Of a stretch of 34,938 bases of DNA, positions 1 through 34,938 are shown piece after piece. The notes below the pieces were generated by a model. The model was given only the letters and a program-made list of their open reading frames with translations, was not told the origin of the DNA and did no database searches. Position 1 is the stretch's first letter, and the number at the start of each line of letters is the position of its first letter. Position numbers and translations under genes: made by a program. Where the stretch lies: the IMG/VR virus record IMGVR_UViG_3300033233_000105, positions 1 to 34,938 of that record, one strand, 5' to 3'. The DNA is from a virus.

Positions 1-282
1 TTGAACACGTCAAATTATTCTGTAACTGATGAACAGAATAAGACTTATCCAATTTATAAAGTTGGAATTGTAAAAGCAGTTGATGGCGTTTTAATAAATG
101 ATACAAGTAAAGTTGCTTTGATTACAAAAAGACTGCCATATAGAATGAGCTTTACTATTAGAACTTTTAATGTAAAAGACAAAGCAGGAAATTTTATTTC
201 AGGACAAAATACGGCTTGGTTTTTTTATAATGGATATGCACCTGATAAAATTTCTATTCCAACTGTTAAAATAAAAAAATAA
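1..282 (+). CDS. C-terminal fragment of Ig-like tail or surface protein (partial)
   Basis: The frame is open from the first base, so this is probably the 3' end of a longer gene; the TTG at position 1 need not be the start. The 93 visible residues contain a segment reading FTIRTFNVKDKAGNFIS (about 51-67), which resembles the end of SbsA-type bacterial Ig-like domains (pattern: nvkD.aGN). No catalytic motif is visible. It lies directly upstream of the lysis cassette, where phages often carry the last tail or receptor-binding gene. A tail-fibre or tail-associated role is inferred from position and the Ig-like pattern only. Confidence 0.5.
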   Translation: MNTSNYSVTDEQNKTYPIYKVGIVKAVDGVLINDTSKVALITKRLPYRMSFTIRTFNVKDKAGNFISGQNTAWFFYNGYAPDKISIPTVKIKK

Positions 283-328
283 TTAAGTCTATATATTGTA
301 ATGATTAGTAATAAAAGGAAAAAATAAA

Positions 329-679
329 ATGCTGGCACAAGTACTTCCAAACACAGAGTCGTTTTTTATTGCCCATTGGGAAGTAATAATTTCTGCTGTG
401 GCTTTAATATTTAATGCGGGTGTAATGTATCGCTCATTAAAAGATAAACCAACAGAGAGTAGGGTAAAAGAAATGTTAGATGAAAAATTTCAAACTCACT
501 GTCCATTTGTAGACAGAATCAATATAATTGAACTACAAAACAAAGCTGTTGAAAAGCATCATGAAACTGTTACAAAAGAACGCGCAAAAGAAACAGAGAT
601 CAATCATTTAGCATTACAACGAATTGAAATAAACTTAAAAAGAGTTTGTGAAAAAATAGACATTAGTTATATAGGTTAA
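329..679 (+). CDS. Membrane-anchored coiled-coil protein of the lysis region
   Basis: The 116-residue product has one N-terminal hydrophobic segment (about residues 17-35) followed by a charged, helical, probably coiled-coil region (about 40-110). The start is supported by AAAAGGAAAAA a few bases upstream. This layout is common in small phage proteins next to holins (XhlA-like or holin-accessory proteins), and the next gene encodes a holin-like protein. A role in lysis control or as an anchor is inferred from context. I do not recognise a specific family. Confidence 0.55.
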   Translation: MLAQVLPNTESFFIAHWEVIISAVALIFNAGVMYRSLKDKPTESRVKEMLDEKFQTHCPFVDRINIIELQNKAVEKHHETVTKERAKETEINHLALQRIEINLKRVCEKIDISYIG

Positions 680-732
680 ATAACAAATCAGCATAGTGCT
701 GAGATTAGTAAACTAAAATAAAGGAGCTCGAT

Positions 733-936
733 ATGATGGCTTGGTTGCAAGGAAAAAAGACATACATCTTAGTAATATTAGGTGTAGTGGCTTTGTTAGT
801 ACAATTTCTTGTTGGAGATTTAAGTTTTTCACAATTCTTAGGTAGTCAACAAGTTATTGAATTGCTTGGACTGTTAGGAATAGGTGCTTTAAGATCCGGT
901 CTAAAAACAGAAGTTAATAAAAATACCTTAAAATGA
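733..936 (+). CDS. Holin-like small membrane protein
   Basis: The 67-residue protein begins MMAWLQGKKTYIL, then has a hydrophobic segment (about 10-28) and a second apolar stretch (about 42-55). The N-terminal WLQGKKTY pattern is typical of small phage holin-like proteins that sit before endolysins. AAGGAG lies 6 bases before ATG 733; ATG 736 is an alternative start. The stop overlaps the next start (ATGA at 933-936), which indicates translational coupling to the spanin-like gene. It is expected to act in the inner membrane, releasing or activating the endolysin. Holin activity itself is inferred. Confidence 0.6.
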   Translation: MMAWLQGKKTYILVILGVVALLVQFLVGDLSFSQFLGSQQVIELLGLLGIGALRSGLKTEVNKNTLK

Positions 937-1376
937 TTATAAGTAGGTTTGCCTTCTGTTATTTTATTTTGGTTGTGCTATTGCTTCTTGTTGGTTGCAG
1001 TAGCGCACCCGAAATAATTATTAAGGAAATAAAGGTTCCTTATTATCTGCCAGCCATTCACGATACTATTACTTTAAAAGACACAGTGATAAAAAGTGAT
1101 AGTACTTGGATTGGTTCGGTCACAGACTCCCTCGGGAGGGTTATTGGAGACTTAACTGTTTATTTCAAAAAGAAAATTGCTGCAATAAATTTATTAAAGG
1201 ACACGGTATATGTTCCTTATAAAGATACTATTCAAGTGCCTACTAATTCCAATTCTATTTTGCCTCTGGTTAATAGTTATCTTAGTTGGTGGGAGAAGGG
1301 AATACTTTATGGAGGACTTGGTACAATAATTTCTTTTTTAATCTATTTACGAATTCAAAGAGGTAAAGTAATTTGA
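933..1376 (+). CDS. Putative unimolecular spanin (u-spanin), lipoprotein with C-terminal membrane anchor
   Basis: The 147-residue product starts with a lipoprotein signal: a hydrophobic run (about 6-20) ending in the lipobox LVGC, with Cys22 as the expected lipidation site. The middle is rich in Thr, Val and Asp (DTITLKDTVIKSDSTW; KDTVYVPYKDT), suggesting beta structure, and the C-terminus has a transmembrane segment (about 123-139) followed by basic residues. An outer-membrane lipid anchor, a periplasmic beta domain and an inner-membrane anchor together are the architecture known for phage T1 gp11-type u-spanins. It lies between holin-like and endolysin genes, overlapping both by 4 bases. 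If correct, the host has an outer membrane. Confidence 0.6.
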   Translation: MIISRFAFCYFILVVLLLLVGCSSAPEIIIKEIKVPYYLPAIHDTITLKDTVIKSDSTWIGSVTDSLGRVIGDLTVYFKKKIAAINLLKDTVYVPYKDTIQVPTNSNSILPLVNSYLSWWEKGILYGGLGTIISFLIYLRIQRGKVI

Positions 1377-1903
1377 ACACTCGAGAAGATGATTTTGATA
1401 ATGCTTTTCAAATCCTGATCATAAATGAAGGTGGTTACTCTAATAATCCTATGGATAGTGGAGGTAAAACCATATACGGAATCACTCAAAGAGATTATCC
1501 AGATGCTTTTGCAGTTTGTGCTGATCTATATAAACAAAAACTATTTTTGCTTGCGCTGGATTATGCTAAACGATTTTATAAAAAAAACTTTTGGAATGAT
1601 CTGTATAAAGAAATTCCTGATAGTAGTTTATCATTTAAGATTTTTGATTTATCTGTTAATAGAGGAACTGTTACAGCAATAAAACTTTTACAAAGAACAT
1701 TATATTATGAGTTCAAAAAAACTATTAAAATAGATGGCAAATTTGGACAGATAACTCTAGGTGCAATTAAGTCGATAAACAATCAGGAAATGCTTTATGA
1801 AAAATATATAAAATGTAATGAAGCAAGTTATAAATTTTTAACTAAATTTTGGTACTATGGAAAGGGATGGCTCAATAGACTTTTTAGACGACATGAAATT
1901 TAA
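1373..1903 (+). CDS. Endolysin, GH108-family muramidase with PG-binding C-terminus
   Basis: The 176-residue protein has the GH108 signature INEGGYSN near the N-terminus (Glu19 is the expected catalytic acid) and GGKTIYGIT at about 30-38. The second half, with FDLSVNRG, IDGKFG and later text, resembles the PG_binding_3 domain usually paired with GH108. The length is typical. There is no signal peptide, so export should depend on the holin. The start is TTG, overlapping the spanin stop by 4 bases. It is expected to cleave the peptidoglycan glycan strand. A terminator-like hairpin follows at 1926-1957. Confidence 0.88.
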   Translation: MNTREDDFDNAFQILIINEGGYSNNPMDSGGKTIYGITQRDYPDAFAVCADLYKQKLFLLALDYAKRFYKKNFWNDLYKEIPDSSLSFKIFDLSVNRGTVTAIKLLQRTLYYEFKKTIKIDGKFGQITLGAIKSINNQEMLYEKYIKCNEASYKFLTKFWYYGKGWLNRLFRRHEI

Positions 1904-1925
1904 TTTATAAAATTTCTCACCTCAT

Positions 1926-1957
1926 GAGTTTTAGTTTTATCAGTAGAGCTAAAACTC
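1926..1957 (+). terminator. Terminator-like hairpin after the lysis genes
   Basis: GAGTTTTAG (1926-1934) pairs with CTAAAACTC (1949-1957), a 9-bp stem with a 14-base loop, followed by a pyrimidine- and T-containing tract. It starts 23 bases after the endolysin stop, as expected for termination of the late transcript. The T tract is interrupted, so its strength is uncertain. Confidence 0.5.
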
Positions 1958-1977
1958 TCTCTATTTAATTTTGATTC

Positions 1978-2106
1978 CTAAACACTACCTTATTAATGTT
2001 TCTATTGTTTTCATATATACTTTTATATTGCCTTTCGAAAAAAAATATATATATATAGAATTGTAATGTTAATATAAAAAGAGCCTTAAAAACAGTAGAA
2101 ACAGTA
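1978..2106. repeat. 129-bp palindromic repeat, copy 1
   Basis: This block matches 20741-20869 at 126 of 129 positions by eye, without gaps. It is an imperfect inverted repeat: the left arm has GTTTCTATTGTTTT and later CTTTTATATT, the right arm AATATAAAAAG and AAAAACAGTAGAAAC. The centre carries TTTCGAAAAAAAAT and six TA dinucleotides. All three differences between copies lie in the arms. It sits just after the lysis genes and before the early genes. Possible roles are bidirectional terminator, origin, protein-binding site or recombination site; none is proven. Confidence 0.85.
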
Positions 2107-2188
2107 TTTCTATAACTGCATATATATAATTTATAAAATTTATTTTCTGATAAAAAGCTTAAAAATAGTTCAAATTGATAACTTTCTA

Positions 2189-2221
2189 CTTTTTTTTAAC
2201 TTTTTTTTAACTTTTTTTTAA
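2189..2221. repeat. Three 11-bp tandem T8/A8 tracts (probable bent DNA)
   Basis: CTTTTTTTTAA occurs three times in perfect tandem, so T8 tracts (A8 on the other strand) start at 2190, 2201 and 2212. A spacing of 11 bp is close to one helical turn, and phased A-tracts are known to cause intrinsic DNA curvature. Such DNA is often found at origins and upstream of strong promoters. Confidence 0.8.
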
Positions 2222-2369
2222 CTTAACTATGTACTTTTATTAAAACTAGTGCTATTATTACACAGGCAAAATATGCCGGTCTTTGAAAACTTGATTGAAT
2301 CTTAAATCCATAAAGATTATTTATACTATGGTTTTATAAATTGTCGACCTGACAGATGAAATATAAAAG

Positions 2370-2531
2370 ATGTTGAAAAAAAATAATGCGAGTACGGAAA
2401 CTAAAGATTGTGAAAGTGAAGAGACATTTCTTAAAGTAACTTCCTTGAGTTGCATAATGCTAAGTAGCAGCAACAAAATAAAAAACTTTTTCTTGGTAAG
2501 TGTAAGTCCTGACGGCAACAAAAAAAGATAA
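2370..2531 (+). CDS. Possible 53-residue ORF, doubtful
   Basis: An ATG-initiated frame of 53 residues (MLKKNNASTETKDCESEE...) lies in the otherwise gene-poor control region. Against it: there is no Shine-Dalgarno, no family is recognised, and the region also shows pairing that suggests a structured transcript. For it: the N-terminal half is charged and protein-like, and the same frame continues with only two stops up to the next gene. I list it so that it is not overlooked. Confidence 0.2.
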   Translation: MLKKNNASTETKDCESEETFLKVTSLSCIMLSSSNKIKNFFLVSVSPDGNKKR

Positions 2532-2635
2532 CTCCTTCTTGCAGCAAGAAAACTTTTAATCTCGATGAGCAATGAAAGTTGTTTTGAAAACTAGGTTGAA
2601 AAATTTGAAATGAAAATCTTGCGACTCTCTTCTTC

Positions 2636-2712
2636 TGGCGGTAACGGTTATGAAAGACAAAAAGTTTTCCAGTATGTTTTTTTCATCAGATGTTCGATTC
2701 ATCTGACCGCCA
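2636..2712 (+). ncRNA. Possible structured 5' leader of the first early gene
   Basis: TGGCGGT (2636-2642) can pair with ACCGCCA (2706-2712), and just inside, TCAGATG (2686-2692) can pair with CATCTGA (2700-2706) around a small loop; the two helices compete for one base at 2706. These are relatively GC-rich pairs in a strongly A+T-rich background, ending about 50 bases before the ATG at 2761. A regulatory leader RNA is one reading. No known riboswitch class is recognised. Confidence 0.3.
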
Positions 2713-2729
2713 CAAAAGTTCTAAACAAA

Positions 2730-2763
2730 AAACACATCACTAATATAAAGGATCACGATCATG
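2730..2763 (+). promoter_or_regulatory. Duplicated leader/RBS cassette, copy 1
   Basis: AAACACATCA, a short A+T spacer, then TATAAAGGATCACGATCATG runs into the start codon. The same arrangement precedes the gene at 3324. AAAGGA is the ribosome binding site. Conservation beyond the ribosome site suggests a recent duplication or a shared translational control element. Confidence 0.65.
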
Positions 2764-3174
2764 GCAACACTTAAATCACAACAAATTTATTCTATTACTT
2801 TACATAGAACAGAAACAAATATTCTCACGGCAACAGTACTTTCAAAAATTACTTCTAGTCCAATATTCCTTGAAAATATTTTAAGTGCAACAATTGAATA
2901 TTTAGATAGAACTGACTCATATTTAATATCAATATTTTTAATGGACAAAAATCTTAATAGAGAAGTTGAACTTAGATTTATATCAAAATATTTAAGTATA
3001 AAAGATATGGGCTCTTTATTTCAACTTGAGTCTATAGACGTAAATAAAGAAACTTTTGAAACAAAAGAATATTATTTTGCTAGAGTTTCAAAGTACTGTT
3101 ACATTAACTTATATATTATTAAAACAATTAGTTGCACACCTCATTGTATTGAAAATTTTAGAAAAGTTTTTTAG
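2761..3174 (+). CDS. Early protein of unknown function (137 aa)
   Basis: This is the first well supported gene of the early region. The start is set by AAAGGA nine bases upstream within a duplicated leader. The 137-residue product has alternating polar and apolar stretches (SATIEYLDRTDSYLISIFLM) suggesting a mixed alpha/beta fold, and three cysteines in the last third. No signal peptide, membrane segment or known motif is seen. It shares its leader with the gene at 3324, so the two are probably expressed alike. Early phage proteins at such positions often take over host functions, but nothing here shows that. Confidence 0.65.
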   Translation: MATLKSQQIYSITLHRTETNILTATVLSKITSSPIFLENILSATIEYLDRTDSYLISIFLMDKNLNREVELRFISKYLSIKDMGSLFQLESIDVNKETFETKEYYFARVSKYCYINLYIIKTISCTPHCIENFRKVF

Positions 3175-3234
3175 ATCTTGAGTGTTATCACTAAATTCGA
3201 AAGGAATCTAGAGGATAGACTGACGCTTAAAATA

Positions 3235-3275
3235 CCAGCGTAAGTTTCTAAGGTACTTGCGCTGGATTTATTTTT
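3235..3275 (+). terminator. Terminator-like hairpin between early genes
   Basis: CCAGCGTAAGT (3235-3245) pairs with ACTTGCGCTGG (3255-3265), an 11-bp stem containing one G-U pair, followed by ATTTATTTTTA. This is the clearest terminator-like hairpin in the early region and would separate the genes at 2761 and 3324. Confidence 0.7.
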
Positions 3276-3290
3276 ACCTTATAAAAAAAC

Positions 3291-3326
3291 AAACACATCA
3301 ATTAAATATAAAGGATCACGATCATG
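3291..3326 (+). promoter_or_regulatory. Duplicated leader/RBS cassette, copy 2
   Basis: AAACACATCA followed by an A+T spacer and TATAAAGGATCACGATCATG repeats the leader seen at 2730-2763, again ending in the start codon. The two downstream proteins are not obviously related, so the leader was kept or copied independently of the coding sequence. Confidence 0.65.
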
Positions 3327-4409
3327 ACAACTACAAACAACTCAACAACAGATGCATCAGTTAATAAATTAGCTGTAAATATTTTATCACTAAACTTAGT
3401 AACAAATTCACGCTCAACTTATGGTGAAGCAAAAGTAAGTTTGCCTCTTTATGGACGTACTTATGAACTTGATATGATTATTAGAGAGAAATATATTTCT
3501 TATTTGGAAAGAAAAAAAGTAGAAGAACAAAGAAGCGACTTACATTGTGAAGCTTATGAGATTGATTGTGTAGGTGAATCATCAAGGATAGAAGAATCTC
3601 TTAAGCTTGTTGGACTTACATTTGATTATACAGAACTTATTTCTAGATACGCTTCTTTAATAGAAAGTAAAAAAGCTGAAGACAAACAAAAACAAATTGA
3701 GAAGTTATCAAGTTACTATGATTCTTTAAATATCGATGTTTATATGAACTACTTAATAAATCGTACTAAGTATATATCTGAACTTAGATTGTCTAAAGAA
3801 GATTATATTAAAGAAGGTGTTGAAAGACCTGTTGTAATATTAGTAAGAAGCACTAGAAAAGTTAATCATACAGAAAAAGCATTGGTAAGTTTTAATTCAT
3901 CTGTTGAAATTAGTTTATCAATTTCTGATACTGGAGTTAGACTACAAAAAGCAGATGTGCTTGATAATAATGAAACTAAATATATTAAAAAACGTAGTAA
4001 CAAAACAGAAACAGTAACAGCTTCATTAGTATTTAATAAATTAGAAACTATGATAGATGAATTACATAATGAAAACTTAAGAAAACTTCAAAGAGAGTAT
4101 GAGAGAAAAGAACTTATTGCAGCTACTTCTGCTAAACTCAATTATAATATAACAGAATTCAGATCAGTACATATTGATCCGTATTCAAGAAGTAGAAAAT
4201 GTGTTACAACAACTAACAAAGCATTTATCGTTAGAAAAGATTCAGATAAAAAACAATGTGTAGCAGTTCACTTTGATGTTAGTCCTGATGGTGAGGTCTA
4301 TAATATTAAAAACATTTATGGCAATCTTTCTAAAGATACTGTTAAAAAGATTTTAGATATATTAAATAATGAAGCTGAGATGGTTTACAATTCAGATTTA
4401 TCTAAATAA
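3324..4409 (+). CDS. Early protein of unknown function (361 aa), helical middle
   Basis: The 361-residue product is preceded by AAAGGA in the duplicated leader. It starts with a Thr/Ser/Asn-rich segment, has a charged helical stretch at about 105-135 (ESKKAEDKQKQIEKL) and another at about 245-270 (NENLRKLQREYERKEL), and ends with a mixed region containing HFDVSPDGEVYNIKNIYG. I recognise no family, signal peptide or membrane segment. The helical stretches suggest oligomerisation. It is one of the longest early proteins, so it may be a major early product. Confidence 0.7.
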   Translation: MTTTNNSTTDASVNKLAVNILSLNLVTNSRSTYGEAKVSLPLYGRTYELDMIIREKYISYLERKKVEEQRSDLHCEAYEIDCVGESSRIEESLKLVGLTFDYTELISRYASLIESKKAEDKQKQIEKLSSYYDSLNIDVYMNYLINRTKYISELRLSKEDYIKEGVERPVVILVRSTRKVNHTEKALVSFNSSVEISLSISDTGVRLQKADVLDNNETKYIKKRSNKTETVTASLVFNKLETMIDELHNENLRKLQREYERKELIAATSAKLNYNITEFRSVHIDPYSRSRKCVTTTNKAFIVRKDSDKKQCVAVHFDVSPDGEVYNIKNIYGNLSKDTVKKILDILNNEAEMVYNSDLSK

Positions 4410-4431
4410 TATTTATAAGGAAAAATTACAA

Positions 4432-4668
4432 ATGAAATGTACAAACTGTAACACTGATGCTAGTCTACTTCATGGATTTAGATGGAATCAAAAGTACGGT
4501 TATATAATAAATGATAATGAACTTCTTTGTGATAAATGTGCTGAACAAAGACCTGGATTTTTACAAAGTAATGAACTCTTATTAGTTCAAGAAAAACAAT
4601 TAAAATCTTTTAGTTATAAAAAACTTCGAAGAAAGCGAATACTGAATAAAAAAACATTCAAGAACTAA
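4432..4668 (+). CDS. Small zinc-ribbon-like protein (78 aa)
   Basis: I place the start at ATG 4432, because AAGGAAAAA lies just upstream and the preceding in-frame residues overlap the end of the previous gene. The product begins MKCTNCNTD and has a second pair in LLCDKCAEQRPG, giving a CxxC...CxxC arrangement with about 26 residues between the pairs, as in small zinc-ribbon proteins. The C-terminus is very basic (KKLRRKRILNKK), compatible with nucleic-acid binding. Function is unknown; transcription factor-like or structural zinc roles are both possible. Confidence 0.65.
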   Translation: MKCTNCNTDASLLHGFRWNQKYGYIINDNELLCDKCAEQRPGFLQSNELLLVQEKQLKSFSYKKLRRKRILNKKTFKN

Positions 4669-4688
4669 TTGATAAAGTTAATTTTATA

Positions 4689-4765
4689 ACAGATAGTTTT
4701 CAGTGATGTGTTACTATCTGTTTCCAAGGCTTTAGATGAGTTTTATGAGAGCTCATTCTAAAGCC
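4689..4765. terminator. Two consecutive hairpins in the 4669-4878 intergenic region
   Basis: ACAGATAG (4689-4696) pairs with CTATCTGT (4714-4721). Then GGCTTTAGATGAG (4728-4740) pairs with CTCATTCTAAAGCC (4752-4765), about 13 bp with one bulged T. The second is among the strongest hairpins in the window. Neither is followed by a clean T run on the + strand, so they may be processing or regulatory structures. Read on the minus strand, they lie downstream of the motif at 4800-4829. Confidence 0.5.
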
Positions 4766-4799
4766 TATATGTTTTATCATCATATATAATAAAAAGCTT

Positions 4800-4829
4800 G
4801 CCACACCAGCCTAATGAGTCCAAAACTAG
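4800..4829 (-). repeat. Intergenic GCTGGYGTGGC motif, copy A (inverted)
   Basis: Read on the minus strand, this contains the consensus CATTARGCTGGYGTGGC, preceded by CTAGTTTTGGA. The minus-strand sequence matches copy B (15738-15767) at about 26 of 30 positions and copy C (25321-25342) at all 22 core positions. It lies between genes, opposite in orientation to the other copies, about 50 bases before the gene at 4879. See findings. Confidence 0.7.
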
Positions 4830-4878
4830 TTATAATTTTAAATAATAAGAAGAAAAAACAAATATAAAGGAGCCAATC

Positions 4879-5085
4879 ATGAGTAAAGTAGCAGATCAGT
4901 CAGATTCACTTGCTTCAATCATTGAGGCGATGGATAAAGAAAGAGAAGAAATATTTTTATTAAAGGACTGTATTAAAAGAGGTTTTAGTTATAATTGTAT
5001 CAGAGAAGTTTTTGATACAAGTTTTTTAACTGAATATTATGATCGACTAAAAAGTATAGTTGAGTTAGAAAGAGAAAGTAAATAA
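4879..5085 (+). CDS. Small acidic helical protein of unknown function (68 aa)
   Basis: The start is supported by AAAGGAG followed by CCAATCATG. The 68-residue product is charged and probably all-helical (IIEAMDKEREEIFLLKDCIKRG; LKSIVELERESK). No motif or membrane segment is seen. The start context resembles the duplicated leaders at 2730 and 3291 (an AGGA element, then ATCATG), so it may be co-regulated with those early genes. Function is unknown. Confidence 0.55.
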   Translation: MSKVADQSDSLASIIEAMDKEREEIFLLKDCIKRGFSYNCIREVFDTSFLTEYYDRLKSIVELERESK

Positions 5086-5154
5086 TACTTGGGATTTTAA
5101 TTATAATTCTAAACAATAACAAGAAGAATAAATATAAAAGTTAAGAAAGGAAAA

Positions 5155-5205
5155 ATGCTTTTATATTTTTATAGTGCTTGGTTTTTATGTAAAAAAAATA
5201 ATTAA
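5155..5205 (+). CDS. Possible 16-residue leader peptide
   Basis: AAAGGA five bases before an ATG opens a 16-codon frame (MLLYFYSAWFLCKKNN), ending about 40 bases before the DUF932 gene. The peptide is hydrophobic with a basic end. The good ribosome site is the only support. It could be a tiny membrane peptide, a leader peptide, or chance. Confidence 0.25.
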   Translation: MLLYFYSAWFLCKKNN

Positions 5206-5246
5206 ACAAAAACAATGTAAAACAAAAAACAAAGGAATCACAGATC

Positions 5247-6515
5247 ATGGCAAAGAAAGCAACAACCCGTAAAGTTTCTAAATCTGCAGTAGCAGATTTA
5301 TCAACTACAACATTATTAAAAGTTGAAGATGAGTTAAAGAAACTTAGAGTTGAATATACTCGTAAAACTTCATCAATAATAGTTCCGTCAGTTGGAATTA
5401 CTTTATACTTTGATTCAATAGCTAAAAAAGTTATTGGACTTAAAGGTGATAAAGAAGTTTATGCTCAAGCTGATGTTAAAAAAGTTTCTACTTTATTTTC
5501 TAAAGATGTTAAACCTACTAGCTCAGTAGAAAAAACAAAAGAAAAAACTATTAAAGATAAAAAAGTTAAGAAAAGTGTTTTAGAAGTTAGAGCTGAGAAA
5601 GCTGCTATAGCTGAAGCAAAAAAGCAAGTTAAGAAAGAAGCTAAGCCAAAACAAGAACCAAAAGAAAAATACGTTGAACTTGTTGAAGAATCACCAGTAC
5701 TAAAAACAATTATTAAAAAGTCATGTGAACCGGTTGAGTTAGTCTCTATAAAAGATATGTCTAACCAAAAGATTGAAGGCTATATGGGAGTAATGAACTT
5801 AGAACAAAAGAAAGTTGTTTCAATTGTTTCTGATACATATAACTTGCTACCAAATAAAGTTATTGTTGACCCAGTGCTGCAATGGTTAGAACAGAATAAG
5901 ATAAAATATACTATGGATAAATTCACTTACGTAACTGATCAAAGAATGAGATTACATTTAACTTTTCCTGAATTCAAAATTAAAGATGATTCTAAAGATG
6001 GAATTCTTGCAAGTGTATTTTTACATAACTCATATAATCAAATTGAATCTTATCGTTTAGTTGCTGGTGGTATGCGTCAAGTGTGTTCTAATGGTATGAT
6101 AATTGGAACAGTTATAAAAAAACTTTCTGTTATTCACCAAGCAACAAATATTAAAGAAATTTCAATTGCAAATATTGAATCAGTACTTGGTGGCTTTGCT
6201 AGTAACACAAAACATGTTGAAGCAAGAATAATAGAAATGATTCAGCAAAAAGCTGTTGTTAAAGATATTTTATCAATAACAAAAAACTTAGAGCCAAGGA
6301 TAACTGCTTATCTTTTAGAAAAACTCGGACTATGCGAAATGGGAATGGCTACTAGTCAAGCTGTTGCAGTATTAGACGATCTAAATGAAAAACAAACTTT
6401 AAAACAAAGTATGTATGATGTGTATAATATACTCACATACTATGTTTCTCATTTAATGCAGCAAAGATATAGAACAGACTTTTTAATGAAGTTCTCAAAG
6501 AAGTTTGAGATATAA
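5247..6515 (+). CDS. DUF932-family phage/plasmid-like protein
   Basis: The 422-residue product has an N-terminal region of about 85 residues, a Lys/Ala/Glu-rich linker (about 90-145), and a C-terminal DUF932-like domain (about 165-420). Recognisable pieces are VSDTYNLLPN and, further on, YRLVAGGMRQVCSNGMIIG, which match the conserved centre of the DUF932 / TIGR03299 phage-plasmid family. AAAGGA precedes the ATG. The biochemical role of DUF932 is not established; members are common beside replication and recombination genes, as here, where a helicase follows after 2 bases. The long charged linker is unusual. Confidence 0.7.
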   Translation: MAKKATTRKVSKSAVADLSTTTLLKVEDELKKLRVEYTRKTSSIIVPSVGITLYFDSIAKKVIGLKGDKEVYAQADVKKVSTLFSKDVKPTSSVEKTKEKTIKDKKVKKSVLEVRAEKAAIAEAKKQVKKEAKPKQEPKEKYVELVEESPVLKTIIKKSCEPVELVSIKDMSNQKIEGYMGVMNLEQKKVVSIVSDTYNLLPNKVIVDPVLQWLEQNKIKYTMDKFTYVTDQRMRLHLTFPEFKIKDDSKDGILASVFLHNSYNQIESYRLVAGGMRQVCSNGMIIGTVIKKLSVIHQATNIKEISIANIESVLGGFASNTKHVEARIIEMIQQKAVVKDILSITKNLEPRITAYLLEKLGLCEMGMATSQAVAVLDDLNEKQTLKQSMYDVYNILTYYVSHLMQQRYRTDFLMKFSKKFEI

Positions 6516-6517
6516 TT

Positions 6518-7771
6518 TTGAAGCTTCGTAACTATCAACATGAGCTTGCTGAAAAAGGCAAGCTCATATTATTAAAGTATAACTTATTATACTTGGCTAT
6601 GGAGATGCGTGTTGGAAAAACATTTATAGCATTTGAAATAGCTAATCTTATTAAAGCTAAGAAAGTTTTATTCATAACAAAGAAAAGAATTATCTCAACT
6701 GTGTTAGAGAATTTTAATGAGTTAGGTTATAAAAATCTTTTAATAGATTTTATTAACTATGAGTCTATTCATAAACTTGAACTAGCTGTGTATGATTTAA
6801 TAATTTGTGATGAAGCACACACCTTAGGTGGTTTTCCTAAACCATCTAAAGCTGCAAAACAACTGCACAACAGATTAGAAAAACTTTCTACTAGAATTAT
6901 TTTTTTAAGCGGAACACCTACACCTGAATCTTATAGTCAACTTTATCATCAACTATGGATTAGTAGATTTACACCATTTAGTCAGTGGCCTAAATTTTAT
7001 GATTGGGCTAAAGCTGGATTTGTTCAGATAGTACAAAAACAAATTTCCGGTTACAGAATAAATGATTACTCACATGCAAATAAATCTACAATAGATACTT
7101 ATACAAAAAAATTATTTTTATCGTATACACAAGCTGAAGCTAACTTTAATGTAAGTGATATTGATGACGAGATTAAAATAATTCCTTTGCCTGATAACTT
7201 ACTTAAGCTTTCAAGAATACTTATTAATGATAGAGTTTACACACTAAAGAATGGTGATGTTATTCTTTGTGATACTGGTGTTAAACTTCAGCAAAAATTA
7301 CATCAAATATTTTCTGGGACTGTAATAGTAACTACTAAAGAAGCTAAAACAAAATCAATTCAACTTGATGATTATAAAGTCAATTACATACTTAATAATT
7401 ACAAAGGAAAAAAGATTGCTATATATTATTTGTATAATCATGAAGGCATAATGTTAAAGAATAAAATTAGTCCTTGGACAAATGATCAAGTAGTATTTAG
7501 TAAAAATAAATCATATACTTTTATAAGCCAGTTTCAATCTGGCGCTAGAGGAATAAATTTATCTAGCGCTGATGTGATAGTATTTTTTAACATTCATTTT
7601 TCATCTGAGTTGTATCAACAAGCTAGACAGAGAGGTCAAGAGAAAGATAAAGTTGTTGCTACAAAGTTACATTGGTTATTTTCTGATCGTGGTATTGAAC
7701 AAAAAATCTATTCACGTGTTATTAAAAAACAATCTTATACACAATCATATTTTAGAAAGGACTATTTATGA
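6518..7771 (+). CDS. SF2 (SNF2-like) DNA helicase/translocase
   Basis: The 417-residue protein carries the superfamily 2 motifs in order: a Q-motif-like start (NYQHELAEKG, 5-14), Walker A MRVGKT (30-35), DEAH box (98-101), motif III SGTPTPES (about 134-141), motif V SGARGINLSSAD (about 338-349) and motif VI QQARQRGQ (about 365-372). It is compact for the family. It starts with TTG two bases after the DUF932 stop. It is expected to couple ATP hydrolysis to movement on duplex DNA in replication or recombination. The stop overlaps the next gene by an ATGA. Confidence 0.85.
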   Translation: MKLRNYQHELAEKGKLILLKYNLLYLAMEMRVGKTFIAFEIANLIKAKKVLFITKKRIISTVLENFNELGYKNLLIDFINYESIHKLELAVYDLIICDEAHTLGGFPKPSKAAKQLHNRLEKLSTRIIFLSGTPTPESYSQLYHQLWISRFTPFSQWPKFYDWAKAGFVQIVQKQISGYRINDYSHANKSTIDTYTKKLFLSYTQAEANFNVSDIDDEIKIIPLPDNLLKLSRILINDRVYTLKNGDVILCDTGVKLQQKLHQIFSGTVIVTTKEAKTKSIQLDDYKVNYILNNYKGKKIAIYYLYNHEGIMLKNKISPWTNDQVVFSKNKSYTFISQFQSGARGINLSSADVIVFFNIHFSSELYQQARQRGQEKDKVVATKLHWLFSDRGIEQKIYSRVIKKQSYTQSYFRKDYL

Positions 7772-8076
7772 AAAATCAATTTACTCAGTTGACAAATAAG
7801 TTTACTCTAACACTTGATAATGTTAGACAAATTATTTTTAGACAAAGAAAAAAAGATACTGGAACTAAAAAAGAAACTGCTCGCAGCACAGGTGGTGGAG
7901 GTCATACTGTTCCAGCTCATGTTACTGACACAGCTATTAAAACACTTGATAAATATCAGTATAAAAGAAAAACTTGTAATGTTAAATCTGTTTTAGTTAG
8001 AAGAAAAAGAAATAAAATTTCAGCTAGATCTCGCAGAATTAACAGAATAAAAAGACAGCATGGAAAGGCGGCTTAA
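7768..8076 (+). CDS. Small, very basic protein of unknown function
   Basis: The 102-residue product overlaps the helicase stop by 4 bases (ATGA). It contains STGGGGHTVPAHVTDTAIKTL (about 40-60, one residue repeated from its neighbours omitted here) and a strongly basic C-terminus (VRRKRNKISARSRRINRIKR). The charge suggests binding to DNA or RNA. A competing frame at 7814-7996 encodes a Leu/Lys-rich stretch, but this frame is preferred because it is longer, coupled to the helicase, and ends just before the next gene. No family is recognised. Confidence 0.6.
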   Translation: MKNQFTQLTNKFTLTLDNVRQIIFRQRKKDTGTKKETARSTGGGGHTVPAHVTDTAIKTLDKYQYKRKTCNVKSVLVRRKRNKISARSRRINRIKRQHGKAA

Positions 8077-8082
8077 TTTATT

Positions 8083-8388
8083 ATGACAGAACAAGAGTGT
8101 CAAACAAAAATATTACAGTTTCTTTTTAGTATAAATGTTTTTGCATTCAAAGTTATAAATGCAACTACTAGTGGACATACAGATATAACAGCTTGTGTAA
8201 GTGGTGTCTTTGTTGGCATTGAAGTTAAGAGTGATACAGGAAATGTAACTCCACTTCAAGAGTATACACATAAAAGAATTCTTAAATCTAACGGAGCTGT
8301 TTTCGTAGTACGTCCTAGCACATTAGAACAATTTAAAGAACAAATAAATAAAATACTTTTAGCAAATCAAAAAGGAAAAAAGAAATGA
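8083..8388 (+). CDS. VRR-NUC domain nuclease
   Basis: The 101-residue product is a stand-alone VRR-NUC (PD-(D/E)XK superfamily) domain: SGHTDITAC with Asp34, GIEVKS with Glu47 and Lys49, and Gln59 in TPLQEY, followed by GAVFVV. The length matches the small phage type. Members bind Mg2+ and cut DNA, often branched or flapped structures, during replication or recombination. It follows a helicase and a basic protein and overlaps the next gene by 4 bases (ATGA), so it is part of the replication operon. Confidence 0.82.
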   Translation: MTEQECQTKILQFLFSINVFAFKVINATTSGHTDITACVSGVFVGIEVKSDTGNVTPLQEYTHKRILKSNGAVFVVRPSTLEQFKEQINKILLANQKGKKK

Positions 8389-8825
8389 AAGCATATATAG
8401 CAAGTGGTTTTTTTAATGAGCAACAAATTTTAGATATTGAAATAATTAAACAAGCATGTAAAAATGTTGGCTTAGAATTTTATTCACCAAAAGATGAAGT
8501 GGTAGCAAATCCAAATGATGGCCTTGAATCTAGACAAAAAGTTTTTCAAGCAAATATAAATGCTATACAATCTTGTGGTGTTGTAATTGCTAACACACGC
8601 GATAAAGATGTTGGAACTGTTTGGGAAGCTGGATTTGCTTTTGGAATTACTTGTCCTGTTATTTATTACTTTTCCGATAGAGATAAATTCAATGGCTTTA
8701 ATTTAATGCTTGCTGAATCAGGCATAGCTGTATGTAATTCATTAACAGATTTACAAGACGTGTTAACTATGTTTATAAATAACAATTGTAATTATCATAG
8801 ACCTTATCTAAAGGAGATACAATAA
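8385..8825 (+). CDS. Nucleoside 2-deoxyribosyltransferase-like protein
   Basis: The 146-residue protein shows the family pattern: N-terminal YIASGFFNEQQ, a middle strand CGVVIANT, and GTVWEAGFAFG, in which Glu81 is the expected catalytic residue. The length is typical. The family exchanges or hydrolyses the glycosidic bond of deoxynucleosides or deoxynucleotides, salvaging or removing particular bases. It overlaps the nuclease gene by ATGA and is followed by an HD phosphohydrolase, a ThyA-like protein and a dNMP kinase, so it belongs to a nucleotide-remodelling block. The substrate cannot be read from the sequence. Confidence 0.8.
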   Translation: MKAYIASGFFNEQQILDIEIIKQACKNVGLEFYSPKDEVVANPNDGLESRQKVFQANINAIQSCGVVIANTRDKDVGTVWEAGFAFGITCPVIYYFSDRDKFNGFNLMLAESGIAVCNSLTDLQDVLTMFINNNCNYHRPYLKEIQ

Positions 8826-8829
8826 AATT

Positions 8830-9384
8830 ATGACACTATCAAACTTATTAAAATATTGCCATCGTCTTGGAATTTTAGAAAGATTTAATACAAGACCTAG
8901 AATAAAAAAAGAAACTGTTGCTGAGCATTCATATTTTGTTACTTTAATAACAAGTTTACTGTGTGATGCAATAATTCTTAACACTCATTATGTTCCAAAT
9001 AAATACTTAGCACTTAAAATGGCTTTGATTCATGATTTGCCTGAGAGTGAGTTCAGTGATATACCTCATGATTCTAAACAAAAAATTCCTGGATTAAAAG
9101 ATTCTTTATTAGAATTAGAGATGAATTTTTTTAAGTCAGAAGAAAGTAAATTCTGTTACAAAAAGCTATCTGACAATAATTCTCTTGAATCTGCTATAGT
9201 AAATTATGCTGATATACTTGCAGTTAAATATTATGCTGAACAAGAAATTAGTTTAGGTAATACAAATTTTATTTCTATACTTGAAGAGACAGAAAAAAGA
9301 TTGATGGTAATTGAAAATCCGAACATAGAAATTGTTTTTAAAGTTTACTCAAATTTAATATTTGATTGGAGGAAGTTAGTATAA
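8830..9384 (+). CDS. HD-domain deoxynucleotide phosphohydrolase (YfbR-like)
   Basis: The 184-residue product has the HD metal site: His33 in VAEHSY, His68-Asp69 in LIHDLPE and Asp128 in NYADIL, with Glu72 nearby. The arrangement and length resemble YfbR-type 5'-deoxynucleotidases; the phage dATPase DatZ belongs to the same broad group. It would remove phosphate from dNMPs or dNTPs and so shape the nucleotide pool. AAAGGAG lies about 11 bases before ATG, slightly far. The stop overlaps the next start by one base. Neighbours are all nucleotide enzymes. Confidence 0.8.
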   Translation: MTLSNLLKYCHRLGILERFNTRPRIKKETVAEHSYFVTLITSLLCDAIILNTHYVPNKYLALKMALIHDLPESEFSDIPHDSKQKIPGLKDSLLELEMNFFKSEESKFCYKKLSDNNSLESAIVNYADILAVKYYAEQEISLGNTNFISILEETEKRLMVIENPNIEIVFKVYSNLIFDWRKLV

Positions 9385-9911
9385 TGGACTCAATTTCATA
9401 TCAAGTTTTTGGTAAAGTAGTAGTCTTAAATGAAAGACTAATATTTCCAGTTAGCCCAACATTTTTTCATCATAGTAAAAATAATGGAAATGATATTAAA
9501 AAAAATTATTACTGTAGTGAACAAGTTATTTTTAGCAAAGAAGAAATGGAAAACATTCCTAGTTATTATAGTATAGAAGAGAGCAAAGATAAAAAATATT
9601 TTTCTAAAATAAAAGCTAATATAGAACATTTATTTTATCTCTTTGATGTTGGAATAAAAAATGAAAGACAATTGATTTACACTGATGATTCTGATTGTAT
9701 TTCATTGATTCATATTATGCCGCGTATTTACGAAGAGAATCTTAAAACAATGCACAGATCTATGAAAGAGTATTCTGTTTTAGTATATCAAAGAAGCGCT
9801 TATTTGACTTCTCTTATACATGATATGTTATTTATTAAGAGCTTGTTCAAAGATGCCGCTGGAATCACTTATGTGTTAAATAACGTGCACTATATTAAGG
9901 AGTCAATATGA
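9384..9911 (+). CDS. Putative ThyA-fold protein lacking an evident catalytic cysteine
   Basis: I start the gene at ATG 9384, which shares one base with the HD stop and has GGAGGAA upstream; an in-frame TTG at 9366 is less likely. In the 175-residue product the C-terminal part reads VLVYQRSAYLTSLIHDMLF, then G160 and VLNNVHYI. This resembles the ThyA pattern QRS (phosphate-binding Arg) ... G ... sHiY. The region corresponding to the ThyA active-site Pro-Cys-His has Met-Pro-Arg (about 112-114), with no cysteine. The N-terminal half is not recognised and the protein is shorter than ThyA. The assignment is tentative. Confidence 0.4.
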   Translation: MDSISYQVFGKVVVLNERLIFPVSPTFFHHSKNNGNDIKKNYYCSEQVIFSKEEMENIPSYYSIEESKDKKYFSKIKANIEHLFYLFDVGIKNERQLIYTDDSDCISLIHIMPRIYEENLKTMHRSMKEYSVLVYQRSAYLTSLIHDMLFIKSLFKDAAGITYVLNNVHYIKESI

Positions 9912-10354
9912 TATTATTTGAAGGGATAGATAAAACAGGTAAATCAACTTTGCATAAAGCATTTGATAAAGCTGTTAATTATAAGTATCTTACTTGTGAA
10001 AGATATTTTGTAACTTATTTAGCTTATTGTCTTCGTTATAATAGAGAAATAGATTTTGTGCAGCTGTTTAGGGACATGCCACAAGATTTACTTATTGTTC
10101 ATTTGATTTGTTCAAATAAAGAACATTACTATAATAGATTAAAAGAACATAAGCATGAGTATATTAATGATGAAGAAGATGATAAATGTTTTAATAAAGC
10201 TATTGAGATGATACTTAAACTTAATAGCATTGAGAGCCTTAATTTTTGTGGCACAAATAAAAAACGAATTGAAGTTTTAACTCTTGATACAAGTATATTA
10301 ACTGAAGCTACTTGTGTTGAAGAAATAAAATTGCATGCAACGTATTTTTTATAA
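9908..10354 (+). CDS. Thymidylate-kinase-like dNMP kinase
   Basis: The 148-residue product begins with the P-loop FEGIDKTGKST (Gly6-Thr14), has ERYFVTYLAY (31-40) at the place of the DRY motif of thymidylate kinases, and DLLIVHLICS followed by a basic helix where the lid normally lies. At 148 residues it is shorter than usual (about 200). It would phosphorylate a dNMP, possibly the product of neighbouring enzymes. The ATGA overlap with the ThyA-like gene implies coupled translation and a linked pathway. Substrate specificity is unknown. Confidence 0.72.
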   Translation: MILFEGIDKTGKSTLHKAFDKAVNYKYLTCERYFVTYLAYCLRYNREIDFVQLFRDMPQDLLIVHLICSNKEHYYNRLKEHKHEYINDEEDDKCFNKAIEMILKLNSIESLNFCGTNKKRIEVLTLDTSILTEATCVEEIKLHATYFL

Positions 10355-10366
10355 AAATAAATAAAG

Positions 10367-10603
10367 ATGAATGGTTGTAACTTCATGAAAATTATTGTCA
10401 ATATTAGTGTTATTCCAAACACTAAATGGTTGATAGTCGATGCACATAATAAATACTGTTCTATAAGTATAGCTATTCCTAACAATCATATTATTTACAG
10501 GCTAATTAAAATCAGCATAAAACTTTATTTACTAACAGTAGTTAAGATAATTTTAACAATTAGTAAACTAATTTGTTTACGAGAGGAGAAGAATAATGAA
10601 TGA
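10367..10603 (+). CDS. Small hydrophobic protein of unknown function
   Basis: The frame encodes up to 78 residues; ATG 10385 is an alternative start that gives 72. The middle and C-terminal half is hydrophobic and isoleucine-rich (IKLYLLTVVKIILTISKLI), suggesting a membrane segment. There is no strong Shine-Dalgarno. The 3' end contains GAGAGGAG, the ribosome site of the next gene, and overlaps it by 8 bases, which supports an organised operon. Reality of the gene is moderately supported and its function is unknown. Confidence 0.45.
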   Translation: MNGCNFMKIIVNISVIPNTKWLIVDAHNKYCSISIAIPNNHIIYRLIKISIKLYLLTVVKIILTISKLICLREEKNNE

Positions 10604-11087
10604 ACTAGCACAAAACATATTTTATAAATTGAGTACAATTACAGCTTGGAATGACTTAGATAATCAAGTCAAAGATTTGTTAACAGAAGCCATTAACATT
10701 GGAATTGATGAAACACTAAAGCAGGCTAGTGTTGAGTATGAGGTTACTATTAAACTTGCTGAAGTATATAAGCTAATTGATGAGATGATAAATTCAGCAC
10801 AAAAAATAGTGGAAGATTATTTGCTAGAGAAAGATATTACAGACAAGAGAGAAGAAAAAATATTAAGAGCAATCGGCAATTATTACATTATAGCACTTAC
10901 AGGATTAAAAGAAAAGATAAAGATTAACTTACAACTTGCAAGAGCTAAAAAAGAGTTTGAAACAAAATTTTTAGATGGTAATAGTTTGGACACTTTAGAA
11001 TCAGGGGGATTTGATAAACAAGACATTGATGATATAAGAAAACTATGGACTTGGTTTTTAAACAATTTTAATGAACTATCAAAGTAA
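10596..11087 (+). CDS. Helical protein of unknown function (163 aa)
   Basis: The start is well supported by GAGGAGAAGAATAATG. The 163-residue product is rich in charged helix-forming residues (SVEYEVTIKLAEVYKLIDEM; LQLARAKKEFETKFL), with a tail FDKQDIDDIRKLWTWFLNNF. No motif, signal peptide or membrane segment is visible. It sits between the nucleotide block and the ThyX-like gene. A structural or accessory replication role is possible but not supported directly. Confidence 0.65.
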   Translation: MNELAQNIFYKLSTITAWNDLDNQVKDLLTEAINIGIDETLKQASVEYEVTIKLAEVYKLIDEMINSAQKIVEDYLLEKDITDKREEKILRAIGNYYIIALTGLKEKIKINLQLARAKKEFETKFLDGNSLDTLESGGFDKQDIDDIRKLWTWFLNNFNELSK

Positions 11088-11148
11088 TAGTTTTGCAATG
11101 TATCATGTTGTAGTAAGTTATTTTAATAATTATTTAAGGAGTTATAAA

Positions 11149-11343
11149 ATGAAAATAAAAGATGGTGGTTCTACCCAAAACATTAAAGGAAAGAAAATTG
11201 AGGAAATAAAAATCAACTGGACACAGAGTGAGAATTATATCTTTGAAATGTGGGTAAATGATAGCTTATCATATTTAACAATAAACGAATTGTTAGCGTT
11301 AAGAACGGAAATACAAAATGCACTTAATAAGGCGGTTAAATAG
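11149..11343 (+). CDS. Small protein of unknown function (64 aa)
   Basis: I choose ATG 11149 because AAGGAG lies 8 bases upstream; the longer frame from 11071 would overlap the previous gene and has no ribosome site. The product (MKIKDGGSTQNIKGKKIEEI...) has a probable beta N-terminus and a helical C-terminus (TINELLALRTEIQNALNKA). No family is recognised. About 70 noncoding bases separate it from the ThyX-like gene. Confidence 0.6.
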   Translation: MKIKDGGSTQNIKGKKIEEIKINWTQSENYIFEMWVNDSLSYLTINELLALRTEIQNALNKAVK

Positions 11344-11416
11344 CCCTTGTCCATTTAACAAGCGGAAATTTACCAGCAAGCAAAAATAATTTTTTAACAT
11401 AAAAGGATAACATAAA

Positions 11417-12295
11417 ATGAAAGAAAAAAACTTTCCTCAGAAACTCAAATTTGGTGTTAATTATAGTGTTCTTTTTAATGGACTATATTCTATTGAATTA
11501 GAAACTGTTGAAGCACCAAGAGTTGACTATAAACGTTTAGTTTATAGAAAAGTAAAAGCAACATGGGAAGATCAACCTATGTATAAAAAAGACTTAGACT
11601 TAGTTAGTGATGAAGAACTGTTACAAACATTTATGGATGTTATAACATTTAAAACTTTACCAAACTCAATGGAGTCAATTCAATTTACTTTTTTAATTAG
11701 AGGTTTACCACTTGTTGAAGTAACACATTTATTAAGACATAGAACTTTAAGTGGAATACATGCGCAGTGCACTGGCGATAGAGATTTAAGAGAAGATACT
11801 TACTACATTCCAAATAGTATTCAAAGACTAACAGAAGATACTAATGATAATAATTTTGCTGAGCGATATAAAAAGTTAGTTGAACAATGTGTTGAATTAT
11901 ACTCTGATATGGTTGATAGTGGTGATGTTAGTTTAATGGATGCTAGATATATACTGCCAAGAAGTGCGCAGTACTTTTATTATTTCACTGTTAACTTAAA
12001 AGATCTTATCATGATTATCAATCAAAGAAAATGCACAATGATACAGCCAGAGGTTGATAATTATTTTGCTTATTTACTTTACACTGAAGCTGTGAAATAT
12101 ATTCCTGAACTTAAAGAAATTATTACTCTCAAATGTACTAGTAATTGTCATTACGTTAACAGTAGAGATGATTTGAATACTAGATTATATTATCCTGATA
12201 AAAATCATGAAGAGTTGTTACGTAATAAAGGCTTAAATGAAATGCCAAATTCTGTTTATAAAAGAACACGAAAGGATATGGGTAGTTTAATATGA
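11417..12295 (+). CDS. thyX: ThyX-like flavin-dependent thymidylate synthase, variant motif
   Basis: The 292-residue product has the ThyX layout: LLRHRTLSGIHAQCTGDR (106-122 region) at the signature, MDARYILPRSAQ (about 174-185), NLKDLIMIINQR, and IQPEVDNYFAYLL in place of AQ.EI. ThyX makes dTMP from dUMP using FAD, NADPH and methylene-tetrahydrofolate. The canonical RHR-x7-Ser motif is altered: Gln117 occupies the Ser position and Cys118 follows. The protein is longer than usual (about 220-250). The start has AAAAGGA upstream. It overlaps the next gene by ATGA. A related pyrimidine-modifying activity cannot be excluded. Confidence 0.75.
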   Translation: MKEKNFPQKLKFGVNYSVLFNGLYSIELETVEAPRVDYKRLVYRKVKATWEDQPMYKKDLDLVSDEELLQTFMDVITFKTLPNSMESIQFTFLIRGLPLVEVTHLLRHRTLSGIHAQCTGDRDLREDTYYIPNSIQRLTEDTNDNNFAERYKKLVEQCVELYSDMVDSGDVSLMDARYILPRSAQYFYYFTVNLKDLIMIINQRKCTMIQPEVDNYFAYLLYTEAVKYIPELKEIITLKCTSNCHYVNSRDDLNTRLYYPDKNHEELLRNKGLNEMPNSVYKRTRKDMGSLI

Positions 12296-12534
12296 AAAAG
12301 AAAAAATGGATAACTAAATATCAAAAAGAATACGGACAGAAAACTATTCCTATTGATTTTGAAAAGTTTATGAGACATTATGAACTTACTGTTGAAGAGT
12401 TAGTTGTTGTGCTGTGTTATTCAAAACAAGGAGTTGTATCAATGCTTTCACGTGGAACTGTTAAAAGATCTGTGTTTGATTTATTAGCTGTGCACTATTC
12501 AGACATTTATAAGTATATAAAGAAAGTGAAGTAA
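12292..12534 (+). CDS. Small helix-turn-helix DNA-binding protein
   Basis: The 80-residue, Lys-rich protein contains FEKFMRHYELTVEELVVVLC followed by YSKQGVVSMLSRGTVKRS, which fits a Cro/XRE-like helix-turn-helix. It overlaps the ThyX stop by ATGA. A regulator of phage transcription is likely, but no operator is identifiable. It could also be a small structural DNA-binding protein. It is not next to a divergent gene, so a classical repressor switch is not indicated. Confidence 0.55.
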   Translation: MKKKKWITKYQKEYGQKTIPIDFEKFMRHYELTVEELVVVLCYSKQGVVSMLSRGTVKRSVFDLLAVHYSDIYKYIKKVK

Positions 12535-12541
12535 AAAAATT

Positions 12542-13453
12542 ATGGCTTTAATAAAAAATATAAAAAAAGATCTTGGAATAAAAGATGTTATTCGTATTGA
12601 CTACTTTGATTCAAGATATTATAAAATTTTGTATGAAGTAACAAATGGAAAAAAGAAAACTTTGGAAGAAGAACATTTTCCATCTGTTACAGAAATACTA
12701 GGAGCATTTCCAAAACCATTCTTAGCACGGTGGCGTGGTGAAGTTGGAAATGAAAGAGCTGAGCAAGTAATAAGTGATGCACTTAATTTAGGTAGTACTA
12801 TACACAGTGGTGCTGAACTAATTGCTAATGGTGCAGCTGTTGTTTATAATCCTTACGGCAAGCCGATATATAATGAGAAACAACTTAAAGATATGGAAAA
12901 AAAGTTTGGAAAAATTTTCATATGTCGTTTTCAAAAAGAATTTGTTCAACTTTATAGAATTTGGCAGTTCTTTGAAATAGTTAAGCCAACTAAAATAGAA
13001 ACAGAGATAACTGTTTACTCATTGAAATGGAAGTTCGCTGGCACAACAGATCTATTCTGTTATATTAAAGAAGGCGATTATATGATTCAAGGTTCTCAGC
13101 CAATGTACTTACAAGAAGGCTTTTACTTGTGTGACTATAAAACAGGTAAAAATATTGACAAGTCAAATAAATTTCAAGTCTCAGCATATATGGAAGCTAT
13201 AATGGAAGGTAAGCAAGAGATGAGAAAAAAAATAGTTGGTGGATTATTGCTTCATCCAAACAATGAAAAAATTGAAAATGGAATTCAAGGCTTTAAAGCA
13301 ACTTTGATAACTATGGAAGAACAACAAGAATATTTTAGAAGCTTTATTAAAGTTTATGATGTTTATAAAATAGATAAGCCAATTCCAACACCAAAAGAAT
13401 TTGCTATCCCTACAGTGTTAAGCTATTCTCAATTAACAAAAGGAAAAAAATAA
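12542..13453 (+). CDS. RecB/Cas4-like PD-(D/E)XK exonuclease
   Basis: The 303-residue product has PSVTEILGAF near the N-terminus, then GSTIHSGAE with His88, FAGTTDLF with Asp170, CDYKTG with Asp198 and Lys200, and FQVSAYMEA downstream. This is the motif order of RecB-family nucleases (H, D, DxK, Q/Y). Phage members act as exonucleases in recombination or DNA processing. It lies 7 bases after the helix-turn-helix gene and 1 base before the DNA polymerase gene, placing it in the replication and recombination operon. Confidence 0.8.
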   Translation: MALIKNIKKDLGIKDVIRIDYFDSRYYKILYEVTNGKKKTLEEEHFPSVTEILGAFPKPFLARWRGEVGNERAEQVISDALNLGSTIHSGAELIANGAAVVYNPYGKPIYNEKQLKDMEKKFGKIFICRFQKEFVQLYRIWQFFEIVKPTKIETEITVYSLKWKFAGTTDLFCYIKEGDYMIQGSQPMYLQEGFYLCDYKTGKNIDKSNKFQVSAYMEAIMEGKQEMRKKIVGGLLLHPNNEKIENGIQGFKATLITMEEQQEYFRSFIKVYDVYKIDKPIPTPKEFAIPTVLSYSQLTKGKK

Positions 13454-13454
13454 A

Positions 13455-15332
13455 TTGATTTACACAAATGTAAAAACAATAAGTCTAAGTAAAATAAAAG
13501 CTAAGAAGCTTGTTTTTAGTGATATGCTAAAAATGATAAAAGCAAGCAAAGAAATTTATATAGACACAGAAACTTGTGGCAAGAATTTTAACTATCAAGA
13601 GCATGTAGATTCATATGTACATTTACAAATTCAAAATGGAAAAAAAATAACTGCTACAACAAAAAAATCTGCTGAGAAGTATGCACAAGAAATTCAAAAA
13701 GAACTAGCTTTGGATCCTCATAGAAGTGATGTTCGTTTATTTCAAATTGCAACAGACAAAGATGATATATTTGTTATTGATACTTTTGTTGCAACAAAAA
13801 AAGAAATAAATAGTCTTATAAAAACTATAAGTGATAAGCCTATGTGTGGTCAAAATATTAAATTTGATTTGAAAGTTATTAAAGCAAATTATAAAGAGTT
13901 CACTTGGACTGAGCTCTTTGACACTATGATTGCTTTTAGAATGATTAGAGCTTATCAAACTACAGAGTATGTTAAAGCACATCTTGCTAATGTAGTTCAA
14001 TTTCATTTAGGTATTGAATTACTTAAAGGCCATGGAGCTGATGATTGGTCACAGCCAATAACAGATGAACAATTTATCTATAGTGTTGAAGATGTTAAAT
14101 ACTTAAAGCAAACTGCGTTGAAACAAATAAATGAATTAAACAACAATAGTGTTAGACAAGTAATTAAAGGTTATTTTAATAATCAATTATTCGATGTTGT
14201 TTCTATAATTGAAATGAAGTTCATCAGTGTTCTTATTACAACTGAGCTTAAAGGTGTTCCACTTAATATTAAAGGCTTAAAAGAAAGAGCTATCATTGTT
14301 GAAAAAGAACTTACACAAGTGTCAAAAATTTTTAAGGATAATGATGTTAATACTTCAAGTCCTAAACAGTTAATGGATTTTATAGACAAGATGTGTCCTG
14401 ATATAAATATTATGTCAACAAGCAAAGAAGCGCTTGAACGCCATAGAAAAAATAAACTTATTGAAGATTTACTACTAGTTAAAAAGTTACAAAAAGAATT
14501 TCAAATGATTACTGATTATATAACTATTTGGCATAGAGATGGAATTATATATCCAAACTTTCAACAGATAAGAGCACCAACAGGCAGAATGAGTTGTTAT
14601 GACCCAAACTTGCAACAAATACCTAGACACTTAAAAAATCTTTTCTACTTAGCAAGTTCAGATAATCCAATATTTAGAATTGACTATCCGTCTATTGAAG
14701 CTAGGACTGGTGGAGTTATTATGCAAGATCAAGAAATAATTCGTATATTCAAAGAAGGAAAAGATATGCATATTGAAACTGCTGCAGCATTCTTGCATAA
14801 AAAGCCTGATGAAGTTACAAGTGAAGAAAGAAGAAAAGCTAAAGCAGCAAACTTTGGTTTTTTATTTGGCATGGGTGCCAAAACTTATGTTGATTATGCT
14901 TATCAAAGTTATGGATTAAACTTAACTTTTGAAGAGTCAGTTAATACACGTAATTTGTATTTGAAAAGATATAAAGGTGTTGCAGCTTTTCATAATAAAA
15001 CAAGTTTATTGCTTAGAGACAATCGTGAGTATATAGGAAGAACTATTCTTGGTAGAAAAATGATGATTGATCAGTTTACAAATGGAAATAATTATCCTGT
15101 ACAAGGGAGCGCAATTGATATTCTTAAATTAGCTGCAGGACTTTTTTATTACAGTTGTAAAGAAAAACAAATTGATGCTACAATTATTAACATAGTTCAT
15201 GATGAGCTTGTTGTAATAACAACAAAGAAAGATAAACAAATTGCTCAAGCACAGTTGAAAGATTCTATGGAACGTGCTGCTAACTTTGCAATGCCACAAT
15301 TCAAAACAGAGTGTGAAGTTCAAGAGCTATAG
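13455..15332 (+). CDS. polA: Family A DNA polymerase with 3'-5' exonuclease
   Basis: The 625-residue protein has a proofreading domain (IDTET with Asp37/Glu39; GQNIKFDL; YSVED with Tyr209/Asp213) and a family A polymerase domain: motif A DYPSIEAR (Asp410), motif B RRKAKAANFGFLFG (Lys463, Phe467) and motif C VHDEL (His582-Glu584). There is no 5'-3' exonuclease domain, typical of phage polymerases. Compared with the usual DYSQIELR and NFGxxYG, motif A has Ser and Ala changes and motif B has Phe471 where Tyr766 of E. coli Pol I would be. Phe is kept at the 762-equivalent. The TTG start follows AAAGGA. Confidence 0.92.
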   Translation: MIYTNVKTISLSKIKAKKLVFSDMLKMIKASKEIYIDTETCGKNFNYQEHVDSYVHLQIQNGKKITATTKKSAEKYAQEIQKELALDPHRSDVRLFQIATDKDDIFVIDTFVATKKEINSLIKTISDKPMCGQNIKFDLKVIKANYKEFTWTELFDTMIAFRMIRAYQTTEYVKAHLANVVQFHLGIELLKGHGADDWSQPITDEQFIYSVEDVKYLKQTALKQINELNNNSVRQVIKGYFNNQLFDVVSIIEMKFISVLITTELKGVPLNIKGLKERAIIVEKELTQVSKIFKDNDVNTSSPKQLMDFIDKMCPDINIMSTSKEALERHRKNKLIEDLLLVKKLQKEFQMITDYITIWHRDGIIYPNFQQIRAPTGRMSCYDPNLQQIPRHLKNLFYLASSDNPIFRIDYPSIEARTGGVIMQDQEIIRIFKEGKDMHIETAAAFLHKKPDEVTSEERRKAKAANFGFLFGMGAKTYVDYAYQSYGLNLTFEESVNTRNLYLKRYKGVAAFHNKTSLLLRDNREYIGRTILGRKMMIDQFTNGNNYPVQGSAIDILKLAAGLFYYSCKEKQIDATIINIVHDELVVITTKKDKQIAQAQLKDSMERAANFAMPQFKTECEVQEL

Positions 15333-15349
15333 GAGACAAAACTTATGTG

Positions 15350-15374
15350 TTTACTAATTTATAAAATTAGTAAA
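15350..15374. terminator. A+T-rich hairpin after the polymerase gene
   Basis: TTTACTAATTT pairs perfectly with AAATTAGTAAA across a 3-base loop. It starts 18 bases after the polymerase stop. It is symmetric but A+T-rich and lacks a following T run, so it may be a weak terminator or an RNA-stabilising structure. Confidence 0.4.
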
Positions 15375-15444
15375 TTATAAACATAGAATTATTTACTTTA
15401 ATTTTTTTTATAATAAAAAGTTGAAGAGAAAAGAAGTATTTTAT

Positions 15445-15555
15445 ATGGAACATCTAATTCAATTAACAAGTTTACTTATTACTTTCATATACTTGATTGT
15501 AGTAGTAGCGCTTGTTTTTTTTATAATTAAAATAATGATTAAAAAAATATGGTAA
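15445..15555 (+). CDS. Tiny membrane protein (36 aa)
   Basis: The frame encodes a 36-residue peptide with one long hydrophobic segment (about 8-30, LLITFIYLIVVVALVFFII) and a basic end (KKIW). The upstream AGAGAAAAGAAG is only a weak ribosome site. It overlaps the next frame by 7 bases (ATGGTAA). The single-span design and the similarly built neighbour support it as real, but it is short. Function is unknown. Confidence 0.4.
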   Translation: MEHLIQLTSLLITFIYLIVVVALVFFIIKIMIKKIW

Positions 15556-15722
15556 TACTCATTATAATATTTATGTCTGTTATTGTTATTACTTTAGTAA
15601 TTAAGTATTTAGTTTGGGCGATAATAGTTAAACAAGATCTTATGTTCATGACTAAAGAAAAATTTAGAGAAAAACATCCTTTAGTTTACAGATCTTTATT
15701 AAAACAGAATAAAACAATATAA
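15549..15722 (+). CDS. Small membrane protein (57 aa)
   Basis: The 57-residue product has an N-terminal transmembrane segment (about 2-27, VILIIIFMSVIVITLVI) and a charged C-terminal tail (MTKEKFREKHPLVYRS). It overlaps the preceding tiny gene by 7 bases, suggesting coupling. No ribosome site is visible, consistent with re-initiation. Function is unknown. Two adjacent single-span peptides in a replication operon could be membrane anchors for replication or superinfection-exclusion factors, but that is speculation. Confidence 0.45.
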   Translation: MVILIIIFMSVIVITLVIKYLVWAIIVKQDLMFMTKEKFREKHPLVYRSLLKQNKTI

Positions 15723-15737
15723 TATGCTTAATAAAGC

Positions 15738-15767
15738 TAGTTTTGGATGCATTAAGCTGGCGTGGCG
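15738..15767 (+). repeat. Intergenic GCTGGYGTGGC motif, copy B
   Basis: This carries CATTAAGCTGGCGTGGC preceded by CTAGTTTTGGATG, matching the reverse complement of copy A (4800-4829) at about 26 of 30 positions. It lies 16 bases after the small membrane gene and about 155 bases before the SSB-like start. A 42-codon frame (15724-15852) runs through it, but differences from the other copies would all change the encoded residue. Confidence 0.65.
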
Positions 15768-15922
15768 GGCCTTTTATTCATCCAGAGTATATTTTATTGA
15801 CAGATTCAAAAAACTCTTAAGAAAGGAGTATATGGAGTTTTTTCTAATATAGCCACTACTTGTAATTTATAATAAATATAATAGTCAAAAAAAACAAAAT
15901 GTCGAAAGGACAAAGAATTATT

Positions 15923-16720
15923 ATGGGACTAGAAAAGCGTGAAAAAATTTCTTATCTAAAAATTAGTGATGGCAAAATAAGAATGAAAACAACAAGTGAT
16001 GACCCTGAAGCAGAAGAAAGACATGATGATATAAATAATAGGTTCATGTATGAAAGAGTCTATTCCAGTGTAACCGGTTATCTAAGAGGAATAAATGTTC
16101 AACAACATGATGAGTACGGAACTGCTTATAACTTAATTATTTTTGATCCGGAGAACGGTGAAAAATATTCAGTAACTATAGCAGAGTCTTCTAGATATTT
16201 TCAATCTTTTGTTATGCATCTGCCCAATATCGACTTCAGTCAGCCTGTAAAAATAAAACCATTTAGTTTTAAGAAGGACAATCGTCAGAATCTTGGTATA
16301 GCATTTGAACAAGGTGGTGAGAAAGTTAAAAACTTTTATAAAGACTATAATGAAAAAACGGAAAAAGCTGTTCCTAAAAATGGTTTAGAAGATTTTGATT
16401 TTTCCGAGTGTGAAGATAAACATGATATGAAAATTATGCAAACTAAACTATTGAAGTTTTTAACTACTGAATTGAAGCGTGAGATAAAAAGACTTCTTGC
16501 TTTTACAGAATCCAATCCAACTCTTGATAGTAAAAATGATTCTAATGATTCTAATAATTCTAATGATAATAATGATCAAGAGAAAGAAAAAGAATCTACA
16601 CAAAATAAAAAGAAGTCTAAGTCAGAAAAATCATCTACTAATGAAGCTAAGAAAAAGCTTTCTCAACGTGACATGAAAAAAAATAAAAATAAAACAGATG
16701 ATGATGAGTTACCTTACTAG
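15923..16720 (+). CDS. SSB-like single-stranded DNA-binding protein
   Basis: I choose ATG 15923 because AAAGGA lies upstream of it, while ATG 15899 has none; this gives 265 residues. The N-terminal part (about 1-130) is beta-rich. It is followed by a low-complexity Asn/Asp/Ser segment (repeats of NDSNDSNNSND) and a Lys/Glu/Ser-rich tail ending DDDELPY. The acidic tip followed by a Pro-aromatic end closely recalls the DDDIPF tip that bacterial SSB uses to recruit partners. A replication operon position fits. The core fold was not identified by motif, so SSB function is inferred from tail and context. Confidence 0.6.
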   Translation: MGLEKREKISYLKISDGKIRMKTTSDDPEAEERHDDINNRFMYERVYSSVTGYLRGINVQQHDEYGTAYNLIIFDPENGEKYSVTIAESSRYFQSFVMHLPNIDFSQPVKIKPFSFKKDNRQNLGIAFEQGGEKVKNFYKDYNEKTEKAVPKNGLEDFDFSECEDKHDMKIMQTKLLKFLTTELKREIKRLLAFTESNPTLDSKNDSNDSNNSNDNNDQEKEKESTQNKKKSKSEKSSTNEAKKKLSQRDMKKNKNKTDDDELPY

Positions 16721-16748
16721 TTAGTATGTGTTACAATAACTAATAGTT

Positions 16749-16776
16749 AATGCCACAGTAATTATGCTGTGGCATT
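16749..16776 (+). terminator. Hairpin after the SSB-like gene
   Basis: AATGCCACAG pairs perfectly with CTGTGGCATT (10 bp) across an 8-base loop, 28 bases after the SSB-like stop, followed by ATAATCTTTAAT. It is the right place and shape for a terminator or an attenuator, although the T run is broken. Confidence 0.6.
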
Positions 16777-16816
16777 ATAATCTTTAATAAAAAATATACA
16801 TAAGGAAATAAATAAA

Positions 16817-17404
16817 ATGAACTTATTAGAATTAGAAACTAAAGCAATTGAGTGTGGACTTATTCAACCAGAAACTTTTGGTTTTTATGATGCTATCAGA
16901 GACTTCACAAAAAATATAACTAGTTGTGAAGCTAAACAAACAACAAGTTTAGAAAGAACAAAATTTCTTATAAATATGATTGAAAAAATACTTTCTCTTC
17001 AAGAAGTTATTCTTAAAAAAGAAAATAGTTTTACAATTAACTTAAGTGCATTGAGTATTGTGCAAGAAGAACGTATTAAATGGGAAGAAGAAAATTTTCC
17101 TGGCCAAGTTAACTCACCTGAAAACTACTTATTAGGTGTCACAGAAGAAGTTGGAGAGCTGTGTCACTCATTTCTAAAACGTAAACAACAAATAAGATTA
17201 AATGAAAATCATGACGAGAACATAAAAGATGCTGTTGCTGATATTATGATTTTTTTAGCTGGTTTTTGTAACACTCAACAAATTGATATGGAACAAGAAC
17301 TTCGACGTGTGTGGAATCAAGTTAAGCGACGTAATTGGAAAAAGAATAATATAAATGGTGTTGCTGATAAATCACAATTAGAACTTTTACTTAATAAGGA
17401 CTGA
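16817..17404 (+). CDS. MazG-like nucleotide pyrophosphohydrolase
   Basis: The 195-residue protein has an unassigned N-terminal half and a C-terminal all-helical MazG-like domain: VTEEVGELCHS (about 109-119), then DAVADIMIFLAGF (about 136-148), giving the metal-binding EExE ... D..D pattern. The MazG group hydrolyses NTPs or dNTPs to monophosphates. In phages it may alter host ppGpp signalling or clean the dNTP pool. AAGGA precedes the ATG. It adds to the nucleotide enzymes at 8385-10354. Which nucleotide it uses is not visible. Confidence 0.75.
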   Translation: MNLLELETKAIECGLIQPETFGFYDAIRDFTKNITSCEAKQTTSLERTKFLINMIEKILSLQEVILKKENSFTINLSALSIVQEERIKWEEENFPGQVNSPENYLLGVTEEVGELCHSFLKRKQQIRLNENHDENIKDAVADIMIFLAGFCNTQQIDMEQELRRVWNQVKRRNWKKNNINGVADKSQLELLLNKD

Positions 17405-17406
17405 TC

Positions 17407-17610
17407 ATGACACGCAAAGAACAATATAAAAAAAATTACAGCTGTCGTAGTGATAAAGTAAGTATTGAAAAAGTTCTTAATTGTGTTAAACTTAATTATC
17501 CTATAAAAAGTGTTGCTACACGCATGGGTGTTTCTTATACAACAGCTAGTAAGTATGTTAAGAAAGCAAAAGAAATATTACAGAAAGAAAACATGGAGGA
17601 AATAAATTAA
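17407..17610 (+). CDS. Small helix-turn-helix protein (67 aa)
   Basis: The 67-residue basic protein contains YPIKSVATRMGVSYTTASKY (about 31-50), a clear helix-turn-helix of the homeodomain/resolvase-like type, followed by KKAKEI. AAGGACTGATCATG is the start context, resembling the ATCATG leaders of the early genes. It lies between the MazG-like gene and the primase gene. A small regulator or a DNA-binding accessory of replication is likely. Its own target is unknown. Confidence 0.6.
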   Translation: MTRKEQYKKNYSCRSDKVSIEKVLNCVKLNYPIKSVATRMGVSYTTASKYVKKAKEILQKENMEEIN

Positions 17611-17611
17611 T

Positions 17612-20104
17612 ATGGAAAATTTATTGTTTGGAAAAGCTCCAGTCTCTGCTAAGAATCCTAAAGTTGAAGTTATTACAGTTGCACAAATCTATAATATGAT
17701 TAAAAAAGATAGTGAACTAAAAAAGAATACTATACTTATAAGAAAAGAACAGAGTCATACAGAGAGAAAGAAATTAAAAGCACAACTATTATCGTATGTA
17801 TTGCCATTCAAATATAAAGAGTTAATAAGAAATAGTAAAAACTTTGAGTCAGCTAACTGTATGTTTTTTGAAGCTGATGATGTTAAAGATATTGATAAAG
17901 TTATTCAGGACATTGAGAAAGACCCTTTGTGTTGTTTATTATACACATCAGTTAGTGGAAATGGTTTTAAGATTCTTGTAAAGTTAAACACAGATGTTGA
18001 TGAGAAGTATCATCTTCGTGTCTATAATGTTTTAAGGCTGATGATAAACAAAAGATTTGATATTGTATTGGACCCGTCTAGCAAGGATATGGCTAGAGTA
18101 CAATATTTATCTTATGACCCAAATTGTATTTATAATAAAGATGCAATTGAAGTTGATGCACTTGAAATAATTAAAAACTTAAAAATAATTGACTCAGCTG
18201 ATAGTGATAAAGCAGTACAAGAAGATTATAACTATGATGATGCACAAATTAAGAGAGCAATAAAACACATAAGAAAGAATGGTTACCTTGATAATAAAGA
18301 TGAACAACTATGGTGGGAGCTGAGTATGTCAATAGCTTCTCTTGGTGAAGCTGGAAGGGAATATTTTCTTTTATTAAGCGAAGATAATCCACAATACCCT
18401 GAGGACACACATCAAGCATTAAATAAAAGATATGATAAATTTCTAAAGTCATGGGGTAACTATCATGATGAAGAACGTATTCTTAATATGAATAGTTTCT
18501 TTAACAAGATACATAAAGTTTTTAATTTTAAGTTGCCACGCACTCAGGGTAAGCATGGAAAAAAGAGTCTAGAGTTTTTATTAGCCGATAAATTTGTGTA
18601 TAAGTATAGAGATCTATTATTGTACGATCATAGTAAAGTTGGTAAAGGAAAAGGCTATGGATGGTACACATGGGCTGGTACTCATTTTGAGTTATCTAAG
18701 AAAGGTGAAGTCTCTGATTTTTATTTGAAGTTCATTGAAGACGAAAAGAAAATTTCTGTTGAAGAGGCTAAAAAGAAAAAACTAAGTGAAAAAAACTTAG
18801 GCATGGATGATGGTACTGAAGATGTTCCTATTAACGTTGAGTCAGTAGATAATTTTTCACTTGTACAAATTGCAAAAGCTGAGTCACGTCGCTTTAGAGA
18901 TTTAACATTAGCGTGGGCTGGTGAGAGAGATGGTTTAGGTGTGCTGCCTGATGAACTTGATAAAGATCAAGATTTGTTCTGCTGCTTAAATGGTGTTATA
19001 GATTTACGAACTCAGCAGTTGCTTACACACTCACCTAAATATAAAATAACTAAAATAAGTAAGACAGTGTATCAGAAGAATGCTAAGTGTCCAAATTGGG
19101 AAAATTTTATAAATAAAATTTCATTCAACAATAGTGATATTTATAAATACATACAGGAAGCTGTTGGTTATACATTGACAGGTCATACGAGCGAGCAATG
19201 TTTATTTTTCTTATATGGCATAGGTGCTAATGGTAAATCAACTTTCCTTGAAGGCTTGAAACTTATCTTTGGTGATTATCAAATTCATGCTAACTATGAA
19301 ACATTTACTAACTTGTCTAAAGATGGTAACTCACATAGTGAAGATGTAGTTAGACTTAAAGGCTCAAGACTTGTTATCTCAAGTGAGATAAATGCTAACA
19401 AGCCGTTGAATGAAAGTGTTATAAAGCAAGTCACTGGTGGTGATGTTATTACTGCAAGAGATCTACATTCAAGCTCAATTGAGTTTACACCTACATTCAA
19501 GTTATGGATTGCAGGCAATCATAAACCGAAGATACAAAACTTTGATCATGGAATAAAGAGAAGAATTTTTATAATTCCATTTGAATATACATTTACACCT
19601 GAAGAAATAAGACCGCAGCATGAAATTATAAATGAATTCAAGCAAGAAAGAAGTGGAATTCTTAACTGGGCGTTGGAAGGAACTAAGCGCTGGGTTAAGC
19701 AAAAGCATTTGAATGTGCCTGATATTGTACTTAATACAACTAAAGAATATTTTCTAGAGAACAATGTTATAGAACAATTTTTGTTAGAATGCTGTAGTGT
19801 TATTGATAAAGAACAAACAAAGACTAGAGGGATAACTCAAGATGCAAAAAAACTTTACTTAGCTTATGTCGATTTTATAAATACTATAAATGAACCTAAG
19901 CTTGGAAGAAATAGTTTTTATAATCGTCTTGAAGAGCTTGGCTATAAAAAAGAAGTTACACCTAAACAACAACTTGCATTCAAAGGATTAAAACTTAAAG
20001 AACAGTTTGTTAATAATAATGGTGATGGGTACAATCAGTACTCAGAAGAAGTAGAAGTAATTGTAAACAATAAAAAAATTAAAATAGATAAGGAGTTGCC
20101 ATGA
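17612..20104 (+). CDS. Primase-helicase (BT4734-like domain, D5-type SF3 helicase)
   Basis: The 830-residue protein has an N-terminal region with FFEADDV and YTSVSGNGFKILVKL (about 85-125), matching the BT4734-like/VirE_N domain; a PriCT_2-like segment (about 210-285, LWWELSMSIASLGEAGRE); a D5_N-like region; and an SF3 helicase domain with Walker A GIGANGKST (536-544), SSEIN (about 590) and KLWIAGNHKPKI (about 628-639). Such proteins synthesise primers and unwind DNA at phage origins. AAGGA-like sequence (GGAGGAAATAAATTAATATG) precedes the start. It overlaps the next gene by ATGA. Confidence 0.85.
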   Translation: MENLLFGKAPVSAKNPKVEVITVAQIYNMIKKDSELKKNTILIRKEQSHTERKKLKAQLLSYVLPFKYKELIRNSKNFESANCMFFEADDVKDIDKVIQDIEKDPLCCLLYTSVSGNGFKILVKLNTDVDEKYHLRVYNVLRLMINKRFDIVLDPSSKDMARVQYLSYDPNCIYNKDAIEVDALEIIKNLKIIDSADSDKAVQEDYNYDDAQIKRAIKHIRKNGYLDNKDEQLWWELSMSIASLGEAGREYFLLLSEDNPQYPEDTHQALNKRYDKFLKSWGNYHDEERILNMNSFFNKIHKVFNFKLPRTQGKHGKKSLEFLLADKFVYKYRDLLLYDHSKVGKGKGYGWYTWAGTHFELSKKGEVSDFYLKFIEDEKKISVEEAKKKKLSEKNLGMDDGTEDVPINVESVDNFSLVQIAKAESRRFRDLTLAWAGERDGLGVLPDELDKDQDLFCCLNGVIDLRTQQLLTHSPKYKITKISKTVYQKNAKCPNWENFINKISFNNSDIYKYIQEAVGYTLTGHTSEQCLFFLYGIGANGKSTFLEGLKLIFGDYQIHANYETFTNLSKDGNSHSEDVVRLKGSRLVISSEINANKPLNESVIKQVTGGDVITARDLHSSSIEFTPTFKLWIAGNHKPKIQNFDHGIKRRIFIIPFEYTFTPEEIRPQHEIINEFKQERSGILNWALEGTKRWVKQKHLNVPDIVLNTTKEYFLENNVIEQFLLECCSVIDKEQTKTRGITQDAKKLYLAYVDFINTINEPKLGRNSFYNRLEELGYKKEVTPKQQLAFKGLKLKEQFVNNNGDGYNQYSEEVEVIVNNKKIKIDKELP

Positions 20105-20481
20105 CACGTGTATTAAAACAAGTGTATGATTTAGATTCTATTACTGTGTTAATGATAACACTTAAGAAAAGTAAAACTGTATTGTACTTAAGATTTAATG
20201 GTGGTTTATTTTTTAGCTTATTTGTTTTTAATAAGATTAAAAGAAAAATACCTGAGCAATATAGCAAGTATAAAAAACTTCTCAGCGGATGGAACACAAC
20301 TTCTATTATAAGATATTTTCTTGAGACAAATGATTCTTATGATATTCCATTGTCTATACAATATAAAGTTAATAAAAAAAATAATTCTAGTTATATCTTT
20401 AATGAGTTTAATAAAAAGGATTTTATACAAACAAATTTACAGCAATTAAAGGAGCAAATAAATGGCACTCTTAAAAAATGA
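20101..20481 (+). CDS. Protein of unknown function (126 aa) coupled to the primase
   Basis: The 126-residue product overlaps the primase stop by ATGA. It is basic, with a beta-rich N-terminus (SITVLMITLKKSKTVLYLRF) and many Lys/Asn/Ser residues later. No motif or clear membrane segment is recognised. Its 3' end carries AAAGGAG for the next gene, which it overlaps by 20 bases. Coupling suggests a replication-linked role. Confidence 0.55.
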   Translation: MTRVLKQVYDLDSITVLMITLKKSKTVLYLRFNGGLFFSLFVFNKIKRKIPEQYSKYKKLLSGWNTTSIIRYFLETNDSYDIPLSIQYKVNKKNNSSYIFNEFNKKDFIQTNLQQLKEQINGTLKK

Positions 20482-20674
20482 ATTCAATCCAACTACTAAC
20501 GTAAGACATAAAATAATTCATAATAATATAGAAAAAATAAATAGAGCTCACTTAAATATTAAAGAGCAATCTATACTTGATAGAATTATAGATAAGAGTA
20601 AAACTAATCCTGAATGTATAAGTACTTCAGAATTTAACTGGTTAAATGATATCGCAAACACTGTTAAATACTGA
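20462..20674 (+). CDS. Small protein of unknown function (70 aa), end of early module
   Basis: AAAGGAG seven bases before ATG supports the start inside the previous gene. The 70-residue product is polar and probably helical (EKINRAHLNIKEQSILDRII). No family is recognised. It is the last gene before the second gene-poor region and copy 2 of the 129-bp repeat. Confidence 0.55.
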   Translation: MALLKNEFNPTTNVRHKIIHNNIEKINRAHLNIKEQSILDRIIDKSKTNPECISTSEFNWLNDIANTVKY

Positions 20675-21094
20675 AAAATTTGAGTAAGAAAAAATGTGCA
20701 AGATAATCAGTGAGAAAAAGTCACTATGTGAATTTGGATTCTAAACACTACCTTATTAATGTTTCTACTGTTTTTATATATACTTTTATATTGCCTTTCG
20801 AAAAAAAATATATATATATAGAATTGTAATGTTAATATAAAAAGAGCCTTAAAAACAATAGAAACAGTAAAGGTATGTGTTTAGACCCTGAATTCTAATC
20901 TGAGTGCGAATACACTTCAAAATAAAATAGTTTTAATAAAAACTACCAACAAAAAATTGCCTACCTATGTTAAATATCAAAATTAAAATTTATTTTTTGT
21001 TTAGTGTTACAGAAATAGAAATACAAGTTTTATTTTTTGTAATAAAAGTTTATGTGTTTGTGTTGACATTTGATTAACTTAAAAAGGATTCTAT
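20675..21094 (+). other. Gene-poor region between early and terminase genes
   Basis: This 420-bp stretch holds copy 2 of the 129-bp repeat inside a longer imperfect palindrome (20730-20895), then A+T-rich DNA with runs such as TTTATTTTTTG. TTGACA occurs at 21063-21068 but no -10 box is correctly spaced before the terminase start. No gene is supported. The place, just upstream of the terminase small subunit, is where pac or cos sites often lie. Confidence 0.6.
20741..20869. repeat. 129-bp palindromic repeat, copy 2
   Basis: It is identical to 1978-2106 except at three positions, all in the arms (TCTACTG versus TCTATTG, GTTTTTAT versus GTTTTCAT, AACAATAG versus AACAGTAG). Here the palindrome extends outward: TCTAAACAC on the left is matched by GTGTTTAGA on the right, and GAATT elements lie at both ends (20730 and 20890). 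Copy 1 lacks the outer right arm. Possible roles are as for copy 1. Confidence 0.85.
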
Positions 21095-21415
21095 ATGCGT
21101 GGCGGAGTTAGACCTAATGCAGGAAATAAAGTTGGCTCTAAATTAAAAGTTCCAACTGAGATGGCTGAAGCAAGACAACTTGTTAATCTCAATAGTAGTG
21201 CATTGATTCAAAAAGCAATTACACTTGCATTAGCTAAGAAGTGTAATGTTGCTGTTCTAATAAAACTTGTTGATAAAATACTACCTTCACTTAACAGTAG
21301 TGATATAAATGCTAATGTTCAAGGTAATACAGTATCTAAAATGGATGAGTCACAGCTAAAACAAATGATAGCAATTATTGCAGCTAGATCTGATGACAAT
21401 GAAATTAAAAGCTGA
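21095..21415 (+). CDS. Terminase small subunit-like protein
   Basis: The 106-residue product starts MRGGVRPNAGNKVGSK, a basic Gly/Pro-rich N-terminus typical of small terminase or associated DNA-binding proteins (GGxRPGAGR pattern), followed by helical segments (SALIQKAITLALAKKCN). AAAAAGGA precedes the ATG. It overlaps the large terminase gene. It would recognise the packaging site and recruit the large subunit. The call relies on the N-terminal pattern and on gene order. Confidence 0.7.
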   Translation: MRGGVRPNAGNKVGSKLKVPTEMAEARQLVNLNSSALIQKAITLALAKKCNVAVLIKLVDKILPSLNSSDINANVQGNTVSKMDESQLKQMIAIIAARSDDNEIKS

Positions 21416-22844
21416 CAAGCAAAAACGAAAGAGTGTTGTTTATCAATATACTAAAGTTGCGCTTGAGCAAGCTTTTATATATTTACTACAAACGAACTTT
21501 TATGCATTCTGTATTTTTTATGATCCGGATTTTTTCTCTATAAACAAATGGCACTTAAAAGTTTTAGCTAAATCACTTCAAAAAGTTTCTGATGGTGTTA
21601 TAAAAAAACTCGCTGTTTCACTTCCTCCACGTGCAGGCAAATCTTACACAGTATCTTTATGGTGCGCATGGTTAATAGGTAAAGGTGTTGATAATCCTAA
21701 TACATCAATTATGCGTAATAGTTATGGACAGTCTATCGCACAAAAATTTTCTTATGACGTTAGATTTATAATACAATCAGAAAAATTTTTATCGGTGTTT
21801 CCAAATGTTAAATTAAAAACAGATAAAGCAAGTGTTGATGACTGGGCTATAGAAGGAAGTGCACAATCAACTTATTTTTGTTCTGGTGTAGGTGGTGCAG
21901 TAACTGGTAAAGGTTGTAGTACAGTTGGAATATCTGATGACTTAATTAAAAACTTAGAAGATGCATTAAGTGATATTATATTAGAGAAAACATGGGGCTG
22001 GTATTTATCAACACATAAATCTAGATTTGAAAAAGGCTGTCCTGAAGTTAATATTGCAACACGTTGGTCAAAGAAAGATGTTATTGGACAGACAACAGAA
22101 CTGGAAAATGATTGGACGCTGGTTATTATACCTGCATTAACAGATAAAGGAGAATCTTTTTGTGATGAAATAAAATCAACATCAGAGTACTTAGCATTAA
22201 AAAAAATTATGGATCAGTATATATGGGAAGCTGAGTATATGCAGAATCCTATTGAGTCTAAAGGCTTATTATACCCTGTCGATGAGTTGAATAGATTTTC
22301 AATGCACGAACTTGATAAATATTATAAAGGCAATGACACAAACAAATTGTATTTCGATGCTATAATAGGTTATACAGACATAGCAGATGAAGGAGCAGAT
22401 TATCTCGCATCTGTTGCTGCTGCAATTGTTGGAGAGAAAGTTTATATAATAGATGTAGTATTCACACAAGATCCAATTGAAGTAACTCAACCACAAGTAG
22501 CTGCAATGATTATTAAGACAGAACAACACATGCATAAACTTGAATCTAATAATGGTGGTAAAGCATTTGGAATGAAAGTAAGAGAACTTGTCACTGAAGA
22601 ATTGTCTTGCAATGTTAAATGGAAACCAACAACTAAAAATAAAGAAACACGTATACTGATGAAAGCTGGGCTAGTAAAAGAATTCTTTTACTTTAGAGAT
22701 GACTATGACATAGGCAGTCAGTATGATAATTTTATGAAAGCATTAACTAGTTATGTTAGATTAGGTAAAAATAAACATGATGATGCACCTGATGCAGTAA
22801 CGGGTGTTGCTGAAATGATTTATAAGAATAGAAAAATTTTATAG
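21393..22844 (+). CDS. terL: Terminase large subunit
   Basis: The ATPase domain has Walker A PPRAGKS (Lys83 when counted from ATG 21393) and a Walker-B-like VGISDDLIKN, followed by ATRWSKKDVIG, as in many TerL proteins. The nuclease domain has GYTDIADEGADYLAS and the C-terminal DDAPDAVTG. The product is about 483 residues. In-frame alternatives are TTG 21378 and ATG 21399; no ribosome site decides, and the start lies inside the small subunit gene. TerL drives DNA into the prohead and cuts concatemers. Confidence 0.92.
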   Translation: MTMKLKADKQKRKSVVYQYTKVALEQAFIYLLQTNFYAFCIFYDPDFFSINKWHLKVLAKSLQKVSDGVIKKLAVSLPPRAGKSYTVSLWCAWLIGKGVDNPNTSIMRNSYGQSIAQKFSYDVRFIIQSEKFLSVFPNVKLKTDKASVDDWAIEGSAQSTYFCSGVGGAVTGKGCSTVGISDDLIKNLEDALSDIILEKTWGWYLSTHKSRFEKGCPEVNIATRWSKKDVIGQTTELENDWTLVIIPALTDKGESFCDEIKSTSEYLALKKIMDQYIWEAEYMQNPIESKGLLYPVDELNRFSMHELDKYYKGNDTNKLYFDAIIGYTDIADEGADYLASVAAAIVGEKVYIIDVVFTQDPIEVTQPQVAAMIIKTEQHMHKLESNNGGKAFGMKVRELVTEELSCNVKWKPTTKNKETRILMKAGLVKEFFYFRDDYDIGSQYDNFMKALTSYVRLGKNKHDDAPDAVTGVAEMIYKNRKIL

Positions 22845-22878
22845 TAATTAAATACTCAATAGAAAGAGCAGAAACACA

Positions 22879-24405
22879 ATGGCTTATATAACACTACAAC
22901 AGCTTATAAATGCTAAAATAATAAACGATAGTCTTCAGCTTCAAAGCAAAATGATTAACGACTTAATTACAAGTGATAAAAGTTCAATTAAGAAAAAAGA
23001 AATGCGTGAAGGTGAAGCATATTTTAATTCTAGGCATGATGTGTTAGATACTAAGCAATATTATTATCTAAACAATATACGCTATGAAGATAATAGCAAA
23101 GCTAATAATAAAGTAGTTCATCCATTTCATAAATTACTTGTAGAACAGAAAGCTGGTTATATTGCTGGCAACCCAATTGTTTTTTCTTATGATAAATCTA
23201 TGTCAGATAAAGAAGCAGAGCAATTAAATATGCACCTAATGAATTTAGTTACAAATTCATTTGATGATATTATGAATAATTGGATTGTTGGTGCTTCAAA
23301 TAAAGCTGAAGAATGGATTCATGTGTTTATAAACAGTAAAGGAGAGTTTAATTATCTAATAATAAATTCACTTGAACTAATACCAATATATGATACTCAG
23401 TATCAGAATACTTTAGTTGGTATGCTTCGTTATTATAGTGTTGAAGAAATTATAGACAATAATAAAAAACTTATTACTAAAGTAGAATGGTGGACAGAGA
23501 AAGATGTTACATATTACACAGAGACTAGTTCTGGTGAGTATATAATAGACAACACTTACAGTAAAAATCCAAGTGCACATTATTATAATTATAACACAGT
23601 TAATGTTGAAAATAAAATTAGTGGCAGTTGGGGTAAAGTACCATTTGTAAAACTTGCAAACAATTCCTATGGCACTAATGATTTAAAGCCTGTTAAAATA
23701 CTTATAGATGCTTATGACAAAGTTAAATCTGGGTGGGTTAATAATCTTGATGATTTTCAAGAGATGGTACTTGTTCTTAAAGGTTATGCTGGAATTGTAA
23801 CATCACAGCAAAGACAAAGTGGTTATTCTGAGTTAGATGCATTTTTTCAGAACTTAAAAACTAAAAAAGTAATTCCTGTTGATGATGAAGGAAGTGTTGA
23901 GCAACTTAAGTTAGATATACCTTATGAAGCAAGGGATAAATTTCTTGAGATAACAAGAAAAGAAATTTTTTACTTTGGTCAAGGTATAGATGTTAACAAT
24001 GATACATTTGGTAATGCTCCATCAGGTACATCACTTAAATTTGTTTATGCATTGCTTGATCTTAAAGCAAATCAGTTAATAAAAAAAATGGTTTTATCAC
24101 TGTCAGATCTTATGTATTTCTTTGTTTATTGGATTAACTTAACAGAGAAAACAAGCTTTAATAGTAATTCAGTTTCTTATGTGTTTAATAAGTCAATCAT
24201 ATTTAATGAGAAAGAAAAAATAGATGAACTTAATGCAAGCACAAATGTTTTATCAGAACAAACTATACTTGAGAATCATCCATTAGTTAATGACGTTAAA
24301 GAAGAAATACTTAGACTTGAAGCACAGCGCGCAAAAGAACTTGAAGTATATAATAGTAGTTTGCCTAAGACACTTAATGAAAATAATCTTAATGCAGGAA
24401 AATAA
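22879..24405 (+). CDS. Portal protein (SPP1 gp6-like)
   Basis: The 508-residue protein follows TerL directly. It has VVHPFHKLLVEQKAGYIAGN (about 83-102), then GMLRYY and KVEWWTEKDVTYY in the middle and FVYALLDLKANQL later, the pattern of SPP1 gp6-type portals. AAAGAGCAGAAACACA lies upstream of the ATG. It forms the ring at the capsid vertex through which DNA passes. A MuF-type gene follows after 6 bases, as in SPP1-like phages. Confidence 0.9.
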   Translation: MAYITLQQLINAKIINDSLQLQSKMINDLITSDKSSIKKKEMREGEAYFNSRHDVLDTKQYYYLNNIRYEDNSKANNKVVHPFHKLLVEQKAGYIAGNPIVFSYDKSMSDKEAEQLNMHLMNLVTNSFDDIMNNWIVGASNKAEEWIHVFINSKGEFNYLIINSLELIPIYDTQYQNTLVGMLRYYSVEEIIDNNKKLITKVEWWTEKDVTYYTETSSGEYIIDNTYSKNPSAHYYNYNTVNVENKISGSWGKVPFVKLANNSYGTNDLKPVKILIDAYDKVKSGWVNNLDDFQEMVLVLKGYAGIVTSQQRQSGYSELDAFFQNLKTKKVIPVDDEGSVEQLKLDIPYEARDKFLEITRKEIFYFGQGIDVNNDTFGNAPSGTSLKFVYALLDLKANQLIKKMVLSLSDLMYFFVYWINLTEKTSFNSNSVSYVFNKSIIFNEKEKIDELNASTNVLSEQTILENHPLVNDVKEEILRLEAQRAKELEVYNSSLPKTLNENNLNAGK

Positions 24406-24411
24406 AAAATA

Positions 24412-25272
24412 ATGCCTGTTAATTTAACAAAAGAATTACTGAAGTCATACATCAATAGACTTGGAACTATTGATGAGAAACTTATTAACAGTTATAAAAA
24501 AACTTTTGATGAGATACAAAAACAAATTGGAGATGTTTATCTTAAGCTTGGCAAGAATCCATCAATGTCAGAAATAGTTAAGTTCAATAGATTATCTTCA
24601 ATAGAAAAACAGTTACAAAATAGTATTAAAAACTTAGATGGTGATATTAAAAAACTTATTGGTGGTGAAGTATCTTATATAGCTAAAGATAGCTATGATG
24701 AAACACTTAAAGCAATAGAGAAGAGTGGACTTGGATTTAACTTTACAGATATACAAATAAATACTGATGGATTAAAAAGATTTTTAGAAGATACACTTTG
24801 GTCAGATGCTATGACTGACAATACAGGCAAACTGTGGACAGATGTTAAAAGAGAATTTGAAACTGTGTTACGTGCAAATTCACGTGAAGAAATTATATCA
24901 GGAGTTATGCAAGGCAAGTCTTATTCAGATGTTACTAAATCATTACAAGAACGATTTGATATTAGTAGATCGAGAGCTAAGACTATTGCGTTTACTGAAA
25001 TGCATAAAGCACATTCTTATGGTAGAGTTGAAGGAATAAATGTTGCTATGACTAATGCAAAAGAACTTGGTATTAAAACAATGAAAGTTTGGAGAGAAAA
25101 TTATGTTGGAAAACCTCGTCCAGATCACGTGAAAGCAGACGGAACTTTCGCTAATAAGGATGGAATGTTTAATGTAGGCGGTGAATTGCTTACAGCTCCT
25201 GGTTTAGGAACAGATCCATCAAATAATATTAACTGCCATTGCAGTGTAGAGTTTGAAGTTGTTATAAATTAA
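24412..25272 (+). CDS. MuF-like minor head protein
   Basis: The 286-residue protein has a helical N-terminus and a C-terminal Phage_Mu_F-like domain (about 170-283): ISRSRAKTIAFTEMHKAHSYG, RENYVGKPRPDHVKADGTF, GGELLTAPGLGTDP, and NINCHC near the end. This is the typical MuF pattern (R..H......NCRC), associated with portal proteins in SPP1-like heads. Some MuF proteins carry C-terminal toxins; none is visible here, since the protein ends at the domain. It is thought to be packed into the head. Confidence 0.85.
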   Translation: MPVNLTKELLKSYINRLGTIDEKLINSYKKTFDEIQKQIGDVYLKLGKNPSMSEIVKFNRLSSIEKQLQNSIKNLDGDIKKLIGGEVSYIAKDSYDETLKAIEKSGLGFNFTDIQINTDGLKRFLEDTLWSDAMTDNTGKLWTDVKREFETVLRANSREEIISGVMQGKSYSDVTKSLQERFDISRSRAKTIAFTEMHKAHSYGRVEGINVAMTNAKELGIKTMKVWRENYVGKPRPDHVKADGTFANKDGMFNVGGELLTAPGLGTDPSNNINCHCSVEFEVVIN

Positions 25273-25501
25273 AATACAAATAAGAAAGGAGAATAAAGAT
25301 TCACAATTTAAACTTAATATGGACTCATTAGGCTGGTGTGGCGGCATTTTTATATGTCAAGTAATGATTTTATATTAACTCAGTGATTGAGTGGCTCTTA
25401 CAGCTCTTTTAGTATTTAGAGCGTAAAAATAAAAGACTGTTTACTTGTCAAACAAGGTAAAAATTGAACAGAACTAAAAATTAAATGAAAGGCTCGTTGT
25501 T
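25273..25501 (+). ncRNA. Structured intergenic leader before the scaffold gene
   Basis: This 229-bp gap contains AAAGGAG without a following gene (25287-25293), copy C of the GCTGG motif (25321-25342), then two hairpins: TTAC-a-GCTCT pairing with AGAGCGTAA (25398-25426) and TTTACTTGT pairing with ACAAGGTAAA (25440-25461). No frame longer than about 20 codons is supported. The arrangement suggests a structured 5' leader or a small RNA rather than spacer DNA, but no known class is recognised. Confidence 0.4.
25321..25342 (+). repeat. Intergenic GCTGGYGTGGC motif, copy C
   Basis: The 22-bp core is identical to copy A (on the opposite strand) and includes CATTAGGCTGGTGTGGC. It is preceded by AATAT rather than the CTAGTTTT seen in copies A and B, so only the core is conserved. 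It lies 159 bases before the scaffold start. Confidence 0.7.
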
Positions 25502-26173
25502 ATGAAAACTCTTTTAGAACTACTTGGTAAAGAACTTCACGATCAAGTTGTTGAGAAGCTTGGTGATACACAAGTTTTTTTGCACACTAAAGATCAAAAA
25601 GTTATAATCAATGATGGTGTTAATTTTATTCCTAAACACCGATTTGATGAACTTAATGAAACTAATAAAAATCTTTTAGCTCAAGTTACAAAAGCTGAAT
25701 CAGACTTAAGTGAATTGAAAAAAGTTTCAGGCGATAATAAAGAACTTCACGATAAAATAAAAGCTCTTGAAGCAGAGAATAAAAAAGCTAAAACAGATTT
25801 TGAAAAATCTGAATTATCTTTGAAAAAATCTTTAGCTGTTAAAGAAGCTTTGCTTAACGCAGGTGCAATAGATCCTGAAGCTAGAGAATTACTGTTAGCC
25901 AAATTTAAGTTAGATGAACTTGAGATTGATCAAGATGGTAAGATAAAAGATTTTGATAATAAACTAAAGCCTATTAAAGAACACAAAACATTATCTTCTT
26001 TATTTGGTGAAAATAAGTTTGAAGGTGCTGATCACAAAGAAGGCTCATTAACACCAGGTGCAAATGGTTTATACACTATGGAACAAATATCTAGAATGAG
26101 TCAAGAAGAAGTTAATGCAAATTTAGATCTTGTAAATAAATCAATGGCAGCTACAAGTGTAGTTACTAAATAA
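25502..26173 (+). CDS. Capsid scaffolding protein (GP20-like)
   Basis: The 223-residue protein is charged with a long coiled coil (about 45-115, LAQVTKAESDLSELKK through KAKTDFEKSELSLKK), then AGAIDPEARELLLAKF and a KPIKEHKTLSSLFG segment. This is the pattern of phage minor structural GP20-type scaffolds. GAAAGGCTCGTTGTTATG is the start context. Position between portal/MuF and the capsid gene fits. It would guide prohead assembly and then leave the head. Confidence 0.85.
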   Translation: MKTLLELLGKELHDQVVEKLGDTQVFLHTKDQKVIINDGVNFIPKHRFDELNETNKNLLAQVTKAESDLSELKKVSGDNKELHDKIKALEAENKKAKTDFEKSELSLKKSLAVKEALLNAGAIDPEARELLLAKFKLDELEIDQDGKIKDFDNKLKPIKEHKTLSSLFGENKFEGADHKEGSLTPGANGLYTMEQISRMSQEEVNANLDLVNKSMAATSVVTK

Positions 26174-26213
26174 TTAAATATATTGTTCAATAAATTATAA
26201 AGGATTTAGTTAA

Positions 26214-27065
26214 ATGTTAAACAATTTTCAAAAAACAGTTTGGATTGCAAATATATTGAAGTCTCTTGAGAGGGTTCATGTGTTTGCTTCTGTTGCTAAT
26301 AGAGAATATGAAGGTGAATTAAAAAGCCTTGGTGATAGAGTTAGAATGTTAACTCTCGGAGATGTTACTGCAAAATCATATACTAGAAATGCAGATCTTG
26401 CTTCACCTGATGACCTTAATGATGCTGCTACTGAATTAGTTGCCGATCAAGCATACTACTTCAATGTTAAAGTAAATGATGTTGATGCGGTTCAGCAAAA
26501 ACCTTCTCTATTAAAAGCTATGAGTGAAAAAGCTGCTTATGCTTTTCGTGCTCAAGTAGATTCTTTTTTTGCTGGCTTATATGATCAAGCAGGTTTTCAG
26601 AGTTATTCTACTGGCACAACTCCTTGGAATGTTACTTCATTAAATGTTGAAGATGTTTTAATCGCTGCTGGTGAGCAGTTAAGTGATGCAGATGTTCAAT
26701 TGGAAAATCGTTTCTTAATAGTTCCTAATTGGTTCCAATCAAAGTTAATCCTTGCAGGCTTAGCAACTAAAACTTCTAATGATGAGTTATGGGCTAATGG
26801 ATTCATCAAAAGAGTTTTGAACTGGGACTTATATTTAAGTAATAATGTTTCTCATACAACTCCTTCAACCGGGGTTCATGGAAAAATAATTGGTGGTATC
26901 AAAAATGAATCTCTAACATTTGCAAGTGTTATATCTCAGATAGAAGCTTACAGACCTGAGAAACGTTTTGAAGATGCAATCAAAGGAGTGTATGTATTTG
27001 GTGGTAAAGTAGCACGCCCTGATAAAACTATTACTATTCATGCTACTAAAACTGCTGAAGCATAA
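26214..27065 (+). CDS. Major capsid protein
   Basis: The 283-residue product follows the scaffold gene. It starts with a helix (NNFQKTVWIANILKSLERVHV), then VFASVANREYEGELKSLGDRVRM (in two parts), KVNDVDAVQQ and FRAQVDSFFAGLYDQA, and ends with EAYRPEKRFEDAIKGVYVFGGKVARPD. This is the pattern of P22-gp5-like / HK97-fold coat proteins. AAAGGA lies upstream of the ATG. A terminator hairpin follows at 27088, as expected for a highly expressed gene. Confidence 0.85.
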   Translation: MLNNFQKTVWIANILKSLERVHVFASVANREYEGELKSLGDRVRMLTLGDVTAKSYTRNADLASPDDLNDAATELVADQAYYFNVKVNDVDAVQQKPSLLKAMSEKAAYAFRAQVDSFFAGLYDQAGFQSYSTGTTPWNVTSLNVEDVLIAAGEQLSDADVQLENRFLIVPNWFQSKLILAGLATKTSNDELWANGFIKRVLNWDLYLSNNVSHTTPSTGVHGKIIGGIKNESLTFASVISQIEAYRPEKRFEDAIKGVYVFGGKVARPDKTITIHATKTAEA

Positions 27066-27087
27066 TTAGTTTTAATTTTATTTTATT

Positions 27088-27124
27088 AGCTGAGTAGAAA
27101 AATCTTCTCAGCTTTAGTTTTTAA
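27088..27124 (+). terminator. Terminator after the major capsid gene
   Basis: AGCTGAG (27088-27094) pairs with CTCAGCT (27107-27113); inside, AGA can pair with TCT around an AAAA loop. It is followed by TTAGTTTTTAATTAA. It lies 23 bases after the capsid stop and may lower expression of the downstream connector genes. Confidence 0.75.
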
Positions 27125-27165
27125 TTAACATGTTATAAAAAAAATATTTTGGAGAAAAAAAGATT

Positions 27166-27519
27166 ATGGCAAAGACAACTGTAACGGCTACTCAATTAGC
27201 ATTCAACACAATGAGTGCTTCTCTTCCTGTAACTGCAGGAACTGTGATAAATGCCGCTAACACAATGGTAATAGATTACCCTAACGAAGGCAAGTTGCTT
27301 TTGGTTTTGAATAACACTTACGCAGGTGCAAAAAATTTCACAATTAAAGCTGGAGATTTTTTTAGTTCTGTAATGGGTGATATGGTTTTAGCATTAGCAC
27401 AGAATGAAGTTAGATTTTTAGTTCTTGAAAGTGCTCGATTCAAAAATTCAGATGGTCAAATTGAAATTGCATTTGAAGCTAGCACAACTGGATTTGTTAT
27501 GGCACTCTTACTTCCTTAA
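27166..27519 (+). CDS. Capsid decoration-like protein
   Basis: The 117-residue product is beta-rich and low in charge (MAKTTVTATQLAFNTMSASL; KLLLVLNNTYAGAKNFTIKAGDFF) and lies right after the capsid gene, flanked by terminator hairpins on both sides, which suggests strong independent expression. GGAGAAAAAAAG precedes the ATG. The N-terminal repeats of Thr and the NTYAGAKNFTIKAGD segment resemble small head decoration or head-fibre proteins. Role inferred from place and composition. Confidence 0.6.
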   Translation: MAKTTVTATQLAFNTMSASLPVTAGTVINAANTMVIDYPNEGKLLLVLNNTYAGAKNFTIKAGDFFSSVMGDMVLALAQNEVRFLVLESARFKNSDGQIEIAFEASTTGFVMALLLP

Positions 27520-27548
27520 TTAGTGTTGATTTGTTAATGTGTTGTTTG

Positions 27549-27580
27549 GTGCAGGAAATAAAACACCTGCACTTTATTTA
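27549..27580 (+). terminator. Terminator after the decoration-like gene
   Basis: GTGCAGG (27549-27555) pairs with CCTGCAC (27566-27572) across a 10-base loop, followed by TTTATTTAATAAAAAT. It starts about 30 bases after the stop. Together with the hairpin at 27088 it isolates the decoration-like gene. Confidence 0.7.
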
Positions 27581-27604
27581 ATAAAAATAGGAGTTTGAAA
27601 AAAA

Positions 27605-27793
27605 ATGAGTCTAGTTAAATGTGAACATTGCCATGACAGAGTTCCAGCTAGAGGATTACCTTTACATTTGAAGCACTGTGTCAACTATAGAAGAAAATTA
27701 AAAGCAGGAACACTGATTGATGAAACAGAATTAACTGGGTCTACCAAGTTAAAATCTAAAACTAAGTCTACTAAGTTAAAATCTAAAGGTTAA
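27605..27793 (+). CDS. Zinc-finger microprotein in the head gene block (62 aa)
   Basis: The 62-residue product has CEHCHDRVPARGLPLHLKHC (6-25), a C-x2-C-x11-H-x3-C zinc-finger pattern, followed by a basic tail with an internal repeat (STKLKSK twice). AGGAG lies upstream of the ATG. A second protein with the same spacing is encoded at 28772-28942. Small zinc-finger proteins among connector genes are known in some phages, but their role is not established. Binding to nucleic acid or a structural role at the connector are options. Confidence 0.65.
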   Translation: MSLVKCEHCHDRVPARGLPLHLKHCVNYRRKLKAGTLIDETELTGSTKLKSKTKSTKLKSKG

Positions 27794-27796
27794 TAA

Positions 27797-28366
27797 ATGC
27801 CTATAATTACTTTAGCAAGAACAAAAGAACTTTTGCAAATTGCAACAGGTGATACAAGTAAAGACTCTCTCATAACTAGTTTAATTCCTTCAATTCAAGC
27901 TCTAGTTATTGGCTACTGCAAAAATATGTTTATAAATGATGCCTCAATTTTCGTTTCATCTAAAATTTCTTTTAATAAAACCGATAAAAAAATAAATAGT
28001 TCTGAAAGTGTTAATTCTTTTATCGATAAAGGATTTTTTGATGGCTGTGATGTTTCTGTGATGGGCTCATTATATAATGATAAAATCTATGTTGTTAAAA
28101 CTGTTGGTGCCGATTCTCTTTTATTAGATACTACAGAAACTTTAGTTATAGATGAAGCAGAAGGAAATACAATCATAGTTAGTCGAGTAGATTTTCCTAT
28201 AGACCTACAACTTGGTGTTGCTCAGTTAATACAATTTCATTTAACAAATATAGGAAAACAAGTTGTTAGTGAAAGCCTACCCGGTGGATATTCAGTGACA
28301 TACAGGCAGGCGGAATCTTTAATGAAAGAATATTTTTCTACTTATAGAAAGCCGTATTTTATTTAA
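27797..28366 (+). CDS. Head-tail connector protein (gp6/gp15-like adaptor)
   Basis: The 189-residue product begins with a helical part (ITLARTKELLQIATGDTSKDSLI, in pieces; then SLIPSIQALVIGYCKN), typical of phage head-tail connector proteins that bind the portal. The middle is beta-rich (KIYVVKTVGADSLLLD) and the C-terminus helical (LQLGVAQLIQFHL; AESLMKEYFSTYRKP). Position after capsid and before the closure protein supports the call. The middle beta insertion makes it longer than the shortest members. The start is 3 bases after the zinc-finger gene. Confidence 0.7.
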   Translation: MPIITLARTKELLQIATGDTSKDSLITSLIPSIQALVIGYCKNMFINDASIFVSSKISFNKTDKKINSSESVNSFIDKGFFDGCDVSVMGSLYNDKIYVVKTVGADSLLLDTTETLVIDEAEGNTIIVSRVDFPIDLQLGVAQLIQFHLTNIGKQVVSESLPGGYSVTYRQAESLMKEYFSTYRKPYFI

Positions 28367-28770
28367 TGTTACAAGATTATTATAAAGATCTGATACTTGA
28401 AGTTGTTACTAAAGTATCAGACAGTAGCGGAGGCTTTACAGAGGCAATTGTAACCTTTACTTTTCAAGGTTATTTAGCACCTTTAACAGCTTTTGAACGT
28501 TTGGCTAATCAGCAAGTATCGGTTCTTGTAAATGCCAAATTGTTTACAGAAGAAATAATAACAGTGACTTCTCGTATTATTGATGGTGTAGATGAATATG
28601 AAGTAGTAGGTGCTTATAATTTCTTTCATCGTTATTATGAACTGAAAAAAGTAACTGATTCTGTTACTGTAATAGATGAAACTATAGTTGCAGATTTAGA
28701 TTATTTATTAACATTAGACTTAGAGATTTTTATTGAGTCTGGTAATGAATTATTTTTAATAGGAGACTAA
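28366..28770 (+). CDS. Head closure / stopper-like protein
   Basis: The 134-residue product overlaps the connector stop by one base (TAATG). It is beta-rich (EAIVTFTFQGYLAPLTAFE; ITVTSRIIDGVDEYEVVGA), as expected for the small beta-barrel stopper proteins (SPP1 gp16-like). The order connector, closure protein, HK97 gp10-like, tail terminator is standard. The assignment rests on order and predicted fold; no catalytic motif is expected. Confidence 0.6.
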   Translation: MLQDYYKDLILEVVTKVSDSSGGFTEAIVTFTFQGYLAPLTAFERLANQQVSVLVNAKLFTEEIITVTSRIIDGVDEYEVVGAYNFFHRYYELKKVTDSVTVIDETIVADLDYLLTLDLEIFIESGNELFLIGD

Positions 28771-28771
28771 G

Positions 28772-28942
28772 ATGTCCTTAAATATATGTCCATATTGTTT
28801 CGAGCGCATGTATACCATTAAGTTCAAAATACATTACAAAAAATGTAAATGGAAAAAAAGAGTAGAAACACTGGGATTGATAGATACAAACAGTGTGTCA
28901 ATAACAGATAAAAATAATCACTTTGTGATTGTGAAAGGATAG
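28772..28942 (+). CDS. Second zinc-finger microprotein (56 aa)
   Basis: This 56-residue frame has AGGAG upstream of its ATG and encodes CPYCFERMYTIKFKIHYKKC (6-25), with exactly the C-x2-C-x11-H-x3-C spacing of the protein at 27605. The tail is different (VETLGLIDTNSVSITDKNNH), apart from a shared short stretch around a leucine-isoleucine-aspartate-threonine/glutamate element. It fills the gap between the closure protein and the next gene. Both the ribosome site and the paralogue make it credible despite its size. Function is unknown. Confidence 0.65.
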   Translation: MSLNICPYCFERMYTIKFKIHYKKCKWKKRVETLGLIDTNSVSITDKNNHFVIVKG

Positions 28943-28948
28943 AAGAAA

Positions 28949-29227
28949 ATGAGTTACAAGTCAAAATATACTGGGACTCAAATTGATTCCCAGTTAGATT
29001 TAGCAACAACTAATGCTGGGTTAATAACTGCTCTACAACTTACAGAAATTGTAAGACACAGTTTTGCAGGTGCCCCTTCTTTTGCCAATTTAGAAACTGA
29101 GTTTGCAACTGAAGATGCAGGTTTAACTTGGCTATGGAATAATACGAGTAGTAACAAAGTTTATTTAATATATAAGTATTCTCAAACTCAATACAATGTA
29201 ATTGAATTGACAGCAGTAACTTCGTAA
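28949..29227 (+). CDS. Small protein in the connector region, unknown role (92 aa)
   Basis: The 92-residue product starts MSYKSKYTGTQIDSQLDLAT; the KYTGxQID segment is a recurrent short motif near the start of some phage structural proteins. The remainder is beta-rich (SNKVYLIYKYSQTQYNVIEL). GAAAGGATAGAAGAAA is the ribosome site. It shares one base with the next gene. It is probably structural, but no specific part can be named. Confidence 0.55.
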   Translation: MSYKSKYTGTQIDSQLDLATTNAGLITALQLTEIVRHSFAGAPSFANLETEFATEDAGLTWLWNNTSSNKVYLIYKYSQTQYNVIELTAVTS

Positions 29228-29637
29228 TGATAGCTACTTGGAACATAGATGGTGCAGTTAATCGTATCAATAATAAAGTAGAAAAAGCTCTTACGGTTAT
29301 TGGAGCGCAGGCAGTTACTAATGTTGCACAAAGGATTCGACAGAACGGATCTATTGTCAGTTCAAACTTAATTAACAGCATTACTTATGCTACCAATAAA
29401 GAACAACCAGCGCCTTCAAGTGGAAAAGGTCAGGCATTAAAGGCGGCGGAACTTCAAGGAGTAAAGATAGGTACGACGGTTGTATATGCACCAAGAGTTG
29501 AGTTCGGATTTGTAGGAACGGATAGTCTTGGAAGAAAATATAATCAGCCTGCAAAGTCTTTTTTGAGATCAGCTCTCATAGATAATAAAATTAAGTTGAC
29601 AAATCTTTTTAAGTTGATGATGAGAAGCATAAAATGA
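29227..29637 (+). CDS. HK97 gp10-like head-tail joining / tail completion protein
   Basis: The 136-residue product has an N-terminal helix (AVNRINNKVEKALTVIGAQA), then VVYAPRVEFGFVG and PAKSFLRSAL at the C-terminal side, the recognisable pattern of HK97-gp10-like proteins (yA..vE.G ... PfLrpA). It overlaps the next gene by ATGA. It would act at the head-tail junction or in tail completion. Confidence 0.78.
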   Translation: MIATWNIDGAVNRINNKVEKALTVIGAQAVTNVAQRIRQNGSIVSSNLINSITYATNKEQPAPSSGKGQALKAAELQGVKIGTTVVYAPRVEFGFVGTDSLGRKYNQPAKSFLRSALIDNKIKLTNLFKLMMRSIK

Positions 29638-30014
29638 TAACAGAAGTTAGAAATAGAATCTTTGCTCTTGCCAATACAGTCGTAGGATTGGTTAACAAAG
29701 TATTTTATGTAGAGGCTATTCAAGGAACAACATTTCCTTATGCAGTGTTTTCTCAAGTATCAAATCCTGCATCAAGAGATAGTGCATCAAGATTTGAAGA
29801 AATTTATTTTCAAATTAGCATATTTGCTAAAACAGCCTCATTAGTGGAGTCGTTGGCTGCTTTGGTAATTGCAAAGTTTGATGATTGTGAAACATCCTTT
29901 ACTCTTGCATCTTATTGGTGTACTCGAATTGAAAAAGAGTTTACTCGATCAGACAAGAATGAAGATGTGTTTCAAATTACAATTCAGTATAAATTAGATT
30001 TAACAAAAAAATAG
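29634..30014 (+). CDS. Tail terminator / tail completion protein (gp17-like)
   Basis: The 126-residue product overlaps the gp10-like gene by ATGA. It has VFYVEAIQGTTFPYAVFSQVS near the start (FPY...), a beta strand FEEIYFQISIFAKT and an acidic C-terminus with FQITIQYKLDL. This is the pattern of SPP1 gp17 / DUF3168 tail terminators, which cap the tail tube and bind the head. Gene order agrees: it directly precedes the major tail protein. Confidence 0.72.
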   Translation: MITEVRNRIFALANTVVGLVNKVFYVEAIQGTTFPYAVFSQVSNPASRDSASRFEEIYFQISIFAKTASLVESLAALVIAKFDDCETSFTLASYWCTRIEKEFTRSDKNEDVFQITIQYKLDLTKK

Positions 30015-30025
30015 GAGTTAGGCAA

Positions 30026-30925
30026 ATGAAAATAGAAGGCAAAGATTTGGAATTTTGGTTTAATGGAATCGAAATTCCAACGATAAGTATAGGTCTGTCA
30101 GAAGCTTTCGATAGTTTAGACAGCACTGATTCTGCAACCCCTGGTGATGGTAAAGATTTTGAAGTCGGAAGAGCTACAAGAAGTTTTTCTGTAGAGACAA
30201 ATCTTTATGAACCAGAAGGAGCTGAAATAAATACAGGGACACTTACTGTAGGACGTCGATATAGAGTTACAGCAAAAGATACAGCACTTGCTGCATACAC
30301 AATAGGACAAATATTTGAAGCAACTTCAGCTTTAACAATGAGTGCTACAGACAAAGTAGTACCTCTTGGTGATAAACTAACAGGTAAAACTTTAGGTTTT
30401 ACTCTTGGTGGAGCAGCTGTTCCTTTAACTGCAGTTGATATATCTATTAAGTTTGATTCCATAGATGTAACTGATACAAGTACAACTGGAGATGGAACTG
30501 AAACGATTGTAAGTAGAGCTGAAAGAGCATCTAAGTTATCTGCAATTCTTAAATCAGATGATGTAGATTTACTAAGCACAAATCCTACATCAGAAGCTGC
30601 CGTTCTTACACTTGCGTCAGGACAAACGGTTACTGGAAATGTAATTCCAATTAGTAAAGAAATAGCTGATGAAGCTACTGGGTACGCTAAAGTTGATTAT
30701 TCTTTCAAATGGAAAGGTGCACCAACAGAAGTAAATACTGGACTTATTTGTGGTGTTGAACATACATTCAAACTGATATTGAAACGTGGAGTAACTACAA
30801 ATAAAGAATACACTGGTAATGCAATTATAACTGAGAAGACTATTTCTTCTGAAGTTAAGGGTTTAACTAAAACATCTTATTCAGTATCGATCAATGGAGT
30901 ACTTACTCGTGCAGTTGCAAACTAA
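30026..30925 (+). CDS. Major tail (tube) protein with internally duplicated segment
   Basis: The 299-residue protein is beta-rich and precedes the chaperone pair and tape measure, the standard place of the tube protein. Two parts resemble each other: AFDSLDSTDSATPGDGKDF (27-45 region) and FDSIDVTDTSTTGDGTETI (142-160 region), each followed by an Arg-Ala and Ser-rich strand. This indicates a duplicated domain or loop. AGGAGTTAGGCAA precedes the ATG. It would polymerise into the tail tube. Confidence 0.75.
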   Translation: MKIEGKDLEFWFNGIEIPTISIGLSEAFDSLDSTDSATPGDGKDFEVGRATRSFSVETNLYEPEGAEINTGTLTVGRRYRVTAKDTALAAYTIGQIFEATSALTMSATDKVVPLGDKLTGKTLGFTLGGAAVPLTAVDISIKFDSIDVTDTSTTGDGTETIVSRAERASKLSAILKSDDVDLLSTNPTSEAAVLTLASGQTVTGNVIPISKEIADEATGYAKVDYSFKWKGAPTEVNTGLICGVEHTFKLILKRGVTTNKEYTGNAIITEKTISSEVKGLTKTSYSVSINGVLTRAVAN

Positions 30926-31259
30926 CAATAAAGTTTGTCAAATCGAGCTGTTCGGTCGCAAGTTATTGCTTAGCGAAAGGACAGCTCGTGATGTTAATAG
31001 ATTGGTAGAGTTTGCTAAGACCTCCTCAGTAGAGCACGTTGATTTAGTGTTGCAAAATCTTGTGGTGGTTACTGATGGCTTGAAAATCAATATTGAACAA
31101 CTTAAATGGTGGCAGTTGTGGAAACGACTTACACTAAAACGGTTATTAGGAGGACAATATATTCATTCAAAGCTTAGTGTGAATGTAATTGTATCATTGG
31201 CTAATAAAGTGTTAGAGCTTGAAGGAATTGACTTAAAAAAAAAGAGCAGACCGGAATAA
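30894..31259 (+). CDS. Tail assembly chaperone, upstream part (gpG-like)
   Basis: The zero-frame product is up to 121 residues and overlaps the tube protein gene. ATG 30894 has no ribosome site; GTG 30909, with GGAG nine bases upstream, is a good alternative (MQLQTNNKVCQIELFGRK). The frame ends GIDLKKKSRPE and stop. Just before the stop, nine A residues read TTA AAA AAA AAG, giving the A_AAA_AAG slippery site at 31238-31244. Position between tube protein and tape measure is diagnostic of gpG/gpGT-like chaperones. Confidence 0.72.
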   Translation: MEYLLVQLQTNNKVCQIELFGRKLLLSERTARDVNRLVEFAKTSSVEHVDLVLQNLVVVTDGLKINIEQLKWWQLWKRLTLKRLLGGQYIHSKLSVNVIVSLANKVLELEGIDLKKKSRPE

Positions 31260-31486
31260 AAGTAGCGACTAATGTTGCTGTTGCTCTTATTGCTCATTTT
31301 TTTAATATACCATTTAACGAAGTAGAGGACTTGACAATTACAAAGTATAAGATATTATTGGAACAGGCTCAGAATATTGCAAATCTTTATCGTGGTGGAA
31401 AGTTCGAATGGACTGATGGTAATGAAAGACGATTGGAATTCTTAGGTGAGATAGAACTGTTTAAGAAACAAGGACGATTAAACTAA
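31232..31486 (+). CDS. Tail assembly chaperone, -1 frameshift extension (gpT-like)
   Basis: In the -1 frame relative to the gene at 30894, an open frame runs from 31232 to TAA 31484-31486 and has no early start codon. After slippage on A_AAA_AAG (31238-31244) it continues EQTGIKVATNVAVALIAHFF and ends LFKKQGRLN. The fusion would be about 197 residues, 80 of them from this frame. It fills an otherwise empty gap before the tape measure gene. AAGAGCA (31242-31248) can pair with TGCTCTT (31282-31288), a possible stimulatory structure. Lambda gpGT is the known precedent. Confidence 0.75.
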   Translation, partial: LKKKEQTGIKVATNVAVALIAHFFNIPFNEVEDLTITKYKILLEQAQNIANLYRGGKFEWTDGNERRLEFLGEIELFKKQGRLN

Positions 31487-31495
31487 GGATAGTTT

Positions 31496-34387
31496 ATGGC
31501 AGAAGAAAAAATTGGTGAGATGTATTTTGAACTTAAAGCGGACGCAACTGCTTTGCGTGCAGAGCTTAATGCTCTTAAAGCAGAAGTTGGAAAAAAAGCA
31601 CCTGAGATTGAAAAACAATTAACCTTTCAAGCTAAGTTTGACACTGCAATTGCTAAACTGCGCTTATCGGAATTGCAAAAACTCAGAGAAAAACTACAGC
31701 GAGAATTTGCTAACAAAATTGCTATGGATGTAAACTCAGTCTCTCTTGACAGGACTCGTGAAAAGATAGCTGCTGTGGATGCTCGTTTAGGCGGACTGGG
31801 AGAAACAGTACTAAGTACAGGAAACAAATTCGGAAGGTTTTCGTTAGCAATCACTGGTGTGAATCAAACATTTGAGCTTATAAAAAATTCCTTCTCACAA
31901 TTAAAAGAAGTGTTTGCTCAAAGTGTATTGGCTGCTTCACAACTGGAAGTTTTGAAAGAAAACTTTAAGGGCACAACAGAGGATCTTGAGTTATTCAAAA
32001 AGGCTACAGCAGGAACTGTCTCAGAAGCTAACCTCATAAAATTATCAAATCAGGCTACAGATCTTGGCTTATCGTTAGAGCAGCAAGCTATATTATTTTC
32101 ATTAGCTGAAGATGCTGCAGATAAATATGGAACAACTGTTGAAGATGGCTTTGCAAAAATCGTAATGGCTTCTGAAGGCAATCAGCGAGGTATTAAAGCA
32201 CTTGGAATTGAAACAAAAAAATATTTAGAGAGGGTTAATGAACTCGCTAAAGCTCAGGGAGATTCCATTGGTAAATTGGATGCTGATACACAGAAACAAA
32301 TTCGGTTGCAGGCAATTATTGAAATGTCAGGTGGTACCCTTGATAAGGTAAAAAATAAAGTAAAAGATGCTAAGGACAAATACGAAGCTTTATCCGTATC
32401 AGTGGAAGAAGGTAAGGTCAAAATTGGTCAGTTGATTTCTTCTGCATTATTACCACTAATAGATAGTTTTGACAAAAGTGGAAAGGGTGCAAAAGATTTT
32501 CTTTCTATTGCTTTTGGACTTGGTAGTGTTCTTTTTAATTTAATTCCAATAATCAGTGGTGTAGTCATTGCAAAATCATCAATGGCAATAGCATCAGCGA
32601 AGAATGCTACCGCTCTTGCTGTTGAAACCACAGCACTCGAAGCAAATACAACAGCACTTGGAGCGAATGCCACTGCCGGAGTTGGTTGGGCTGGTAAATT
32701 AGGAGCTACTTTAGGGGTTGGAATTCTTGCTGCCATAGGAGTTGCTATCGGAATAGGAACAGGAAAACTAATTGACTATTTAAGGTATGATTTACCAGAA
32801 GCAGTTAATAAAGCATCTGAAGAAGCTGCTAATAAAATAAAAGAAAAAGAAGCTGACATTTATGATAAATTGGTAGAATCAGGCAAAAGAACAATAATAG
32901 TTAATGGAAAACCCGTTACAATTAAAGTTGGTCTTAGTGTAGAAGATGATAAAAGTGACTATAAGAAAGCAGTTGATGAATTAGAGGCTGAGTATGTTAA
33001 GAAAAGAAAAGCCGTTAATGACACTATGTTAAAAAATGAAAAAGAAAAAAGTGCCGCTATTATTGAAATAAATAAACAAGAGAAAGAAGCATTAAAAAAT
33101 TTAGATGTTGAATATGGCTTTGCTAAGAAAGACAAAACCGTCACTACAAAGTTTGAGTCCCAGATTCCTTCTGGATATACCGCTCAGCAAGTAGCAGAGT
33201 TTGAAAAATTAAAGTTTGCTGTTAAAGGTTATACTGATTATGCTTTAGCGGTTATTGAAATGAGATATCAACAGGAGCTGGTTGATGCTAAGGGCAATTC
33301 TCAAGCAATATTAAAAGCTGAGGAAAATAAAGTTTTAGGCCTTGCAATGTTGAATCAGGAAAAATTGGATGATGATAAGAAGAAAAATGATAAAGCATTT
33401 GAGGACGCTAAAAAAGTTGGTGATAAAATCTTAGAAGAGACACAGAGAAACAATGAAAAGTTAAATGAGGAATCAGATAAGTCAATAAAAGATAGACAAG
33501 AAGCTCTTAAAGGATTTTATGAGCAATCAAAAGTTTTATCTGAAGACTATTTCAAATATAAAGTTCAAAAAATTGCTGATGAGTCTGCTGCACTTTTAGA
33601 AGCAACAGGCAACACTGTTATTGCAAAGCAACTTGAAGTAGAACAACTGAAAGAATTAGAGAAAGAATATTTTGATTGGCGATTAAAACAATGGCAGCAA
33701 CAAGCTGGATTGATGGGAGATATTACTGTTTCAGCATTTGAAGGAATATCTGCCGCGTATGATAGTTTTTGGCAGTCACTTGGAAACTCTGATATATCAG
33801 GTGCTGAAAGAATGGCTGAACTTTGGGACACACTAAAATCAACAGCACTTCAAGCTCTTGGTAGTATCATTAAGGGTTATATTCAAAGTTGGATTCAGTC
33901 AATGGTTGTTGGTGATACTTTCAAATCAATTGAACTTGCAAAAGGTGTAGCTCTTGGAAGTTCTCTTGCAGCAGCTTATGCACCTGCAGCGGCATTTGCT
34001 TCTACTATGAGTTTTGGTGGAGCAGCAGCAGCTGGGGCGGTGGGGTTAGCTTCTACTGTAGCATTGGCAGAGCTTCTTGCAATTCCAAAACTCGCTAAAG
34101 GTGGAGACTTTATTGTTCCTTCAGGTTTTAATAATGATTCTTACCCGATACTTGTTGAAAGTGGGGAACGTGTGCAAGTTACACCAGCAAATCAAGTAGG
34201 TAAACAAGATTCTTCACTATCTGATGTTTCAAGAAAATTAGATATTCTTAATAAGAATTTAATTGCTAAAAACTTTTCACCTATTATAAATAACAGTTTA
34301 GATCTTGATGGAAGAAAAATAACTAAAGCAGTTTTTAGCGTTGTTAACAAACTTGAAAAAGAAGGAAGACAAATAGGAAACTTATGA
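31496..34387 (+). CDS. Tape measure protein
   Basis: At 963 residues this is the longest gene of the window. It has coiled-coil regions (about 15-80 and 490-710), hydrophobic segments (about 335-360, FGLGSVLFNLIPIISGVVIA, and about 404-424, LGATLGVGILAAIGVAIGIG), and a C-terminus with KLAKGGDFIVPSGFNNDSYP and ESGERVQVTP, a frequent tape-measure ending. AAGGATAG precedes the ATG. Tape measure length sets tail length; at roughly 0.15 nm per residue this would give a tail near 140-145 nm, an estimate by rule of thumb. Confidence 0.88.
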   Translation: MAEEKIGEMYFELKADATALRAELNALKAEVGKKAPEIEKQLTFQAKFDTAIAKLRLSELQKLREKLQREFANKIAMDVNSVSLDRTREKIAAVDARLGGLGETVLSTGNKFGRFSLAITGVNQTFELIKNSFSQLKEVFAQSVLAASQLEVLKENFKGTTEDLELFKKATAGTVSEANLIKLSNQATDLGLSLEQQAILFSLAEDAADKYGTTVEDGFAKIVMASEGNQRGIKALGIETKKYLERVNELAKAQGDSIGKLDADTQKQIRLQAIIEMSGGTLDKVKNKVKDAKDKYEALSVSVEEGKVKIGQLISSALLPLIDSFDKSGKGAKDFLSIAFGLGSVLFNLIPIISGVVIAKSSMAIASAKNATALAVETTALEANTTALGANATAGVGWAGKLGATLGVGILAAIGVAIGIGTGKLIDYLRYDLPEAVNKASEEAANKIKEKEADIYDKLVESGKRTIIVNGKPVTIKVGLSVEDDKSDYKKAVDELEAEYVKKRKAVNDTMLKNEKEKSAAIIEINKQEKEALKNLDVEYGFAKKDKTVTTKFESQIPSGYTAQQVAEFEKLKFAVKGYTDYALAVIEMRYQQELVDAKGNSQAILKAEENKVLGLAMLNQEKLDDDKKKNDKAFEDAKKVGDKILEETQRNNEKLNEESDKSIKDRQEALKGFYEQSKVLSEDYFKYKVQKIADESAALLEATGNTVIAKQLEVEQLKELEKEYFDWRLKQWQQQAGLMGDITVSAFEGISAAYDSFWQSLGNSDISGAERMAELWDTLKSTALQALGSIIKGYIQSWIQSMVVGDTFKSIELAKGVALGSSLAAAYAPAAAFASTMSFGGAAAAGAVGLASTVALAELLAIPKLAKGGDFIVPSGFNNDSYPILVESGERVQVTPANQVGKQDSSLSDVSRKLDILNKNLIAKNFSPIINNSLDLDGRKITKAVFSVVNKLEKEGRQIGNL

Positions 34388-34938
34388 TGCTTTACACTAT
34401 TTATAATGATACAGAAAATATTTCTGACTATGTTATAGATATTAAAGACATTCCAATTTTTGCTAGAAATGAGGATTATACTTTAATAGCAGAAGGTTAC
34501 ACTTTTGTATTAACAAGTGCAGCTCCAAATATTCCTGTTAAGGATGATAGAATTACAGTATATAGAAATGACGCAACAGTTCACATAGGCTTTGTTTCTA
34601 AAATATCTTATACAGAAGAACGCAAAACTTACTCAATAGAAGTTTCTCATCAAATTCAAAAATTAAAAGACTATAGAACAGATGATGAGTTTGCAACTGA
34701 GATGCTTAACTGGAATACTATAAAAAGCATAAATTCATACAATCATACTGTAATTAGTTTTACTAATCTTATATCCGCTATTTTTGCAATGATAGATTTA
34801 ACACTTGACTGGAGTTTATTTGTTGAGAAGACAGACTATACTGCTACTGGATATACTGGAGATGGAACGAATAATGATTTTCATCAATATGGTGTTCCAG
34901 CTTTTGGAGAGAGTAATATATTCTTTTTGCCAAATCAA
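34384..34938 (+). CDS. Tail-tip / distal tail protein, N-terminal part (partial)
   Basis: This frame starts with ATG 34384 (or 34387), overlapping the tape measure stop by ATGA, and stays open to the window end; 185 codons are visible. The start reads MMLYTIYNDTENISDYVIDI, later VKDDRITVYRNDATVHIGFV and SIEVSHQIQKLKDYRT. The pattern of a beta domain with G-x-V-x-x-I followed by IEVSHQIQKL resembles baseplate-hub or tail-tip proteins that follow tape measure genes. The exact class (Dit-like or Tal-like) cannot be decided from the fragment. Confidence 0.65.
   Translation, partial: MMLYTIYNDTENISDYVIDIKDIPIFARNEDYTLIAEGYTFVLTSAAPNIPVKDDRITVYRNDATVHIGFVSKISYTEERKTYSIEVSHQIQKLKDYRTDDEFATEMLNWNTIKSINSYNHTVISFTNLISAIFAMIDLTLDWSLFVEKTDYTATGYTGDGTNNDFHQYGVPAFGESNIFFLPNQ

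Follow-up and report, generated by a model that had tools for sequence, protein, structure and literature searches.

Among the closest described counterparts of the locus considered here are the replication elements of pRN1, the PICIs and phage P4. In pRN1, a stem-loop of approximately 100 bp occurs 3′ of the gene for the primase-SF3 helicase, beyond a terminator that is dispensable, and work has shown that the stem-loop is both necessary and sufficient in cis (PMC4234260). A pRN1-like stem-loop was reported by the same authors in Bordetella phage BIP-1 (PMC4234260). The origins of PICIs consist of two sets of iterons around an AT-rich region and likewise lie 3′ of a gene, rep (PMC6092414). 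In the record of phage P4, the gene for the alpha primase is followed by its terminator and then by crr, whose type 1 repeats comprise a 9-bp tandem pair and an inverted pair. The repeats of crr occur again in ori, beyond the other end of the replication operon, with crr (4291-4590) and ori (9086-9809) flanking alpha. The P4 alpha primase itself is of the bacterial (Toprim) type (PMC4234260).

The window analysed here is the whole of a phage record from IMG/VR, 34,938 bases in length. It contains two copies of a repeat (Table 1), both of which are probably initiator-binding origin elements of the P4-family primase-helicase encoded by the same DNA.

Position and organization of the repeat

The main genes of the window all lie on the + strand, beginning with lysis genes (to 1903) and continuing with the early/replication genes and then the terminase and structural genes. 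One copy of the repeat occurs at the lysis/early junction, and the other lies between the early/replication genes and the terminase genes. The two match at 126 of 129 positions in direct orientation with a spacing of 18,763, which bears out the initial annotation's description of a same-orientation pair, and a search of the whole record returned no third copy. The claim that the pair brackets the early/replication module is also true in this contig, and the layout matches that of crr and ori in phage P4. The accompanying statement that copy 2 follows the last replication gene holds insofar as copy 2 lies 3′ of the primase gene; however, two small ORFs intervene between the end of that gene at 20104 and position 20674. 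Chance falls far short of explaining a near-identical direct repeat of 129 bp whose flanks diverge, and a weak likeness of the two copies extends leftward to approximately 1965 (ATTTTG..TTC). Three mismatches separate copy 1 from copy 2 (2005 T / 20768 C; 2012 C / 20775 T; 2095 G / 20858 A). Of these, 2005/20768 and 2095/20858 are the two sides of a single stem pair, which is T-G in copy 1 and C-A in copy 2, just as had been noted.

The repeat had also been described as a 129-bp palindrome, which does not hold over its whole length. The palindrome proper consists of inverted arms of 15-17 bp around an AT-rich centre of 73-77 nt with a (TA)n tract. In copy 1 the inverted arms (1997-2011 and 2089-2103) are 77 nt apart, and in copy 2 (20760-20776 and 20850-20866) they are 73 nt apart. 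Each arm comprises two tandem 9-bp units resembling TGTTTYTAY, the outer arm ends span 107 nt in either copy, and 80% of the sequence between them is A+T. The repeat therefore has what is expected of an iteron or stem-loop origin, namely, inverted sets of short repeats around an AT-rich region. Copy 2 was the strongest inverted repeat among 80 windows tested, and the record held four overlapping inverted repeats with 15-bp arms, at most one mismatch and a spacer of 60-90, where Markov sequences averaged 0.6. The tandem-unit signal, by contrast, is weak in the window arms taken alone (7/9 matches; shuffle p ~0.13 for three of the four arms), which counts against an origin. No match to the repeat was returned by blast against 50,697 phage records, nor by a search of viral contigs for the exact loop pattern.

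Table 1. Features of the window in and around the two copies of the repeat, in window coordinates
Feature	Position	Strand	Remarks
Intrinsic terminator ending the late/lysis transcript, distinct from copy 1 and immediately 5′ of it	1926..1957	+	
First copy (copy 1) at the lysis/early junction; candidate for a second origin element	1978..2106	+	126/129 identity with copy 2
Left arm of copy 1, a tandem pair of 9-bp units, TGTTTCTAT TGTTTTCAT	1997..2014	+	
Copy 1 AT-rich centre, (TA)n tract	2015..2085	.	Same as copy 2 centre, 72/72
Copy 1 right arm, both units inverted	2086..2103	-	
T8 tracts with an 11-bp period, to the right of copy 1	2190..2225	+	Possibly bent DNA
Early/replication module between both elements (DUF932, SNF2 helicase, ThyX, PolA, primase)	2761..20674	+	
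Conserved gene before the primase gene, as in L006 (SSB position)	15899..16720	+	Function suggested by synteny
P4-family primase-helicase, presumed initiator	17612..20104	+	830 aa; gene before copy 2
Second copy (copy 2), downstream of the primase-helicase gene; candidate origin element	20741..20869	+	L006 and L032 carry homologues at this position
Left arm of copy 2, with units TGTTTCTAC TGTTTTTAT	20760..20777	+	
Copy 2 AT-rich centre, (TA)n tract	20778..20848	.	
Copy 2 right arm, inverted units	20849..20866	-	
Terminase genes, first of the late block beyond copy 2	21095..22844	+	

Terminators and transcripts around the copies

A palindrome in such a position could conceivably act as a transcription terminator, or as an mRNA 3′-end hairpin (an RNase III site or a stabilizing stem-loop), to end the late and early transcripts. 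Each copy is indeed found where an operon ends, both fold, and paired changes distinguish the window from its two relatives, L006 and L032 (described below). An intrinsic terminator, however, has a short G+C-rich stem, a short loop and a T-run, whereas the loop here is 73-77 nt (up to 81 nt when the relatives are included), the stem is AU-rich and no T-run occurs 3′ of the repeat. Moreover, a terminator scanner found the sequence just upstream of copy 1 and nothing inside the repeat, and strong intrinsic terminators precede the element in L006 (4131-4171) and L032 (1743-1791). Since separate terminators sit just upstream in these three cases, the palindrome itself is very improbable as the terminator, in keeping with the doubt that the initial annotation had expressed; ahead of copy 2 there is a weak stem and no clear terminator. 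On the + strand, the arms have G-U mismatches about as often as A-C ones, which gives no preference for either strand as RNA, and the fold of the centre differs from one relative to the other.

Another reading that draws on RNA is that the element is transcribed at the head of the following operon as part of a structured RNA, whether a leader, an antiterminator or a small RNA. The hairpin energy is modest in the window (z -3.2, + strand) and strong in L006 (z -6.6), and a possible -7 box of the Bacteroidota type, TAATTTTG, occurs at 1966-1973, just ahead of the repeat. Yet this box is conserved neither in copy 2 nor in the relatives, the wobble pairs have no strand preference, the repeat has no match in Rfam, and the Shine-Dalgarno-like AAAGGAG found on most genes leaves the host phylum uncertain. 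Taken together, a structured RNA is extremely improbable. A Bacteroidota promoter was also considered and rejected, as the TAnnTTTG box occurs ahead of copy 1 only and the Shine-Dalgarno sites argue against relying on it.

Several other features were observed outside the repeat. From copy 1 to the first early ORF there are 650 nt (2107-2760) without a convincing gene, and the RNA fold of this stretch was no better than those of shuffles (z +0.98). It includes three T8 tracts with an 11-bp period (AACTTTTTTTT) at 2183-2226, about 85 bp to the right of copy 1, which are possibly bent DNA near an early promoter or origin. A 27-nt translation leader, AATATAAAGGATCACGATCATG, is near-identical at 2742-2768 and 3305-3331, ahead of two early genes. 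GC skew showed no switch at copy 1 or copy 2, a point against an origin, the main genes all being on one strand. Finally, an early intergenic sequence at 4800-4822 is the exact 23-nt reverse complement of a late intergenic sequence at 25320-25342, just before a scaffold-like gene (25502). Both sites occur within + strand operons, the extended RNA-RNA duplex has an energy of -58 kcal/mol, and an early RNA could pair with the late mRNA in this manner; the complement is absent at the corresponding place in L006.

The presumed initiator

The primase-helicase encoded before copy 2 has a BT4734-like/PrimPol-like N terminus (with matches to BT4734-like_N and PrimPol_Db), followed by D5_N, DUF5906, the TIGR01613 helicase and a winged-helix-like C terminus. 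The match to TIGR01613, the P4-family helicase, scored 280 bits against a cut-off of 108.7 and, along with D5_N and DUF5906, denotes the P4-family primase-helicase that would be expected as initiator at an iteron or stem-loop origin. A match to Pox_D5, at 17.3 bits, was below its cut-off of 21.4. Sequence matches of the protein in the PDB are viral primase-helicases. No Toprim domain, which would be required of a P4-type initiator, was found in the window primase.

A sequence profile of the C terminus gave nothing convincing against the PDB, and the model of the full-length protein was unusable (pLDDT 39). The model of residues 691-830, which is of moderate confidence (mean pLDDT 59), matched the winged helices of RFX (Z 8.4 and 7.7) and the C terminus of the ASFV PrimPol (Z 7.7). 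The same model also matched the P4 origin-binding domain, 1ka8 (Foldseek probability 0.90; Z 7.4 over 80 residues at 3.1 Å). Z scores of 7-8 are commonplace for models of this sort. As modelled, the C terminus of the primase appears winged-helix-like, resembling the P4 origin-binding domain.

The element in syntenic relatives

Protein searches yielded two syntenic relatives, the contigs L006 and L032, whose primases are 62-66% identical to that of the window. The gene order is primase, terS, terL and portal in both, preceded in L006 by a gene at the SSB position; the product of the corresponding window gene had no match in Pfam or NCBIfam. Both contigs cover the primase-terminase border, and neither reaches the lysis-early junction. 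A diverged homologue of the repeat occurs between primase and terS in each, with 19-bp arms, a 76-nt spacer and an outer-arm span of 114 nt in L006, and with 18-bp arms, an 81-nt spacer and a span of 117 nt in L032. The element starts 107-130 nt past the primase stop in these relatives, whereas copy 2 lies beyond the two small ORFs. Position and pairing, which the initial annotation had singled out as worth following in related phages, are thus conserved at the primase-terminase border of both.

The arm sequence of L006 and L032 approximates TATGGTTTYTATGGTTTT, again with a 9-bp period. From the window to the relatives, the unit changes from TGTTTYTAY to GGTTTYTAT, with T replaced by G in nearly all units, and throughout this change the dyad pairing, the likeness of neighbouring units and the 9-bp period are all kept. 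Judged by sequence comparison, such coupling of tandem units is more than base pairing alone would enforce. Between L006 and L032, the arms, a CCTTTC motif and the AT tract are conserved, whereas much of the other intergenic sequence drifts.

When viral contigs were scanned with the right-arm pattern, L006 and L032 were the only matches. Three genome matches to the same pattern (L035-L037) were dismissed as chance, having no left arm. Terminase relatives L007-L022 were set aside as not syntenic, and no relatives were found in searches with the DUF932 protein or, in genome contigs, with the primase alignment. The contig L039, which encodes a distant P4-family primase, has an origin-like region at 632-900 with TAGTGAAAT-like repeats and an inverted repeat (775-891) whose 20-bp arms enclose a 77-nt AT-rich spacer. 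This lies 7 kb from the primase gene and was not counted.

Occurrence beside other P4-family primases

Seventeen other phages with P4-family primases, comprising the five top matches and 12 chosen across the spread of the list, were scored for inverted repeats with a spacer of 45-100 nt; the 420 nt that follow the primase stop were compared with windows elsewhere in the ~6-kb locus. The post-primase window ranked first in 8/17 (phi105, A2, JNU_P5, A9Y, phiEG37K, Malthus, Javan123 and Carvaje), where 0.7 would be expected by rank; the corresponding P of ~2e-7 assumes independence and is optimistic, as phi105 and A9Y are related. The post-primase regions of the window, L006 and L032 likewise rank first. 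In the remaining 9/17 of the sample, no such element was found 3′ of the primase, which counts against an origin. The phi105 element closely resembles that of the window in architecture, with 9-bp tandem units (TGTTACTTT TGTTACTTA) and a (TA)n centre, and the record of Lactobacillus phage A2 carries an annotated rep_origin (32208-32717) over the post-primase site. Inverted repeats with 45-100-nt spacers occur directly 3′ of the P4-family primases in the records L042 (phi105), L045, L046, L050, L054 and L057, where no origin is annotated. The figure of 8/17 suggests that the inverted-iteron origin known from pRN1, PICIs and a few phages could be common 3′ of P4-family primases in tailed phages.

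These data bear on the main functional rival to an origin, which is a regulatory role. A phage regulator might bind the inverted unit pairs upstream of early and late promoters and turn one block off and the other on, making the copies operators of an early/late switch. Inverted tandem units are typical of operators too, each copy lies between the end of the previous operon and the first gene of the next (2761 and 21095), and copy 2 is within ~230 nt of terS. On the other hand, 650 nt separate copy 1 from the first early gene, a (TA)n centre of such length would be unusual for an operator, and the element recurs 3′ of P4-family primases despite a different downstream gene order, for example in phi105 and in A2 with its annotated origin. 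A switch operator is for these reasons distinctly unlikely; protein-bound units could also affect transcription.

History and role of the two copies

The centres of the two window copies are identical (72/72), whereas those of L006 and L032 are 70% identical even though their primase DNA is 87% identical, implying that the window copies were recently duplicated or homogenised. On its right, copy 1 is flanked by TATTTC, which is closer to the relatives' element than the flank of copy 2 is, a weak hint that old copies were homogenised later. For a role in recombination, the direct evidence is limited to these apparently homogenised centres. As the contigs of the relatives stop short of the lysis-early junction, the age and function assigned to copy 1 are inferred.

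It is worth considering whether copy 2 alone functions. Copy 1 would then be a duplicate of recent date without a function, or else the junction of lysis and early genes would be a product of assembly or recombination at the repeat. The identity of the centres, set beside the 30% difference between those of L006 and L032, would fit such a history. A second, distal copy was sought in five phages that have the element (phi105, A2, phiEG37K, Javan123 and Malthus) and none was found, and the 1-2106 junction is seen in the window record only, unconfirmed by a relative. Nevertheless, the three differences between the copies do not fit a simple assembler duplicate, the flank of copy 1 is the closer one to the relatives, and P4 has two elements so arranged. 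On balance, it is unlikely that copy 2 alone functions or that the junction arose in such a way.

Origin elements remain the preferred reading. Copy 2 is well supported as a candidate initiator-binding origin element by its architecture, its position, the protein family and the analogues, and it is plausible that copy 1 works as a second such element. The origin and the protein-binding site, which the initial annotation had listed as separate alternatives, are here favoured together. Each copy would be a cis-acting replication element in which two inverted pairs of tandem 9-bp iterons flank an AT-rich (TA)n stretch, and this stretch of 73-77 nt could melt or extrude. The phage's own primase-helicase would use its predicted C-terminal winged helix to bind the units, its helicase ring would be assembled on the AT-rich centre, and the enzyme would open the centre and then prime. 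Copy 2 lies 3′ of the gene for the presumed initiator, the usual place for an origin, and copy 1, at the other border of the module, would be another origin or an accessory site comparable to the paired ori and crr of P4.

A broader proposal can be made tentatively. The window might possibly be a bipartite replicon, that is, a tailed phage, encoding a DNA polymerase of its own, in which two near-identical, complete origins border the early module and recombination keeps the copies identical and also makes the module exchangeable. Such a replicon could have two start sites, or its two sites could be looped together by the initiator, as with P4 ori and crr.

Comparison with known systems

Much like pRN1 (21-nt stem, 58-nt loop), where the gene encodes a primase-SF3 helicase-winged helix protein, the window has a stem-loop of ~100 bp 3′ of the gene for a primase-helicase with a putative C-terminal winged helix. 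As in pRN1 and BIP-1, a separate terminator precedes the element, clearly so in L006, L032 and copy 1 and not clearly before copy 2, and structure is kept while sequence drifts. The pRN1 origin, however, is single and was described without iterons, whereas the arms in the window are tandem 9-bp units and occur in two copies. In phi105, a P4-family primase is followed on its 3′ side, as in the window, by arms of 16-18 bp with two 9-bp units around an AT-rich (TA)n centre, here of 78-82 nt, and A2 has the same layout with a rep_origin annotated there; both differ in their unit sequences and in the one copy found per genome. PICIs, including SaPIs, are chromosomal islands with one origin each (PMC6092414), in contrast to a tailed phage with two elements. 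As with the iteron and stem-loop origins, copy 2 is at the site directly 3′ of the primase gene; copy 1 is elsewhere.

P4 resembles the window in its P4-family helicase initiator, in short repeats with 9-bp tandem spacing and inverted copies, and in an element 3′ of the primase gene past its terminator, with a second element across the replication operon. In both, then, two cis elements with common repeats flank the replication operon. The differences are also clear. The P4 alpha primase has a Toprim domain and the window primase a BT4734/PrimPol-like N terminus, and P4 is a satellite, whereas the window belongs to a tailed phage that encodes a PolA of its own. Because its initiator lacks a Toprim domain, the window replicon is not filed as a member of the P4 type, although by analogy it would work like that of P4. 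A candidate origin and initiator can thus be offered for an uncultivated phage group, which raises the question of why a phage keeps two elements in an arrangement otherwise familiar from P4 ori and crr. In P4, crr consists of two 120-bp repeats and ori is laid out differently; what is new in the window is that both elements are near-identical, complete units with identical centres, and the need of P4 for two sites could be studied in this second, symmetric example.
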